Shown: positions 1-51,883 of the stretch, piece after piece
How the letters are laid out: every line of letters starts with the position of its first letter
How positions within the stretch are numbered: the stretch's first letter is position 1
Source: a virus
Reading direction: 5' to 3' (one strand)
Virus record (IMG/VR): IMGVR_UViG_3300034198_009148
Span: 1-51,883 of that record
DNA length: 51,883 nt
Translations under genes and position numbers: made by a program
Notes under the pieces: generated by a model
The model's input: the letters and a program-made list of their open reading frames with translations, nothing else
What the model was told of the DNA's origin: nothing
The model's database searches: none

Positions 1-87
1 CGCGATCTACCAGTTCGAGGTGAAAATTGTTCAGGTTGCTAAGGTTCCAGTTATGTACAATGTCTACATACTGACGTGTACCATAAC
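1..87. repeat. Terminal direct repeat, left copy
   Basis: These 87 bases are identical to the last 87 of the window. They lie inside the coding sequence of a tail protein, which reads in frame from one end into the other when the copies are merged. That is what an assembler overlap on a circular or circularly permuted genome produces. A true packaging repeat in the middle of a fibre gene is less likely. Confidence 0.95.
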
Positions 88-1528
88 GATATGGAGGCTG
101 TGAACCTGTATAGTCAGGTGCTGTAAAGCTAAAGATAGCTTCTCCTGTCAACGTGCGTTTAGATGTGGAACTACCTCCACCAGGATCAATAGTACTACGT
201 TCGATAAAGATCTGGTTGTTAACACGTGTGACAGCAATACCATTACGTCCAGTAAAAATTGCCTGCTCTGTATTGGTAATTTCTTCGCTACCAGCCGTTC
301 CTGTGGCTACTAAATACCACGAGTATGCTCCACCAGCCCCAGGGTTATACTTACCCCGAATGCGACGCTGCCCACTACCTGTGTCTGCAACTTCCCATTC
401 GATGTAATTGGTCCCTGTAGCTCCATTAGAGTCATAGTTGAGCAATACGGCAGCAGCATCCCCTACATTAACGCTGTCGTCTTGTATTTGTAAAGCACGG
501 TCAATTGTAAAGGTTTGTGTGCCTGTGTTAAAGTTGACCACAACTCCGTTGCTACCTTGCCATACTACTGTTTCTCCTGTAGTAACTGTAGCTGTCAATA
601 CGCCGTTGCTTGCTATCCATGTATATGCTGCTGGCTGTGTGTACGAGTAATTGATTGTCTTGCCCGTGCGCGTAACTACAAGGCTACCTGATGCTGTAAA
701 ATTGACCGTATCAGTGTTGTTTACCTGTTCGGTAACTCCACCGTTAGCTTGGATATTCCAATAGTAGGAACCAGCCCCAGCATTATACTTGCCTCGTACA
801 CGACGCTCCCCACCACCTATATCAAGTACCTCCCACTCAATAAAGCTTGTTCCAGTTGCACTATTAGAGTCGTAATTGATAGCGATAACGTTATCATCGC
901 CAACAGCTACGCCATCATCTTTGATAGTTAACGGACGCTCAACAGTAAGCGTATTACCTACCCGCGACCAATATGTCGTTTCGCCATTGTTAAACGTGAC
1001 CGTTTCAGCGTCACTAATCTGTTCAGATGCATCTGCGTTTGTACGTACATACCACGATGACATACTACCGCCACCACCACCAGTTACGCTTGCATTGATT
1101 GTAACTGTTACTTCATCGTCAGCAAAGTTGCTCCCATTGAGAACAACATTTGATCCGCTAACAAAGTTAATCCGCTTAACCGTATTGGTTATGCCAGTAC
1201 CCAATGTAGGCGATAACCGAGTAAGAATATCAAGACCGTCTACTCCTACTGTCAAAAACCGATCAATTGTAAGGAACGCCTTAGTTCCAGTATTTTCAAT
1301 CGTTACTTGGCAAGTTTGGTAAGGCGATATTGCATCCAGCTCAAAATAGGTAGAGCTAGGCGGATTTGTAATAATAGTAGTTGTGCCACCACCTGTTGTC
1401 GTAGTGGTAGTCCCTCCAGCTGTTGTAGATGCTGCTTCTGTAGTTTCAGTTGTAACTGTAGAAGCCCTACGAAACCGCTCAAATTCACGCTGGGTTTGTG
1501 GGTCATTATGTCTCCATCCAGTTTTCAT
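1..1528 (-). CDS. Tail fibre-like protein with duplicated modules, N-terminal part (gene spans the closure)
   Basis: I read this frame by hand from an ATG at 1526-1528 that overlaps the TGA of the upstream gene (ATGA). It is open to base 1 and continues at 51796, ending with TAA at 51597-51599, so the whole protein is 575 residues. After a short head comes a Thr/Gly-rich linker (about residues 19-50), then beta-rich sequence. Two modules 146 residues apart begin with YDSN at residues 219 and 365; both contain an IEWEV stretch and an RGKYN stretch, so an Ig-like or similar beta domain was duplicated. It follows the tail hub and a small tail gene and precedes other fibre-like genes. A virion tail fibre or appendage role is inferred from context; I recognise no named family. 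Confidence 0.8.
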   Translation of the reverse strand, partial: MKTGWRHNDPQTQREFERFRRASTVTTETTEAASTTAGGTTTTTTGGGTTTIITNPPSSTYFELDAISPYQTCQVTIENTGTKAFLTIDRFLTVGVDGLDILTRLSPTLGTGITNTVKRINFVSGSNVVLNGSNFADDEVTVTINASVTGGGGGSMSSWYVRTNADASEQISDAETVTFNNGETTYWSRVGNTLTVERPLTIKDDGVAVGDDNVIAINYDSNSATGTSFIEWEVLDIGGGERRVRGKYNAGAGSYYWNIQANGGVTEQVNNTDTVNFTASGSLVVTRTGKTINYSYTQPAAYTWIASNGVLTATVTTGETVVWQGSNGVVVNFNTGTQTFTIDRALQIQDDSVNVGDAAAVLLNYDSNGATGTNYIEWEVADTGSGQRRIRGKYNPGAGGAYSWYLVATGTAGSEEITNTEQAIFTGRNGIAVTRVNNQIFIERSTIDPGGGSSTSKRTLTGEAIFSFTAPDYTGSQPPYRYGTRQYVDIVHNWNLSNLNNFHLELVDR

Positions 1529-2244
1529 CCGTATGTCTTACGCTGGTGCTCGCTTGACATAACTTGAACAGAACGGATGCTTGTAAGGTAATGAGCGCTT
1601 TCAATAGTGATGCGTCCACGACGATACTTTGTAAATGGGCATACAAGCACCAAAGACTCACGGGTAGCATTAATATCGTCTGGCGATACTGTCGTGCCAC
1701 CTGGTGTCTCTATGCGCGTTGTAAATGGATTTACACCACCTTGTGCGTTCATGTTCAATGCAACAAGATCAAATACTAACGTAGGCGTTTCCCCTGCATA
1801 TGTTGTCGAGCGCGCCTCAAACCTAACCACAGGATCAGCAGCAGAAAGAGGAGCTGTAGTAGCATTGAAATAGCGGTATCCAAGATAGTTCCGAGTGTCA
1901 TATTGAGCGTCAAGTACAATCTTACTAAGAATGCTGTCTGACTCACCATCTCCAATAGCGTGTGTTACTACACGACCAGGAATCTCACGAAATGGATAAT
2001 AACGTGTACCAGATGGAAGCGTTGTTGTATAGTAAACATCGCCAACAGCTACATTGGTATAATACTCGTCGTAACGGAAGTTAGCTCGTGGCTGAAACAA
2101 TACCGTTTTAGCTTTGAGCGTAGCATGACTTGTACGACGATAGACCTTTGGTGATGTATGCTTACCAATATTAAACTTCATACGCCCACGTTTAGAATGG
2201 GTGTACGGTCTGTTATTAGATGACCAATGTTGGAAGCTGCTCAT
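1525..2244 (-). CDS. Tail-associated structural protein
   Basis: A 239-residue protein starting at an ATG that overlaps the stop of the tail-hub gene (TAATG) and ending in an ATGA overlap with the fibre-like gene. The N-terminal 50 residues are basic (RPYTHSKRGRMKF). The rest is rich in Tyr, Thr and short beta-like stretches such as YYTNVAVGDVYYTTTLPSGT. I see no signal peptide or membrane segment. Its place between hub and fibre suggests a connector that docks a fibre to the tail. I do not recognise a family, so function rests on position alone. Confidence 0.75.
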   Translation of the reverse strand: MSSFQHWSSNNRPYTHSKRGRMKFNIGKHTSPKVYRRTSHATLKAKTVLFQPRANFRYDEYYTNVAVGDVYYTTTLPSGTRYYPFREIPGRVVTHAIGDGESDSILSKIVLDAQYDTRNYLGYRYFNATTAPLSAADPVVRFEARSTTYAGETPTLVFDLVALNMNAQGGVNPFTTRIETPGGTTVSPDDINATRESLVLVCPFTKYRRGRITIESAHYLTSIRSVQVMSSEHQRKTYG

Positions 2245-5200
2245 TAGAAAAACTCTCGCGTACCAGTTTTGTCAAATACATTGATTGGCTGCCCAAATGT
2301 AGGCAGGTCAATATACTCCACGCGCCATGTTTTGCTACTAAAGCTGTAAATCAAACGGTATTCTTGCTCAGGTGTTTGTGCATTTGGTACTTGACCCATA
2401 TCGCCAACAGTTGTAAAGGACATAGCTGGCGATGACACAACAAGTTCGTTACGTGACTCATCATAGCTTACTTCGAGATATGGGTTATACCCCTCGTCGT
2501 TGTAAGGGAATCGTGGCAATGAAATCTGTGTAGCATAATACGGTGGGTTGTCTGTTGCCATTGCTTTGTAGTATGTCAATACTGGCTCAGCAATGTTGCT
2601 AGGCATACGACCATCAGATAGCCACACACCAGACTCGTTACACCAAAACACCCCATCGGGTGTAGTAACCACCGTCTTAGGGCTAAAAGTACCCTGACCG
2701 GGTATCTTATCAAGGTATTCCCACGTAGCCACATCTCCAATAGTTGGCATTTGAATACGATGGCATTCATGACGGCTAAACGTCCACAGTTGCTCACGGT
2801 ATTCAGTAATAGCCGTATGGGGCATACCACCTACCTTGAGATAGTTTTCTTCGCTAAAGATGTCAAGGGAAATCACACCACTTTGAATGTCGCTGTAGCG
2901 AATGATAGCTTGCTCTTCTTCACCATACTTGTCAATACAGCCACCAAGAAACGTACGTCCTTTGATGTTTGTCACACATCGAGCACCAATACCCTGCCAA
3001 TATTTGCCTGATGAGTTTAGCTGCAACGGTGTGCTGGTAGCTGGATAATCCCACAAAAGAAAATCTGGTGTAAGATTACAATCTATTGTTGGTGGAACAG
3101 ATTTGTCAATGTTTTGTCCTACGCTTATATACGATGCAACACCACCAAAACCATCTGGCAATGCCAACCAAGCGTTTGTTGCTACTGGCGCTCCAGTGTA
3201 ATTGTCTTTCCACTTGTTAACGTCAACACTGCCAGTTGTAGCATTGTACAATGGTTCACCATTGCCGTCTAAAACGTGTGATTTGATCAGTCGGTATTTT
3301 GTGTAATCTTCAAACTCTGTTGTCGCAGGCTTCATATAAATCCCTGGCAATGGATCAGATATGTTTTGCAGACCTACTGAACGGAATTGTGATTCATCAC
3401 CTGGCTCAGCGACGTAAATATTGATCGCTTCTATACCTAGATCTACTAATCTTCCTACTTCGCTAGCTTTGACTTTTATAGTAAAGTAGATAAGATTAGG
3501 TTCTGTATGGTTGCGTCGATATCCAGGTTTATTGCCATCCCAATAAGGTGTGCCAGCAGGCGCTGTAGGCGCAATAGGCAAATAGCGTTGCGCTAAATCT
3601 ATGGAGTAATTGAATACCCATATTTTATCATCTGTATAGTTCGCATTAAAGTTTGTATCAAATTGGTATTGGCCAGGATTAGCAACAAATGATGGTCCAC
3701 TTGTTGGATTAAATGGCTCATAACAATATGGCACATAGTCTGGATATGGATACCATTCATGATCAACAGTTGATATGGCAGGTCCATTTACAGTAATAGA
3801 TGGCATCCACATGTGTTCTGATGGGACGACAATTGGCATACCAGTCGTTCGCCAAGTATAACCGCTATTAATTGCTACAAGATAGTTTGACCCATTTAAC
3901 TTTGTTGTTTGTGTTTTGTACAACGCAAATTGTTGTTTTAATGCGCCATCACTTGTAGCATGTAGTTGATACGCCCAATCATAGTATGAGGATACATCTT
4001 CATGACCTAATAACGAACCTGTTGTACCACCTCGTTGCGCCCAATTAGATTGTATCCAATACATTGAAGGATATGCTGGAGCTAATGGAGCATCAACAAC
4101 ATGAACACCTTTACCAGCAATTACTTCTGCACCACGTATTTTGAATGTACAGACCCAAGGAATTTTTTCATCCTTCATCCATGGTCGTGGATTATTTGAT
4201 TCAATGTAATTAGGTAACTGAACTCCTACAACCCAATAAAATGATTTACCAGATATAGATTGTTCATCAGAATGTATCTCAGCATTTTGCACCTTGGTTT
4301 CTTTTGTGTTAATGGCTATGATTTTGCCATCACGATATTGTTCGCCACGCATGATTTCAACGTTAGTAACTTCTATACGTCCAAACCCTTTATCGTTACG
4401 ATACAAAACGTTCCACCGTCCTGTGCCATCATTACTAAGATTCATATCACTAAGCACCTCAATGCTTTGAATATGAGTGCCATATTCTTTTAAGTAAGGC
4501 CATACAGCAGATGTTGTAAGCTTTTCAGGTGCTACAAAGTTTTTTGCCCAAGGATAACTTGGCGGTGTTACACTGTATGCTCGTCCTTTGAACTCAATAA
4601 TTACTATTTCAACTGCTGCTTGAGGCACATGAGTTAGTACAGTCGAAATAGATGGGTCAAAATAAAAACTGCCAGCTGCAGGATCAAATGGATCAGCTGT
4701 AATAACGCTAGATGTGCGGTAACTACGCGACGATACAAGTGATTGACGTGCAACGGACATACTTGGAATCATCACCTTGAACTGACTGTATTTGTCACTA
4801 CCATAAGGTGGCACAAGATCTGAAAAGGGATCGGTTCCTTGGATATTCCAAAACTTACGTCCATCATCACGCTTACGACGAAGGTCCCAATACGTCCATA
4901 CATAACAAGGGAACATTTCATCTTTTACCCAATTTTGGGAATAGTTAAATGTACCTACATTATTAGGAGCTAAATCGACTGCAACGTCAGTAGTGATAAC
5001 AAGATTGCCACCATGACGCGAGTGATCAGTGTAGGTTCCGCGAATATTCCAACCAGGATAAACGCTAGGCTGAGGAGTAGTACGAATGGACCCAGTAGTA
5101 TTAAGGCCATCAATATGCGCGTTACGCCAGCGTGGCTCCACGAGCGCAGGATTGTCAATATGCGTCGCATAGTGTACTACTAACGTTCGTTCTTGATTAG

Positions 5201-5648
5201 TTGTTCCATACCCAATAATGTCCCGAATAAAGAACACAATTACATTTTGACCAATAGGCTTGTTATACGGAACTGCTGTAGCTCCCAAGAATGTAACCTT
5301 GTCATCATTACTACTGCCATTTGGCAATGGGTCACGATCAATAAGCAATGTGTAACGATCAATGTCTACGTTAAGCACCGCATTTTGAGTAAAGCCCGCA
5401 GGAACGCCAACCGATCTAACCAGTCCAGCGTCAATGTTCCAATCTACCGAGCGTACGTATCCATAACCATAGCGTTTGGTTAGCGCTCCGCGGACTATTG
5501 AAGGATCGTAATTTTCAATAAGCAATGCTCCACGATTCTGTGGCAACTGGAACTTAAGGTCATAATCTTCGTACTCGTAATCAAACGAGACGGTATCAAT
5601 CATTCCCTGTTCAAATGATGCTTGTATGTAGAGCTTGCGTGTAGGCAT
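2244..5648 (-). CDS. Large tail protein, probable tail hub/nozzle (T7 gp12 / P22 gp10-like)
   Basis: A 1,134-residue protein with a TAATG start overlap and no signal peptide. The C-terminal third carries a run typical of phage beta-propeller tail proteins: RTFLGGCID, then GMPHTAITEYREQLWTFS, then TPDGVFWCNESGVWLSDG. Short blade-like units of this kind occur in tail tubular protein B and P22 gp10-type proteins, which form the lower tail tube in podoviruses. At 1,134 residues it is longer than T7 gp12 (about 800), the extra length being beta-rich sequence in the middle. It sits between small virion genes and the fibre genes, the expected place. Family placement is moderately sure; a large receptor-binding protein is the alternative. 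Confidence 0.65.
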   Translation of the reverse strand: MPTRKLYIQASFEQGMIDTVSFDYEYEDYDLKFQLPQNRGALLIENYDPSIVRGALTKRYGYGYVRSVDWNIDAGLVRSVGVPAGFTQNAVLNVDIDRYTLLIDRDPLPNGSSNDDKVTFLGATAVPYNKPIGQNVIVFFIRDIIGYGTTNQERTLVVHYATHIDNPALVEPRWRNAHIDGLNTTGSIRTTPQPSVYPGWNIRGTYTDHSRHGGNLVITTDVAVDLAPNNVGTFNYSQNWVKDEMFPCYVWTYWDLRRKRDDGRKFWNIQGTDPFSDLVPPYGSDKYSQFKVMIPSMSVARQSLVSSRSYRTSSVITADPFDPAAGSFYFDPSISTVLTHVPQAAVEIVIIEFKGRAYSVTPPSYPWAKNFVAPEKLTTSAVWPYLKEYGTHIQSIEVLSDMNLSNDGTGRWNVLYRNDKGFGRIEVTNVEIMRGEQYRDGKIIAINTKETKVQNAEIHSDEQSISGKSFYWVVGVQLPNYIESNNPRPWMKDEKIPWVCTFKIRGAEVIAGKGVHVVDAPLAPAYPSMYWIQSNWAQRGGTTGSLLGHEDVSSYYDWAYQLHATSDGALKQQFALYKTQTTKLNGSNYLVAINSGYTWRTTGMPIVVPSEHMWMPSITVNGPAISTVDHEWYPYPDYVPYCYEPFNPTSGPSFVANPGQYQFDTNFNANYTDDKIWVFNYSIDLAQRYLPIAPTAPAGTPYWDGNKPGYRRNHTEPNLIYFTIKVKASEVGRLVDLGIEAINIYVAEPGDESQFRSVGLQNISDPLPGIYMKPATTEFEDYTKYRLIKSHVLDGNGEPLYNATTGSVDVNKWKDNYTGAPVATNAWLALPDGFGGVASYISVGQNIDKSVPPTIDCNLTPDFLLWDYPATSTPLQLNSSGKYWQGIGARCVTNIKGRTFLGGCIDKYGEEEQAIIRYSDIQSGVISLDIFSEENYLKVGGMPHTAITEYREQLWTFSRHECHRIQMPTIGDVATWEYLDKIPGQGTFSPKTVVTTPDGVFWCNESGVWLSDGRMPSNIAEPVLTYYKAMATDNPPYYATQISLPRFPYNDEGYNPYLEVSYDESRNELVVSSPAMSFTTVGDMGQVPNAQTPEQEYRLIYSFSSKTWRVEYIDLPTFGQPINVFDKTGTREFF

Positions 5649-5863
5649 TACTTACGTTTTTTCTTCTTGGTTAACTCGTTAACAAAAGGCTCATCGAGAT
5701 GAGTACAGCCATCCATACTACTTGAGTATCGACCTTTGTCCATAACCTCATCCTCAAGTTCATCATCTTCTTCATAATCATCATATGAATCGGATTCTGA
5801 CATATTGCGAATGATATCACGTAGCGCCATTTTGAGCTTCATACGTTTGCTAGTGTCAATCAT
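5648..5863 (-). CDS. Small acidic protein with basic tail
   Basis: A 71-residue orphan with a strongly acidic centre (YDDYEEDDELEDEV, about residues 27-40) and a C terminus ending in KKKKRK. Its TAA overlaps the ATG of the tail-hub gene (TAATG). An AAGAAG element lies upstream. The charge split could suit a chaperone or assembly factor for the large tail protein, but that is a guess from position and composition. Confidence 0.65.
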   Translation of the reverse strand: MIDTSKRMKLKMALRDIIRNMSESDSYDDYEEDDELEDEVMDKGRYSSSMDGCTHLDEPFVNELTKKKKRK

Positions 5864-5867
5864 GGTA

Positions 5868-6245
5868 TTACTTCTTTTGTGCGTACTGGCCCTTTTTTAC
5901 AATCTTTGTTGGCTTTTCGTAGTACATCCCTTGATCGGAGTAAACGAAGTTTGGATCGCTTGGATCGACTTCATCATTACCACTTTTATATCGACCACCT
6001 TCATAGTAAGCAACAGGACGCAGATCGCGACTTACCTGTTCTTGCTTGTCAAATGGTACATAATAACTTGGTGGATTAGGACCTTGCATTTCACGCTTAG
6101 GCGCAGGTGGTGCCATCGGTGGTTCAACAGTAGCATTTGGGTCTGCTACGTTACTACCCGCCATTGGTGGTGCGGTCATTAGCGACATAATGCGTTCCTT
6201 GAGAGCAGACTTTTGAGCTGCATTAGCCTTTGATTTGTTTGGCAT
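5868..6245 (-). CDS. Hypothetical proline-rich virion-region protein
   Basis: A 125-residue protein. I start it at 6245 because AAAGGAGT lies at the right distance upstream; an in-frame ATG at 6335 is buried in the previous gene and has no such site. The N-terminal half is lysine/alanine-rich, followed by a Pro/Met-rich linker (VEPPMAPPAPKR) and a Tyr-rich C-terminal half ending in basic residues. No membrane segment. It lies between an adaptor-type gene and the small acidic gene. No family recognised. Confidence 0.7.
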   Translation of the reverse strand: MPNKSKANAAQKSALKERIMSLMTAPPMAGSNVADPNATVEPPMAPPAPKREMQGPNPPSYYVPFDKQEQVSRDLRPVAYYEGGRYKSGNDEVDPSDPNFVYSDQGMYYEKPTKIVKKGQYAQKK

Positions 6246-6255
6246 AAAAACTCCT

Positions 6256-7086
6256 TTATTCTGGTAGCCAGCGTATTGGCTGGACTTGGATTGTAGAAAT
6301 TTCGTTATTGAGATTGCGGAGATAAGCATTAGCATTGTTTAGTTCGCTATCTGCTTCTTTCTTTGCGTAGTTAAGTCGTCCTGATACAGCATCATCTCCC
6401 TGCATCATGAGGTTTTCGAGCATGTTTACCAGTGACTTCCAGTAGATTGCCTTCCATACAGCGTCAGGAACTTCTTCTACTGTCTCACTGATCAAGAACG
6501 ATATAGGCTTTTCAGCTCGATAAATCAATGTAACGGTATCGCCAGCCTGGAAATCAGTGCTAAAAGTAAAGGTAAAGCCATCATCATCACGTCGCAGTGC
6601 AGTAAACTCTAAACCATTGTTGTCACGCATAGTGTCGTTTGTTGACTGCGGATACAAATACCCTGTAGAATATGCTGTGTTGATCGACTGGTATGACTTT
6701 TCAAATGCTTGCTGACCGTTTTTCCACAGCTGGAGGGTGGCGTTCATGCGGATTGCTTCTGGTTCAATGCGAAACGTATTGTATGGATATGGCACCCACA
6801 CACCATTTCTGCGGATATACCGCATACTTTCAGCAGTTACAAGCGCTGTGCTGTTTTGTACTACTGGTAAAGCTGCGAGGTTAGCAAACGTAGCAACAGT
6901 ATAATCTTCGTTGAGTTTGCGTGGTTCTAGGGTAATAATGTTAACCCAAAGTTTGACTGTTGATGCTACTACATCAATAGCTTCTTCAATAATATCTATC
7001 AGTTCAGCACGACGTATACGCTGACCTTCTTCATCGCCAATAGTGCGTTGAAGACGAGATACGAGACCTTTAAGAGAGAGGGGCAT
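6256..7086 (-). CDS. Structural protein, probable head-tail or tail adaptor
   Basis: A 276-residue protein starting at MPLSLKGLVSRL. A longer frame opens at 7191, but its first 35 residues lie within the upstream lysin gene and look non-native; 7086 leaves only a 17-base overlap. No clear ribosome site is visible for either start, so the start is uncertain and coupling to the upstream gene is likely. The protein has a helical N terminus (RRAELIDIIEEAIDVVASTV), a beta-rich middle and a helical C terminus (VWKAIYWKSLVNMLENLM). Position between head completion genes and tail hub suggests a connector. No family recognised with confidence. Confidence 0.65.
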   Translation of the reverse strand: MPLSLKGLVSRLQRTIGDEEGQRIRRAELIDIIEEAIDVVASTVKLWVNIITLEPRKLNEDYTVATFANLAALPVVQNSTALVTAESMRYIRRNGVWVPYPYNTFRIEPEAIRMNATLQLWKNGQQAFEKSYQSINTAYSTGYLYPQSTNDTMRDNNGLEFTALRRDDDGFTFTFSTDFQAGDTVTLIYRAEKPISFLISETVEEVPDAVWKAIYWKSLVNMLENLMMQGDDAVSGRLNYAKKEADSELNNANAYLRNLNNEISTIQVQPIRWLPE

Positions 7087-7615
7087 AGTCTGGTGGGACA
7101 ATGGTTCCAAGATAATGCCAATCGCCATTGTGCTTGGCTGTTGGCTGTAACTTACGGTGCTTAGCCATCCGTTTGTCTCCATCACGCACACCTGCGCGAC
7201 TTGTGTTGCCTTCGATAGTTTTCACCGTAAAGTCATCGACAATATGTGTAATTATCCCTGCATGTCCACGTCCATTTCCTGTACTCCAACAAACAATTCC
7301 ACCCACAACAGGCTTTTGTTGGACTTTGATAAGTTCACTGTCTTTTGCCTTACGGTAGCTTACAACTACTCCACCAGTTAGCACCTTGTTAACTTCGTCG
7401 TACATATTTGTACCACGGTAAACTTCTAGCCACATAAGTTTAGCATCAAACATACACCAAGCATAGCCAGGCTTCCAGCCAACTTTAGCTAGTTTTCGTT
7501 GATATTCTTCATCATTAAAACGTTCGTTCTTACCAATCTCCACTACATGAAGGTAAGATGCCGATACGTCAATAATACGCTGTCCAGCGTCACTGAGCAG
7601 GGGTTGTTGGGACAT
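7070..7615 (-). CDS. CHAP/NlpC-like peptidoglycan hydrolase (endolysin or virion lysin)
   Basis: A 181-residue protein whose catalytic layout matches cysteine amidase/endopeptidase families of the CHAP/NlpC-P60 fold. The candidate nucleophile is Cys54 in YAWCMF, the histidine His118 in GRGHAGII, and the third polar residue lies in the EGNTS stretch (Glu135-Asn137). The GGIVCW segment before the histidine is typical. There is no signal peptide and no obvious separate cell-wall binding domain, so it would need a holin or act from the virion. It lies among head-tail connector genes rather than beside the membrane genes at 45670-46267, which favours a virion-associated role but does not exclude endolysin. 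It overlaps the upstream gene by 26 bases. Confidence 0.75.
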   Translation of the reverse strand: MSQQPLLSDAGQRIIDVSASYLHVVEIGKNERFNDEEYQRKLAKVGWKPGYAWCMFDAKLMWLEVYRGTNMYDEVNKVLTGGVVVSYRKAKDSELIKVQQKPVVGGIVCWSTGNGRGHAGIITHIVDDFTVKTIEGNTSRAGVRDGDKRMAKHRKLQPTAKHNGDWHYLGTIVPPDYAPLS

Positions 7616-8441
7616 TGCCTACTGAAGTCAAGAATGATTGTTCGGTTATTTGCGTCGCTTGTCGTACCGCTGGGTCGAGTTGTTTGCCAAGAGCTTGCAT
7701 TCCGTGCTCAAGAGCGTACTGCAAAAGCAACATGACTCCTTCGTCAGGAATGTCGGCAAGCTCAGTATAGTTGCTGAGGCCAAGGTCAGTAGGAAGTAGA
7801 TCATCATAAATAGGCTTGCGTATGATGGTAAGCTCGTAAGCATTGTCACCATACCAGTAATCGCCTTGTGTGTTTGCCAGTACATCCGTTCCTGCCCATA
7901 TATAGATTTTGTCGCCTACCTGTGTCCAACATATATCTTGTCGCCATTGATCGTTGTTTTCGCTACTAACAGCGAAGAACTTATCAGGGGGCAAGTTGGT
8001 CAGAGGGCCGTGCCATGGATGTTTGATATTTGCGTTGAAAATCTTAGTACTACGACTAACAGTAACAACCTTTTTGATGTATGTCCACGGTATTAACGTG
8101 CCATAACCTGGAGTTGTAGGCCAAGCCTTTTCTTGTTTTTGTAGGTCATTTATCGGTGCTGTTACAGGCTGACCAAGATTAATTTCTTGGTATTGAGACT
8201 CACGACCACCATATGTGACATTACTAGCAGTGCCAAACAACCTAATACCGTACAACTCTGGACGGTACTGGCTGATAAACGCAGCTGCTCGCGATAGTCC
8301 TACGTTAAGGAACAGTCGGATCTGATAGGTATTGATCTCACCACCAACCAAGCTATCAAGCGTACTACGTAACGCTGTTACCAAGCGCTCAGTAGTCCAG
8401 AATGAGTTTTGGGGTACGACGTTAGGTAGGTTAGTAATCAT
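7590..8441 (-). CDS. Head-tail connector-region protein
   Basis: A 283-residue protein starting in an ATGA overlap with the preceding gene. It has a helical N terminus (TERLVTALRSTLDSLVGGEINTY up to about residue 40), a beta-rich middle (residues about 80-200) and a helical C-terminal part (DEGVMLLLQYALEHGMQALG). A helical frame with a beta insert is common in podovirus adaptor/gatekeeper proteins, but I cannot assign a family. The neighbouring 223-residue gene has a comparable plan, so the two may form adjacent rings of the neck. Cytoplasmic assembly protein, later part of the virion, by context. Confidence 0.65.
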   Translation of the reverse strand: MITNLPNVVPQNSFWTTERLVTALRSTLDSLVGGEINTYQIRLFLNVGLSRAAAFISQYRPELYGIRLFGTASNVTYGGRESQYQEINLGQPVTAPINDLQKQEKAWPTTPGYGTLIPWTYIKKVVTVSRSTKIFNANIKHPWHGPLTNLPPDKFFAVSSENNDQWRQDICWTQVGDKIYIWAGTDVLANTQGDYWYGDNAYELTIIRKPIYDDLLPTDLGLSNYTELADIPDEGVMLLLQYALEHGMQALGKQLDPAVRQATQITEQSFLTSVGNVPTTPAQ

Positions 8442-9109
8442 CGTGCCATTTGTACTTCTTGTGAATCAGACAGTGCCATTTGTGCTGCTGCCTGCAAAAG
8501 TGTTTCATAGTACAGTGGTTCCATATCAAGCACGTCATTTACAGCTTGTGTGGCTGGATTCAACGGTGTAGGAAGATAGGCACAGTACAAAATGCTAGAA
8601 CCGCTGTCAGTACGCCAACCATTTGGGTACTTGATCCTAATACGACCATTTGCATATGGAGCTATACCTACTGGTGCAACGCCAGGGATAAGCACATACA
8701 TGGGATCAGGATTGCCGTCTACATATGGGTTAGCATATGAATTGAAGCGTGGTAGCGAAGACTTTTGAAGCTGGTGATTGTTGCCAGTATGTACGCTGTA
8801 AACCCATGCTGGACGACGAGTAAGATTAAACTCATCGGTAACATTGCTATTGATAACACCAAGATTATCCTCAACAATGTAGTTAGGGAAGGCACGAGCA
8901 ATAATCTCATGCGCTGCCTTATCAGGAAGCTGGGCTGCTTGCGTAATAACCTGCTGGACAATGTTCAGTGCTGAGCGATATAGGTAAATATCACGTAGCG
9001 CACGTGAGTATCGTACACCGTCAGGTATAGTAGCAGGAGGGGACCCCGTTACGGAAATAGGGTCCCCAATCTGCCGAGATAGTGCTATATGAGCTTCCCA
9101 AATACGCAT
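8438..9109 (-). CDS. Head completion / adaptor-like protein
   Basis: A 223-residue protein that begins in a TAATG overlap and ends in an ATGA overlap, so it is tightly coupled to both neighbours. Residues about 30-75 are helical (YSRALRDIYLYRSALNIVQQ), followed by a beta-rich stretch with IRIKYPNGWR, and a helical end (EPLYYETLLQAAAQMALSD). Organisation and position right after the capsid genes suggest the adaptor that binds the portal after packaging. Function is inferred; no named family recognised. Confidence 0.65.
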   Translation of the reverse strand: MRIWEAHIALSRQIGDPISVTGSPPATIPDGVRYSRALRDIYLYRSALNIVQQVITQAAQLPDKAAHEIIARAFPNYIVEDNLGVINSNVTDEFNLTRRPAWVYSVHTGNNHQLQKSSLPRFNSYANPYVDGNPDPMYVLIPGVAPVGIAPYANGRIRIKYPNGWRTDSGSSILYCAYLPTPLNPATQAVNDVLDMEPLYYETLLQAAAQMALSDSQEVQMAR

Positions 9110-9408
9110 TATTCAGGAATGCCGCCCTGCGTTTCAGATGCACGACCAAAGACAAGGAATCCACCTGGATTGCCTGCCGATGGCTCTGGGTTAGCTGCAA
9201 GCGTAACTGTGCCGTCTGCTGCTACCGTAGCTTGTGCGATTGGTACTACAAGAACTTGTGTGCCAGGTGCGAATGGTGTGCGGATGATGTTTGTTGACGC
9301 ATCAACCGAAGCAATCCGTTCGACCAGGATAATTTGGTCAGCTGGGTTTGGTCCTGACTTGACATTGATGTCTTCAAGACGATACCCACGACGAATAAGA
9401 CCGCCCAT
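9109..9408 (-). CDS. Small capsid-region protein
   Basis: A 99-residue protein with a strong ribosome site (AAGGAG) and no membrane segment or signal peptide. The sequence is beta-rich with repeated short hydrophobic strands (IILVERIA, TQVLVVPIAQATVA) and a Gly/Pro-rich end. Small proteins of this kind beside a capsid gene are often decoration or head-completion proteins, but I see no defining motif. Confidence 0.65.
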   Translation of the reverse strand: MGGLIRRGYRLEDINVKSGPNPADQIILVERIASVDASTNIIRTPFAPGTQVLVVPIAQATVAADGTVTLAANPEPSAGNPGGFLVFGRASETQGGIPE

Positions 9409-9417
9409 GGTTACTCC

Positions 9418-9924
9418 TTAGAATCGATAGAGGAAAAAAGAAAAACGAGCTCCAGATACCGACTGCGTTGCTCCACGAGCACGGATCAGACGGAACTGAA
9501 GATTGTGAGTAGCTACACTTGTCGTAGCTGTAAACTGGTTCCATGTACCAGGAATAAACTGTTGAGCTGAGCCAACTGTCGTCCAAGCTGTTCCACCAAT
9601 AAGCAAATAACCTTCTGGAGATACTTGACGTACTTGCAGCGTATATGTGCATGTATCGCCTGATCCAATGCCATAACCTACCCAACGATGTGTTGAGTCT
9701 GATGTAGCACTGTAGAGTGTTCCTGCTAGTGGAGCATTGCCAAGAATAACGGTGTCTGTTACTACGCCTGTTGTCGTAATAGTAAACACTTGTTCTGGGC
9801 GGACTGTTGGTCCTTGTGGTACACGTGTCTGCACAACTGGCTGGGCTACGCCCTCTACGGAGTTAACCGTAAAGAGCGTAACAGCCAGAATCACAGCGGA
9901 GAGGAATGTGATAATAGTCTTCAT
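9418..9924 (-). CDS. Exported protein encoded next to the capsid gene
   Basis: A 168-residue protein with a textbook Sec signal peptide: a Lys near the start, a hydrophobic core (ITFLSAVILAVTLFTV) and a likely cleavage after VEGVA, near residue 27. The mature part is Thr/Val-rich beta sequence and ends in alternating aromatic residues (FSFFLYRF), an end also seen in outer-membrane beta-strands. AAGGGA precedes the ATG. An exported product between capsid and adaptor genes is unusual, because virion proteins assemble in the cytoplasm. Options include a superinfection-exclusion or envelope protein, or a decoration protein whose N terminus merely resembles a signal. No family recognised. Confidence 0.75.
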   Translation of the reverse strand: MKTIITFLSAVILAVTLFTVNSVEGVAQPVVQTRVPQGPTVRPEQVFTITTTGVVTDTVILGNAPLAGTLYSATSDSTHRWVGYGIGSGDTCTYTLQVRQVSPEGYLLIGGTAWTTVGSAQQFIPGTWNQFTATTSVATHNLQFRLIRARGATQSVSGARFSFFLYRF

Positions 9925-9933
9925 TGTTGTCCC

Positions 9934-11415
9934 TTAGTCAAAAGAAATCATGGATTGATACTGAGCATAGCGACGCTCGAGACCCTTGATTGCGATCCAC
10001 TCTTCCTTGTAGATCTGCTCACCAGGATTTGCAATGTCCTTGTTTGTAACCATGTCCCACTCTGGGTGGCTAGTTACTGTGAAGGAATCAACCTTCATGT
10101 CAAGGGCCAGCATCTTGCGAGCATAACCTGCTTCTTCCATCGTTTGCGAAGGAACAAGGATAAGCTTCACACCTGCGTGGATGATCGACTCAAGTGGAAG
10201 GTCAAACTCCTTAGAAGCTTCTTCGTCGTAACGGAGATAGCCACTGTCGTAGAATGCAACCTTGAGGTCTGTGTAGAGTGTCGTACCCATTGGGCAGATC
10301 TTTTCAGATGTACCACCGTTCTTCATTACCTGGTCGATAAGACGCTGGAGTGAAGGGTATGTAATCTGTGGAGCTGTGTGACGAAGGATGTGATCGCGGT
10401 CTTGAGGAATATACTCAACGATACCACCCATCATGTACACTGGATTGCCAAGTGGATCGACAGACTTGCCCTTACGACCGTGGAGAAGTGTGCGCTCCCA
10501 GTCAAGTGACATTTGCTTGAGACGAAGGAGACGGTTGATGTCAAGAGCAGACTTGTTCAAGTATGTCTTGTTAATCTTTGATTCCTTCGTGATTTCGACA
10601 GCATACTTAAACTCTTGAGTAAAGTTGTTGTCGATCTCTGGATTCTTGTGGAAACCACGAGCTGTACCAGCACCTTCAGGCCACGATGGTGAAGCGCGGA
10701 GGATTTGGTCGCCAGCAAGGATAGCACCTGCGTTGTTAGCGTTTACACCTGCATTGACAAGTGCAATTGGCACACGAGCACCACCAAAGTCACGTGGACC
10801 TGGGCCTGCAAAGAAGCGCTCAACTGTGATGAGTGTCGAACCGTTACCTGCTGAGTTAGGCGCACCAACTTCACGAACAATCATTTGCTCAGGAAGTGTG
10901 AAGTACCAACCAGAGTTTGTAGGATCTTCACCCCACGTACGACCGTAGTTTACCGAAATAGGCTGGCTACCAACAGTATAACCGAGTGGTGGCGGTGTAT
11001 TTGGCGTAGGAATCGTGTTTGTTGATGTTACCTGACCAGCTTGGAGTGGCTGTGAAACGCAGTATGCATACAGACCCTTGACGTGATATACGTCGTTAGG
11101 CTGGAACATAGCAGCGTCTTGGTTAGGTACACCAAACGTCGTGTGGTTATTACCAGCAGCCGATGGGACTGTGATAGTAATTACACGCTGAAGCTCTGTG
11201 AGCTCATGTACGCGGTGTTCGCGATCCGAAACGTTCTTAGACTTCGGGAATCGCTGGTGAAGCATTGTCGCGAACTTTGTGTAGTCGCGTGTAATGAACG
11301 ACATCTCGCCCATTGAATCCATTCCGTACTTACGGAATCGTTCGGGCAGAGAGCCGCTGGTATAGAGACCATCCCAAAAGTCCCCTTCCCGTTGTACTTG
11401 TGGTACTGTAGCCAT
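9934..11415 (-). CDS. Major capsid protein (SU10/N4-like HK97 fold)
   Basis: A 493-residue protein following the scaffold gene, with AAGGAT upstream. The C-terminal half has the signature of the SU10-type capsid family: NNFTQEFKYAVEITKES, then SLDWERTLLHGRKG, then YMMGGIVEYI, and an ending WIAIKGLERRYAQYQS. In that family these segments form the core of the HK97 fold, and the MGGI element is typical. The region around residues 110-240 is Gly/Asn/Pro-rich and may be a surface insertion. No cleavage motif is obvious. Scaffold-capsid order and length support the call strongly. Confidence 0.88.
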   Translation of the reverse strand: MATVPQVQREGDFWDGLYTSGSLPERFRKYGMDSMGEMSFITRDYTKFATMLHQRFPKSKNVSDREHRVHELTELQRVITITVPSAAGNNHTTFGVPNQDAAMFQPNDVYHVKGLYAYCVSQPLQAGQVTSTNTIPTPNTPPPLGYTVGSQPISVNYGRTWGEDPTNSGWYFTLPEQMIVREVGAPNSAGNGSTLITVERFFAGPGPRDFGGARVPIALVNAGVNANNAGAILAGDQILRASPSWPEGAGTARGFHKNPEIDNNFTQEFKYAVEITKESKINKTYLNKSALDINRLLRLKQMSLDWERTLLHGRKGKSVDPLGNPVYMMGGIVEYIPQDRDHILRHTAPQITYPSLQRLIDQVMKNGGTSEKICPMGTTLYTDLKVAFYDSGYLRYDEEASKEFDLPLESIIHAGVKLILVPSQTMEEAGYARKMLALDMKVDSFTVTSHPEWDMVTNKDIANPGEQIYKEEWIAIKGLERRYAQYQSMISFD

Positions 11416-11436
11416 ATGGCTTATCCTTAAAAAATG

Positions 11437-12429
11437 TTATCGAACTCTCAACCCAAGAATTGTGGGCGGATTTTCTTCATATGATTTATTAGAACTTGTG
11501 CTTTGAGGTTGGAATTGCGCTGAAGCCATCTTACCTGCTTTACGCATTTCCTCCATCATTGCCTTCCGTCCTTCTTCTCTGGCAGCTTCTCGTTCACGTT
11601 CAAGGATCTGGTCAAATCGCAATGTTCGGTAGACATCTGTCAACTTCATAGGGCGATTCATAGACTCTTGAATCAACTCCAAAAACTCCTCTTCAGATAC
11701 TTGTTCTGCAAGCCCTTCTTCAAAGTAGGCATCTACCAAAGAATCTGCTTGTGCGTCCATATCTACCTGAGCAGGTACATTGGTTTGTTGATTTCGATTT
11801 TGCAGGTTAGCCAAAAACTCCTTTCTTTTTTGCTCGATTGTTTGGTTTTGAGCAATAAGATCTTCGCCAGCCTTTTGACTATACCGCGCGATTCGGGCTG
11901 AAATGCTTGATGGCTTGACAAGATCAGCAGGGTTATAAACGTCCCTCCAGTTATCGCCAAACTCTTCAGCAATTCGCTCTTCAATTACTTGATCCATTTC
12001 TGCCTCAGTGTACATCTTGCCAATACCCAATTGTTCGGCGTATTCTGGGACGTAACTAGCCATAAATGTCAATGGGTCTGATTTGAACCCATTCAACATT
12101 TCCTTAAATGACTCAATTTCTTGTTCACGCGATGCTAGAGCGTCACCGTAGTTACGTTCTAGTTCACTTGCAAACTCTTCGCTATTGAGATGTTGCCAAA
12201 GACCGTTATACTTTTCAGCGTAAAATTGGAGAGCTTCTTCTGATGATGCAAATTCTTTTTCAGGACGCCAACCCTGTGGTACTACATCACTTAGCTGTTT
12301 CCAGTTATCAGCACTATTACTAGGTTGTTGTGCTGGTTCTGGTATGGATTCGGGTTCTGGTCCTTCTTGCGTAGGTTCTTGTGGTACTTCCTGATCTGGA
12401 AGATTCCGCAATAGATCGTAAAAACTCAT
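11437..12429 (-). CDS. Scaffolding protein
   Basis: A 330-residue, highly charged protein between portal and capsid genes, the standard scaffold position. It starts with a proline/glutamate-rich segment (about residues 14-45), then long Glu/Gln/Lys-rich helical stretches, and a C-terminal end with ARARE-type helix followed by a short basic tail (ILGLRVR), as expected for scaffolds whose tails bind the capsid protein. AGGAGAG lies just upstream of the ATG. It directs procapsid assembly and is normally removed during maturation. Confidence 0.85.
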   Translation of the reverse strand: MSFYDLLRNLPDQEVPQEPTQEGPEPESIPEPAQQPSNSADNWKQLSDVVPQGWRPEKEFASSEEALQFYAEKYNGLWQHLNSEEFASELERNYGDALASREQEIESFKEMLNGFKSDPLTFMASYVPEYAEQLGIGKMYTEAEMDQVIEERIAEEFGDNWRDVYNPADLVKPSSISARIARYSQKAGEDLIAQNQTIEQKRKEFLANLQNRNQQTNVPAQVDMDAQADSLVDAYFEEGLAEQVSEEEFLELIQESMNRPMKLTDVYRTLRFDQILEREREAAREEGRKAMMEEMRKAGKMASAQFQPQSTSSNKSYEENPPTILGLRVR

Positions 12430-12437
12430 GTTCTCTC

Positions 12438-14702
12438 CTAGAATGGTGGGGGCATTTCTTCTTCTTGTTGAGCAGCAGCTGCATTTTCTAGTGTCGGCTG
12501 CTCTGGCATGTTGACTGGCAGATTCTGACCAATGCGCTCCTTCTGCACCTTGACTTCAGCTTCCAATTCGGCCTTCTTCTTAGCATATTCGACCTCAAGG
12601 TTCTTTTGGAAGATCTGCTGTTCAAGCTGAGAATTTTTACTCTCCAACTCTTGCATTTGCCCTTGCATTTGCTCAACCTGTGAGGACAAGTTCTTAACTG
12701 CATTAACTTCTTCCTTAATCTTTGGTCCTTCTGGCATATCCATATAGTCAATAAGATACTGCGTGAGGAGCTGCTGAATATGTGGATCTTTGGTTTGACC
12801 AGCAAGAATACCCATCAGCTGTGCGGACATTGCACGTGTAGTAGGTAGCGAACTAGCCATATTTACACGAACCTTGAATTTGACGTCTTCAGTAGATTCC
12901 AACAGTTCAATTTCTTGTTGGTCGCCATTTTCGTCAAGATATGTCAGCACCTTATTCTTTGGAGCGTATGCCTGCAAATATGATACGAGCACATACGAAA
13001 TACGCTCAATACTATGCTCCAACCAACGAGAATACAACTTAACACGTTGTGTACCAAAGGTTTGCATTGTTTGAATACCACCAAACGTATCTGGTGTAGC
13101 TGAGGTTGCTTGTCCTTGCATCAACGAGCTAATGCCAGTAATGTACTCAAGCAAGTTTTGAAGCATACCCAGTACCTTTTCGATAGCTGGTGACAATGCT
13201 CCTGGCTCAGTAATAAATGGGCGACCGCCGTCTGGAATATCGGAGTTGACGTTATACTCGATAAATGCCATAGGACGTGCCCAGTCCTTTTCTGCTTTAG
13301 CAGGATCGACCAATGCACCCTTTGGATAGAATACTTTGCGGAATGTCGATGTCTGCATATCGTAAATCATTAACGACCAAAACTTGTTGAGAGCTTTGCT
13401 AATGTCTTTGATGTAGTGCATGATACCATATACACGATCAGGACGATTAGCCACTGAGAATGTAAACGGCACAATAGGGTATTCGTCGCATGGGATTACT
13501 TGATCCTCGATTACGCGATCATTGACAAGCAGCCAACGCTTAATAGCCTTACGTGAGTGACGGCTATATGTACGAACAATGGCGTCTTGCTCACCAATTG
13601 TTGTCATTGTGTATGCACTAATCTCTTCTGGCATACTAGCTAGTTCCATTTCAAGCTGTTGCAATTGAGCAGTAGCTTGATTCATTTGGGAACTAACATT
13701 ATCCCATTCACGTTGTGTTTGGTTGGCCTTAGCCATACCTTGTCCCAACGGGACCATAGGATTTTCAATATCCTGCAAAGCCCCAGCCTGACCCTCAGCT
13801 ACACCTTGCGCTGCTGGCATAGCCTGTTGCATTTGTGCGCGCATTTGGTCAATCTGCTGCTGAAGAGGTGGCCTGTCAGGGTTTGGAATCATAACAGGCT
13901 TAGGTTTCTTGGTCGATACCTGACCACCATCGCCAAGATATACGTTGACAATTTGCTTCGAGAAGAACTCTCGTATCCAGACATACCGATCTTTGTCTGT
14001 ATTGCTTGTAGGCATCTCAAAAGGCCATCCAGCAAGTACAGGTACAGTCTTTAGATCAATGCCCCACTGAATATCAGGGGCAAAATCCAGGAGATCATCT
14101 TCAGTGATAGTGATGTCGTAGCGTTTTTCCGCTTTTGATTTGGGCATAACGTCTACAAGGCACATATACTCAGCATCAGAAAAGTCTGGTTTTCGGCTGT
14201 GAGGGTCAACGTAAAAACGTTCCCAAGAGATATACTCGCCTGTTACACCAAATGTCGTTTCGTTGTAGAAATCATTTGGTCGTACCATGACTAATCCATA
14301 ACCAGCTGCAAAACAATCACGTACTGCTTGAGTGAACAGCGTATTGAAATCGCCTTCATACCATGCAGCCATCATTGCCTTGCCGTACATCTCTGCAAAT
14401 GGCTCTTGTCCTGGCGTTGTTACCAGCAATCGAGGTGCTGGCTTACCTCCTGTAACAAATGATACCAGCTGTTCTACGATAGCCCAAGCAATCTTTGTAG
14501 AGATAGGAATATCGTACTTTTCACGGATAGCTTCGAGCTGATCTTTCGTAAATTGAGTACGAGTTCCTTCGACATCGGAGTAGTACAACTCCATATCCTC
14601 ACGCATGTGCTCACGCTGCACAGAAAGCGACCGCACCATCAAACGAAACTGATTATTAAGCTCCGTGACTAGCGGTGTGGGTTCGGTTTTTTTCTTGATC
14701 AT
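12438..14702 (-). CDS. Portal protein (P22-like)
   Basis: A 754-residue protein that forms the DNA entry vertex of the head. It has the profile of large podovirus portals: an N-terminal helical part, a conserved segment ISWERFYVDPHSRKPDFSDA (about residue 160), and a MPKSKAEKRY motif shortly after. A Gln/Met-rich insertion lies at about residues 285-350. The last 110 residues are a long coiled-coil stretch (EQMQGQMQELESKNSQLEQQ), fitting the C-terminal barrel of P22-type portals. It is the first gene of the late block and lies 68 bp from the divergent annealing-protein gene; no clear ribosome site is visible in front of the ATG. Confidence 0.88.
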   Translation of the reverse strand: MIKKKTEPTPLVTELNNQFRLMVRSLSVQREHMREDMELYYSDVEGTRTQFTKDQLEAIREKYDIPISTKIAWAIVEQLVSFVTGGKPAPRLLVTTPGQEPFAEMYGKAMMAAWYEGDFNTLFTQAVRDCFAAGYGLVMVRPNDFYNETTFGVTGEYISWERFYVDPHSRKPDFSDAEYMCLVDVMPKSKAEKRYDITITEDDLLDFAPDIQWGIDLKTVPVLAGWPFEMPTSNTDKDRYVWIREFFSKQIVNVYLGDGGQVSTKKPKPVMIPNPDRPPLQQQIDQMRAQMQQAMPAAQGVAEGQAGALQDIENPMVPLGQGMAKANQTQREWDNVSSQMNQATAQLQQLEMELASMPEEISAYTMTTIGEQDAIVRTYSRHSRKAIKRWLLVNDRVIEDQVIPCDEYPIVPFTFSVANRPDRVYGIMHYIKDISKALNKFWSLMIYDMQTSTFRKVFYPKGALVDPAKAEKDWARPMAFIEYNVNSDIPDGGRPFITEPGALSPAIEKVLGMLQNLLEYITGISSLMQGQATSATPDTFGGIQTMQTFGTQRVKLYSRWLEHSIERISYVLVSYLQAYAPKNKVLTYLDENGDQQEIELLESTEDVKFKVRVNMASSLPTTRAMSAQLMGILAGQTKDPHIQQLLTQYLIDYMDMPEGPKIKEEVNAVKNLSSQVEQMQGQMQELESKNSQLEQQIFQKNLEVEYAKKKAELEAEVKVQKERIGQNLPVNMPEQPTLENAAAAQQEEEMPPPF

Positions 14703-14705
14703 GGC

Positions 14706-14717
14706 GTGTATGTATTT
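14706..14717 (+). promoter_or_regulatory. Repeated promoter-like motif, copy 1
   Basis: GTGTATGTATTT in the 68-bp divergent gap between portal and annealing-protein genes, 65 bp before the latter's ATG. The same core occurs in four other intergenic gaps in the same orientation, with TGG a few bases downstream in most copies. Candidate phage-specific promoter. Confidence 0.5.
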
Positions 14718-14770
14718 GTTTGTGGTTCTAAACTAGTTAAATCCTTCACATTCCACAACATAGGACGTTT

Positions 14771-15361
14771 ATGTCTGACAATCTGCCACTAAATCTTTGG
14801 CAAAAGGTGGCTGAGCTACAAGCTCGTCTACCTTTGATCCCAAAGTCTGCGACTAATCCGCACTTCAAATCAAAATATGCGGATTTTCCTACAATCATGG
14901 AGGTGGTTAAGCCTTTGCTAACTGAGTTAAAGCTTGTTTACCTCCAGCCACTAGCTGTTTCTGACATTCCTGGCATGATGCGGATTAAGAACATCCTTAT
15001 CGACGCTGAAACTGGTCAAAGTGTAGAGTATGAAATGTCTGTTCCACTAGGCAACAACCTTACACCTCAAGCATATGGCTCTGCAGTGACCTATGCTCGC
15101 CGTTATTCCATGGCATCTATGCTAAATCTGGTCACCGATGAGGATGATGATGGCAATGCAGCGTCATTTGAGGCTAAAGTAAGCCGTGCAGTAGCAGACC
15201 AGCTTAATCAACTGTCACGCGACTACCTTGCTAAGACAGGCAACGATATGCTCAAGGAAGTAAATGCACGTAAGAACACGCGCTATCGCAGTTTCAGCGA
15301 ATTGCCACAGTCACTTGCTGATGGCGTACTTAACCATTACCAATCAAAGGTTACTGAATGA
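14771..15361 (+). CDS. erf: Erf-family single-strand annealing protein
   Basis: A 196-residue protein with the hallmark of the Erf recombinase family: HFKSKYADFPTIMEVVKPLL near the N terminus and QAYGSAVTYARRYSMASMLN leading into an acidic DEDDDG stretch (about residues 97-130). Such proteins pair complementary single strands during phage recombination and genome circularisation. TAGGA precedes the ATG, and the stop overlaps the next start (ATGA). It opens the plus-strand DNA-metabolism block and its natural partner would be the YqaJ-type exonuclease at 26600. Confidence 0.88.
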   Translation: MSDNLPLNLWQKVAELQARLPLIPKSATNPHFKSKYADFPTIMEVVKPLLTELKLVYLQPLAVSDIPGMMRIKNILIDAETGQSVEYEMSVPLGNNLTPQAYGSAVTYARRYSMASMLNLVTDEDDDGNAASFEAKVSRAVADQLNQLSRDYLAKTGNDMLKEVNARKNTRYRSFSELPQSLADGVLNHYQSKVTE

Positions 15362-15888
15362 CACAAGCACAAGAATTAGCACTCACATTTGCTGATTGTT
15401 TCTACCTCGACGAGTTTGGGCAAGTGGGTTTGCGGTTCCGTGACCTACGATTTGTCCCTATTTACGAAGAAATCAACACGGTGGTGGGTGCTAAGTACAC
15501 TCGCCACCGCTTTGAGCCTGATAATCTTCGCAAGTTCCTGATTTTCTCCGTGTTAATGGGAATTGTTCTTGATACTGTCGAGTGGTCAATTTCTGAACAA
15601 GGCGATTTGAAAGTAACTAAGCTCAATATGCCAGCTAAACTGTATATCCCACGAGGTGACGAAGGTTCTTCGCTGTCATACATCAAGCCTGATGGCGAGG
15701 ATACAGTAATTCCTCTTGAACATATGATCCCACAAGACAGTGCTATGGCTAAAAGCCGTGCACAAATTGCTGTACGGTCATGGCTAGAGGAAAAGTTCGG
15801 CTATGCCGACATCTACAAAGAAGTAACCGACATCTACAAAACCATTGACAAAGTGCTTTGGCACAACAACATTCAAAACGAGGCATAA
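15358..15888 (+). CDS. Hypothetical protein of the recombination block
   Basis: A 176-residue orphan translated from an ATGA overlap with the annealing-protein gene, so the two are probably produced together. It contains a hydrophobic helix-like stretch (LRKFLIFSVLMGIVLDTVEW, about residues 58-77) that is too interrupted to call a membrane segment, and a charged C-terminal third. No catalytic motif recognised. Position suggests a partner of the annealing protein or a single-strand DNA factor. Confidence 0.75.
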   Translation: MTQAQELALTFADCFYLDEFGQVGLRFRDLRFVPIYEEINTVVGAKYTRHRFEPDNLRKFLIFSVLMGIVLDTVEWSISEQGDLKVTKLNMPAKLYIPRGDEGSSLSYIKPDGEDTVIPLEHMIPQDSAMAKSRAQIAVRSWLEEKFGYADIYKEVTDIYKTIDKVLWHNNIQNEA

Positions 15889-15889
15889 C

Positions 15890-16525
15890 ATGAGCGTACA
15901 AGACATCTTTACCGGCACAAAAGTGCTTGCAGCATACATTGCTGGTGATCTAACAGAACAAATCCGACACTATTCAATCACAAATGATCTTAGTATGCTA
16001 ACATCTGACCCACGATACTCTGCTGTATCAGGTCAAACAGTGGCTAGCACGATGCATAACTACCTTGAAAACACTGAAATGCAATCAGCTGCTATCATTG
16101 CTGCTGCTTGTATGTTCAGTAAAGGCGAATTGAAGTTTGCTATCGATCAGGTAGATCAACTTATTGCTGGTTTGCAAGAACGCAAAAAGCATTTAACTGG
16201 AGTTGAAGACGATATACGTTCCTTTATTCTCACTGAACTTGAGAACAATGCAATAGGAACGTTGTCATTCACATACGCTGGCAATGATATGAGCGTAAGC
16301 ATTGTAAACCCAGCACCATCTACGACTATTGCCAAAGAACCAGACGAAAATGCAGTCAAAATGTACCCTGCATTTGTCGTTAAAAAGCTTGTTTGGGATA
16401 AGCGTAAGATCAAAGCAGCTCTTGCCGACCAGCAAGATTCCTTTATGTCGTTCTCACGCGACTATGATTGCCGTATTGAGTCAACACCAACCATCAAAAT
16501 CACGTTCAAGGGAGAGGAAAGATGA
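15890..16525 (+). CDS. Gp157-like protein
   Basis: A 211-residue protein. I start at 15890, where GAGG lies just upstream; a longer frame from 15845 runs back into the previous gene. The central helix with AIDQVDQLIAGLQERKKHL, the following EDDIRSFILTEL, and the C-terminal WDKRKIKAAL match the layout of the phage Gp157 family (helical linker, then a small beta-rich domain with a lysine-rich DK-type motif). That family is widespread in phage recombination operons beside annealing proteins, and its biochemical role is not established. TGA overlaps the next ATG. Confidence 0.65.
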   Translation: MSVQDIFTGTKVLAAYIAGDLTEQIRHYSITNDLSMLTSDPRYSAVSGQTVASTMHNYLENTEMQSAAIIAAACMFSKGELKFAIDQVDQLIAGLQERKKHLTGVEDDIRSFILTELENNAIGTLSFTYAGNDMSVSIVNPAPSTTIAKEPDENAVKMYPAFVVKKLVWDKRKIKAALADQQDSFMSFSRDYDCRIESTPTIKITFKGEER

Positions 16526-17739
16526 TGCATCAAATAGCCATATGGTACCTGTTAGGCACAGGTATCATTGTTCCGATCGTTGTTGCCTACATTCTGTCTG
16601 TTGTCATGCGTATATCGAAGCAATTTGATAACGTTAACTCCATGTTGGCGTCACACGAACGCCAATTAGTTGCCTTGACTGAGGATTACCGTCATGTCTA
16701 CACTATGGCACATGACGCATCAAATGAAACAGAAAATTGTGTAGGTGAAATTGCTACGCTACACGAAGCAATCAGCGATCATAACGAAGAGCACAAGCGT
16801 TTGAATGATGAAATTGACCGCTTGGACGGCAAAATTGATGATGTTGAAGAGGAACACATCAACGTTTTAGAAGCTAACAACGATTCTATTGCATCACATA
16901 CTAAACAGATTAACAAACTGTTTGCTAAGTATCGCGAAATAAACAACGTGTACGAGCAAAACAAAGACCTATACAACGAACCAACACCACCTGAGCCAAA
17001 AGCCGAACCGACAATAGAGCAATCTATTGCTCAATGGCGACCAATCGGCAATGAAATTGGGTCGTCGTTGTACGTTGATGGGACGTTGTTTGCTACACTA
17101 ACGGATTACGCACGTCTGATTAGTGAGACAATGCAGCACATTTACAAACGGCCTGATATGTTGATTAACAACAAAGCTTACAACTGGATTTTGACTGAAG
17201 GCGACATGTTTGGAGCGTATGCTGACCAAATATCGCATCTCATCAACGCTAATCTCGACGGTATTGCTAACATTGAAAAGTATTTCAACCAAGCTGACCG
17301 TAGCGAAAATGACATTTACCGTCAGTACAATACTCTACTTTCGCAATACTACCTAGCTGTTGTAAAACAGCATGTACCAACAGAGATATTTGATGGTAAT
17401 TTTCCTGTTGTTTACGACAAAACGGTGCGCCAATTTCTTGACTACCAGGGTGTTCGTGGTGCTTGTGCGTATGCTAGTTGGTATGTATTAGTTGTGGAGG
17501 TGTATGGAGCTAATCAGGTACGCACCAAATACGTTCCATGCCGTACACGCCAAATTGCACGTCGAGTATTCAGCATTTTTGACGGGTTTATGCGTCCAGC
17601 AGCTGAAGCTTACCATGAACTTGGCTATGAGACAAGGCGTAAAAGCTTTCTAGCAACATCATTGCGTCCATTTACCGACATACCAAACCTGACTTTGGAT
17701 ACGTCGATATTGGACGAGCTCAAAGAAACATTCGTGTAA
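16522..17739 (+). CDS. Membrane-anchored coiled-coil protein
   Basis: A 405-residue protein that starts within an ATGATGA overlap, with GGAGAGGAAAG in front. Residues about 6-29 are a strong membrane segment (IAIWYLLGTGIIVPIVVAY onward). A long charged coiled coil follows (about residues 35-145, with repeated DEIDRLDGKIDDVEEEH heptads). After a Pro/Glu linker (about residue 150) comes a globular, Tyr-rich C-terminal domain of about 240 residues with no motif I recognise. A membrane-tethered protein in a recombination/replication operon is unusual; it could anchor replication complexes, alter the envelope, or block superinfection. Confidence 0.8.
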   Translation: MMHQIAIWYLLGTGIIVPIVVAYILSVVMRISKQFDNVNSMLASHERQLVALTEDYRHVYTMAHDASNETENCVGEIATLHEAISDHNEEHKRLNDEIDRLDGKIDDVEEEHINVLEANNDSIASHTKQINKLFAKYREINNVYEQNKDLYNEPTPPEPKAEPTIEQSIAQWRPIGNEIGSSLYVDGTLFATLTDYARLISETMQHIYKRPDMLINNKAYNWILTEGDMFGAYADQISHLINANLDGIANIEKYFNQADRSENDIYRQYNTLLSQYYLAVVKQHVPTEIFDGNFPVVYDKTVRQFLDYQGVRGACAYASWYVLVVEVYGANQVRTKYVPCRTRQIARRVFSIFDGFMRPAAEAYHELGYETRRKSFLATSLRPFTDIPNLTLDTSILDELKETFV

Positions 17740-17754
17740 CCCCACGAAATGGCA

Positions 17755-17827
17755 CCACCAAGTACATCTACTTAATCGCGCAGATTCACGGATGGGTACG
17801 CATAGGGTTCGAGTCCCTTATGGTGGG
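17755..17827 (+). ncRNA. tRNA-like structured RNA (not a canonical tRNA)
   Basis: A 73-base span closed by CCACCA (17755-17760) pairing with TGGTGG (17821-17826) and containing a tRNA-like T arm, AGGG-TTCGAGT-CCCT (17804-17818). Overall length and T-arm position fit a tRNA, but I cannot fold proper D and anticodon arms between them; instead GTAC/GTAC and AATC/GATT pairings appear. It lies 15 bases after a stop codon and about 40 bases before a strong terminator. It may be a degenerate tRNA, a tRNA mimic or another structured RNA. Confidence 0.3.
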
Positions 17828-17864
17828 CAAATCTCCTAATGAGGGAGAAATGGGAACCGAAAGT

Positions 17865-17901
17865 GGGGGTTAATCACTAGATTAGCCCCCCTTTCTATTT
17901 T
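17865..17901 (+). terminator. Rho-independent terminator
   Basis: An 11-bp stem, GGGGGTTAATC pairing with GATTAGCCCCC (one G-U pair), with an ACTA loop and a T-rich tail (CTTTCTATTTT). It ends the operon that starts at 14771, or the structured RNA just upstream. Confidence 0.85.
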
Positions 17902-17921
17902 GCCAAATACAAAGAGATACA

Positions 17922-18338
17922 ATGGCTGCCAATGCTAAAGGAAAAGAGAGCGTTAAGAATAACGCCACAACACGCGCTGAACCGCTGTTTTTTTACCTAC
18001 TAACCCACCACGGCATTAACCTGCCCGTCAAAGAGCACATGGGTATTCCAGGACGGAAATATCGCTTTGACTACGCATGGTTGACCGAAAAGGTGGCTGT
18101 CGAAATACAAGGAGGAGTCTACACAAAGCATGCACACGGATCGGTGACTGGTATCCTGGCAGGCTATCGCAAGGCAAATGAATGTGCAAAGTTTGGGTGG
18201 AGAGTGCTATACTTTACACCCGCGGAAATGAAATCAACCGATACCATCAAAACAATTAAAGCGGCACTAGAATGGACGGAACCACAGTCGAGACGAAAGA
18301 AATCGAGCTTGAAAAACTCATCATCGGAGGCACAATAG
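17922..18338 (+). CDS. PD-(D/E)XK nuclease (Vsr/DUF559-like)
   Basis: A 138-residue protein. The core has the nuclease signature: RFDYAW (Asp50), VAVEIQGG (Glu61 and Gln63), and a helix with GYRKANECAKFGWRVLYFTP (about residues 81-100). Asp plus E-x-Q with a following lysine-bearing helix is the PD-(D/E)XK layout seen in Vsr-like and related small phage nucleases. The C terminus is basic. In phage replication blocks such enzymes often resolve or trim recombination intermediates. Its last 67 bases overlap the helicase gene. The exact substrate cannot be read from sequence. Confidence 0.75.
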   Translation: MAANAKGKESVKNNATTRAEPLFFYLLTHHGINLPVKEHMGIPGRKYRFDYAWLTEKVAVEIQGGVYTKHAHGSVTGILAGYRKANECAKFGWRVLYFTPAEMKSTDTIKTIKAALEWTEPQSRRKKSSLKNSSSEAQ

Positions 18339-19633
18339 CCCAAAAGAACCAGTACGATATGTCACTGGTTCGAGCCGAATACTTCAAGCATCCCCTTTAT
18401 AAAACACTCTGGAGCGTTATACGCGGTCTTTGGGTTCGTAGTCAACCTATCGACCTAATGACCGTATCAACCGAGCTAGAGATGCAAGGAATGCTTGGAG
18501 CAGCAGGTGGTCACGTAGCGCTCGTCAAGCTTGCGTCGGAGCCATATGTCAACGTCGAGGACAGGCATATCCAAATCCTCAAAGACATTTGGGAGCGTAG
18601 GGCAACAGTCGATCTGCTTGAGAAAGCGTTGGTCGAAGCTCGTGAACCAAAAGCCAAGGTTAAGGACATCCTGCAAAGTCTCGATAAACACACGTTCGAG
18701 TTGTGTTCAGGAACTGAATCAAAACATCTGAGCAAAGAATCTGAGCTAGACGATGTGCTTGATAGCCTGCTTACACCAGACGCAAATCCGTGCATTGCAA
18801 CCCCGTGGTCAGGTATGAACAAGCTTATGGGTGGTTATCGTCCTGAAGAGCTCGTAATCATCGCTGGGAGGCCTGGCATGGGTAAGACAGCGCTTATGGT
18901 GACAGGACAGATTGCCCTGGCAAAGGATGGCATACCTTCAATGACGTTTAGCCTGGACATGGGTCGTAAACAGCTTTGGAACCGCTACATCTCACAGATG
19001 GCATCCATAGGAGTCAAAGATCTCGAGCTAGGTCGTCAGTTCGACAATGAGGAGCGGGCTAAGCTTGTCTTGGCAGCTAGCGATCTTAAAGTTATGCCAC
19101 TATGGGTAGATACCTATCCATACCGTACAATTTCGGACATCCGCATGATGGTACGGCAAATGGTTATGAAGCATCAGATCAAAGTTGTCTTCATAGATCA
19201 CATCGGCAAAATCCTGCCAGACAAGTCAGGCTCACGGGAGCAGGAAGTTTCTGGCATTGTACAGTCACTAAAGTCGTTGTCGAAGGAGTTTGGGATCACG
19301 ATTGTAGCTATGGCACAACTTAACCGTGGCGTAGAGTACAGAGAAGACAAGCGTCCAATGATTAGCGACCTACGTGAATCAGGAGCTATTGAGCAGGAAG
19401 CAGACATCGTACTGCTAGCCTTTCGTCCTGAATACTACCAAATGGATACATTCCCTGACAAGCTTACCCCGGCAGCCAACACAATGGAACTTATAGCAGG
19501 CAAGGTGCGTAACGGACCTACTGGCTCTGCACTCCTACGGTTTAATGGCGCTATCACTAAGCTAGAAGAAATGCCACCACCGACAGCACAAATGGCAACC
19601 TTTGGGTTTCCATCACTATCGCTGACTAACTAA
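18272..19633 (+). CDS. dnaB-like: DnaB-type replicative helicase
   Basis: A 453-residue protein with the two-domain plan of DnaB: an N-terminal helical domain (EKLIIGGTI through about residue 115), a linker, and a RecA-like domain. Walker A is GRPGMGKTA (residues 199-207), Walker B lies in KVVFIDHIG, and the later SDLRESGAIEQEADIVLL segment is the conserved DnaB arginine/sensor region. Length is normal for the family. It unwinds DNA at the fork. No primase, loader or DNA polymerase is evident in the genome, so it probably recruits host enzymes. The ATG lies inside the nuclease gene. Confidence 0.92.
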   Translation: MDGTTVETKEIELEKLIIGGTIAQKNQYDMSLVRAEYFKHPLYKTLWSVIRGLWVRSQPIDLMTVSTELEMQGMLGAAGGHVALVKLASEPYVNVEDRHIQILKDIWERRATVDLLEKALVEAREPKAKVKDILQSLDKHTFELCSGTESKHLSKESELDDVLDSLLTPDANPCIATPWSGMNKLMGGYRPEELVIIAGRPGMGKTALMVTGQIALAKDGIPSMTFSLDMGRKQLWNRYISQMASIGVKDLELGRQFDNEERAKLVLAASDLKVMPLWVDTYPYRTISDIRMMVRQMVMKHQIKVVFIDHIGKILPDKSGSREQEVSGIVQSLKSLSKEFGITIVAMAQLNRGVEYREDKRPMISDLRESGAIEQEADIVLLAFRPEYYQMDTFPDKLTPAANTMELIAGKVRNGPTGSALLRFNGAITKLEEMPPPTAQMATFGFPSLSLTN

Positions 19634-19706
19634 TTGTTTTTGTTTTACTAACTGAACAGGACCTATTGGTTTCGTAGAACCCCGAAGATTCCTCTTCACG
19701 CTGCTG

Positions 19707-19742
19707 CCCCCTTATCATTAATTTGGTAGGGGGTATTTTTTT
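19707..19742 (+). terminator. Rho-independent terminator after the helicase gene
   Basis: CCCCCT near 19707 pairs with AGGGGG near 19733; the stem is extended by ATCA/TGGT around a short AT loop with one bulge, and followed by TATTTTTTT. Confidence 0.75.
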
Positions 19743-19801
19743 ACTTGACACGTATAGGTCAAAACGATTACCTTTGCAGGCACTTAAGCCGTGAGATCTT
19801 T

Positions 19802-19868
19802 CTATACTATACTATACTATCTATTATACTATACTATACTAATATCTATACTATACTATACTATACTA
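19802..19868. repeat. TATAC pentamer array
   Basis: Three blocks of tandem TATAC units separated by short interruptions (TCTAT, AATAT). The array is almost pure A/T plus one C per unit. It could act as a DNA unwinding element, a cluster of TATACT -10-like hexamers, or a binding array for an unknown protein. Copy number may be inexact because such tracts assemble poorly. Confidence 0.8.
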
Positions 19869-19960
19869 GTGAACGGTTAAGTAAGTGTCTTTGATTCCTG
19901 GGTTACTTAAAAATATGCGATAGGGTCCCTCCCCTACTGATCCACGTGTAGATTCCACCT

Positions 19961-19988
19961 CCCCCCACCCACCTTGACCCCCCACCCC
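19961..19988 (-). other. G-quadruplex motif
   Basis: On the minus strand this reads as G runs of 4, 6, 3 and 6 with loops of 1, 7 and 1 bases, fitting the G3+N1-7 rule. It lies about 90 bp from the TATAC array in otherwise unoccupied DNA. Confidence 0.7.
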
Positions 19989-20177
19989 TCGACTATTTTC
20001 CCAGCGTAGTGACACCTCGATTGTTAGCCCATGAACATCGTCTATACTCCCTTGAACACACAATCTATCACACACCCTTGCGTGTACATAAGGCGTTATC
20101 ACGAACCTTTTACTATGTTCCTGGCAGGTAGGCGGTAAACCAAACGTTCAGATCCTACCTTATCCCTTTTCCATTGC

Positions 20178-20189
20178 TTGTATGTATTT
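20178..20189 (+). promoter_or_regulatory. Repeated promoter-like motif, copy 2
   Basis: TTGTATGTATTT followed by GTTTCTGG, nearly identical to the copy at 14706 over 20 positions. It lies 56 bp before the ATG of the 48-residue gene. Confidence 0.5.
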
Positions 20190-20233
20190 GTTTCTGGTAG
20201 TGCTTTTACTACTAACCTCTTAGGAGTACTGCG

Positions 20234-20380
20234 ATGGAAAAGCAAGACAACACACTGCGCATGACAATCACAGCTGTTCGTGATTGGTACAACGACCAGT
20301 ACTATGGCGTTGATTATGACGTTGATGTGTGGGATGAAGACCTCGACCTTGTAATATCGGTCCTAGACGTACAAGAATAA
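20234..20380 (+). CDS. Small acidic early protein
   Basis: A 48-residue protein with TAGGAG upstream, its own promoter-like motif and its own terminator, i.e. a complete mini-transcription unit. The sequence is acidic and Tyr/Asp/Val-rich (DYDVDVWDEDLDL). No family recognised. Small acidic early phage proteins often bind host enzymes or mimic DNA, but nothing here proves that. Confidence 0.65.
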   Translation: MEKQDNTLRMTITAVRDWYNDQYYGVDYDVDVWDEDLDLVISVLDVQE

Positions 20381-20403
20381 GCCCCTAACGGGGTTTATTT
20401 TTT
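20381..20403 (+). terminator. Rho-independent terminator
   Basis: GCCCC-TAAC-GGGGT hairpin followed by TTATTTTTT, directly after the stop of the 48-residue gene. Confidence 0.75.
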
Positions 20404-20412
20404 CCTCAGTGC

Positions 20413-20424
20413 GTGTATGTATTA
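20413..20424 (+). promoter_or_regulatory. Repeated promoter-like motif, copy 3
   Basis: GTGTATGTATTA followed by GCTGACTGG, 56 bp before the next ATG and just after a terminator, where a fresh promoter is expected. Confidence 0.5.
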
Positions 20425-20468
20425 GCTGACTGGCACTGTTTTAACAACAATTTCCAAAGGTTTACATC

Positions 20469-20723
20469 ATGGCACACACATATCCTTCAAGTCACTATTT
20501 CAGTGATTCGCTCGTATGTGACGTAATTGGTGTTGTCGACGCAGACAACCAAGTCACAGTATTCTTCCCACCATATATCAGCGATGTATATATGGCGCAA
20601 GCGTTGGTCCACTACGACGACCTTAATATAAAAGCACTCAGAACAACCCCAAAGTTCTGGGATACCTTGTCCAACTGTGTAGAAACCAATGGCTCTGCAT
20701 ACCACACGTATATCCATGCGTGA
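20469..20723 (+). CDS. Hypothetical small early protein
   Basis: An 84-residue protein preceded by AAAGG and the promoter-like motif at 20413. It is rich in Tyr, His and beta-branched residues (VCDVIGVVDADNQVTVFFPP) and has no membrane segment or known motif. It forms a single-gene unit between terminators. No function assigned. Confidence 0.65.
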   Translation: MAHTYPSSHYFSDSLVCDVIGVVDADNQVTVFFPPYISDVYMAQALVHYDDLNIKALRTTPKFWDTLSNCVETNGSAYHTYIHA

Positions 20724-20759
20724 CAATGCATACACGTAGTAACGCTTAGTCGTCATTAC

Positions 20760-20771
20760 GTGTATGTATTA
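20760..20771 (+). promoter_or_regulatory. Repeated promoter-like motif, copy 4
   Basis: GTGTATGTATTA followed by a T run and TGG, 74 bp before the ATG at 20834. Its first bases also form the 3' arm of an ACACGT/ACGTGT inverted repeat (from about 20732), so a terminator for the previous gene may overlap this promoter. Confidence 0.45.
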
Positions 20772-20833
20772 TTTTTTTGGTGTTTGATACACAAACATCA
20801 CCCATTTCCCCATTTCTTTCTTAGGAGTTCATT

Positions 20834-21343
20834 ATGAACGCTTTCCTCAATCTCGTGCAAGGCGAAACTCCAGCAATGTTCGCCAATGCTTTTGGTGAAG
20901 CAGCATCTGCTATCATCGCCCGTGAGCTTAAGTATGCTACTAGCGACTTCAATCGCAAGGCATCGCAAGCTAGTGACGGCAGTCATCAAACTGTCATCCG
21001 TTTGGACACACAGAACCTCCGTGATGTCCAAGATCGTCTTTCCGTACAGCTTGCGTTAGCAACTATGCTCAATGAGCGTGGTATTGTCAACGAAGATGGA
21101 TCGCCAAAGTTGTTTACGCCAGTCATCGTGCCTTTCCACGTTGACCCAACAACCAGCGAGCCAGCTACGCAAGTACGCGCGTTCTACTTCCGTCCAGCAC
21201 CGAAGAAATTCGTTGACCGCAATGGTCAAGAGTTCAGCAAGACGCAACCGTCAACGCTGATCATCCAGTGCGAGCCATACGGCTTTGAGACAAAGTTTGA
21301 CGCAGAGTCACAATACGCTAAAAGCGTAGCAGTAGCAGTCTAA
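20834..21343 (+). CDS. Hypothetical early protein, possibly DNA-associated
   Basis: A 169-residue protein with AGGAG upstream, its own promoter-like motif and a following terminator. The N terminus is Ala-rich and helical; the C-terminal half is beta-rich with a basic stretch (RAFYFRPAPKKFVDRNGQEF). No catalytic motif recognised. Isolated expression signals and size would suit an abundant early factor such as a single-strand binding protein, but the usual acidic tail is absent (it ends AVAV), so this is not claimed. Confidence 0.7.
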   Translation: MNAFLNLVQGETPAMFANAFGEAASAIIARELKYATSDFNRKASQASDGSHQTVIRLDTQNLRDVQDRLSVQLALATMLNERGIVNEDGSPKLFTPVIVPFHVDPTTSEPATQVRAFYFRPAPKKFVDRNGQEFSKTQPSTLIIQCEPYGFETKFDAESQYAKSVAVAV

Positions 21344-21348
21344 ACAAC

Positions 21349-21383
21349 GTAGGGATGCCTAACCAGCGTCCCTACTATTTTTC
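21349..21383 (+). terminator. Rho-independent terminator
   Basis: GTAGGGATGC pairs with GCGTCCCTAC (10 bp, one G-U) around a seven-base loop, followed by TATTTTT. Confidence 0.8.
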
Positions 21384-21404
21384 CAATTGCTTGTGGAGGC
21401 TGCA

Positions 21405-21479
21405 ATGGACGGCTATGACTGGACATATGACGATGCACTCGCTATATGGACGCAAGAAGACATGGACAACCAGTTCTAA
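21405..21479 (+). CDS. Possible 24-residue peptide
   Basis: ATG at 21405 follows GTGGAGGCTGCA, a good ribosome site, and the frame ends with TAA at 21479. It is acidic and aromatic (MDGYDWTYDDALAIW). It lies between two terminators. The leader GTGGAGGCTG recurs at 21531, before a 10-codon frame (21552-21584). Either could be a short expressed peptide or a leader. Confidence 0.4.
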   Translation: MDGYDWTYDDALAIWTQEDMDNQF

Positions 21480-21487
21480 CATGTCTA

Positions 21488-21523
21488 AGCTAGTTACACT
21501 CAATGTGTAGCTAGCTATTTTTT
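21488..21523 (+). terminator. Rho-independent terminator
   Basis: A 12-bp stem, AGCTAGTTACAC with GTGTAGCTAGCT (one G-U pair), loop of five, then ATTTTTT. It separates the small early genes from the terminase. Bases 21524-21623 hold only the repeated leader and the 10-codon frame. Confidence 0.85.
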
Positions 21524-21623
21524 CTCCTCAGTGGAGGCTGGAACGACCAGCATGGCAGTAAAAGGCGCTATCTTAATGGCTTAGTGTACAAAACGCCCAC
21601 AAACTTTACCATTGACTTAACAT

Positions 21624-23459
21624 ATGGACAGAAAAGGTTTACTCATGGAATGGCTTGATAACACAGCCACCATGCAAAACAAAGATCAACAAGGTCTATT
21701 ACGGTTTCTCAAGCATTGGTACCCAGAATCGTTTTCAAAAAACTGGGCTGAGCACCATTACCTCATGACTAAACTGATGTGGGAAATGTACAACCCTAAA
21801 CGGACTGAGCGTATGGAACGCCAAGGCTATTTCATTATCCATCGGGAGGCTGCAAAGACAACACTGACAACGTTCGGCTTTCCATCCTACTTCATATGGA
21901 TGAAAGGCTTTACACCTTGGGTGAGATATGATGCTGAAGGCTGGGAAGGATCAGATACCCATGACTATGATATTGTCAAGCTACCACCACTGAATGAAAA
22001 GGTCATCCTCATCTTGTCGGAAACATCTACACAATCAGAATACTTTGTGATGAACTTGCGTGATAACATCACCACACATAAGAGCTTGCGTAATTTCTTT
22101 GGTAACAAGGAGACAGTAATCATCGAAGAAGAGGATGAAGAAAGCAAAGGCACAAAGATCTGGAGGCGTAACTCATTCCGTACAAATGATGGCACAATGG
22201 TCATCGGTAAGGGTGCTGGTCAACAGGTACGTGGTACAAACGTCTATGGCTCACGTCCTACAATGATCTTTGTTGACGATATGTACTCGCGCAACAATAC
22301 AAAGACCGAACATCGCCTTGAAGATCTTAATAGATGGCTATTTGCTGAAGTATCTAACTCATTGGACAGTGAGCATGGCAAGATATTTTGGCTAGGCACT
22401 ATCGTCCACCCAAATACGGCTGCACAGATCATCCAACAATCGGATCAATGGTTTGGTATCAACAGACCAGTCATTGGATACTTCGACTTAAAGAAGATCC
22501 TTGATGATGAATGCACTATTGCTGATGGCAAAATGCAGATACCTAGCAAAGAGCGTTGCTTCGAGCTACAAAAGACTATTGAATCACTGTCATGGCCTGA
22601 AAAACATAGCTTGTTCTCGATTTTGTCTTTGTATAAACGGGAGTTTGAACAGAACAACATTGGATATTTCTACCGTGAGTATATGAACATGTCAGAAGCA
22701 CCTGAAGAGCAGGTATTTGACTGGGATAGGCTCAAGGCTGTTGACTTTACCATCGACCAGGATAACATGATCTCGTTTACATACGACGATACGTCATGGC
22801 GATGCTTGCCTAACTTCACTATGGCTGTTGACGTTGCATCATCGGAAAAGGCTACGGCTGATGACTCTGTTATCTCTGTCTGTGGGTATGTCAAAGCAAT
22901 AGGGCAAAAACATGGCTCTAATAGCCTCCGAGAAAAGGTTTTCCCTATCATCTTGCACATTGATGGAGGCAGAGGCTGGGGTATTTACAAGGAAGAAGCT
23001 AATGGTGTGGTCAAACGCAAGGGTATCATTAATGAAATGCGTAATGTCTTAGGCAAATACCCTATTGAAAAGATCTACTTTGAGTCCAATGCTACACAAG
23101 AAAGCATACGTCGAGAGGCTGCACGTGTATTGGAGATGAATGTATTCCCAGTACTCAATACAGCTAAAAAAACAGACCGTATCAAAGCAGACCTTGAGCC
23201 TATCTGGGGTAGGTATGATGCTATTCTTTACAATAGCAAATGTCAGCCCAAGGTAGCACATATGTTTAAGCAGCTAATTGCGCTATCTAGCTCATCAGGG
23301 CATGATGACTACTGTGACTCGGTGTCTATCGCATTCAAGAAATCAGACATCAACCCACAATCATTTAGGTATGACGCTAACAGTACGTACAAAGTCGCAC
23401 AATATGACAAACGCGATGATGTATCACGCTTCGGAGCTAAGTCCTGGGAGATCTTCTGA
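21624..23459 (+). CDS. terL: Terminase large subunit
   Basis: A 611-residue packaging motor. The ATPase has a Walker A-type P-loop in HREAAKTT (residues 73-80) and a Walker B in TMIFVDDM. The C-terminal nuclease shows the usual acidic set: Asp in MAVDVASSEKATADDS, Glu in IEKIYFESN, and Asp in SSGHDDYCDSVSIAF. The deviant P-loop (REAAKT) is common in podovirus-type large terminases. The start is uncertain: 21624 has no ribosome site, while an in-frame ATG at 21645 follows AAAAGG. It lies on the opposite strand from all virion genes and overlaps the convergent downstream gene by 36 bases. Confidence 0.93.
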   Translation: MDRKGLLMEWLDNTATMQNKDQQGLLRFLKHWYPESFSKNWAEHHYLMTKLMWEMYNPKRTERMERQGYFIIHREAAKTTLTTFGFPSYFIWMKGFTPWVRYDAEGWEGSDTHDYDIVKLPPLNEKVILILSETSTQSEYFVMNLRDNITTHKSLRNFFGNKETVIIEEEDEESKGTKIWRRNSFRTNDGTMVIGKGAGQQVRGTNVYGSRPTMIFVDDMYSRNNTKTEHRLEDLNRWLFAEVSNSLDSEHGKIFWLGTIVHPNTAAQIIQQSDQWFGINRPVIGYFDLKKILDDECTIADGKMQIPSKERCFELQKTIESLSWPEKHSLFSILSLYKREFEQNNIGYFYREYMNMSEAPEEQVFDWDRLKAVDFTIDQDNMISFTYDDTSWRCLPNFTMAVDVASSEKATADDSVISVCGYVKAIGQKHGSNSLREKVFPIILHIDGGRGWGIYKEEANGVVKRKGIINEMRNVLGKYPIEKIYFESNATQESIRREAARVLEMNVFPVLNTAKKTDRIKADLEPIWGRYDAILYNSKCQPKVAHMFKQLIALSSSSGHDDYCDSVSIAFKKSDINPQSFRYDANSTYKVAQYDKRDDVSRFGAKSWEIF

Positions 23460-24191
23460 TACTATATGCGCTGCTGGCAATGCTTTGACATCTAGCTTAG
23501 CAGCCATAAGTTCATCAAGGTTATCCATTTCCATTGACTGCAACTCAGCTAAAGGTTGACGCTTATCTTGCGTTTCCAGGGCGTTTAGAGCCGTTTCTAG
23601 CGCCCATTTACGCAAACCTGGGTTAGCCCTCGGATCGGAGATAAACTCGCTTATACGGTCCGCTATGGCCTCCACAGATAGACCCTGATCTTGCAGTGCT
23701 TTCTTGAGTTTATTCATATAGCCCAAATCAGCAAATAAGTGTTGAACAAATTGTTGGTTAGCAAACATCCGTAGTATGTAATTTACTACCTGCCTACGAG
23801 AAAAGCGTGGGTTTAACTTCTTGACTGCCACTTCGGGATCTACTCCTTCATGAAGCAACTTAGCGAAGACGATATCCTTGCCATTAACACCATCAGGCAC
23901 ATCGCTGAGGACAGCTTTGTCGACGGGGAACGAGAATATCATTTGCTTGAATGGCTGCCAGCAGAATCCAGGGAAGATCATGTTATGGTGGTTCCGCTCT
24001 TTGTCTATGCACACACGACGGAGGAGAGGGACGAAGCGACCGTTGATGTCCTCCACATAGTCCCCCTTCATGGCGTGATGACGATCCTTATACCGAACTA
24101 AACGCACCTGAACAGGCACAATATCGCCTGGCTCATAAATCGTATAGGTAAACTTTACCCCATTTGACCGTTTGCGAACAAGCTCAATCAT
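23424..24191 (-). CDS. Probable terminase small subunit
   Basis: A 255-residue protein on the strand opposite the large terminase, sharing 36 bases of 3' end with it. The N-terminal half is beta-rich and basic (VPVQVRLVRYKDRHHAMKG). The middle has a DNA-binding-like helical stretch (GVDPEVAVKKLNPRFSRRQV), then FANQQFVQHLFADLGYM, and a C-terminal helical run with GLRKWALETALNALETQ. The order 'conserved helices, position-specific gap, AL-rich helix' is typical of small terminase-like recognition proteins. The call rests on this and on neighbourhood; a transcription regulator is the alternative. Confidence 0.5.
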   Translation of the reverse strand: MIELVRKRSNGVKFTYTIYEPGDIVPVQVRLVRYKDRHHAMKGDYVEDINGRFVPLLRRVCIDKERNHHNMIFPGFCWQPFKQMIFSFPVDKAVLSDVPDGVNGKDIVFAKLLHEGVDPEVAVKKLNPRFSRRQVVNYILRMFANQQFVQHLFADLGYMNKLKKALQDQGLSVEAIADRISEFISDPRANPGLRKWALETALNALETQDKRQPLAELQSMEMDNLDELMAAKLDVKALPAAHIVSEDLPGLSSEA

Positions 24192-24212
24192 GTACGGTAT
24201 CCGTATGGGTAT

Positions 24213-24224
24213 GTGTATGTATTA
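24213..24224 (+). promoter_or_regulatory. Repeated promoter-like motif, copy 5
   Basis: GTGTATGTATTA in the 70-bp divergent gap between the probable small terminase and the coiled-coil gene, 49 bp before the latter's ATG. Downstream TGG is missing in this copy. Confidence 0.5.
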
Positions 24225-24261
24225 GGGTTTGCATTTGTTTCACAATTTACTGAGGATTTGT

Positions 24262-24597
24262 ATGACAACGGAAGAAAAGGTTGAGGAACTTCGCCATAAC
24301 TTGATTACTTTTGTAGAAGAAGTGATGGCGCAGACAAAGCGAGATGGAGAAATGGTTGACAACATCATGTCTATACTCACCACACATGGTGAAGGCTTCA
24401 AGACAATGCAATCAATCTCTGACAATGTAGTAACTATGCTCCAAGAAGAAGAGCGTTTCCGCATCCGCCTTACAACACGTATGGACGCTATTGAAAGCCG
24501 TCTATCTGCTCTCGAAGCTCGATTTTCACAGGAGATGGAGTCATCAGACCAACAATCAGATAATCCTGATGATCCAAAACCAATCATCTATTTCTAA
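24262..24597 (+). CDS. Coiled-coil hypothetical protein
   Basis: A 111-residue protein. I start at 24262, preceded by TGAGGA; an upstream in-frame ATG at 24229 lies in the promoter region. The sequence is almost wholly helical and charged, with clear heptads (RMDAIESRLSALEARFSQEM, about residues 75-95), and ends in an acidic, Pro-rich tail. No membrane segment. It opens the second plus-strand operon. Probably an oligomeric adaptor; no function assigned. Confidence 0.7.
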   Translation: MTTEEKVEELRHNLITFVEEVMAQTKRDGEMVDNIMSILTTHGEGFKTMQSISDNVVTMLQEEERFRIRLTTRMDAIESRLSALEARFSQEMESSDQQSDNPDDPKPIIYF

Positions 24598-24606
24598 GGA
24601 GGCTTT

Positions 24607-24879
24607 ATGCCTATCGCAGACAACCAGCAAGTTAAAGTCACATTTCAACGCAGCTGGCAAGTACCAGGAGGCAATTCTCCTAGCGGTACACAATACCCAC
24701 CGTACATGGATTCAATCCGCTTGGAAGTTGTTGTGCCACGTAGTGACATCAATAACGCCTATGTCGAACTGAACCAAGCTGTGTTCGATGCTCGAAATGA
24801 GCTGTTCAAGTCGCTTAAGAATAAGCGCGCAAATAACCCATCATCATCATCATCATTCAACGCAATGGACGCGTTCTAA
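24607..24879 (+). CDS. Hypothetical small protein with poly-Ser tail
   Basis: A 90-residue protein with AAGGAGG upstream. The N-terminal part is beta-rich (VKVTFQRSWQVPGG and IRLEVVVPRSD), followed by one helix, then a Ser run coded by a TCA microsatellite and the ending NAMDAF. An exposed Ser linker with a short acidic-aromatic end resembles the tails of some single-strand binding proteins, but the fold is too short to claim it. No family recognised. Confidence 0.65.
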   Translation: MPIADNQQVKVTFQRSWQVPGGNSPSGTQYPPYMDSIRLEVVVPRSDINNAYVELNQAVFDARNELFKSLKNKRANNPSSSSSFNAMDAF

Positions 24880-24887
24880 GGTGCATT

Positions 24888-25316
24888 ATGGAACCCACTC
24901 CCTCAATAGAAGATGCTTGCAAACAAGTTCTTGGTGAGCAAGTCTACCGATCACTTCGCATTCATCTTATGTCAAAGTTTGCCCAAGAGTACGAAGACAA
25001 CAAGAAGTACAATGGGTGGACAAACTATGAGACATGGCTTGTCAACCTTCATCTAACCAATGACAGCAATGAGTTCTTTGAGCTGTCACGTGAAATCGAC
25101 ACTGACAAATACACCAAAAAAGACTATGCGTATCGGTTAGGTCGATTCTACAAAGAGCATTACAATAATCTCATTCATGAAATGATTGAGCAATTGCCTT
25201 ACATGATCAAAGATCTAACCAATTCAGCCTTGCAAGAAGTTGATTGGCGGTATATCGCTGAACATATTGCTGATGATTACTATGAAGACGAAGATTTCAT
25301 CAGCGAGGATGACTGA
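24888..25316 (+). CDS. DUF7249-like protein
   Basis: A 142-residue protein with the motif NGWTNYETWLVNLHLTND (about residues 42-60), a signature I associate with a small family common on plasmids and phages (DUF7249 type) and of unknown role. The remainder is helical and acidic, with a long acidic C terminus (DDYYEDEDFISEDD). It follows the preceding gene by eight bases, and the next ATG begins one base after its stop. Confidence 0.6.
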   Translation: MEPTPSIEDACKQVLGEQVYRSLRIHLMSKFAQEYEDNKKYNGWTNYETWLVNLHLTNDSNEFFELSREIDTDKYTKKDYAYRLGRFYKEHYNNLIHEMIEQLPYMIKDLTNSALQEVDWRYIAEHIADDYYEDEDFISEDD

Positions 25317-25317
25317 C

Positions 25318-25635
25318 ATGAATGTTTCCAATGTAAGCGGTCGTGGTCGTGCAACAGAGCTGTCTAATGTTTACTGGGTAGACAGAGACAGCTCTTTTCG
25401 AGTGCAGATTGAACGCAGCGGTAAGGTAATGTCACGCACATTCGCTGTTGGTGTACATGGGTCTATTGAAGAAGCTTTTAAGGCTGCTGCAAAGTATCGT
25501 GCAGAACTTCTTGCCAAATACCCACCAGCAGGCAAACCATTGCCTAAAACGGGTAATGAAGCTTGGCAAATGCTAAGCAATCATCCTCGTCGTCGTCCAA
25601 CAAGTCAGTTGCTTGAATGGATGAAGAGTAAATAA
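25318..25635 (+). CDS. AP2-like DNA-binding protein
   Basis: A 105-residue protein. I start at 25318, right after the previous stop; a longer frame from 25240 lies inside that gene. Residues about 17-62 read NVYWVDRDSSFRVQIERSGK, then a strand and a helix with EEAFKAAAKYRAELL, the three-strand-plus-helix plan of AP2/ERF-type DNA-binding domains. In phages this domain usually occurs in homing endonucleases; here no nuclease domain is attached. A basic C terminus (RRRPTSQ) follows. It could be a small transcription factor. Confidence 0.6.
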   Translation: MNVSNVSGRGRATELSNVYWVDRDSSFRVQIERSGKVMSRTFAVGVHGSIEEAFKAAAKYRAELLAKYPPAGKPLPKTGNEAWQMLSNHPRRRPTSQLLEWMKSK

Positions 25636-25639
25636 CACG

Positions 25640-25663
25640 GGGGACTTCGGTCCCCTTATTTTT
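25640..25663 (+). terminator. Rho-independent terminator
   Basis: GGGGAC-TTCG-GTCCCC, a six-bp stem with a stable TTCG tetraloop, followed by TTATTTTT. Confidence 0.9.
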
Positions 25664-25676
25664 CACAGGAGAGTAA

Positions 25677-25892
25677 ATGTTTCGACTACTGTATAAGGTA
25701 GGTGCGTACAAAGCCTGGAAAGGCTCACGTGGAGTTCATTGGGGCATACAAAACCGTATGACCTATGAGTGGACATTCCCTAAAGACAATACGTACCTCG
25801 CAGCATGGCAGCAATGCCGTCAAATGAACACTGATTACATCAACCAAATGTTTGGAGAGACCGATGGAAACACCAAAACTACCAAAGCCTAG
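25677..25892 (+). CDS. Hypothetical small protein
   Basis: A 71-residue protein with AGGAGAG upstream, directly after a terminator. It is rich in Trp, Tyr and basic residues (YKAWKGSRGVHWGIQNR). No known domain or membrane segment. The next gene starts inside its 3' end, so the two are coupled. Confidence 0.6.
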   Translation: MFRLLYKVGAYKAWKGSRGVHWGIQNRMTYEWTFPKDNTYLAAWQQCRQMNTDYINQMFGETDGNTKTTKA

Positions 25893-26127
25893 CCGTGGTA
25901 TTCTTGCAGCGATTGCTAAAGAACGTGGCATTAGCTTGCCAGCAACAATGAAGAATTACTACAAGGGCAAGCCTGAGTACGTCAACAGAGTCGTTGAACT
26001 TGAAAATGAGTATGACATCGAACGACGTAAGGCATTGATGAACTACGCTAAAAGTCTTGGATTTACAACCATGCACTCATTTTTCAATTCAATGAACCAA
26101 GGAGATAGCAATGGAACTGAATCTTGA
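25864..26127 (+). CDS. Hypothetical small helical protein
   Basis: An 87-residue protein. ATG at 25864 follows GAGAG; an in-frame ATG at 25852 is possible. It is basic and helical (RGILAAIAKERGISLPATMK), ending in an Asn/Ser-rich stretch. The N-terminal part resembles a small helix-turn-helix but not clearly enough to call. It overlaps both neighbours. Confidence 0.6.
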   Translation: METPKLPKPSRGILAAIAKERGISLPATMKNYYKGKPEYVNRVVELENEYDIERRKALMNYAKSLGFTTMHSFFNSMNQGDSNGTES

Positions 26128-26449
26128 TGAGATTGTGCTCAATGTTGATCGTTCATACACCTACAAACAAGGTGAAGTAACAGACGTATCATACTTTATC
26201 AGGGACCTGGACACTGATTTGGTTGTATGCCAAGACATCATTGACCCTATCACAGAAGAGCCTAGTGAAGAAATGGCTACATTTATGGCTAACGCTATTG
26301 TTATGTACAAAGCGTTGTCTGAGATTACTCGTATCTATGAATACGATAACAGCTTGCCGTGGATTGAAAAATCACTGCATATGTGGGCTGCTGCTAAGAC
26401 AGCAATAAAGGAATGTGCTATTGCAGAAACAGGAACCAGTCATGAATGA
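26111..26449 (+). CDS. Hypothetical protein
   Basis: A 112-residue acidic protein preceded by AAGGAG and overlapping both neighbours by a few bases. A beta-rich first half (VSYFIRDLDTDLVVCQDI) is followed by helices (MANAIVMYKALSEITRIYEY). No motif recognised. Confidence 0.6.
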   Translation: MELNLDEIVLNVDRSYTYKQGEVTDVSYFIRDLDTDLVVCQDIIDPITEEPSEEMATFMANAIVMYKALSEITRIYEYDNSLPWIEKSLHMWAAAKTAIKECAIAETGTSHE

Positions 26450-26603
26450 TACACCAATTGCCGTTGCGCCTGAGATGCTGGAGGCGTTGAAGAAGGCAAG
26501 GCAGTACGTGTACTGGGCTGCTTGTGCAGGATTCCCCAATGCCGTCGAGCTTGACAAAGAGATCAATTCCGTCATTGCTAAAGCCGAAGGGAGGCAGGAA
26601 TGA
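26442..26603 (+). CDS. Small hypothetical protein
   Basis: A 53-residue helical protein (MLEALKKARQYVYWAACAG). I start at 26442, overlapping the previous stop, rather than at 26415. Short proteins with a similar EALK-type helix are common in phage accessory operons; role unknown. Confidence 0.55.
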   Translation: MNDTPIAVAPEMLEALKKARQYVYWAACAGFPNAVELDKEINSVIAKAEGRQE

Positions 26604-27313
26604 TTGACAATACACCACACAATGCTTCTATTGTAGACGTAGAGCCTAATAGCCGAGCATGGCTGGATTGTCGTTTCAAATTCATCGGTGCATCGGAGAT
26701 TGGTTCTGTCATTGGACTTAACCCTTACAGCAACCCATATCAAGTATGGGATAACAAAGTAAATGGCAAGTCTGTGGAGTCTAATTTCCGTATGCAAGCA
26801 GGTCACTACTTTGAAGAATCAGTTGGTAATATGATTAGGAATCTTGTCAATGGAATACATACTGTCGAACGCGATGGTTGTATTCGTTTACATCATAACT
26901 ATCCATATATCGGCTGTACACTCGATTTCAAGGGTGAATGTGACTTTGGTGACTACGTACTTGATGTCAAATGTGTAGGTGTCAATACGTACAACAAGAT
27001 CAAGTCATATTACAGTCTACCTGCTATCTATTATTGGCTGCAAATCCAACAGCAATTACTTGTTATGTCCGAAGCTCATGTAGGCTTTCTGGCTTACTGG
27101 GCTGCTGGTCAAATGCTTAAAATCTATAAGATCGAACGGCATCTACCATCATTAGACATTATCACAAAGGCAAGTGAAGTCTTTTGGCAGCATGTAATGG
27201 AAAAGAAAGAACCCAACACACTATTGGAAGTGGATGGGCTCACAGATTACATCGCTAATGCCACTAAGTATCAACAAGATACTACGACAATTTTCACTGT
27301 CATGGGCAATTAA
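26600..27313 (+). CDS. YqaJ/lambda-type exonuclease
   Basis: A 237-residue protein starting in an ATGA overlap. Signature positions of the YqaJ/RecB-like family are present: FIGASEIGSVIGL (about residues 28-40), Glu72/73 in HYFEES, Asp109 in GCTLDF, and Asp122-Val-Lys124 in LDVKC. Such enzymes resect double-strand ends 5' to 3' to load an annealing protein. The expected partner is the Erf protein at 14771, 11 kb upstream on the same strand, an unusually wide separation for the pair. It converges with the next minus-strand gene, overlapping by four bases. Confidence 0.87.
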   Translation: MIDNTPHNASIVDVEPNSRAWLDCRFKFIGASEIGSVIGLNPYSNPYQVWDNKVNGKSVESNFRMQAGHYFEESVGNMIRNLVNGIHTVERDGCIRLHHNYPYIGCTLDFKGECDFGDYVLDVKCVGVNTYNKIKSYYSLPAIYYWLQIQQQLLVMSEAHVGFLAYWAAGQMLKIYKIERHLPSLDIITKASEVFWQHVMEKKEPNTLLEVDGLTDYIANATKYQQDTTTIFTVMGN

Positions 27314-27690
27314 TCAGCCTTTGGCTTGCGACCACGCTTGACTTCAACAGAATCATTTGTCTCTTCGGAGATAGATGGTTCTGTTTTTTCTTCTACGACT
27401 GGCTTCGTTACAATCGTATGCTTGATAGGAGCGTGAGCAATTGGATCGTAATTCAATAGCCACTCAAGCTCAACCCATGCAAACTCATGGTAATCAGTTA
27501 CCACCAATGCACGTTGTACGCCTGACGATGCTGGATCAGTCAATGCGATAACCTCATATGGTTTGTTCAGTGAAAATGGGCCTGATGGATTACGAACAGA
27601 CTTGATCTTTTGCTCAAATGCTGATCGTGTTTGGGAAGGCTGGAGTTCAGGGTCTTTAAATGTGACCTTGATGTTATTCAGAGTCTGCAT
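27310..27690 (-). CDS. Small protein with AT-hook-like tail
   Basis: A 126-residue protein starting inside the last 17 bases of the giant gene, hence probably coupled to it. The N-terminal 80 residues are beta-rich and contain PYEVIALTDPASSGVQRALV. An acidic linker follows and the end is KRGRKPKAD, an AT-hook-like GRKP core that could bind the minor groove of AT-rich DNA. The giant protein has a similar basic end (RRRKPRRKKP). It may be a DNA-binding partner of the giant protein. No family recognised. Confidence 0.7.
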   Translation of the reverse strand: MQTLNNIKVTFKDPELQPSQTRSAFEQKIKSVRNPSGPFSLNKPYEVIALTDPASSGVQRALVVTDYHEFAWVELEWLLNYDPIAHAPIKHTIVTKPVVEEKTEPSISEETNDSVEVKRGRKPKAD

Positions 27691-30600
27691 TTGGTTTCTT
27701 TCTACGTGGTTTACGACGACGAGTTGATTTAGGTTTTTCTACTTCTTCACCTACTAAGTTACTAATAAAGTTCTTTGGTCCTTTGAGAACTTTGTTACCC
27801 TTTTCAATGGTGCTAATAACATCGCCAGGAGCTTGCAATGGGATACCAAGTGGTCCCAACAGATTAGCTACACGACGATCCCAGCGCATATCAGACGGCA
27901 TATTAGGTAGAATGCCTGCTTTGTGCATGGCATAGAGACCCAAAAGCGCTCCAGCGTCAAATGCAGGGGTAATACCAGCACCTCCAGGTACAATGTTGGC
28001 GAGATCTTTGAGATTATATTCGACAGCATTTGCCGTAGAAGCTTTGTTTAGATCGCGAGTAGCAAACAAGCTTACGCCTTCGACAAATGTTTTAACAGCA
28101 TTGCCTATAGGGTTCTCGCCACCAATGACCATTTCTACGCCTTGCTGTACCTCACGCTTAATCTCGTAAATGTCATCATCAGCCAAAGACTCTAACAATG
28201 AATTCAGCAAGAATCCAAGTCCTGTTACAGCTAGTGGTGTAAATGCCATTTTACCTGCTATGCTCAAACGTAAAGCTTGTGGACCATCTTCAGCAGACCA
28301 TGCTGTAAACGTACGCTGGGCAACCTGATCGCCAAGATCTAAGCCATACTTGCCCATCATTACATTAGCAAACTCTTGATCTTCACCTACAATTTTGTAC
28401 CATGAATCCCAAAACTTATACTCATTAATAGGATCGAGTGTAGTACGACGAGCAAACTTGCGGAAATACTGGCTAAAAAGATTGTAGGCACGACCAAATG
28501 GTGTTTGCAGGTGGTAAGCTTTTTCGTCGAACTTGCCTTGTAGTGTTTCAATGCCTTGTTCAACAAAACTTGAGATAGCAGCAGGGTTAGAACGAATATC
28601 TTTGCCTGCTTGCAAGCGCTCAAATGCTTTGGTTACCGTACTACCAGCACGCATAACACCCTTTTGTTCTGTTTCCCCAAGAGCATTAAATACACGCAAG
28701 CGTAGATTGTTAGAGCGAATAAGCGCACGGCTGCCAGTAACTAGCAATGGATCAAGGAATGAAAGTGTTTTGCCAGACAGCGCTAGTGCCTGATTAAGAC
28801 GATCAAGATTCATTGCTTGCAAATCATCAAGGCTTGCAATGTATTCCTCAATACCATCTTTATTAGTCTCGCTGAACGTAAGGTTCAATTGTCCTTGCCG
28901 GATTGTTGCCTTAACGTTCTTTGCATAACGCATATTCTTGTCAATAATTTGCTGGACCTGATCCATGTCGTTTGCAGTCAAATAACGACCAAGACCATCA
29001 ATGATCTTCTTTACACGTTTGCCTTCATTGAGCATTTCTACATACTGCAAGGTACTGCGATTTGTAGACTGTGTATTAGCTGGAGTAATAAGCTCAGCTG
29101 CTAAGCCAGCACCCTTTTGCAGACGCTGCTTGGCAGTTGATGCAGCAGGGGTACCTTCACGCATATAGCCGTCCATTTCCTTGCTACTCAAAAGCTTCAG
29201 TGTGCCTGTGACCTGGCTAGCAAAGTTGCGTCCCATCATCTTAATAGCTGCACCCCAAGTATTTGGCAGTGCCTCGCTATCAAACAACTGTGGAAATATC
29301 TGTGCTGCACGAAGAGCAAACCCCAAATAGTTGCCATACTTATTACGTACGTACTTACTTGTGCCTTTGTAAACAGCCCAACCTACACCAGCAGCAGCAC
29401 CACCTACGCCAATAACAGGAGCAGCAAGCACACTAGCAAGGATTGTCGCTGTCTCCTTACCCAAGCCATAACGCCACTGTGAAGCACCGCTACTGATAAT
29501 CTGTGCCGTCTTATCAAGAGCAGCTACCAATGAGTTTGGAATGTTCTCACGACCAATCTTACTATAGAAGTTGATGCTTGCTTTTTGATCATTGACCTTA
29601 TAGGTTTCCCGAATCTTTTCTCCAGTAAAACTTTGCAACGCTTCTGCTCTGACGCTTGATAGGAACTCACCAAGTTCACGTTCTTCACCAAAAATCTTAT
29701 AGATCTGCTTCTGTCGTGCATCGTTAGCTTTATTCGCCAGCCAACCATTGACAGAACCCTTTTGCACCTGTGTTATAGTTTCCAAATCAATGTAACTCAA
29801 GCTACCGTTCTCTTGATTGTAGACAACCATAACGTCTTTTGGTGCTGGCTTTTGGTTAAGGCCAAGCTTACGTTCTGATAGTTCCAGGTTAGATAGGTCG
29901 AGCTTGTGCTGCTCAGGTGTAATTGTACCTTGACGCAACATCGTATCAAGCAATTGCTTTTGCTTATCGAAACGAGCTTGTGCTTCTTTGACGTTCTTAG
30001 TAGCTACAATTTCAGGATTCAAACGAACGACACCAGCCAAACGACCTGTCAACGTCTTGATGTTGTTGTTGGAGTCAGCTGTATATGTGATAGCTACTGG
30101 CGTTGTTACTGGCAATCCCATTTCGTCCGATGATAGCCATGCACGACCTTCATTAGACACTTCCTTCATCTTAGCTCGCCAGCCACGTGTACTATGTACG
30201 TCAACGTTCTCTTTGTAGATCGTACCATCAGTGCTAAACAGTGACAACAAGTTGTTTTCTGCAACTGTGCTGTTCAATGTAGACTTACCCAATGCTTTGC
30301 GAATGTTGCGCTCAGTATTGTATGAGTTTGTAAACAGCGAGTTAATGTTGAGGAAGGTTGATTGCAATACGTCCTGGTTGCGTTGGAACAACAGGTCTTC
30401 ATTGTACGTATCAGGTGTACCAAAGACATACTTCATAATCTCGTAGTCACGAGTATCGTACATAGAAGGACGATGTTCATCACTACCTAACAGCTCTCGC
30501 TTAAAGAAGCTGCTTACCTTCGACAATTGTTTGTTCTTGCGGTCGGCTGAGTCACGTCGTGATTGCAAATAGGACATTACAAGCTTACCACGATCAAGTG

Positions 30601-33600
30601 GGTCAGCACTACCCATGGTAGGATACTGCTCAGCCAAACGCAATACATCAAAGTATTGGCTGTATGAACGATACAAATCGTCTAGCTCTTGCTTTGCCTC
30701 AGCACGTTGTTCGGCTGGAGCATTCTTGATCTTGTCAATAAACGCATCACGTTCGGTCAAAGATTCAGTCACAACTTGGCTGAACGTATCGTAGTTAACA
30801 AACTGCATTGCATTGATATTGTCTACAAGGCCAGACTTCAATCGTGCATCAGCTTCAATGCGTAGTTCATCAGCGATAGTCTTTGCTTGTTGCCACAAAG
30901 GAGCAAACTCAGTTGTTTCAATATCAGGTTTGGCTGACATAGGCGCAATGCCTGCTGCCAACTCTTCTTCGCTCAGTGGTACAACCTCATTAGGAGTATT
31001 CTCTTCGTACAGATTACGTACATATTCTTCCAATGAAGCTGCAATGTTACGTTGATATGTAGCATATCGTTGATTTTGAGCCTTTGCCGTTACTGCAATC
31101 TTAAGTGCATTGACTAGGTTCTGACGTGTGTACTGCTGTGGAATAAGTTCTGGTTGCTGTACACCGTTGAGAATCTCTTCTGCAATGCTATTAAGCTCAT
31201 TGTCTGGGATGTATCCATTGGAATCAGCATTGTAGATCTTATTGTTGATTCTAATACTGACCGATGGGTCATTCACACCATTGAAGACACTCGTTGCTTG
31301 CACGACAGCAGTTGATACGCGGCTTATTTCACGTACTGCTTCAAGGATACCAGGGTCTCCAATACGCTCAAAACGATCTTTTAGATTGTCACGCAAACCG
31401 CTAAGGTCAGCAGCCATCTTGTCCTTGATAGCGTTGATAGAGCGCTTGCGATAGCCATGACGTACATATGTCTCGCTTTCCATAGAGGCATATTTAGGCA
31501 TCATTTGCTGGTTGTATTGTGAGCCTAAAGTATTCTTTGTTACTGTCTCACTTACATTGCCTGCATCGTCTACGGTTACAGCGATTGTCTCAGACACTGG
31601 TGTAAACAATGAATGATTGCGCTTGTCTTTGGCGTAATGCTTAATGAAATCACCAGCTTCTTGTGAGGCAAGGATTTGGAAACGATCCCACCAAGTGCGT
31701 GGCACTAGACCCATAACCTTAGCTTGTTTGTCTGTGATCTTCATCGCATCTGTCAAAGCTTGAGTCAAATAAAAGCTCTTGCTTGCACGGATGATATTGT
31801 TACCACGAGTATCACCATTCTCCTCGACTTGTGTCATACTACCGTACTTACGGTAAAGACCCTCTTCGATAGTCCGTAACTGCTGTGGGTCGATAGCCGA
31901 CATCACAAAATCATACAACTCGTTAGCGTTAGCACTTTCCCCAAACTCAGAACGCAGGTACTCGCTAATTGTGCTATTGATTTCTTCTGTTTCCTTCCAT
32001 GACATATTTGCCAGTGGCTTACCAACAAACTTGTTTAGGCGATTGAGACGCCCAGCACGTTGGTTCTGTAACTTGTAACCTTCGATCTTAGCTTCTTCAC
32101 CGTTGTACAATCCAAAGCGTACACCAGGAATGTTATCGATGGAGTCCGAATCCTGCATGTTGTGCAATGCTTTAACATCAGAATAGTAAACAGCATCTTG
32201 ATACACGGACTGCAAAATATCTTCACCACTGCCAATGGTTACGTCACCACCTACTTCCTTTGCACCTTCATAGACGTCACGGAGTCCAGCATAGTAATGC
32301 TTATCCAATGACTGCATAGGATCATAGCCTTCAATCTCTTTGCCTGTAGGTTCTTTGCGTTTGACATCTTCAAACACAGAAACCTTTTGGTTCATAGCAG
32401 CAAGTAGAATATCAGGGCTTGATGGCTGCATAAACGCAGCATACTTACCCAACATCTTAGTGCGTTGCCGTTCATTCATATTGCGATCAATACGCAAAGC
32501 AGCACCGCTATCAAGAATGCTAGGATCTACCTTGTTTGGCATTGTGCGCTTAGTAGCTTCGCCCCAGTTCAGCAATACAACACGCTTGCCTTCTAGTGTC
32601 TGCTGGGCAATAGCGTCCTTGATTTCTTTGGTTACGCCAGCATCAGACCTACCACCACGGTTAACCATAATAACATTAGGTTCAGGCGTATAACCTTGCG
32701 ACCAACCATCTTGGAAGTTTTGGAAGTCTGCATGGGTTAACAAGAATACTGAGTTTGGATTTTCTTTGCCAAGCTTTGTAAGCTCATCGCGCATATTCCG
32801 CAATGGCACTTCGCGCTTGTCCATAACGGCTGGCATGATCAAGTGTGGAGGGAATAGCTGGTCTGCTGTCAGCCCAGTTTCTTCCATCAACTGCTTGATA
32901 CCTTCGGAGTAATCGCCCTTGGTGTAGATCTCTTCGATGCCATATTCAGCGTGTGGCGTTTGCAAAACAACAGACTCATCTGTGATATTCCATCGTACAC
33001 CATCAGCACCTGGTATCTCAATAGTAGTCTTTGACTGACCATAGGCACGCTGTAACATCTCAGTCAATACAAGCTGATTTGTTACGTGGTTGGGATTATC
33101 AGGTGTGCTAGTAAAAATAGCATTAGAGCCTGTCGCAATTGGATCAGCTGACAGGTTAGATACAAAATCAAAACGTGCATCAACTGCTGACAATCCTTTA
33201 AAGCTTGCAGCTATCTTATTGAGTTGGGCTAACGTTTCATCTTTAACATCAGTATTTGACCTAAGTGTATGCAACACTGAACGGATATTGTTGAATGTGT
33301 TTCTAGCTAGGTTAGTGTACGTAGCTAACGATGTTGGGATTGCTTGTAGTACTTTACCTTGTGTACGCTTAAACTTTGTTTTTTCTGGTAAGCGATCAGA
33401 TATTACCTGACCAGTTGTATCAATCAGTTCAGGTGTTATACCTTCAGGTAATTGTTCATACTGTTTGATAGTTTCATTAATGCCAGCACCATACACGGTA
33501 GTATCGTTGTACTTAGCTGCTGCATACTCGTTTTGATTGATGTACCTAGGCAAAGCACCAACCACACTGTCTGCTGATTTTTGCGGTACCATACTTTTGT

Positions 33601-36600
33601 AAGCACGGTAAAATTCTTCCATCAACAACGGAACAACTGTACCTGTTTCTTTATACCGAGCAACAGCATCCACAAAGTCTTGGTAGTTAGCTGACTCTGG
33701 ACTCATGTTAATCTGTATGTCCATTACACGGCTACCAAAAAACACATCGCGTGGATGATATGGCAGTCCAGCCCATGTATCATACTGTGCTTGTTTGGTA
33801 TATGCATCAGCGACGCGCCATTGGTCAGGCGATCCACCCAATGTAAAACGCATACGACTAGTTTCTACAACAGGATTAGTGCGACTAGCATTCATGTCTT
33901 CGATATAACCCCAAGCTTCGTACCATGTATTAAGCTGAGCAATACCGTGATCAATCTTATCCTGGCCTATACTGTTAGCTTCTTGTGTCTTATTAAAATT
34001 GTTGGTTGTCTGTTGACGTTGATCAACTGGGATTTTAGGGAATGGCATTCCCAGCAAATTTTTACCAAGCTCTTGCTTTTTGGCTGGATCACCCTTATGC
34101 GAACCTTGCTTAGCCAGTTCATCCCAAAGATCAAGATACTTGCCACCCCAATCTGGGTTTTCAAACAGGATACCAAAATCATCACCATCAAAGTCACGAC
34201 CAATTTCTTGAGTAAGAAACTCGTGGTTAACCATAATGCCAGTATTTTTACGGCTATCAGCACCTACAAGAACACGTGCTGAATAGCTATCCAATCCATC
34301 TGGTGGGTTAAGCTTTGTTACAACCTTAGATCCCATTAGTAAGTACGGTATGTCTTTGCCTTGTGCTCGTTGCTTTTGTACGTGACGATTGTATGCGTCA
34401 ATATCGTTAACCGAAAGGATTACACCTTGGTCATATGCCTTGAGCTTGCCATCAGGTATATGCTTTGCAACTACTTCATTGGCAACAAAGTCATCATGCT
34501 CACGTACCTTGTTATTGATAAACTCAAACGCGTCTTCATCAGACAGTTCAAGTTTAGCTGCTTCTTCTTCAGCTGCAATACGTGCCCACATACGAGAAAT
34601 GTCTGTGCCATCTTTAACGTGGTTATCGGCTGGTACATATAAGTTCAAACGGAACAGCTTGCCAAGACTTTTAGCTTTGCGTGATGCGTCGAACTCATTT
34701 GTGATGACGCGCTGACGTAGTGTGTTTTCTCCATGGATAACATTGCCATAGATAGCGTCAAGCAGATGAAGATTGCGTACAGCAACAATGTTGTCATCGA
34801 GCAAGCTATTCTCAATACCACGTACAACAGCACGCTTGATTTCAGGCGTAGCAAATAGATCGCTACCTGGCTCAGACTCTTGGGCTTTAGCTAAAAGACT
34901 CTTTACATACTTGTACAAATCTTTATTACGGATTGTACCATTGTCATGGTTGTAAACCTTTTTGACTTCATTAATAGCATCTGCAATCTCTTTGTCAGTG
35001 GAGCCTACCATTTCAAGTCGGCTCATAACAACATCTTGTGCTAACGGTGCAGTGGCAAGCAGAAGTTTATCAGCTTTGATCGTACGCCCAAATTTCTCAG
35101 CTATACGTGAATGCAAACCACGGACTGTTTTACGCAATACACCACCTTGATCACCATAGACATATGGACTACGGTCAAACGAAACGCTAACGCCACGGAA
35201 GCTATTCTCATCAGGGGCTGAAGCTACGTGGTTAAAGCCAATAGCGTTATCGCCAACAAGATCATACTCACGGATAGCACCTGGTACATCAACATTGCCA
35301 TTAGCATGTAGGGCAATAGATTCTTCTGGGGTTAGTGCCTTGTATTGACCGTTTTCTTCCGCACCTAACAACGTACCATTGTGGTCATAAACATACCGTG
35401 TAGGCATTGATGCCCCTTCACGTAGTACATCCTGACGTTGGAAGTTTTTACCCTTGCTCTTGATGGCAGACTGCATAGCGACCATGCTAATGCCACGGTC
35501 ACGCAGATTCTGGAAAAATGTATCAACAAGTGGGTTGCCTGTATCGTATTGCTCAGACAATGCCGACTTCCAGATCCAGTCACCACCGTATCCAAACTTT
35601 AGACCACCAGTAGTGTTAGCTGATTTGTTATACGCTTCAGCCAAGAAATCATGTGTAGCCTTATTGATAAGCAGCGTACCACCATCAAAATGATCCGATG
35701 GCTTACGAAGCTCATTAAGCTTTGGTTGCGTTTCTTCACCACGGCGTTGTTCCCATTGCCAATTACGTTCGCCAACACCAGCAGTTGATGTTAACCGCTT
35801 GCGTGGTACGGGCTTCCAAACGCCTGGACCTACTTCTTCATAACCATTATTGGTTACATAATCAGCAATGTCACGTTCGCCTACGTTGTATTCACGCTTT
35901 CTATTAGGTGCATCATCGGTGATGATTGTAGCACCAGCTTGTACCGCCTTGCTAATTTCATCAAAGTTTGGTCGTATGCGGTTGGCGCGGTTACCTTCAG
36001 CAGATACAAACACAACGTCGCTAGCTTCATACACACCTGTATTAGCTAGTTCACCGAAGTCTTTGGCATACTGCTCGGTATTACTACGAGGCGATCCACG
36101 ACCAATGTACTTGGTTGCCATGTCCGCTTTAGCTTGATCTTTAGGAAGATAACGTTGTTCTCCCATGCGATCAGGTACGCCAGTTAGCTTTACATTTGCT
36201 GGTGCTTTTGGCGCTACCTCCGCTTCATCAACCTCTTGCTTAAACAAATCTTGTGCGCTCAAAGCAGCCCAAATCTCTGGGTTAGCTTCTGCCCAAGCGT
36301 CAGTAAGAATAAACTGCTTAAGCTTGATAGAACCATCATCGCCTAGAATAATACCCTTCTGTTTCCATGTAGCTCGTACAGTTTCACGATTTTCAGGTGC
36401 CACTTTGTTTAGATCCAATGGATCAATAAGCTTACCACGAGACTGCAGAATAGTCTCAAGGGTATCGACATCACGATAATGGTTGTAAGACGCCTGAATA
36501 GCGACGTTGTAATACTTGTTATTATTCTTGATTGGCTTATCTGATCCTGGCTTAGTGGCGATCGTATTTTGATTGCCATAATCTGTTAGCTTATGATAGA

Positions 36601-39600
36601 ACTCAGTGAGTGCAGACACAAGTGGTTCACGACCGTCACCATCAAGCTTATACCGCACCTGTGGCTTAACACCAGCTTCGTTAGCTTCATAGTATTTAGC
36701 AAGCTTGGTAATGACTTCATTAGCTTGCGTAGCCAACGTAGGCGCATCTGACATAGCTGCTTGGAACCAGTTAGCAATACCAATTGGATTACCTTGCTTT
36801 GTAGCATCATAAATGTCATTAGACAATCCTTTGAGAATACTTGTCTTAGGATCAGCAAGATCAAAGTATTCTCCCTTGTTTGCCATGTCTACAAGCTTCC
36901 ACAAATCAAAGGCTGACAATACACGAGGTACTGCTGCATTGCCACCTGGCTTACCCCATGTCTGCTCGCTGTCAAGATAGTCAACGAGGTTGATTGTTTC
37001 TACCTTTTGGGTAAGAAGCTTGAGTGCGTTAGGGTGGAGCTTGCCTGTAAACAAACTGCTCAAGTCAAGCCACATATTGCCTTCGGCTGTGCCTGGCAAA
37101 AAGAACCATCCTGGCTTTACATCATTGAGAAAGACATCAGATACGTTGGCGCTATTCTTGATAAAGCCATGATTTTCCAACATCTTACTGTCAGTAACCA
37201 CACCAACTTTAACATTAGTTAGTTGGTCAATCAATACATCAATACCCTTGTCTTTATACACACGGTAAGGGTTGCCAGATGATGATGTCTTGAGTCCTTC
37301 TGCAATGTTCTTAAGACGGCGAAACATTGGTATTGGATTCTGAATAGCCGTTATAAGCTTACGACCTGTGGCTGCACTTACGCCATCCTTAGACTCGATA
37401 GCATTTAGATATACCTTGCCATTAACATCCTTGCTCAATTCCAAAGGAGTTACTGGCAGCATGTTATGGTTGTTGAAGATATAAGCACGTACAGCTTCGT
37501 TGGCTTTTTCCCGGAACGAGTTGATCATTGCTTCCCGTTCGGTGTTATCAGCCAGCACTTCACTGTCTGCTTCAACAGGACCAAACAGGTCGTCAATGCG
37601 CTTGTCAATACCCTTGTTTATCGTGTCCATGATAAACTCAGGCTTTTCAAAGTTGGCGTTAATCCACTTTTGCAAACGCTTGACACTCTTCATGCCAAGT
37701 ACTGTAGACAAATCACGCATTGAGATCGTATCACGACGCGCAATCTCTGAAGCTGGCAGATCTGTTTCGAAATCTACACGCTCTTTGGTCAATGCCTTCA
37801 ATCTGCTTACAATGCCTGTATCAGCTACAAGCTTCTTACTTTCTTGCAACAAAATCTCAGACTTACGTAGCGGTGTAAGATTATCCCAGTCAGCATACTT
37901 TTCAGTAATGCCATCAGTAATGAACTTATACCCTACTTCATCTTCAATACCATAACGCCTCAGATTATCGATAAACCGTATGCTATTAGTACGTGCTTGA
38001 TTCTTATCGACCGATTCAGAAGCTAGGTTAATTGCTTTTGCTAAGTCCTTGAATAGACCAAGGTTACTGTCAGGGTCAACCAATGTTTCATGATCATCCA
38101 GAATAAAATCAATGCCCAAACCATTTGTCAACTGATCAAATAGCTCAGCGTTTTGTGGCTGCTGATCGCCCATAGCTTGAGCGAACGTATCATTGATTGC
38201 ACCAAATGGTTGTGGGTCAGCAGTCTTTACCACCTCCATGCGTGGGAATGCTCGCAATACATCTTGCACAGATTCAAATACGTCTGTGTTTGTCATTGCA
38301 TCGCGGTTAAATGCTCCTTTGATCGTATCGATAGTGCGACGTCCAAAGCCTTGCGACTCTTGCATAATAACATCAGCAACACCATTGACATTATCAACGA
38401 TACCAGCAATAAACTCTTCAGGACTTTGCATCATGTACAAAGCCTTTTCCCAGTTTTCTTCCTTGCTCATCCACTTTTGGAACAATGAGCTCTCTTCAAT
38501 CTTCTGCTTGAGCAATAGAATCTGATCGCGGAATGCTGGGTCTTTGCGTAGTGTCTCTACAGTAGCTGCATGGATACCTTCGTGGAGCAACGCATTGCGT
38601 TCCCCTTCCGTACCCCGCAAACTTTCGCTAATGTAAATTGTTCCTGTGCCAGTATCATAAAATGTGTTTGGCCCTGGATGGTAAATGACATCTGTATCTG
38701 GAGCGTTACGATGGATAAGGTTAAGAGCTTCGCGCTGAATATCGGAGAACCCATCAGCGAATGCTTCTTGACTTGTCATTTCCGACAGCTTGACTGGCGT
38801 AGCTTCTCCTGCTCGTACATCCAAAACAGCTCGGTCAGCATCAAAACGTTCACGCAAAAGCTCTTCATAGCCCTTGGTGTATTGTTCGTTTAGCTCTTCA
38901 TCTGTTGGTGGGTCGATGTTCTCTATCGTTTCTCCAGTCTCACGCGCAACCTGGGCATCCTCCGGAGTAGCCATAGTTGCCTCAGAATCCGTCGCAATGT
39001 CTTCAACCACCTTAGCATTGGCTTCGTCAGCAATAGGGCTTGTATTGCCCTGCATATCACGCGCAAAGCGTTTAGCATCTGCAATGGCTTCTTCTGTTTC
39101 ACGCGCACGAATAAAGCTTTGGATGTCACGTGCATCAAGTGGACGGTTAAAACCACGGATGGTCTTAGCCAAATGACCACTAGCACCTAGACCCATTACT
39201 GCATCAAGTACAAACGCTACGCCATCATATTCCTGACCTGTAAGATTCGCTACAATAGCACCCTGTACTGGGTTACCAAATGTGTTCCCCATGGCATAGG
39301 CTAGTTCTTTCTGTACACGAGCGGCATCATAGGACTTGGTAAAGATTTCCATGCCTTTTTGTTCCCCATACTTTGTTATGAGGTTATCCATATACGCGGC
39401 ACGTGTACTGCTATTTTCTAGCACTCCTTGTACAGACTTCCACTTTGTTACGAGTGGCATGAATACACGCTGCGTAATCAGATTACCTACAACTGGGAAC
39501 AATGCGCCACTAATAGCTGATTGCTCAAGCTCTTCAGGGTTAGCATTAGGGAACGTTTCAAGCAGGTGAGCCATACTCATCGTGGCTGCCATTTCTGTAG

Positions 39601-41680
39601 CTGCTTGTACGTTAGGAATAACATTAGGTCCAAGGCCATGCAACGTCTGACCCAACTGTTGCATATACTTGCTACCCAAAATTGTTTGTCCTACCTTGCT
39701 GGTACGAAGAAACGAACTGGCTTTCATTACTGTGCCAGACGAAATCTTAAATGGTCCAGCATACATAGAACCAATGAGCTGGGTGACTGCTGGTATTACT
39801 TGTTCGATAAATGTATCGGTACCTACAGTTGTTTGTGCTTTGGCTGCTGCGTCAAGGTTCGGTTTGCTCTTAGCTCGTTCATTATCAGCAATAGCCTGTG
39901 GCAAAAGCTGACGAAGTTCACTTACATTAGGCACCGATACTGGGTCATTTGTTGCATAGGCTGGATCAATTGATTCTCGTCCAGTACCAAGATCAACAAT
40001 AAACCGCCATAACATGTCTTCTTGTTCTAGCTGTGAATAGTCTGATTGTGGGCCTTTAATACCACTTATCATACGTGCAGTGCGAGCTTCATCTGCATCA
40101 GCCAAACGTTCAGGCAACTTACTGATCCAACCTAACGCACCTCGGAATAAGCCCGTTACGCCACCAGCAGTTGTGCGAGCTGCTACAGCGCCTGTCTCGC
40201 TGGAAAACAACTCCTTTGGCAATTTCTTACCATAGAAACGTTTAGCTCCGTTTAGCTGTTCAAGCTGCTGGTAACGCTGCTTAAACGCATCATAGACACG
40301 TTTAACATTTGGGCTTTTTACTCGCGACAATACGTAGTCGTCTACTGCTCCAGACCACGATGTTAATGGACGCCATGAGTCAACGTCCACTGACTGTGCA
40401 ATAACATCAGCAATACCATCATCTACCGACTGTGACTTCATGTACTTAAGCAGGTCAAAGGCCAAACCTTGTGCAGCATCAAGACCTACCTTGTCATCAC
40501 CTGTCAAATACTTGTCAGTAAGAAGAGCTGTTGTAAACTTGCTGAGAAACTCATTGTCAAGTTGACGGTATGTTTGGGAAATATCCCCAATTTCATAGTC
40601 ACCTGTAAATGTTTCCTCACCATCTTTATCATCCATATACGCTATTGGCTTAATAGGCAATTGCGTAAGAGGCGACAATTCACTAACAAACTCAGCTGAC
40701 TTAGCTTCTTGTTCTGCAACTTTATTAAGTGCTGCTGTATCCCCCAGCATCGTGCTAGGAACCATCACAGAGCTTACCTGCATACTACCTTCAGGCATAC
40801 CGTCACTGCCAAGCTTTACGCCCTTGTACTGAAATGGTACAGCTACATACTCAGGACGCTTATCCGCCATCTGATCGTCACGCTGCTCTAGCTTAAACTC
40901 AGGGGTCCGCTTAAGATCAGCACGTGTAAACGCATACTTAGGTTCTTCAGGCTTGCGCTGTTCGAGACTTGCTGGCATTCCACCTGTTTCTGGACGACCA
41001 GTATTTTGTGGTACACCTTGAGGTCCCAGTACTCGTTTGATAGGGGTAGGGGTCAGTTGGGTCTTAACCCAATCACTATTTATTTCGTTGGCTTTGGTTT
41101 CTTGTTGAGCTTTTTGTGTACGTGCCTTTGTTACGTTATCCTTAACACCGTAATTCTTACGCATTAAATCAAGAGCATCTTCTGCGCCACGACGTTCATT
41201 AGCCATTTTAGCTAGATCATATAGATCAGCCTCATCCATATTAGGCAGCTTAAGACCTTGCTCTTTAATAACTTCGGCTACAGTCTTTTCGTCGTATCCA
41301 GCTAGATTCTTGCTACGTGCATAAGCGTTCAGTTTTTCGGTAGCGCCATTAAGAGTAAGCTCTTGCATACGCATATCAACGATACCATTGCGGGCCATTG
41401 ATGCACGGATGCCAGCATCCTTATCTGGAATTGTCGCACTTTTAGCAGCAGCTGAATATCGTTTCCAATCTTCGTGCTGTTGCTTTTTAGCTGGATCATT
41501 TTCAAAGGGTGATTCTTTGAATTGTACGGTTGGCTTTTCCATTGGCACGTTAACTGTGCCTGGTATTTGATCAAACGGAGAAGAGGAAGGCGCTGGTGTT
41601 GCGCTTCCCCCTGTTGTTGTACCTGGAATATTGCCAAACGTAAAATCGTTTTGAGGCTGCTTGTTACGGTTTTTAGCCAT
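27674..41680 (-). CDS. Giant polyvalent virion protein with two-barrel RNA polymerase and zincin motifs
   Basis: A single intact frame of 4,668 residues, 27% of the genome. Start ATG overlaps the upstream TAA (TAATG). N terminus (about 1-350) is Pro/Gln-rich and disordered-looking. Hydrophobic or amphipathic stretches lie at about 640-860. HEGIH at 1033-1037 with EEFIAGI at 1088 fits a zinc peptidase. Residues about 1859-1958 form a Rossmann-like domain (IGRGSPRSNT start; YNVGERDIADY; GVWKP). DGGTLLI (Asp1999), Lys2038 in GGDWIWKSAL and Lys2074 in SAIKSKG match the first catalytic barrel of QDE-1/YonO-type RNA polymerases; KLNPP (Lys2456) and DFDGD (2496-2500) match the second. A Rossmann-like stretch lies near 2977-3085. 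Membrane-like segments lie at 4076-4107 and 4470-4497; the tail is basic. It follows two ejection-type genes, so packaging and ejection are likely. Polymerase identity is inferred from motifs and spacing. Confidence 0.8.
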   Translation of the reverse strand: MAKNRNKQPQNDFTFGNIPGTTTGGSATPAPSSSPFDQIPGTVNVPMEKPTVQFKESPFENDPAKKQQHEDWKRYSAAAKSATIPDKDAGIRASMARNGIVDMRMQELTLNGATEKLNAYARSKNLAGYDEKTVAEVIKEQGLKLPNMDEADLYDLAKMANERRGAEDALDLMRKNYGVKDNVTKARTQKAQQETKANEINSDWVKTQLTPTPIKRVLGPQGVPQNTGRPETGGMPASLEQRKPEEPKYAFTRADLKRTPEFKLEQRDDQMADKRPEYVAVPFQYKGVKLGSDGMPEGSMQVSSVMVPSTMLGDTAALNKVAEQEAKSAEFVSELSPLTQLPIKPIAYMDDKDGEETFTGDYEIGDISQTYRQLDNEFLSKFTTALLTDKYLTGDDKVGLDAAQGLAFDLLKYMKSQSVDDGIADVIAQSVDVDSWRPLTSWSGAVDDYVLSRVKSPNVKRVYDAFKQRYQQLEQLNGAKRFYGKKLPKELFSSETGAVAARTTAGGVTGLFRGALGWISKLPERLADADEARTARMISGIKGPQSDYSQLEQEDMLWRFIVDLGTGRESIDPAYATNDPVSVPNVSELRQLLPQAIADNERAKSKPNLDAAAKAQTTVGTDTFIEQVIPAVTQLIGSMYAGPFKISSGTVMKASSFLRTSKVGQTILGSKYMQQLGQTLHGLGPNVIPNVQAATEMAATMSMAHLLETFPNANPEELEQSAISGALFPVVGNLITQRVFMPLVTKWKSVQGVLENSSTRAAYMDNLITKYGEQKGMEIFTKSYDAARVQKELAYAMGNTFGNPVQGAIVANLTGQEYDGVAFVLDAVMGLGASGHLAKTIRGFNRPLDARDIQSFIRARETEEAIADAKRFARDMQGNTSPIADEANAKVVEDIATDSEATMATPEDAQVARETGETIENIDPPTDEELNEQYTKGYEELLRERFDADRAVLDVRAGEATPVKLSEMTSQEAFADGFSDIQREALNLIHRNAPDTDVIYHPGPNTFYDTGTGTIYISESLRGTEGERNALLHEGIHAATVETLRKDPAFRDQILLLKQKIEESSLFQKWMSKEENWEKALYMMQSPEEFIAGIVDNVNGVADVIMQESQGFGRRTIDTIKGAFNRDAMTNTDVFESVQDVLRAFPRMEVVKTADPQPFGAINDTFAQAMGDQQPQNAELFDQLTNGLGIDFILDDHETLVDPDSNLGLFKDLAKAINLASESVDKNQARTNSIRFIDNLRRYGIEDEVGYKFITDGITEKYADWDNLTPLRKSEILLQESKKLVADTGIVSRLKALTKERVDFETDLPASEIARRDTISMRDLSTVLGMKSVKRLQKWINANFEKPEFIMDTINKGIDKRIDDLFGPVEADSEVLADNTEREAMINSFREKANEAVRAYIFNNHNMLPVTPLELSKDVNGKVYLNAIESKDGVSAATGRKLITAIQNPIPMFRRLKNIAEGLKTSSSGNPYRVYKDKGIDVLIDQLTNVKVGVVTDSKMLENHGFIKNSANVSDVFLNDVKPGWFFLPGTAEGNMWLDLSSLFTGKLHPNALKLLTQKVETINLVDYLDSEQTWGKPGGNAAVPRVLSAFDLWKLVDMANKGEYFDLADPKTSILKGLSNDIYDATKQGNPIGIANWFQAAMSDAPTLATQANEVITKLAKYYEANEAGVKPQVRYKLDGDGREPLVSALTEFYHKLTDYGNQNTIATKPGSDKPIKNNNKYYNVAIQASYNHYRDVDTLETILQSRGKLIDPLDLNKVAPENRETVRATWKQKGIILGDDGSIKLKQFILTDAWAEANPEIWAALSAQDLFKQEVDEAEVAPKAPANVKLTGVPDRMGEQRYLPKDQAKADMATKYIGRGSPRSNTEQYAKDFGELANTGVYEASDVVFVSAEGNRANRIRPNFDEISKAVQAGATIITDDAPNRKREYNVGERDIADYVTNNGYEEVGPGVWKPVPRKRLTSTAGVGERNWQWEQRRGEETQPKLNELRKPSDHFDGGTLLINKATHDFLAEAYNKSANTTGGLKFGYGGDWIWKSALSEQYDTGNPLVDTFFQNLRDRGISMVAMQSAIKSKGKNFQRQDVLREGASMPTRYVYDHNGTLLGAEENGQYKALTPEESIALHANGNVDVPGAIREYDLVGDNAIGFNHVASAPDENSFRGVSVSFDRSPYVYGDQGGVLRKTVRGLHSRIAEKFGRTIKADKLLLATAPLAQDVVMSRLEMVGSTDKEIADAINEVKKVYNHDNGTIRNKDLYKYVKSLLAKAQESEPGSDLFATPEIKRAVVRGIENSLLDDNIVAVRNLHLLDAIYGNVIHGENTLRQRVITNEFDASRKAKSLGKLFRLNLYVPADNHVKDGTDISRMWARIAAEEEAAKLELSDEDAFEFINNKVREHDDFVANEVVAKHIPDGKLKAYDQGVILSVNDIDAYNRHVQKQRAQGKDIPYLLMGSKVVTKLNPPDGLDSYSARVLVGADSRKNTGIMVNHEFLTQEIGRDFDGDDFGILFENPDWGGKYLDLWDELAKQGSHKGDPAKKQELGKNLLGMPFPKIPVDQRQQTTNNFNKTQEANSIGQDKIDHGIAQLNTWYEAWGYIEDMNASRTNPVVETSRMRFTLGGSPDQWRVADAYTKQAQYDTWAGLPYHPRDVFFGSRVMDIQINMSPESANYQDFVDAVARYKETGTVVPLLMEEFYRAYKSMVPQKSADSVVGALPRYINQNEYAAAKYNDTTVYGAGINETIKQYEQLPEGITPELIDTTGQVISDRLPEKTKFKRTQGKVLQAIPTSLATYTNLARNTFNNIRSVLHTLRSNTDVKDETLAQLNKIAASFKGLSAVDARFDFVSNLSADPIATGSNAIFTSTPDNPNHVTNQLVLTEMLQRAYGQSKTTIEIPGADGVRWNITDESVVLQTPHAEYGIEEIYTKGDYSEGIKQLMEETGLTADQLFPPHLIMPAVMDKREVPLRNMRDELTKLGKENPNSVFLLTHADFQNFQDGWSQGYTPEPNVIMVNRGGRSDAGVTKEIKDAIAQQTLEGKRVVLLNWGEATKRTMPNKVDPSILDSGAALRIDRNMNERQRTKMLGKYAAFMQPSSPDILLAAMNQKVSVFEDVKRKEPTGKEIEGYDPMQSLDKHYYAGLRDVYEGAKEVGGDVTIGSGEDILQSVYQDAVYYSDVKALHNMQDSDSIDNIPGVRFGLYNGEEAKIEGYKLQNQRAGRLNRLNKFVGKPLANMSWKETEEINSTISEYLRSEFGESANANELYDFVMSAIDPQQLRTIEEGLYRKYGSMTQVEENGDTRGNNIIRASKSFYLTQALTDAMKITDKQAKVMGLVPRTWWDRFQILASQEAGDFIKHYAKDKRNHSLFTPVSETIAVTVDDAGNVSETVTKNTLGSQYNQQMMPKYASMESETYVRHGYRKRSINAIKDKMAADLSGLRDNLKDRFERIGDPGILEAVREISRVSTAVVQATSVFNGVNDPSVSIRINNKIYNADSNGYIPDNELNSIAEEILNGVQQPELIPQQYTRQNLVNALKIAVTAKAQNQRYATYQRNIAASLEEYVRNLYEENTPNEVVPLSEEELAAGIAPMSAKPDIETTEFAPLWQQAKTIADELRIEADARLKSGLVDNINAMQFVNYDTFSQVVTESLTERDAFIDKIKNAPAEQRAEAKQELDDLYRSYSQYFDVLRLAEQYPTMGSADPLDRGKLVMSYLQSRRDSADRKNKQLSKVSSFFKRELLGSDEHRPSMYDTRDYEIMKYVFGTPDTYNEDLLFQRNQDVLQSTFLNINSLFTNSYNTERNIRKALGKSTLNSTVAENNLLSLFSTDGTIYKENVDVHSTRGWRAKMKEVSNEGRAWLSSDEMGLPVTTPVAITYTADSNNNIKTLTGRLAGVVRLNPEIVATKNVKEAQARFDKQKQLLDTMLRQGTITPEQHKLDLSNLELSERKLGLNQKPAPKDVMVVYNQENGSLSYIDLETITQVQKGSVNGWLANKANDARQKQIYKIFGEERELGEFLSSVRAEALQSFTGEKIRETYKVNDQKASINFYSKIGRENIPNSLVAALDKTAQIISSGASQWRYGLGKETATILASVLAAPVIGVGGAAAGVGWAVYKGTSKYVRNKYGNYLGFALRAAQIFPQLFDSEALPNTWGAAIKMMGRNFASQVTGTLKLLSSKEMDGYMREGTPAASTAKQRLQKGAGLAAELITPANTQSTNRSTLQYVEMLNEGKRVKKIIDGLGRYLTANDMDQVQQIIDKNMRYAKNVKATIRQGQLNLTFSETNKDGIEEYIASLDDLQAMNLDRLNQALALSGKTLSFLDPLLVTGSRALIRSNNLRLRVFNALGETEQKGVMRAGSTVTKAFERLQAGKDIRSNPAAISSFVEQGIETLQGKFDEKAYHLQTPFGRAYNLFSQYFRKFARRTTLDPINEYKFWDSWYKIVGEDQEFANVMMGKYGLDLGDQVAQRTFTAWSAEDGPQALRLSIAGKMAFTPLAVTGLGFLLNSLLESLADDDIYEIKREVQQGVEMVIGGENPIGNAVKTFVEGVSLFATRDLNKASTANAVEYNLKDLANIVPGGAGITPAFDAGALLGLYAMHKAGILPNMPSDMRWDRRVANLLGPLGIPLQAPGDVISTIEKGNKVLKGPKNFISNLVGEEVEKPKSTRRRKPRRKKPNADSE

Positions 41681-43428
41681 TACTTATTACCACCAGTGAT
41701 GTTATGCCCAGTAAATCGTTGCAGTTCCGCCAGCTCCATACCTGTTGGTGCTTCAACCTTCCAGCCGTGAGTCTGAATTACATTACCCTTGTCATCTTTA
41801 ATGACTGATTTTTCTAGTCCAGCTTGATACGTAAGAGTAATAGCACCCGTTGGTGTTTGTACTTGTACCATTTGTGGTTGCCCACCTGATTGCTGTAGAA
41901 TCTTAACGTTGTAGTTACCACGTCCAAGTTTGCTGGCTTGATCGGCTTTCAGTTTCAATACATTGACAAGCCCATTACCTTCAGTAAACCGCAAATCGCC
42001 TGTTGATCGGAATGCCAAATTTGACACAGGGCCAGTCAGCTTAACACCACGCTCATCATAACTAATTTGTGTTGTCGCACCAGCTTCTGTTGATGGCAAA
42101 TTAGCTTGGATGATACTTGCAGGTGATGGAGATGGTGCATTAAGAGTTGCGCCACCAACACGGATGTCTGTCTTCATTTCCTCGGATTGCATTACACCCA
42201 GCTTATTCTTTGATCCTTCAACCTTGGTGCGACGATCTGATTGCTTTTCAAGCGTAGTAGCAACACCAGACTTTGTAGCTGCTTCTTCCCAACGCTTCAA
42301 ATCAGCAACACGCTGTGTCAGCAATCCACTAAATGTTTCTTGCATAGGTGCGCCAGTATTATACCCACGGGTCATCATGATTTGATTACCGTAGTTTTCA
42401 AGTGCAGCCAATCCAGCTAACTTAGGTATTGAACGTTTGATTTCGTCATACTGCGCTGACTGTACCATCGTTGTCTTTTCGCTAACAGTCGGCATCTGTG
42501 TTTCAAAACCACCACGCTCCATTTCAACATCGATTTTGCCTGCACCTTTCCACTTTTGTCCTGCCCCTTCTGTCATACTGATTTTTGTATCAGGAGCTGG
42601 TGCAGGTGTTTCTATTTTGGTTGGGGTAGCTACAGGCTTAGCTGATCTAATTTTGTTTGCCAACATAGCACCAAGACTTGTAGGTGTTGGTGGTAACTCA
42701 CTTGCTTTTGAACCAATGCTTGCTGCCCCTGTACCCGATGCGTTACTACTATGCAATACCATTGGGGTTGGTGCATTTGGATCAATAGTAGGCATAGGCA
42801 ACGTACGTGTTGCTACTCCTTGCCCAGCTGGAAAAGGTAAAAGTCGTTGAGCTGCTCGCTGTTCTAGTGCATTGCCATTAGGATTAAGAACAGCACCATC
42901 GCCATATTTTTGTGATGGCAACTGTGGCTGTGGCATAGTGCGTGGTGTAGCTGCTTTTGCACCAATGTTTCCTGCAAGTGCTGATGCTACAGCAAAGTTA
43001 CCACGCTGCAATGCGTCCATGTCTTCAGGCATAGCTTCAGCAGCTGCTCCTTGCGCTTGTGCAACTTGGGCAGCAAACTGTTCAGCTTGTCCTGGAACCA
43101 TTTCTTCTCGGACTTGTGTAAAGCCACCGCGACTTTTATCATCACGTGGATCAAGACCACCAACAGCTCGATAAAAAGCTTCTCGTGCAGCGCTCTGGTC
43201 CATAGGACTATCTTCGCCAGCAAACTGAAAACCTTCATCGGTTACTGTAATCTCTGTTTTAGGCAACAATCCAGCAGCCATCTTAGCTTCAAGATCCTGC
43301 TTTTGCGCTACCTTCATATTTTGTTTTGCACGACGGTAAGCTACGTTCTCAACTAGGTTGAGAAACAAAGCTTCCATATTGTCAGAAGCTGACGGTGGTG
43401 CTGGCTGGGTAACAAATTGCTGTGGCAT
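41680..43428 (-). CDS. Probable internal virion (ejection) protein
   Basis: A 582-residue protein coupled by TAATG overlaps to both neighbours. It is Ala/Gln/Pro-rich with long low-complexity stretches (AAQVAQAQGAAAEAMPEDMD) and a more ordered beta-rich C-terminal 200 residues (YNVKILQQSGGQPQMVQVQ). No signal peptide. Large Ala/Gln-rich proteins between a short glycine-rich protein and a giant protein recall the ejection-protein trios of T7 and P22, which leave the head before DNA and form a conduit. The call is contextual. Confidence 0.65.
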   Translation of the reverse strand: MPQQFVTQPAPPSASDNMEALFLNLVENVAYRRAKQNMKVAQKQDLEAKMAAGLLPKTEITVTDEGFQFAGEDSPMDQSAAREAFYRAVGGLDPRDDKSRGGFTQVREEMVPGQAEQFAAQVAQAQGAAAEAMPEDMDALQRGNFAVASALAGNIGAKAATPRTMPQPQLPSQKYGDGAVLNPNGNALEQRAAQRLLPFPAGQGVATRTLPMPTIDPNAPTPMVLHSSNASGTGAASIGSKASELPPTPTSLGAMLANKIRSAKPVATPTKIETPAPAPDTKISMTEGAGQKWKGAGKIDVEMERGGFETQMPTVSEKTTMVQSAQYDEIKRSIPKLAGLAALENYGNQIMMTRGYNTGAPMQETFSGLLTQRVADLKRWEEAATKSGVATTLEKQSDRRTKVEGSKNKLGVMQSEEMKTDIRVGGATLNAPSPSPASIIQANLPSTEAGATTQISYDERGVKLTGPVSNLAFRSTGDLRFTEGNGLVNVLKLKADQASKLGRGNYNVKILQQSGGQPQMVQVQTPTGAITLTYQAGLEKSVIKDDKGNVIQTHGWKVEAPTGMELAELQRFTGHNITGGNK

Positions 43429-44153
43429 TATCGGTTCCCAAGAAAGTTAATAACTGGAACGCCTGACTGACCACCAAACAAATTCATAAATGGGCTACGC
43501 TTTTGCTTAGCTACTTGTTCGATAAAAGCCTTTTGTTGTATCTCTGCTGCTTGTTGCGGAGTGTTTTCAGCACTTTGTAGTGGTACGCTTCTTGGAGCTG
43601 CTGTGTTAGGTGCTGCTTGGTTCATAAGGCTATAGATGTTAGTGGCTGTGTTAACACCCCCAAGAATGCCTTGCAAGATGTTGCCAAAAGGATTTGCTTT
43701 TTGCTCGTTGACATACGAGACTTGATTAGACAAATCCGCAATAGAGCGTCCTAGGCTTTCTGATTGCTGGATCTTTTGTTGTTGTGCTTGCTGTGCTTGC
43801 CCATAGGTATCAGCCATAGCTTGCGAGTATGGTGCAGATGCAGCCATAGCTGCTTGACTAGCCTTAATACCTTGACCTGTTGCGTTAGCAAAGTCACCAG
43901 ATCCACCAGCAACGGCGTTGAGAGCTGCCCCTTGAGCAGCCCCCATACCCCGTGAAATCTGTTGTTGTTGCGCCCGTGCTGTTGCCATTGGGCTAAGTGC
44001 TTGGTTAGCTTCGTCTGCACGAAGAAGACGTCCATACGCATCTGTGTTGTATTGTTCTTCAATGCGTTGACGTTGTGTTTTACCTTGACCCATGAATTGT
44101 TGCAGAATACCAAGTCCTGCACCAACACCAGCCATAATCAATGGAACAGCCAT
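43428..44153 (-). CDS. Probable internal virion protein (T7 gp14 / P22 gp7-like)
   Basis: A 241-residue protein with a hydrophobic, Gly-rich N terminus (PLIMAGVGAGLGILQQFMG) and a long Ala/Gln/Ser-rich helical middle (AQQQQISRGMGAAQGAALNA). This composition is typical of the smallest ejection protein of short-tailed phages, which inserts into the outer membrane. It is coupled to the next gene by TAATG, and together with it and the giant protein it would form the ejected set. Confidence 0.7.
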   Translation of the reverse strand: MAVPLIMAGVGAGLGILQQFMGQGKTQRQRIEEQYNTDAYGRLLRADEANQALSPMATARAQQQQISRGMGAAQGAALNAVAGGSGDFANATGQGIKASQAAMAASAPYSQAMADTYGQAQQAQQQKIQQSESLGRSIADLSNQVSYVNEQKANPFGNILQGILGGVNTATNIYSLMNQAAPNTAAPRSVPLQSAENTPQQAAEIQQKAFIEQVAKQKRSPFMNLFGGQSGVPVINFLGNR

Positions 44154-44156
44154 ACC

Positions 44157-44363
44157 TTACTCCGTTTCAGTAACCTCTTGATTTTCTTGAGGTTGGATTG
44201 GTTCAATAAAATTCGGGACACACCGTAGTTCAAAACGTCCTGGAACAATATTGACATTGTACGTTGACTGCAAATACTGCAGGTACGATGCCAACATTTG
44301 AGTAGCTTGCTCAGCACGCTGCTCTTCTGTCAATGTTTCAGGGGTGGTTGTCTCTGTGCTCAT
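44157..44363 (-). CDS. Small hypothetical protein
   Basis: A 68-residue acidic protein: Thr/Glu-rich N terminus, a helix (ATQMLASYLQYLQSTYNV), then a Pro/Glu-rich tail. It lies just before the ejection-protein genes. No motif recognised; 53 bases separate it from the preceding gene. Confidence 0.6.
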   Translation of the reverse strand: MSTETTTPETLTEEQRAEQATQMLASYLQYLQSTYNVNIVPGRFELRCVPNFIEPIQPQENQEVTETE

Positions 44364-44416
44364 AACGCCTCAATGATAATGGTTGGAAATTGATAATGCA
44401 ATTTACATTATTCAGT

Positions 44417-44716
44417 TCACTTTTTAGGGAACTTGAACGTTGTAATGGATTGGTACAACATTTGCTCAAGGGCTGCCACAAGGTTCTCTTGTACCCCCCT
44501 ACCCATTGTGTAGAAAATGGCGTGAGCCCATTCATGGAGGAAGGCTTGTAGCTGAAGCTTTTCGCTTTGGGGTACATCGTTAATATGGGTAGCCACCCTA
44601 ATAACGCAGCTGTTATAGTTGCAGTCCCCGTGCATATCCTTAAGCTTTACACGCTTGACACGCCAGGTATTACCACCTAGCTTAAAGGAGCTTGGTATCG
44701 TCGTAAGGTCTTTCAC
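44417..44716 (-). CDS. Small HExxH metallopeptidase-like protein
   Basis: A 99-residue protein with LHEWAHAIFYTMG, giving His61, Glu62 and His65 of a zincin motif, on a helix as expected. The C-terminal helix (QENLVAALEQMLYQ) could supply the third ligand (Glu). Two cysteines (DCNYNSC) lie in the N-terminal half. Small stand-alone zincins in phages have no assigned substrate here; roles in virion processing or in host protein cleavage are possible. Its start overlaps the preceding stop by four bases. Confidence 0.7.
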   Translation of the reverse strand: MKDLTTIPSSFKLGGNTWRVKRVKLKDMHGDCNYNSCVIRVATHINDVPQSEKLQLQAFLHEWAHAIFYTMGRGVQENLVAALEQMLYQSITTFKFPKK

Positions 44717-45633
44717 GTATATACCTTACCAGATTCAATGAGGTAATTGGTTGCTTCAAAATTGCCGTCAGAATCCCCTTCGGCAAAGAAAAAGCCTTGG
44801 TTGTACGTGTTATAGCGGTTCCACTCAGGAGTACGTCCACAAAGGCATCCAATGGCGTAAGCTGCATTTGTTTTGCGTTGTAGGTCGTGCTCAGTCCATG
44901 TCTGGCGGATATGGTGGTGACCAAAGGCAATAGACTTCTTAGCATAGGATAGCTTGTTAGCAGCTACGTACTTACCCCCACGCTTAATCTCATGACCATG
45001 GATAATGGTAAGCTTACCCCACTCAATACCCATTCCGTTGTCATGATAGTCAATACCACGGCTTTCAAGGTTAAGCAATCCTGGGACGGTAAATACACCA
45101 TCGAGGTTGGCAAAGCCATTGTTACGTGCAAAGCGAGATACCCATTCGTCATGATTTCCAGCCACGTAGTGGATCTTTACGCCTGGCAAGTACTGTGCAA
45201 TAGCATCGAGGGTCTCATTAGCCCATTCGATCTCCTTGCGGTACAAATACGTACGGCTATCTTTACCATGTCTTGTCAGATTGGTATTATCAAGGAAATC
45301 ACCATTGATTACCAATACGTCAATGTTCAGGGTCTTAAGCTTTTTAAGGGCTGCACCTGTGGCTATTGTATCGCATACTGGGACATGGAGGTCATTAATA
45401 ATGCCAATACGGTTAGCCTCAATAATGGTAGGGCTAGCACTTTCGTCATGCATTGTAGGCAACGCAATGTCGTCTACATCCTCAAGTTCAAGGATTTGTG
45501 AAAGGCGTTTAGGCTGGAACTTATCAGCTAGCTTTTGGCTGATATTAGCGAGCTTAGAAGCATTTTGGTTATGCCTAAATTCTTGAAGCATTTGCGCTTC
45601 ATCGGGACTAAGTCGGAACTGTTTGTTTTGCAT
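44713..45633 (-). CDS. Calcineurin-like metallophosphoesterase
   Basis: A 306-residue protein with the complete motif set of the family: NDLH (Asp81, His83), NGDFLDN (Asp112), AGNHDE (Asn160, His161), IHGHE (His212, His214) and FGHHH (239-241). These bind a two-metal centre that hydrolyses phosphomono- or diesters. The N-terminal 70 residues are helical and precede the catalytic domain. A terminator lies upstream at 45638, so expression is probably lower than for the lysis genes. Substrate (nucleotide, DNA end, or signalling nucleotide) cannot be told from the sequence. Confidence 0.85.
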   Translation of the reverse strand: MQNKQFRLSPDEAQMLQEFRHNQNASKLANISQKLADKFQPKRLSQILELEDVDDIALPTMHDESASPTIIEANRIGIINDLHVPVCDTIATGAALKKLKTLNIDVLVINGDFLDNTNLTRHGKDSRTYLYRKEIEWANETLDAIAQYLPGVKIHYVAGNHDEWVSRFARNNGFANLDGVFTVPGLLNLESRGIDYHDNGMGIEWGKLTIIHGHEIKRGGKYVAANKLSYAKKSIAFGHHHIRQTWTEHDLQRKTNAAYAIGCLCGRTPEWNRYNTYNQGFFFAEGDSDGNFEATNYLIESGKVYT

Positions 45634-45637
45634 AGGC

Positions 45638-45664
45638 TAAAAAAGTAAGGGGGCCTAAGCCCCC
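45638..45664 (-). terminator. Rho-independent terminator inside the late block
   Basis: On the minus strand, GGGGGC-TTAG-GCCCCC followed by TTACTTTTTT. It lies between the membrane protein gene (45670) and the phosphoesterase gene. Because no other promoter is evident for the ejection genes, it must be read through or a promoter is missed. Confidence 0.85.
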
Positions 45665-45669
45665 GTTTA

Positions 45670-46083
45670 TCACTTCTTATCTGGCGTAAAGTATGACTGC
45701 ACAATTTCGGCTCCAGCTGCCAGAAACGCTGTAATAAGCGCCTCAGTAACATGGCCTGTGCTGATTCCGAAGATTGTCAATACGCTAAATACAGCCTTGA
45801 CAATACCAGAAATGGTGGTCTTCCAGTCCTTCATAACGTAACCCTTGATGATAGTGAATAGGTATGGTGTTAGCACCACTACCAATTTAGTTGTTTGCCA
45901 TACATCTTCTACCTTGTCAACAACACGTTCCCCAAAGGTACGATAGTCAACAACAGGTACTTCTAACGGAATAGCAGGATAATGCTTATCGCGAGCCCAC
46001 TGTATCGGACGCAATAAAACGTCCTTTAACGGTGCCCGTGTGATCAGGATCTCGTCGTTCGATCCATTGGATTCGGTACTCAT
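45670..46083 (-). CDS. Holin-like membrane protein
   Basis: A 137-residue protein with two or three hydrophobic segments (about residues 65-85, LVVVLTPYLFTIIKGYV; and 90-128, ISGIVKAVFSVLTIFGI and ALITAFLAAGAEIV), a soluble charged N terminus and a short charged tail (FTPDKK). The DWKTTISGI element before the second segment is seen in phage holin-like proteins. Its start lies inside the upstream gene, a 98-base overlap in another frame. Membrane permeabilisation at lysis is the likely role; it is not proven by sequence. Confidence 0.6.
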   Translation of the reverse strand: MSTESNGSNDEILITRAPLKDVLLRPIQWARDKHYPAIPLEVPVVDYRTFGERVVDKVEDVWQTTKLVVVLTPYLFTIIKGYVMKDWKTTISGIVKAVFSVLTIFGISTGHVTEALITAFLAAGAEIVQSYFTPDKK

Positions 46084-46267
46084 GATCAGATACCTGCGAT
46101 TGTAGAATGTCTAGCTTTGTTACTGTTTCGCGCATGTCAGCAAGGTTAGTCTTGATTACTGCCATGTCTTCACGCAAAGCTACGATAGTGCTAAACAATG
46201 CACCACCCATAGCTACAATTACAGCTGCTGAGATACCCAGCATCCATTTAGTAAACTGATCTTGCAT
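45986..46267 (-). CDS. Single-pass membrane coiled-coil protein, i-spanin-like
   Basis: A 93-residue protein. I start at 46267, directly after the previous stop (TGATATG); an upstream in-frame ATG at 46348 lies in that gene. It has one membrane segment (about residues 8-31, MLGISAAVIVAMGGALFSTIV) and then a coiled coil (REDMAVIKTNLADMRETVTK). That topology fits an inner-membrane spanin or an XhlA-type lysis protein. No lipoprotein partner with a signal-II box was found nearby. Confidence 0.55.
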   Translation of the reverse strand: MQDQFTKWMLGISAAVIVAMGGALFSTIVALREDMAVIKTNLADMRETVTKLDILQSQVSDHEYRIQWIERRDPDHTGTVKGRFIASDTVGSR

Positions 46268-46268
46268 A

Positions 46269-46523
46269 TCACGCTGGGATGTAGCCAAGCTTAGCAAGGG
46301 CGAGGTTGATGATAAACGTATCATCAGTACCCCAGTCAGCCAGTTCATTTTCGGTAAACTTTACTTGCTCAATTGATAGTTGCGATCCTTCTTGATCAAG
46401 CAAAATAATACAAGCATTAGCGTACTCATCGCCTAGGCCAAATTGAATATGCACATAATTACATACTGCTGTTACTGCTGGCTTGCTAGTAGCTACTGGT
46501 TTAATTGGTGTTTGGAGTTGCAT
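46269..46523 (-). CDS. Hypothetical small protein
   Basis: An 84-residue protein with a Pro/Lys-rich N terminus and a mixed alpha/beta remainder (YANACIILLDQEGSQLSIEQ). No membrane segment. It lies between a fibre gene and the lysis-type genes. No family recognised. Confidence 0.6.
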   Translation of the reverse strand: MQLQTPIKPVATSKPAVTAVCNYVHIQFGLGDEYANACIILLDQEGSQLSIEQVKFTENELADWGTDDTFIINLALAKLGYIPA

Positions 46524-46529
46524 AGTTGT

Positions 46530-48086
46530 TTATGGTGTTGCTGAAACAATTGTTTGAGCGTATGCAGACCAGTTGATTGTGTGACCTGCTACGCCCGTTA
46601 CTTGGATGTTGACTGTATCGTTTGTGCTGTCAGCTGCAACTGCTGCACTGTATCCACCATTTGAGCGGTGAATAAGGTTTGTGTTTACATTATACAACGT
46701 TACTGTACCACTCAAATTAGTTGCCATACCAGTGATTTCCCACGCACCAAAATCAGCAGTGCTAGTAGGTGTACGTTTGCAGACAACATAAATTTTGAAG
46801 AAAAATGCACTGTTCAATGGCACGGCTATGGATGTTGTGCCACTGAGAGCCGCTCCTCCGATAGTCATGTTTACCGCTGAACCATTTGTTGTTTGCACAT
46901 ACAAGTGGTTGTCAGCTTGCTGTTGTACGCCAGACTGTCCACTCGCACTACCAGAACTATACACACGTTGATGGTTTGTTGTGGTGCTACCCGATACACC
47001 AAACATTATTCCACCATTGTTGTTGATATAATTTAGTTTACCAACAATCATTCCGTATTCACTTGGGGACGCTGAAGCGCTATTGTTTGAACCTGCTACA
47101 ATAGTCACATTATCATTAGCACTATTTTGATTGCCATTAATAACAGTAGCATATTGACCATTGGCAGTATTTTGTTGGCCATTTAATACTGTGGCATGCC
47201 ATTGATTTGCAGTATTTGATACTCCAGTACCAACAAAACCATATGATGTTGAGTTAACGGAACCGATTTGGTTTGATGAACCACTTACAACAACAGAGTA
47301 TTCTGCTTGATATGATGTTGAATTATTAAGTCCACTACCAATAAATTGATAATTGGTATTACAGCTGTTATTTTGTCCAGCTACAATTCCAGCCCAAGAA
47401 CCAAAATTTTGATTGTTTAATCCGCCAACAGTAACTGATTGTGCTGATCCAGCAGCGTTACCTTGGCCTCCAACCACAACTGATGCAGCTCCACTAGCAA
47501 CCCGTCCTGCAGCGCTTCTTACTGTTTGCAAATCAACAGCATTAGCACCACGTTTGTTTCCACCAGTAATAGTGCTGTCTGGTAATTGAGCAAGAAATGC
47601 TCCCGTTCCTTTTGGCTGAATAACTGCGTCTGCGTTTGCAGATGCTGCATCAACAAGCAAGCGCGAAGCATTGACTGTGGCATTTGGCGCTGCTGTGTTT
47701 TGCGATCCAATAAATCCAGTTACACCACCCGTGATTGTCTGCCATGTCTGATCGCCACGTAGAAAAGTCGTGTTATTTGCCGTACCACTACCAAGACGAG
47801 CTGTTGCTACAGTACCTACGGTAATATGGCTAGCATCTAGACTGCTATACGTTTGATCGCCTTTAAGATATGTCGATGATGATGCAGTACCGCTACCTAG
47901 TCGAGCAGTTGCAATCGTACCAGTAATAATAGCTGCTGCATCATGTGTATGAGATGCTAGTGCAACACCAGTTACGGATACGACTGGATTACTTGGGTTT
48001 GTATTGTCTACAAGAATGTTAGTGCCAGCACCAATTGTCTGAACACTACTACCACCACTACTGAATATGCCTTGATAGTCTGCCAT
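46530..48086 (-). CDS. Tail fibre/adhesin with YadA-head-like repeats
   Basis: A 518-residue protein. I prefer 48086 (MADYQGIFSSGG), one base after the previous stop, over an ATG at 48101 in that gene. Two copies of an ATARLGSGTA...GDQTW unit lie near residues 60-115. The centre (about 190-360) consists of degenerate repeats of a V.GG..N.A.G or V.NG.QN type, the pattern of left-handed beta-roll heads in trimeric adhesins. The C-terminal 130 residues are a separate beta domain. A trimeric receptor-binding fibre is the likely role. Confidence 0.75.
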   Translation of the reverse strand: MADYQGIFSSGGSSVQTIGAGTNILVDNTNPSNPVVSVTGVALASHTHDAAAIITGTIATARLGSGTASSSTYLKGDQTYSSLDASHITVGTVATARLGSGTANNTTFLRGDQTWQTITGGVTGFIGSQNTAAPNATVNASRLLVDAASANADAVIQPKGTGAFLAQLPDSTITGGNKRGANAVDLQTVRSAAGRVASGAASVVVGGQGNAAGSAQSVTVGGLNNQNFGSWAGIVAGQNNSCNTNYQFIGSGLNNSTSYQAEYSVVVSGSSNQIGSVNSTSYGFVGTGVSNTANQWHATVLNGQQNTANGQYATVINGNQNSANDNVTIVAGSNNSASASPSEYGMIVGKLNYINNNGGIMFGVSGSTTTNHQRVYSSGSASGQSGVQQQADNHLYVQTTNGSAVNMTIGGAALSGTTSIAVPLNSAFFFKIYVVCKRTPTSTADFGAWEITGMATNLSGTVTLYNVNTNLIHRSNGGYSAAVAADSTNDTVNIQVTGVAGHTINWSAYAQTIVSATP

Positions 48087-48087
48087 A

Positions 48088-48528
48088 TTAGACCGATGCA
48101 ATTACGGCGAAATAGCCATTATTAGAACTGCCTGTTACTTCGATTGCATATCCTGAATAAGGGTATGTCAAACCGTGGATTGTACCAGGTGTGTTAGTAA
48201 TTGTACCACTAACAGCTGTTGGCAATGCTTGATAGTTTACGCCGTCAAGTGTTGCTTTAATGGTATATGTTAGAGAAGGCCAGTTATTGTTAGCGTCCTG
48301 CAATGGCACAATCTGAATAGCAACACCCATTTGCTGCACAGCACAAGGAACGATAAAACGGTAGTAAAGACCGTTTACGCATCGACTTGTGTCATAATGT
48401 GCTGACATTTGCTGGTTTGCCGTACCAACAAGGATATTGCGGAACTCCTTTTCGTGATACAGTGCTTTTTGTGCAGCTGTTCCAGCAATAAGAAATGGCT
48501 TGTAATCACGATGAAACTTAGTTGCCAT
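48088..48528 (-). CDS. Virion/tail accessory protein
   Basis: A 146-residue protein with a basic N terminus (KFHRDYKPFLIAG), a helical start and a beta-rich body ending in YPYSGYAIEVTGSSNNGYFA. No signal peptide. It precedes the repeat-rich fibre gene and may be its chaperone or base. No family recognised. Confidence 0.6.
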   Translation of the reverse strand: MATKFHRDYKPFLIAGTAAQKALYHEKEFRNILVGTANQQMSAHYDTSRCVNGLYYRFIVPCAVQQMGVAIQIVPLQDANNNWPSLTYTIKATLDGVNYQALPTAVSGTITNTPGTIHGLTYPYSGYAIEVTGSSNNGYFAVIASV

Positions 48529-48536
48529 CGGGGACC

Positions 48537-48896
48537 TCAGTAATCATAAGCCATTGCCGTTACGACGAATGACTCAGCATTGTTAGTTGATACGCCTAGC
48601 TTCTGACCGTTGCCGATGTTGATAGCTGGCAGTCGTAAAGTCGTACGAAATAAAGGAGTTACGGCGCTTCCTTGAACAGAAGCTACTTGCTCTTCGTGTA
48701 CAAGTCCCCAAGTTGACCCGTTATATGTAAACAAACGAATCATACCCTGTGTAGTGTTTGCTGTTGCTTGTACAACAATAATGTCTACACGGGTACCATT
48801 GGCAGATCCAACCACCAAATCAGTAATTGTACCTGTACCGTTTGTATTTGTATTTGCTGTCGAGATCGAAGCTCGACCAAAACGTAGCGTAGGCAT
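48537..48896 (-). CDS. Beta-rich tail protein, paralogue of the 48945 gene
   Basis: A 119-residue protein with AAGGAGT upstream. It aligns over its length with the equally long product of the upstream gene: both carry a .TAN.N..GT start, V.G(S/T)ANGT(R/K)V, and a TT.GMIR(L/M)F segment, and both end in an aromatic residue. A tandem duplication is evident. Small beta-sandwich proteins of this kind may decorate the tail or form a fibre's docking module. Confidence 0.7.
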   Translation of the reverse strand: MPTLRFGRASISTANTNTNGTGTITDLVVGSANGTRVDIIVVQATANTTQGMIRLFTYNGSTWGLVHEEQVASVQGSAVTPLFRTTLRLPAINIGNGQKLGVSTNNAESFVVTAMAYDY

Positions 48897-48944
48897 AGTA
48901 ACTCCTTCAACGCAATCTGCGTAGCGTTATGCGACTATGCAAAC

Positions 48945-49304
48945 TTAAAACTCAGTCACCGAAGCTACGACGTCAAATACTTCAGACTTTTCTGTCGAAA
49001 GCTTGAGTGTTTGCGACGTAGTTAAAATAAGGTTTGTTGGGCGTACTGATGTTGTCCAACCTGGATCAGTAGCTGTTGATGGATCAATAGGCACTGGGAT
49101 TTCCCGGTACAACCTAGTTGTTGTCGCATCATTGATAAACATACGGATCATACCCAACGTTGTCGTATTGAGAGCCGTAATGTCAATTTGATTGACCTTA
49201 GTGCCATTGGCTGTGCCTGTTACAAGGGTACTGTAAGCACCTGTTGTGCCATCTTTGTTTGGGTTAGCTGTTGTTAGCTGACCGTTTACTTGTTTGTTTG
49301 TCAT
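48945..49304 (-). CDS. Beta-rich tail protein, paralogue of the 48537 gene
   Basis: A 119-residue protein related to its downstream neighbour (same length, shared ANGT and GMIR motifs; see that entry). It is Thr/Asn/Val-rich and lacks Cys. Identity to the paralogue is low outside the shared motifs, so the duplication is old. No family recognised. Confidence 0.7.
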   Translation of the reverse strand: MTNKQVNGQLTTANPNKDGTTGAYSTLVTGTANGTKVNQIDITALNTTTLGMIRMFINDATTTRLYREIPVPIDPSTATDPGWTTSVRPTNLILTTSQTLKLSTEKSEVFDVVASVTEF

Positions 49305-49329
49305 AGCTAAGTCTTTGAGTTATAAGGTG

Positions 49330-51597
49330 TTAGATTCCGTTGAAGTCCATTGTGTGGAAGTTGGCTGGTAGCTGCTGACCTACGGCGTCATAGTTACCAT
49401 GCACCAGGGTTGTATCTGGAGCGAAAAAGTCTACCAAGCCAGCGAGTTTTTGAATGCGCGTAGATACGGTACATACTTGGAAGAAAAAGCGGTTTTCGCC
49501 AGTGCCAGGGTTGTACGTTAGCAAAGGCTTGATACGGCCTCCGCCTCCACCTGTTCCAATCTGGATAATACTTTGTCCTCGGATTGACCATGGCCTGCTA
49601 TTGTAAACTTGTACGTACTGCGCTGGCAATACACCTGGTGGTACAAAATCACGTATTTGGAATGATCCAATACTATCAAAGATACCATTTTTAGGATTGT
49701 TATATGCGCCTGAGCAGGTGATAAAGGCATGGATACTTGGGTGAACTACTGGATTAATAGCAGTAGGAGCGTTAAGCCCCATAATCCCTTCAATGCTAAT
49801 ATCAACCAAATATATTCCAGGCCATAATACTTGTACGTCTTGTGTGTTATCCTGGATTGCTGGGTTAAAATTAGGGGTAAGGAATGTTTCCTCGTGTATC
49901 CACGCTGCGTCATTGACAATGCTGTCGCTGATGGCAGGAACAGTCTCATACTTGTAAATAGGTACAAACAACGAGTCCAATACGGCTGCGCCTGTCCATC
50001 CAAGAGTACGTGCATTTGATGCTGGATTGTAGTCAGCATACCAGTGACGGCTGTAAATCCCGTGGTTAGCTGGGAAATAATGCTCTACGTCACGTGTACC
50101 ATTAAGATTGCCAGCAACTATTGGTTCACGATCAGTAACAACTACACGTGCATGCTGCCATGGAACTGGATCGCACTGGTTAAATACATCCTGGTCAACA
50201 AAATTGATATTGGTTGTATTAGCTCCACCAATAGCAGCACCATTGTGACGTATCTGCAACGGCCTATCAATGGTAAGAATGATCTCCGCTGGATTGAATG
50301 GGTTGATGCTAACGGTTGTTTTGACGTTGTTGATGCCATTATACTCGACAATGTAGCCGTTATTGATCGTGATATTTGATCCTACATCAGCACCAATGTC
50401 CCAGTCGTAGCTCGACAATCCTGTGGCATTGATAGTGATACCTTTACGAGTAACAGTGCCTAGCGGAGTCGGGATTTGCTTATAGGCTCCAGTGACGGTG
50501 AATTGTACCGTAGCAGAGTTTTGGAACTCCACAAAGTTGACAGTCTCATCCCCTAAGCCCAGCATAGGACGAGGGTTTGAGTCTACGCCTATTGCATACA
50601 GATTGTTGTTATACGCGTACGCTTGAACGTTTGTGCCTTGTGTAAGCTCAAACTTGATAGGTAGAATGCTGTCTTCAGGTATATCGTGGTATTCAGGACG
50701 ATCCTGGAATACAAGCTCGTTGTCATTAAATGTTGAACTGTCAAAGTATATGCTGCTTGTTTCCAAGGCACCTTTGACTGTGTACTGTACTTCAATAATA
50801 ATGTTAGCTGCACGAGATGCTACTGTAGCGTAGCTAGACAACGGCACTGCACCCGTTAAGTCACGATACCATAGATTAATGTTTTTGCCTGCTTCAATTT
50901 GTGAAGCTGTAACAAACTCATCTTCGTAAAACGCTTTCTCACCAGCAACACGGGTATTAAGCTCTGTACGATCAAAAATGTCTTCATGCAGTTCTACCCC
51001 AGCTGGAGTAAGCTTGAAGATTGCATCCCAATCATCAGCATGACGACCATTAGCTGCCCAGCATAGTTCAAATACCTCGTCTGCGGACATGGCTTCTCCG
51101 CGATAGGTAGGAACATTGGCAACAGCTAATTGAGCTGTAAACACGTTACACAATACACCGTCAATTGTGGCTGTACCTGCAGCTGTACGAGTTTTGATTG
51201 GAACCCATACCTTACCATCACTAGTCTCAATCAGGATATAGTAATCGGCTCCTACGCGCCCATACGTAGGCGTAATGGCTGACGCTGTTGAGGCTAGTGC
51301 TGTTACAGCCGTCAAACCTGGAGCTGCTGCAACCATTGCTGCATATGTAGCGTATGTGTTGTATGCTAGTGGGAGAGAATCAACGATGCCAATGATTGGG
51401 TAGTGATCAGCCGTTTGGCCTCCCCAACGCCCATTAGCTGTAATGATGTACCAAGTTGGGATATTTGTCCCAGCCTGCTCTACACCCCACTTAAACGTTA
51501 TCGTACCGTTAAATGGTACAAGCAATACGTTAGCATCAGTGATCGGAACATTCCGACCATTCATGTACGGATACAATGTCATGATGTCTGATGCCAT
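49330..51597 (-). CDS. Large tail fibre-region structural protein
   Basis: A 755-residue protein starting in a TAATG overlap with the closure-spanning fibre gene. It is beta-rich throughout, with repeated short strands and a Gly stretch near the C terminus (IGTGGGGGRIKPLLTY). The middle (about residues 300-450) resembles Ig-like or fibre-shaft sequence (NNGYIVEYNGINNVKTTVS). There is no catalytic motif, signal peptide or membrane segment. By position and composition it is a component of the tail fibre or baseplate-like tip. Confidence 0.7.
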   Translation of the reverse strand: MASDIMTLYPYMNGRNVPITDANVLLVPFNGTITFKWGVEQAGTNIPTWYIITANGRWGGQTADHYPIIGIVDSLPLAYNTYATYAAMVAAAPGLTAVTALASTASAITPTYGRVGADYYILIETSDGKVWVPIKTRTAAGTATIDGVLCNVFTAQLAVANVPTYRGEAMSADEVFELCWAANGRHADDWDAIFKLTPAGVELHEDIFDRTELNTRVAGEKAFYEDEFVTASQIEAGKNINLWYRDLTGAVPLSSYATVASRAANIIIEVQYTVKGALETSSIYFDSSTFNDNELVFQDRPEYHDIPEDSILPIKFELTQGTNVQAYAYNNNLYAIGVDSNPRPMLGLGDETVNFVEFQNSATVQFTVTGAYKQIPTPLGTVTRKGITINATGLSSYDWDIGADVGSNITINNGYIVEYNGINNVKTTVSINPFNPAEIILTIDRPLQIRHNGAAIGGANTTNINFVDQDVFNQCDPVPWQHARVVVTDREPIVAGNLNGTRDVEHYFPANHGIYSRHWYADYNPASNARTLGWTGAAVLDSLFVPIYKYETVPAISDSIVNDAAWIHEETFLTPNFNPAIQDNTQDVQVLWPGIYLVDISIEGIMGLNAPTAINPVVHPSIHAFITCSGAYNNPKNGIFDSIGSFQIRDFVPPGVLPAQYVQVYNSRPWSIRGQSIIQIGTGGGGGRIKPLLTYNPGTGENRFFFQVCTVSTRIQKLAGLVDFFAPDTTLVHGNYDAVGQQLPANFHTMDFNGI

Positions 51598-51883
51598 TAC
51601 AACTCTACCAATGTGTATCGGAATCGCATTTCAGTTGGTTTTTGACGGCTCATTGTAGCCCATACACGAATAGTGTTACGATCTACGGCAGCCCAGTGTG
51701 GAATGTTGCGGAACTTTTGGTTGCCCAATGCTCCACCCCATATAGTGTTTAGACCTGAACGATAGTACACAACGTTTGTTCCCGTGCTATCAAGAGCGCG
51801 ATCTACCAGTTCGAGGTGAAAATTGTTCAGGTTGCTAAGGTTCCAGTTATGTACAATGTCTACATACTGACGTGTACCATAAC
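51597..51883 (-). CDS. Tail fibre-like protein, C-terminal part (continuation of 1-1528)
   Basis: This is the 3' end of the gene that starts at 1528. Bases 51797-51883 duplicate 1-87, so the unique part is 51597-51796. The frame runs from the closure to TAA at 51597-51599 with no interruption. The stop shares its last A with the ATG of the next gene (TAATG), so the two are probably translationally coupled. The C-terminal stretch contains two WGG/HW-type aromatic patches, typical of beta-rich fibre ends, but no domain I can name. Confidence 0.85.
   Translation of the reverse strand, partial: YGTRQYVDIVHNWNLSNLNNFHLELVDRALDSTGTNVVYYRSGLNTIWGGALGNQKFRNIPHWAAVDRNTIRVWATMSRQKPTEMRFRYTLVEL
51797..51883. 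repeat. Terminal direct repeat, right copy
   Basis: Exact copy of bases 1-87. Removing one copy gives a closed genome of 51,796 bp. The 87-base length fits an assembly k-mer overlap. Confidence 0.95.

Follow-up and report, generated by a model that had tools for sequence, protein, structure and literature searches.

The question raised by this locus is what a protein of 4668 residues, encoded directly behind two much smaller ones, does for a phage with a genome of about 52 kb. The window, i.e. the whole stretch of 51,883 nucleotides analysed here (IMG/VR record IMGVR_UViG_3300034198_009148), had been the subject of a sequence-only reading, which took the three proteins for a set stored in the head and crossing the envelope with the DNA, comparable in logic to the N4 virion polymerase. 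The open reading frames of 241, 582 and 4668 residues are exact in their coordinates, all three lying head to tail on the minus strand, and both junctions within the set read TAATG, i.e. stop and start overlap by one base:

43428..44153, minus strand: putative first ejection protein (gp14/gp52-like position), 241 residues, no cysteine, hydrophobic N-terminus
41680..43428, minus strand: putative second ejection protein (gp15/gp51-like position), 582 residues, no cysteine
27674..41680, minus strand: candidate giant ejection protein with a two-barrel RNA polymerase domain, 4668 residues, no cysteine

The answer proposed here, which we consider probable, is that the three genes form a DNA-ejection set and that the giant is an ejected two-barrel RNA polymerase reading the early genes from the motif TGTATGTATT.

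A direct repeat of 87 bases at its ends shows the window to be a circular assembly of about 51.8 kb. The genes around the ejection set encode a P22-type portal, an SU10-type capsid protein, the large terminase, DnaB, Erf and YqaJ; the portal and capsid types, together with weak matches to the SU10 adaptor, indicate a short-tailed phage. Neither a DNA polymerase nor a primase was seen in the window by family scans that omitted some open reading frames, e.g. the one of 755 residues at 49330-51597. Scans of genome contigs found no relative, HMM scans of the giant against Pfam, PHROGs and NCBIfam returned nothing usable, and in tblastn neither the portal nor the giant matched a crAss-like sequence of the phage collection, a result that is compatible with remote homology. 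The reading frame of the giant is under purifying selection (dN/dS 0.117 over 3595 codons, in comparison with the relative L002). Upstream of the ejection genes, at 44417-44716, there is a small SprT-like protein with the motif HEWAH (Pfam E 3.6e-5), and a tandem CTATA repeat occupies 19802-19868 in the 1.2 kb that separate the gene at 20834 from the DnaB gene, a stretch that is possibly an origin or a regulatory region.

The ejection-protein composition previously ascribed to the two upstream proteins holds in a sharper form, none of the three proteins containing any cysteine: 0 of 5491 residues, with 34.5 expected (P ~9e-16) from a reference of 64/10182 in 37 other open reading frames of the window, hand-picked and in part overlapping. 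The codons TGT and TGC are absent from the frame of the giant gene, whereas its other two frames contain 169 and 310 of them. The yardsticks for this depletion were hand-picked proteins—not whole proteomes—of four phages, the ejected versus the other proteins having 0/4294 versus 62/7246 cysteines in N4, 1/2261 versus 66/5601 in T7, 4/5977 versus 40/7526 in phi14:2 (with the role of g067 and g068 assumed) and, for gp96 of P23-45, 0/5002 versus 9/3633. The trio of internal virion proteins from a Klebsiella phage (2332 residues) is likewise free of cysteine. A few cysteines are tolerated in the sets of phi14:2 and of the relative G016 described below. Three papers describe the N4-type virion RNA polymerases as free of cysteine and tie this to entry or to passage through tail and periplasm (PMC3715699, PMC3915230, PMC2784036).

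Two domains were delineated in the N-terminal half of the giant:

38201..38803, minus strand (residues 960-1160): HExxH metallopeptidase-like domain with HEGIH at residue 1033, common to gp16-type internal virion proteins
35711..36247, minus strand (residues 1812-1990): inserted Rossmann-like domain, its fold guessed by eye, absent from L002

From about residue 986 to residue 1160 the giant is related to the third internal virion protein of Klebsiella phage KpV17Sklif (130 columns, pairwise E 8e-10), and against the phage collection the domain matched 22 records (best E 1e-4), with an annotation as internal virion, core or ejectosome protein for 16 of them and as hypothetical for the remaining six. 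A similar HExxH region, in register with that of the giant, is present in phi14:2 gp65 (E 0.15), and N4 gp50 contains HELVH at residue 2228. The window thus shows the arrangement of the podovirus gp14-gp15-gp16 trio, namely three adjacent cysteine-depleted proteins, the third one with the HExxH domain. Concerning the inserted domain, it is 39-41% identical to stand-alone proteins of the Vibrio phages Kuja, SUMAE and VPALA; one cysteine is present in the stand-alone copy, none in the inserted copy. The giant of L002 does without this domain and has ~125 extra residues elsewhere instead.

The close relative, L002/G001, has the same set, with no cysteine in the 4587 residues seen. More distant ones came from a search with the portal, which gave 14 loci, one of them being the G001 record again; seven records were read. 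A sequence search for the giant in the 13 portal relatives found it in none (0/13), G013 included, where a giant was later shown by gene order, cysteine count and pairwise alignment, so that these negatives mean little. The G013 genome (55,774 bases, portal 38% identical) has a set of 244, 497 and 4895 residues, with 0 cysteines in 5636 residues versus 80/9200 elsewhere and with both HEGEH and DFDKD; its first protein matches the 241-residue protein of the window (E 7e-10). In G016 (57,165 bases with a 348-base end overlap, portal 40% identical) the set comprises five genes (298, 133, 556, 205 and 5262 residues), with 1 cysteine in 6454 residues versus 124/11365 elsewhere, and the giant carries HEMTH and DYDGD. 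Judged by sequence, these two very distant relatives retain the whole plan of a cysteine-poor cassette, a giant, HExxH and DxDxD. The loci G006, G008, G010, G011 and G012 are fragments, and the absence of a giant there is uninformative. The locus G014 (L118, L119; 5243-12464, portal 24%) exhibits a trio of conventional size (194, 541 and 1363 residues) with no cysteine and without the motif, possibly an ancestor-like state without polymerase. It should be pointed out that many viral contigs (L126-L167) encode proteins of 2000-4000 residues sharing a region with the G013 giant, the longest plus-strand reading frame being cysteine-free in 17 of the 42 loci; they are possibly a wider class of ejected giants.

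The assignment of a polymerase is based on the following segments:

34091..34438, minus strand (residues 2415-2530): DPBB-A of a two-barrel RNA polymerase, by profile; 116/116 residues identical in L002
34181..34195, minus strand (residues 2496-2500): DFDGD, proposed metal-binding catalytic triad, a sequence motif
35426..35698, minus strand (residues 1995-2085): tentative second barrel DPBB-B, DGG plus two lysine segments, by eye only

The motif in the giant is the sole D.DGD among the window's reading frames of at least 90 residues, i.e. no second polymerase motif was found there. Since an earlier shuffle of the flanks (0/1000) destroyed the letters GxDFDGDD by which the loci had been selected, it was unfair, and it was rejected, an HMM of unrelated DFDGDD proteins having almost passed it, too (1/1000). 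With GxDFDGDD fixed and only the flanks shuffled (2000 decoys per profile), the score of the giant was reached by 2/2000 decoys for the polymerase profile of 14 known or likely DPBB-A segments and by 0/2000 for a balanced DPBB-A profile, as opposed to 306/2000 for LamG and 171/2000 for mixed controls; smaller profiles were weaker (44/2000 for P23-45 only, 291/2000 for YonO-like only and 43/2000 without P23-45). A profile of four sequences—window, L002, G013 and G016—matched L061 (E 5e-5, probability 68%), P23-45 gp64 (E 8e-5, 61%) and P23-45 gp96 (E 1.5e-4, 51%, 94 residues). The catalytic aspartates were in register in all seven profile targets, four of which score at most 6.4%, and 21 control comparisons (reversed, N-terminal and C-terminal) stayed at or below 1.0%, two of them touching a motif, at no more than 0.2%. 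The virion polymerase phi14:2 gp66 was missed in one profile comparison and weak (0.7%) with the four-sequence profile, and an unrelated DFDGDD control, CTL_L055, gave E 2e-4 over 24 residues only. These comparisons place the DFDGD region with the two-barrel RNA polymerases represented by P23-45 gp64 and gp96. Between the giants of the window and G013 the DPBB-A region is the best match (blastp E 5e-4 among four sequences; phmmer 2.7e-5), and the giants of G016 and G013 match along their length (E 2e-12 in that region); the direct match between the giants of G016 and the window is weak (E 0.1) and lies outside it. Structure prediction gave no usable fold either for residues 1985-2900 (pLDDT 29.9) or for residues 2415-2530 (pLDDT 40.2), probably because of too few diverse relatives, and the fold is therefore derived from sequence profiles that span ~70-95 residues and reach modest probabilities, 51-68% in the three best cases.

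That DFDGD is a chance calcium-binding or lectin-like (LamG) motif, of the kind that a protein of this size might contain, has some appeal, inspection by eye having shown unrelated proteins at many of the 70 loci that contain these letters (a 3888-residue reading frame with DFDGDD in L049 was judged unrelated). The count of DFDGD expected by chance in the giant is, however, 0.004, and the LamG and mixed profiles fall far behind the polymerase profiles in the fixed-motif shuffles; we regard this reading as the least probable of all. Somewhat less improbable, although still unlikely, is an ejected giant without polymerase activity, either lost or never possessed, in which the DFDGD region would be a remnant or belong to a different metal-binding barrel, with transcription of the early genes left to the host RNA polymerase, as in T7. 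The low pLDDT values, the second barrel recognised by eye and the modest profile probabilities speak for it; against it stand the complete identity of the 116-residue region in L002, its rank as the best-matching region between the giants of the window and G013, and the retention of the aspartate triad as DFDGD (window, L002), DFDKD (G013) and DYDGD (G016).

The giant might also be a structural virion protein, of the tape-measure type or another, that is retained in the particle instead of being delivered, P23-45 gp96 being a cysteine-free giant with DFDGD that serves as tail tape measure. The head and tail genes of the window are nevertheless podovirus-like (the SU10-type capsid, the P22-type portal and the weak SU10 adaptor matches), and both the gene position and the HExxH domain agree with internal virion proteins, making this reading quite improbable; it differs in part only, tape measures being thought to be delivered as well. 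The preferred reading—an ejected set—is supported by the cysteine depletion seen against four phages, the HExxH domain, the N4-like gene order and the cassette in distant relatives. Likewise, the idea of N4 logic with a different polymerase fold is borne out by the lack of a match to the N4 virion polymerase family and by the match of the DxDGD region to two-barrel polymerases.

The sequence-only reading had also pointed to membrane segments and a basic tail in the giant:

39167..39505, minus strand (residues 726-838): weakly hydrophobic segments, peaks at residues 726-744 and 820-838
29369..29455, minus strand (residues 4076-4104): hydrophobic maximum of the giant, aligned with that of G013
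28181..28261, minus strand (residues 4474-4500): hydrophobic segment, by hydropathy
27677..27733, minus strand: basic C-terminal tail, rich in lysine and arginine

The tail was found as described. Concerning the membrane segments, the peaks are present and the order of the C-terminal ones is conserved in one relative, but hydropathy does not exceed chance: the best 29-residue mean, 1.40, compares with an average of 1.36 in shuffled sequences and was attained by 180/500 of them, and for the N-terminus of the 241-residue protein 56/500 shuffles were as high. The hydrophobic stretches were rejected as stand-alone evidence accordingly, being not above the chance given by composition. The three strongest C-terminal segments keep their order and spacing between the window (4079/4472/4560) and G013 (4303/4724/4809), and the segment 4035-4100 is the second-best match between the two giants; in G016 the pattern is weaker, with one segment at 5138.

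Five early genes are preceded by a recurrent motif, TGTATGTATT, present in five exact copies, all on the early (plus) strand:

14707..14716, plus strand: candidate early promoter TGTATGTATT, before the gene at 14771
20179..20188, plus strand: candidate early promoter TGTATGTATT, before the reading frame at 20234
20414..20423, plus strand: candidate early promoter TGTATGTATT, before the reading frame at 20469
20761..20770, plus strand: candidate early promoter TGTATGTATT, before the gene at 20834
24214..24223, plus strand: candidate early promoter TGTATGTATT, before the reading frame at 24262

All five lie 47-72 nt upstream of an ATG, and Markov sequences contain 0.275 copies on average (maximum 3 in 200), the motif having been picked post hoc, before that test. 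In both close relatives (L089, L090) it reads GTATGTA(C/A/T)T and retains its spacing of 53-54 nt to the small genes downstream, two of these genes being others than in the window. The looser form GTATGTANT matches with no recognised gene downstream at 10357, 17481 and 23774 (plus) and at 46466 and 26862 (minus), the three plus-strand copies, looser by one position, lying inside genes. Several copies of TGTATGTATT have a terminator-like hairpin on one side and a small 5' stem-loop on the other. Between 14000 and 28000 sigma-70-like promoters number 23 versus 27.5 in shuffles, and none coincides with TGTATGTATT. We infer that TGTATGTATT is a candidate promoter for the polymerase of the giant.

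With regard to known systems, the closest gene order is that of Schitoviridae, N4 gp52-gp51-gp50 and DEV gp73-gp72-gp71 being likewise three adjacent genes, small, medium and giant (150-644-3500 residues in N4 versus 241-582-4668 in the window), with the cysteine-free giant last in the N4 cassette as in the window. According to two papers, two ejection proteins and a giant polymerase are ejected together there and form a channel (PMC12633501, PMC10925440). The N4 polymerase is, however, a T7-like right hand: N4 gp50 matches phrog_2206 (T7-like single-subunit polymerase, PHROG 2206), whereas the window giant, with its two-barrel motif, does not, and the HExxH motif is C-terminal of the polymerase in N4 (residue 2228) but N-terminal in the window giant. 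P23-45 gp96 resembles the latter as a cysteine-free giant with DFDGD and, like gp64, a profile match at the catalytic barrel; P23-45 is long-tailed and has a tape measure whose N-terminal part is the polymerase, as well as a second, non-virion polymerase, while the window phage is podovirus-like by its capsid and adaptor matches and none was found in it. For P23-45 a coupling of ejection and transcription has been proposed, and fusions of virion RNA polymerases to large proteins have been noted in crAss-like and N4-related phages (PMC10770324). The crAss-like phi14:2 has a two-barrel single-chain virion polymerase, gp66 (PMC7886860), along with the similar HExxH domain of gp65, but in separate genes and a 100 kb genome, in contrast to one chain and 52-57 kb in the window lineage. 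The trio gp14-gp15-gp16 of T7 and its Klebsiella phage homologues share gene order and cysteine depletion, and the latter's third protein also the HExxH domain, although a T7-type third protein has ~1240-1320 residues and no polymerase. An ejected giant with a polymerase appears to be known otherwise only from phages with a different polymerase or a different build; no prior description of an ejected giant combined with a two-barrel polymerase was found in the literature searched, subscription journals being mostly outside that search. The system is best described as N4 ejection logic with a polymerase of the crAss/P23-45 class.

By analogy with N4, DEV and crAss001 (for the last, PMC10172136), the particle would hold the set, which would pass the tail at least partly unfolded and build the channel. 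The proteins of 241 and 582 residues would provide this channel with its outer-membrane and its periplasmic part. The giant, unfolded on its way out of the particle and through the envelope, would become anchored in the inner membrane or close to it via its C-terminal hydrophobic segments; in the cytoplasm it would regain its fold, that of a two-barrel RNA polymerase made of a single chain, and transcribe the incoming early genes from TGTATGTATT promoters. More tentatively, at somewhat less than even chances, one polypeptide may serve both as the inner-membrane end of the ejection channel and as the two-barrel polymerase, preceding the genome, reading the early genes from its own one-piece promoter and perhaps pulling the DNA in. 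The polymerase would then have been incorporated into the third ejection protein of a podovirus, in an event separate from that in N4, and the lineage extends to a giant of 5262 residues.

The near-complete absence of cysteine is suggested as a simple genome-level marker of ejected proteins. If the proposal is true, two unrelated polymerase folds—the right hand of N4 and the two-barrel one of the window—would have been built independently into one ejection machine, the coupling of genome entry to first transcription would be a general solution rather than an oddity of N4, and this lineage would offer a compact model of 52-57 kb with a testable candidate promoter.

Follow-up and report, generated by a model that had tools for sequence, protein, structure and literature searches.

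The giant gene and its product

The DNA analysed (the window) is a viral stretch of 51,883 bases, which probably represents a complete genome, as it carries a terminal direct repeat of 87 bases. The last gene of a minus-strand run of structural genes (27674..41680) encodes a virion-type protein of 4,668 aa, which contains no cysteine and features a probable two-barrel RNA polymerase (RNAP) core. It is preceded on the same strand by genes encoding cysteine-free proteins of 582 aa (41680..43428) and 241 aa (43428..44153). A metallophosphoesterase gene (phrog_221; 44713-45633, minus strand) lies among the tail genes, as in the crAss-like phage phi14:2.

All the parts of the giant described here are encoded by the minus strand. 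The candidate lysine barrel (DPBB-B), delimited by family conservation, spans residues 1999-2190 (35111..35686), and includes K2038 (codon 35567-35569) and K2074 (codon 35459-35461). The aspartate barrel (DPBB-A), residues 2411-2520 (34121..34450), was assigned on profile matches to the phage proteins gp64, gp96 and gp66, and on Foldseek matches to RNAP beta'-type chains. It features G2450, P2459, G2473, and the putative metal-binding residues D2496, D2498 and D2500 of the active-site motif DFDGD (residues 2496-2500, 34181..34195; DxD[G/K]D in relatives). The corresponding DNA pattern occurs once in the window, against 0.01 occurrences expected. A helical segment located after DPBB-A (residues 2566-2600, 33881..33985) may be a bridge helix, by its position and the conserved residues I2580 and A2589.

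A preliminary description of this DNA had located the motifs DGGTLLI (residue 1999), GGDWIWK (2032, including K2038), SAIKSKG (2071, including K2074), KLNPP (2456) and DFDGD (2496), and all are found at these positions. It had also proposed that a basic residue and a proline precede DFDGD as in cellular enzymes. The proline (P2459) is invariant in the family; the basic residue of the conserved R-x-P motif maps instead to column 2457 (R or K in 7/9 distinct sequences), where the window has Leu, its Lys (K2456) standing one position earlier. The long distance between the barrels, viewed at that time as a caution, is a family-wide trait: K2038 and D2496 are separated by 458 residues in the window, and the corresponding residues by 434 in the relative L103.

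Other parts of the protein reside outside of the core. HEGIH (residues 1033-1037, 38570..38584), N-terminal to the RNAP, is a putative zinc metallopeptidase motif; HExxH is found before the core in 8/9 distinct giants, and is absent from G021. The strongest hydrophobic segment (residues 4080-4103, 29372..29443) may be a membrane-inserting part. An accessory domain of ~150 aa, identified by sequence matches directly before the lysine barrel (35717..36178), is missing in the close relative L002, and has kin in the Vibrio phages Kuja, SUMAE and VPALA. L002 has an insertion of its own, of roughly 150 aa, between the barrels, near window residue 2230. In two relatives (L108:5055-7775, L106:1387-3906) a phrog_9995 domain directly follows the core; this looks like a mobile accessory domain, because its matches in Pseudomonas jumbo phages sit in short annotated proteins.

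Relatives and conserved residues

Nine relatives of the window have been collected. L002 is close (93% identity over the core), and was found by a core search. The other eight (G012, G015, G016, G019, G020, G021, G023, G024) are distant, with 16-20% identity to the window, and were reached via portal, capsid and terminase searches. Scans of genome contigs with profiles of two family alignments found no relative. Six of the distant contigs measure 54-57 kb; those of G020 and G024 are shorter, at 35 and 30 kb respectively. The giant ORF is present in all nine relatives and varies in size from 4,012 to 5,332 aa; in G012 and G023 it spans the contig ends, which were joined at the overlap. Small and medium neighbour genes precede the giant gene wherever the contigs allow.

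Despite identities as low as 16-20%, residues K2038, P2459, D2496, D2498 and D2500 are invariant across the family alignment. K2074 (kept in 9/10 aligned rows) and D1999 are nearly so, and their order relative to the aspartate barrel is the expected one. The gap of L002 at D1999 is due to the segment having been cut there, and the residue is present in L002. Each of nine giants has a single copy of the motif D-x-D-[G/K]-D, always at one position of the alignment, against ~0.2-0.3 copies per giant expected by composition. The fourth position is Gly in the window, its close relative, G015, G016 and G019, and Lys (DxDKD) in G012, G020, G021, G023 and G024.

Similarity to known RNA polymerases

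When the family profile was searched (hmmsearch) against 177,635 PDB sequences, the sole match was 8f72_A, at its DxDGD barrel (E 0.42 and 0.32). This entry is gp64 of Thermus phage P23-45, a non-virion RNAP (nvRNAP) of the two-barrel type. The E-values are weak taken alone, and the match draws its weight from being the only one and from being in register. In hhalign comparisons the aspartate barrel aligned in register with gp64 (91%), P23-45 gp96 (84%) and crAss gp66 (91%), the controls (reversed templates, capsid, terminase) reaching at most 0.3%. The single sequences of gp64, gp96 and gp66 score 38.9-47.2, against a maximum of 20.5 for 150 shuffled sequences.

The lysine barrel behaves differently, as hhalign found no match between it and the gp64, gp96 and crAss profiles (probability at most 0.4%). 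This fits the statement in PMC10770324 that two-barrel families have little in common beyond the DxDxD region. With the single giant sequence as query, Pfam, PHROGs, PDB and phage records yielded nothing convincing on the core, and one match, to the insert domain only. A search with PF00940 for a T7-type RNAP gave no match, and its control failed as well.

Structure models

A model of 771 aa of the window protein, built from nine sequences, has a pLDDT of 47.9. Its 50 best PDB matches in Foldseek are RNAP chains only, none of them individually significant (E-values above 0.1). The model of L103 is better (pLDDT 62.3, pTM 0.58). RNAPs account for each of its 50 top-ranking PDB matches, the best having E 2.7e-4, but only 8 matches have E <= 0.001, and TM-scores are low throughout. 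The alignment to the crAss virion RNAP (vRNAP) 6vr4 covers 499 columns (prob 0.84); the viral models that rank high include crAss-like proteins, phi14:2 and giant-virus RNAP subunits. Both catalytic-candidate lysines fall in stretches with pLDDT below 50.

Structure prediction and structural search had been proposed as a check of the polymerase assignment. The L103 model indicates an overall fold like that of known RNAPs, the window model being too weak alone and the lysine region uncertain. The idea of a two-barrel core is supported. The identity of the aspartate barrel is well established, by family invariance, profile matches to three RNAP families and the Foldseek results on models. The second barrel is likely, on the strength of invariant and nearly invariant residues and their order, and stands apart from the first in lacking an independent sequence match and in low model confidence.

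Phage type and proposed ejection proteins

The terminase (phrog_38) and the portal protein (phrog_156 and phrog_1216) fall in PHROGs shared with Escherichia phage N4. The capsid protein falls in phrog_1328, shared with SU10, in agreement with the SU10-like capsid initially proposed. A similar gene order and a shared metallophosphoesterase had suggested Crassvirales, a placement rejected because portal and capsid of phi14:2 belong to other PHROGs; in the comparison with phi14:2, only phrog_221, the metallophosphoesterase family, is shared. Schitoviridae have a T7-like giant vRNAP homologous to N4 gp50, and hhalign of the giants against gp50 finds nothing. The neighbours likewise showed no sequence similarity to gp51 and gp52.

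Further likeness to N4 (Schitoviridae) resides in gene arrangement and composition. Both phages feature three adjacent genes for cysteine-free proteins, in the order small, medium, giant, the 582- and 241-aa proteins holding the places of gp51 and gp52 and being the proposed second and third members of an ejection trio. In N4, gp51 and gp52 form the channel for polymerase release (PMC12633501). The giant of the window has 0 cysteines in 4,668 residues; about 25 are expected from the frequency in the other window proteins (~0.5%). Nine distinct giants contain 16 cysteines in ~42,000 residues, against ~290 expected at 0.7%. The ejected N4 trio (gp50, gp51, gp52) has zero cysteine, and so has P23-45 gp96. 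The giants of StenR_269 and ICP2 are also cysteine-free, and were excluded from the family because they do not contain DxDxD; lack of cysteine thus marks ejection rather than polymerase. The placement of the giant at the end of an ejection-protein cluster, suggested earlier, is in keeping with gene place and order as with the three cysteine-free proteins, and on these grounds the giant is best read as an ejected virion RNAP.

Candidate early promoters

The motif YGTGTATGTATTWK marks the plus strand of the window at 14705..14718, 52 nt before the Erf-like ORF 14771, and at 20177..20190, 20412..20425, 20759..20772 and 24212..24225. All five copies are putative early promoter elements. They are the plus-strand sites found allowing <=1 mismatch, against 0.24 expected, a count which is no independent test, as these very copies served to define the motif; they lie 36-61 bases before early ORFs. 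The sites recur in close relatives, and one extra copy is found in L098, outside the aligned blocks. YGTGTATGTATTWK is a candidate early promoter or operator. A repeated intergenic motif was sought in other family members and none was found, except for one weak candidate in G012. A tandem CTATA-type repeat is located at 19802-19865 of the window, in the gap that separates the helicase gene from the ORFs that follow.

Proposed function and alternative explanations

We propose that the 4,668-residue protein is a two-barrel virion RNAP, ejected into the host where it transcribes early genes, and assign to this reading a probability of about 0.8. Residues ~1999-2190 would form the lysine barrel and residues ~2411-2520 the aspartate barrel, the two meeting as an active site on one chain, in which the three Asp residues of the latter would hold the catalytic metal. 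The protein would be made late, as the last of the three cysteine-free ejection proteins (241, 582 and 4,668 aa); it would be packaged into the head and fed through the short tail into the host. Once delivered, it would transcribe early genes of the plus strand, for which the repeated YGTGTATGTATTWK sites would probably serve as promoters. Parts outside of the core, such as the N-terminal metallopeptidase motif and the C-terminal hydrophobic segment, may serve envelope crossing.

A two-barrel RNAP could also be made early or middle in infection, act as a non-virion enzyme, and reside beside the structural genes by chance. P23-45 gp64 is an existing example of a non-virion two-barrel RNAP, as reported in PMC10770324, but measures 616 aa only. 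The giant gene, in contrast, ends the minus-strand structural run, next to the genes for the 241- and 582-aa proteins and in the N4 ejection order, and its product is cysteine-free as ejected proteins are; an enzyme that is not packaged is accordingly an improbable explanation, even if the best placed of the alternatives.

Less probable still is that the giant is a former polymerase, in which the barrel fold survives with a structural or DNA-binding role in a giant ejection protein and catalysis has been lost. Replacement of DxDGD by DxDKD in five relatives would agree with such a loss, and the host RNAP could serve instead. However, the three Asp and K2038 have remained invariant and K2074 nearly so, while most of the rest of the protein has diverged to 16-20% identity. 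Moreover, crAss RNAPs feature Val or Ile at the fourth position of the motif (DFD[V/I]D), and one of these vRNAPs is proven active, which implies that this position is free in active enzymes.

Coincidental occurrence of DFDGD and of the lysines, in a giant that serves another function in the tail or in ejection, would agree with the single sequence having no significant Pfam match and no PDB match. It is very improbable, being contradicted by family invariance, by profiles of three RNAP families that align in register where the controls fail, and by Foldseek lists made of RNAPs throughout.

Comparison with known polymerases

The preferred reading, a packaged two-barrel RNAP, sets the window directly against N4. 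N4 gp50, whose injection serves to turn on the first viral genes, is a single-subunit RNAP of the T7 type, not of the two-barrel type; the giant of the window holds an equal place in a cysteine-free trio, but features another polymerase fold. We consider it reasonably likely that, in N4/SU10-like podoviruses, the slot of the giant ejected RNAP is filled by two unrelated folds, T7-type in N4 and two-barrel here, that a single virion architecture has seen polymerase injection within a giant cysteine-free protein arise, or be exchanged, at least twice, and that the window represents an undescribed phage family of ~52-57 kb. The contrast with N4 makes it testable which properties of the polymerase the ejection machinery demands, and which it does not. 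YonO, QDE-1 and RDR enzymes are two-barrel RNAPs with which the giant would share its catalytic logic on one chain (PMC5467207, PMC10770324); they are not virion proteins.

A packaged two-barrel polymerase had been presented as new in this phage type. As a kind, such proteins are known: crAss-like phages are established carriers of giant virion proteins with two-barrel RNAPs (PMC7886860), and P23-45 gp96 is a giant virion protein in which a two-barrel virion RNAP is fused to the tape measure (PMC10770324). What appears to be new is the phage type and the family. No paper on a two-barrel virion RNAP in an N4/SU10-like podovirus was found in a literature search of incomplete coverage, the supplementary survey of PMC10770324 being outside its scope. 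The known range of packaged two-barrel RNAPs, crAss-like phages and a Thermus siphovirus, would thus gain a family of N4/SU10-like podoviruses, and DxDKD in five members of this family bears on the variable active-site residues of two-barrel enzymes.

Like the giant of the window, P23-45 gp96 (PDB 8H2M/8H2N) is large (5,002 aa) and cysteine-free, combines a DFDGD two-barrel RNAP with a metallopeptidase, and has an aspartate barrel in register. The RNAP of gp96 is N-terminal (DFDGD at 779), and belongs to the tape measure protein of a phage with a long tail, whereas in the window it is central (DFDGD at 2496), follows the HExxH motif, and is encoded by a genome of podovirus type whose head genes resemble those of N4 and SU10.

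Gp66 of crAss-like phi14:2 (PDB 6VR4) and its relatives in Crassvirales and in Fpv20 are also single-chain two-barrel RNAPs marked by DxDxD and R-x-P, and large crAss-like virion proteins with such RNAPs reach ~4,500 aa in some phages. In contrast, portal and capsid PHROGs of phi14:2 differ from those of the window, crAss-like genomes measure ~88-105 kb against 52-57 kb, and tblastn of the giant against crAss-like phages found no similarity. Flavobacterium phage Fpv20 (L122), which is outside Crassvirales, carries a gp66-like RNAP core within a structural-protein gene of 13.3 kb.
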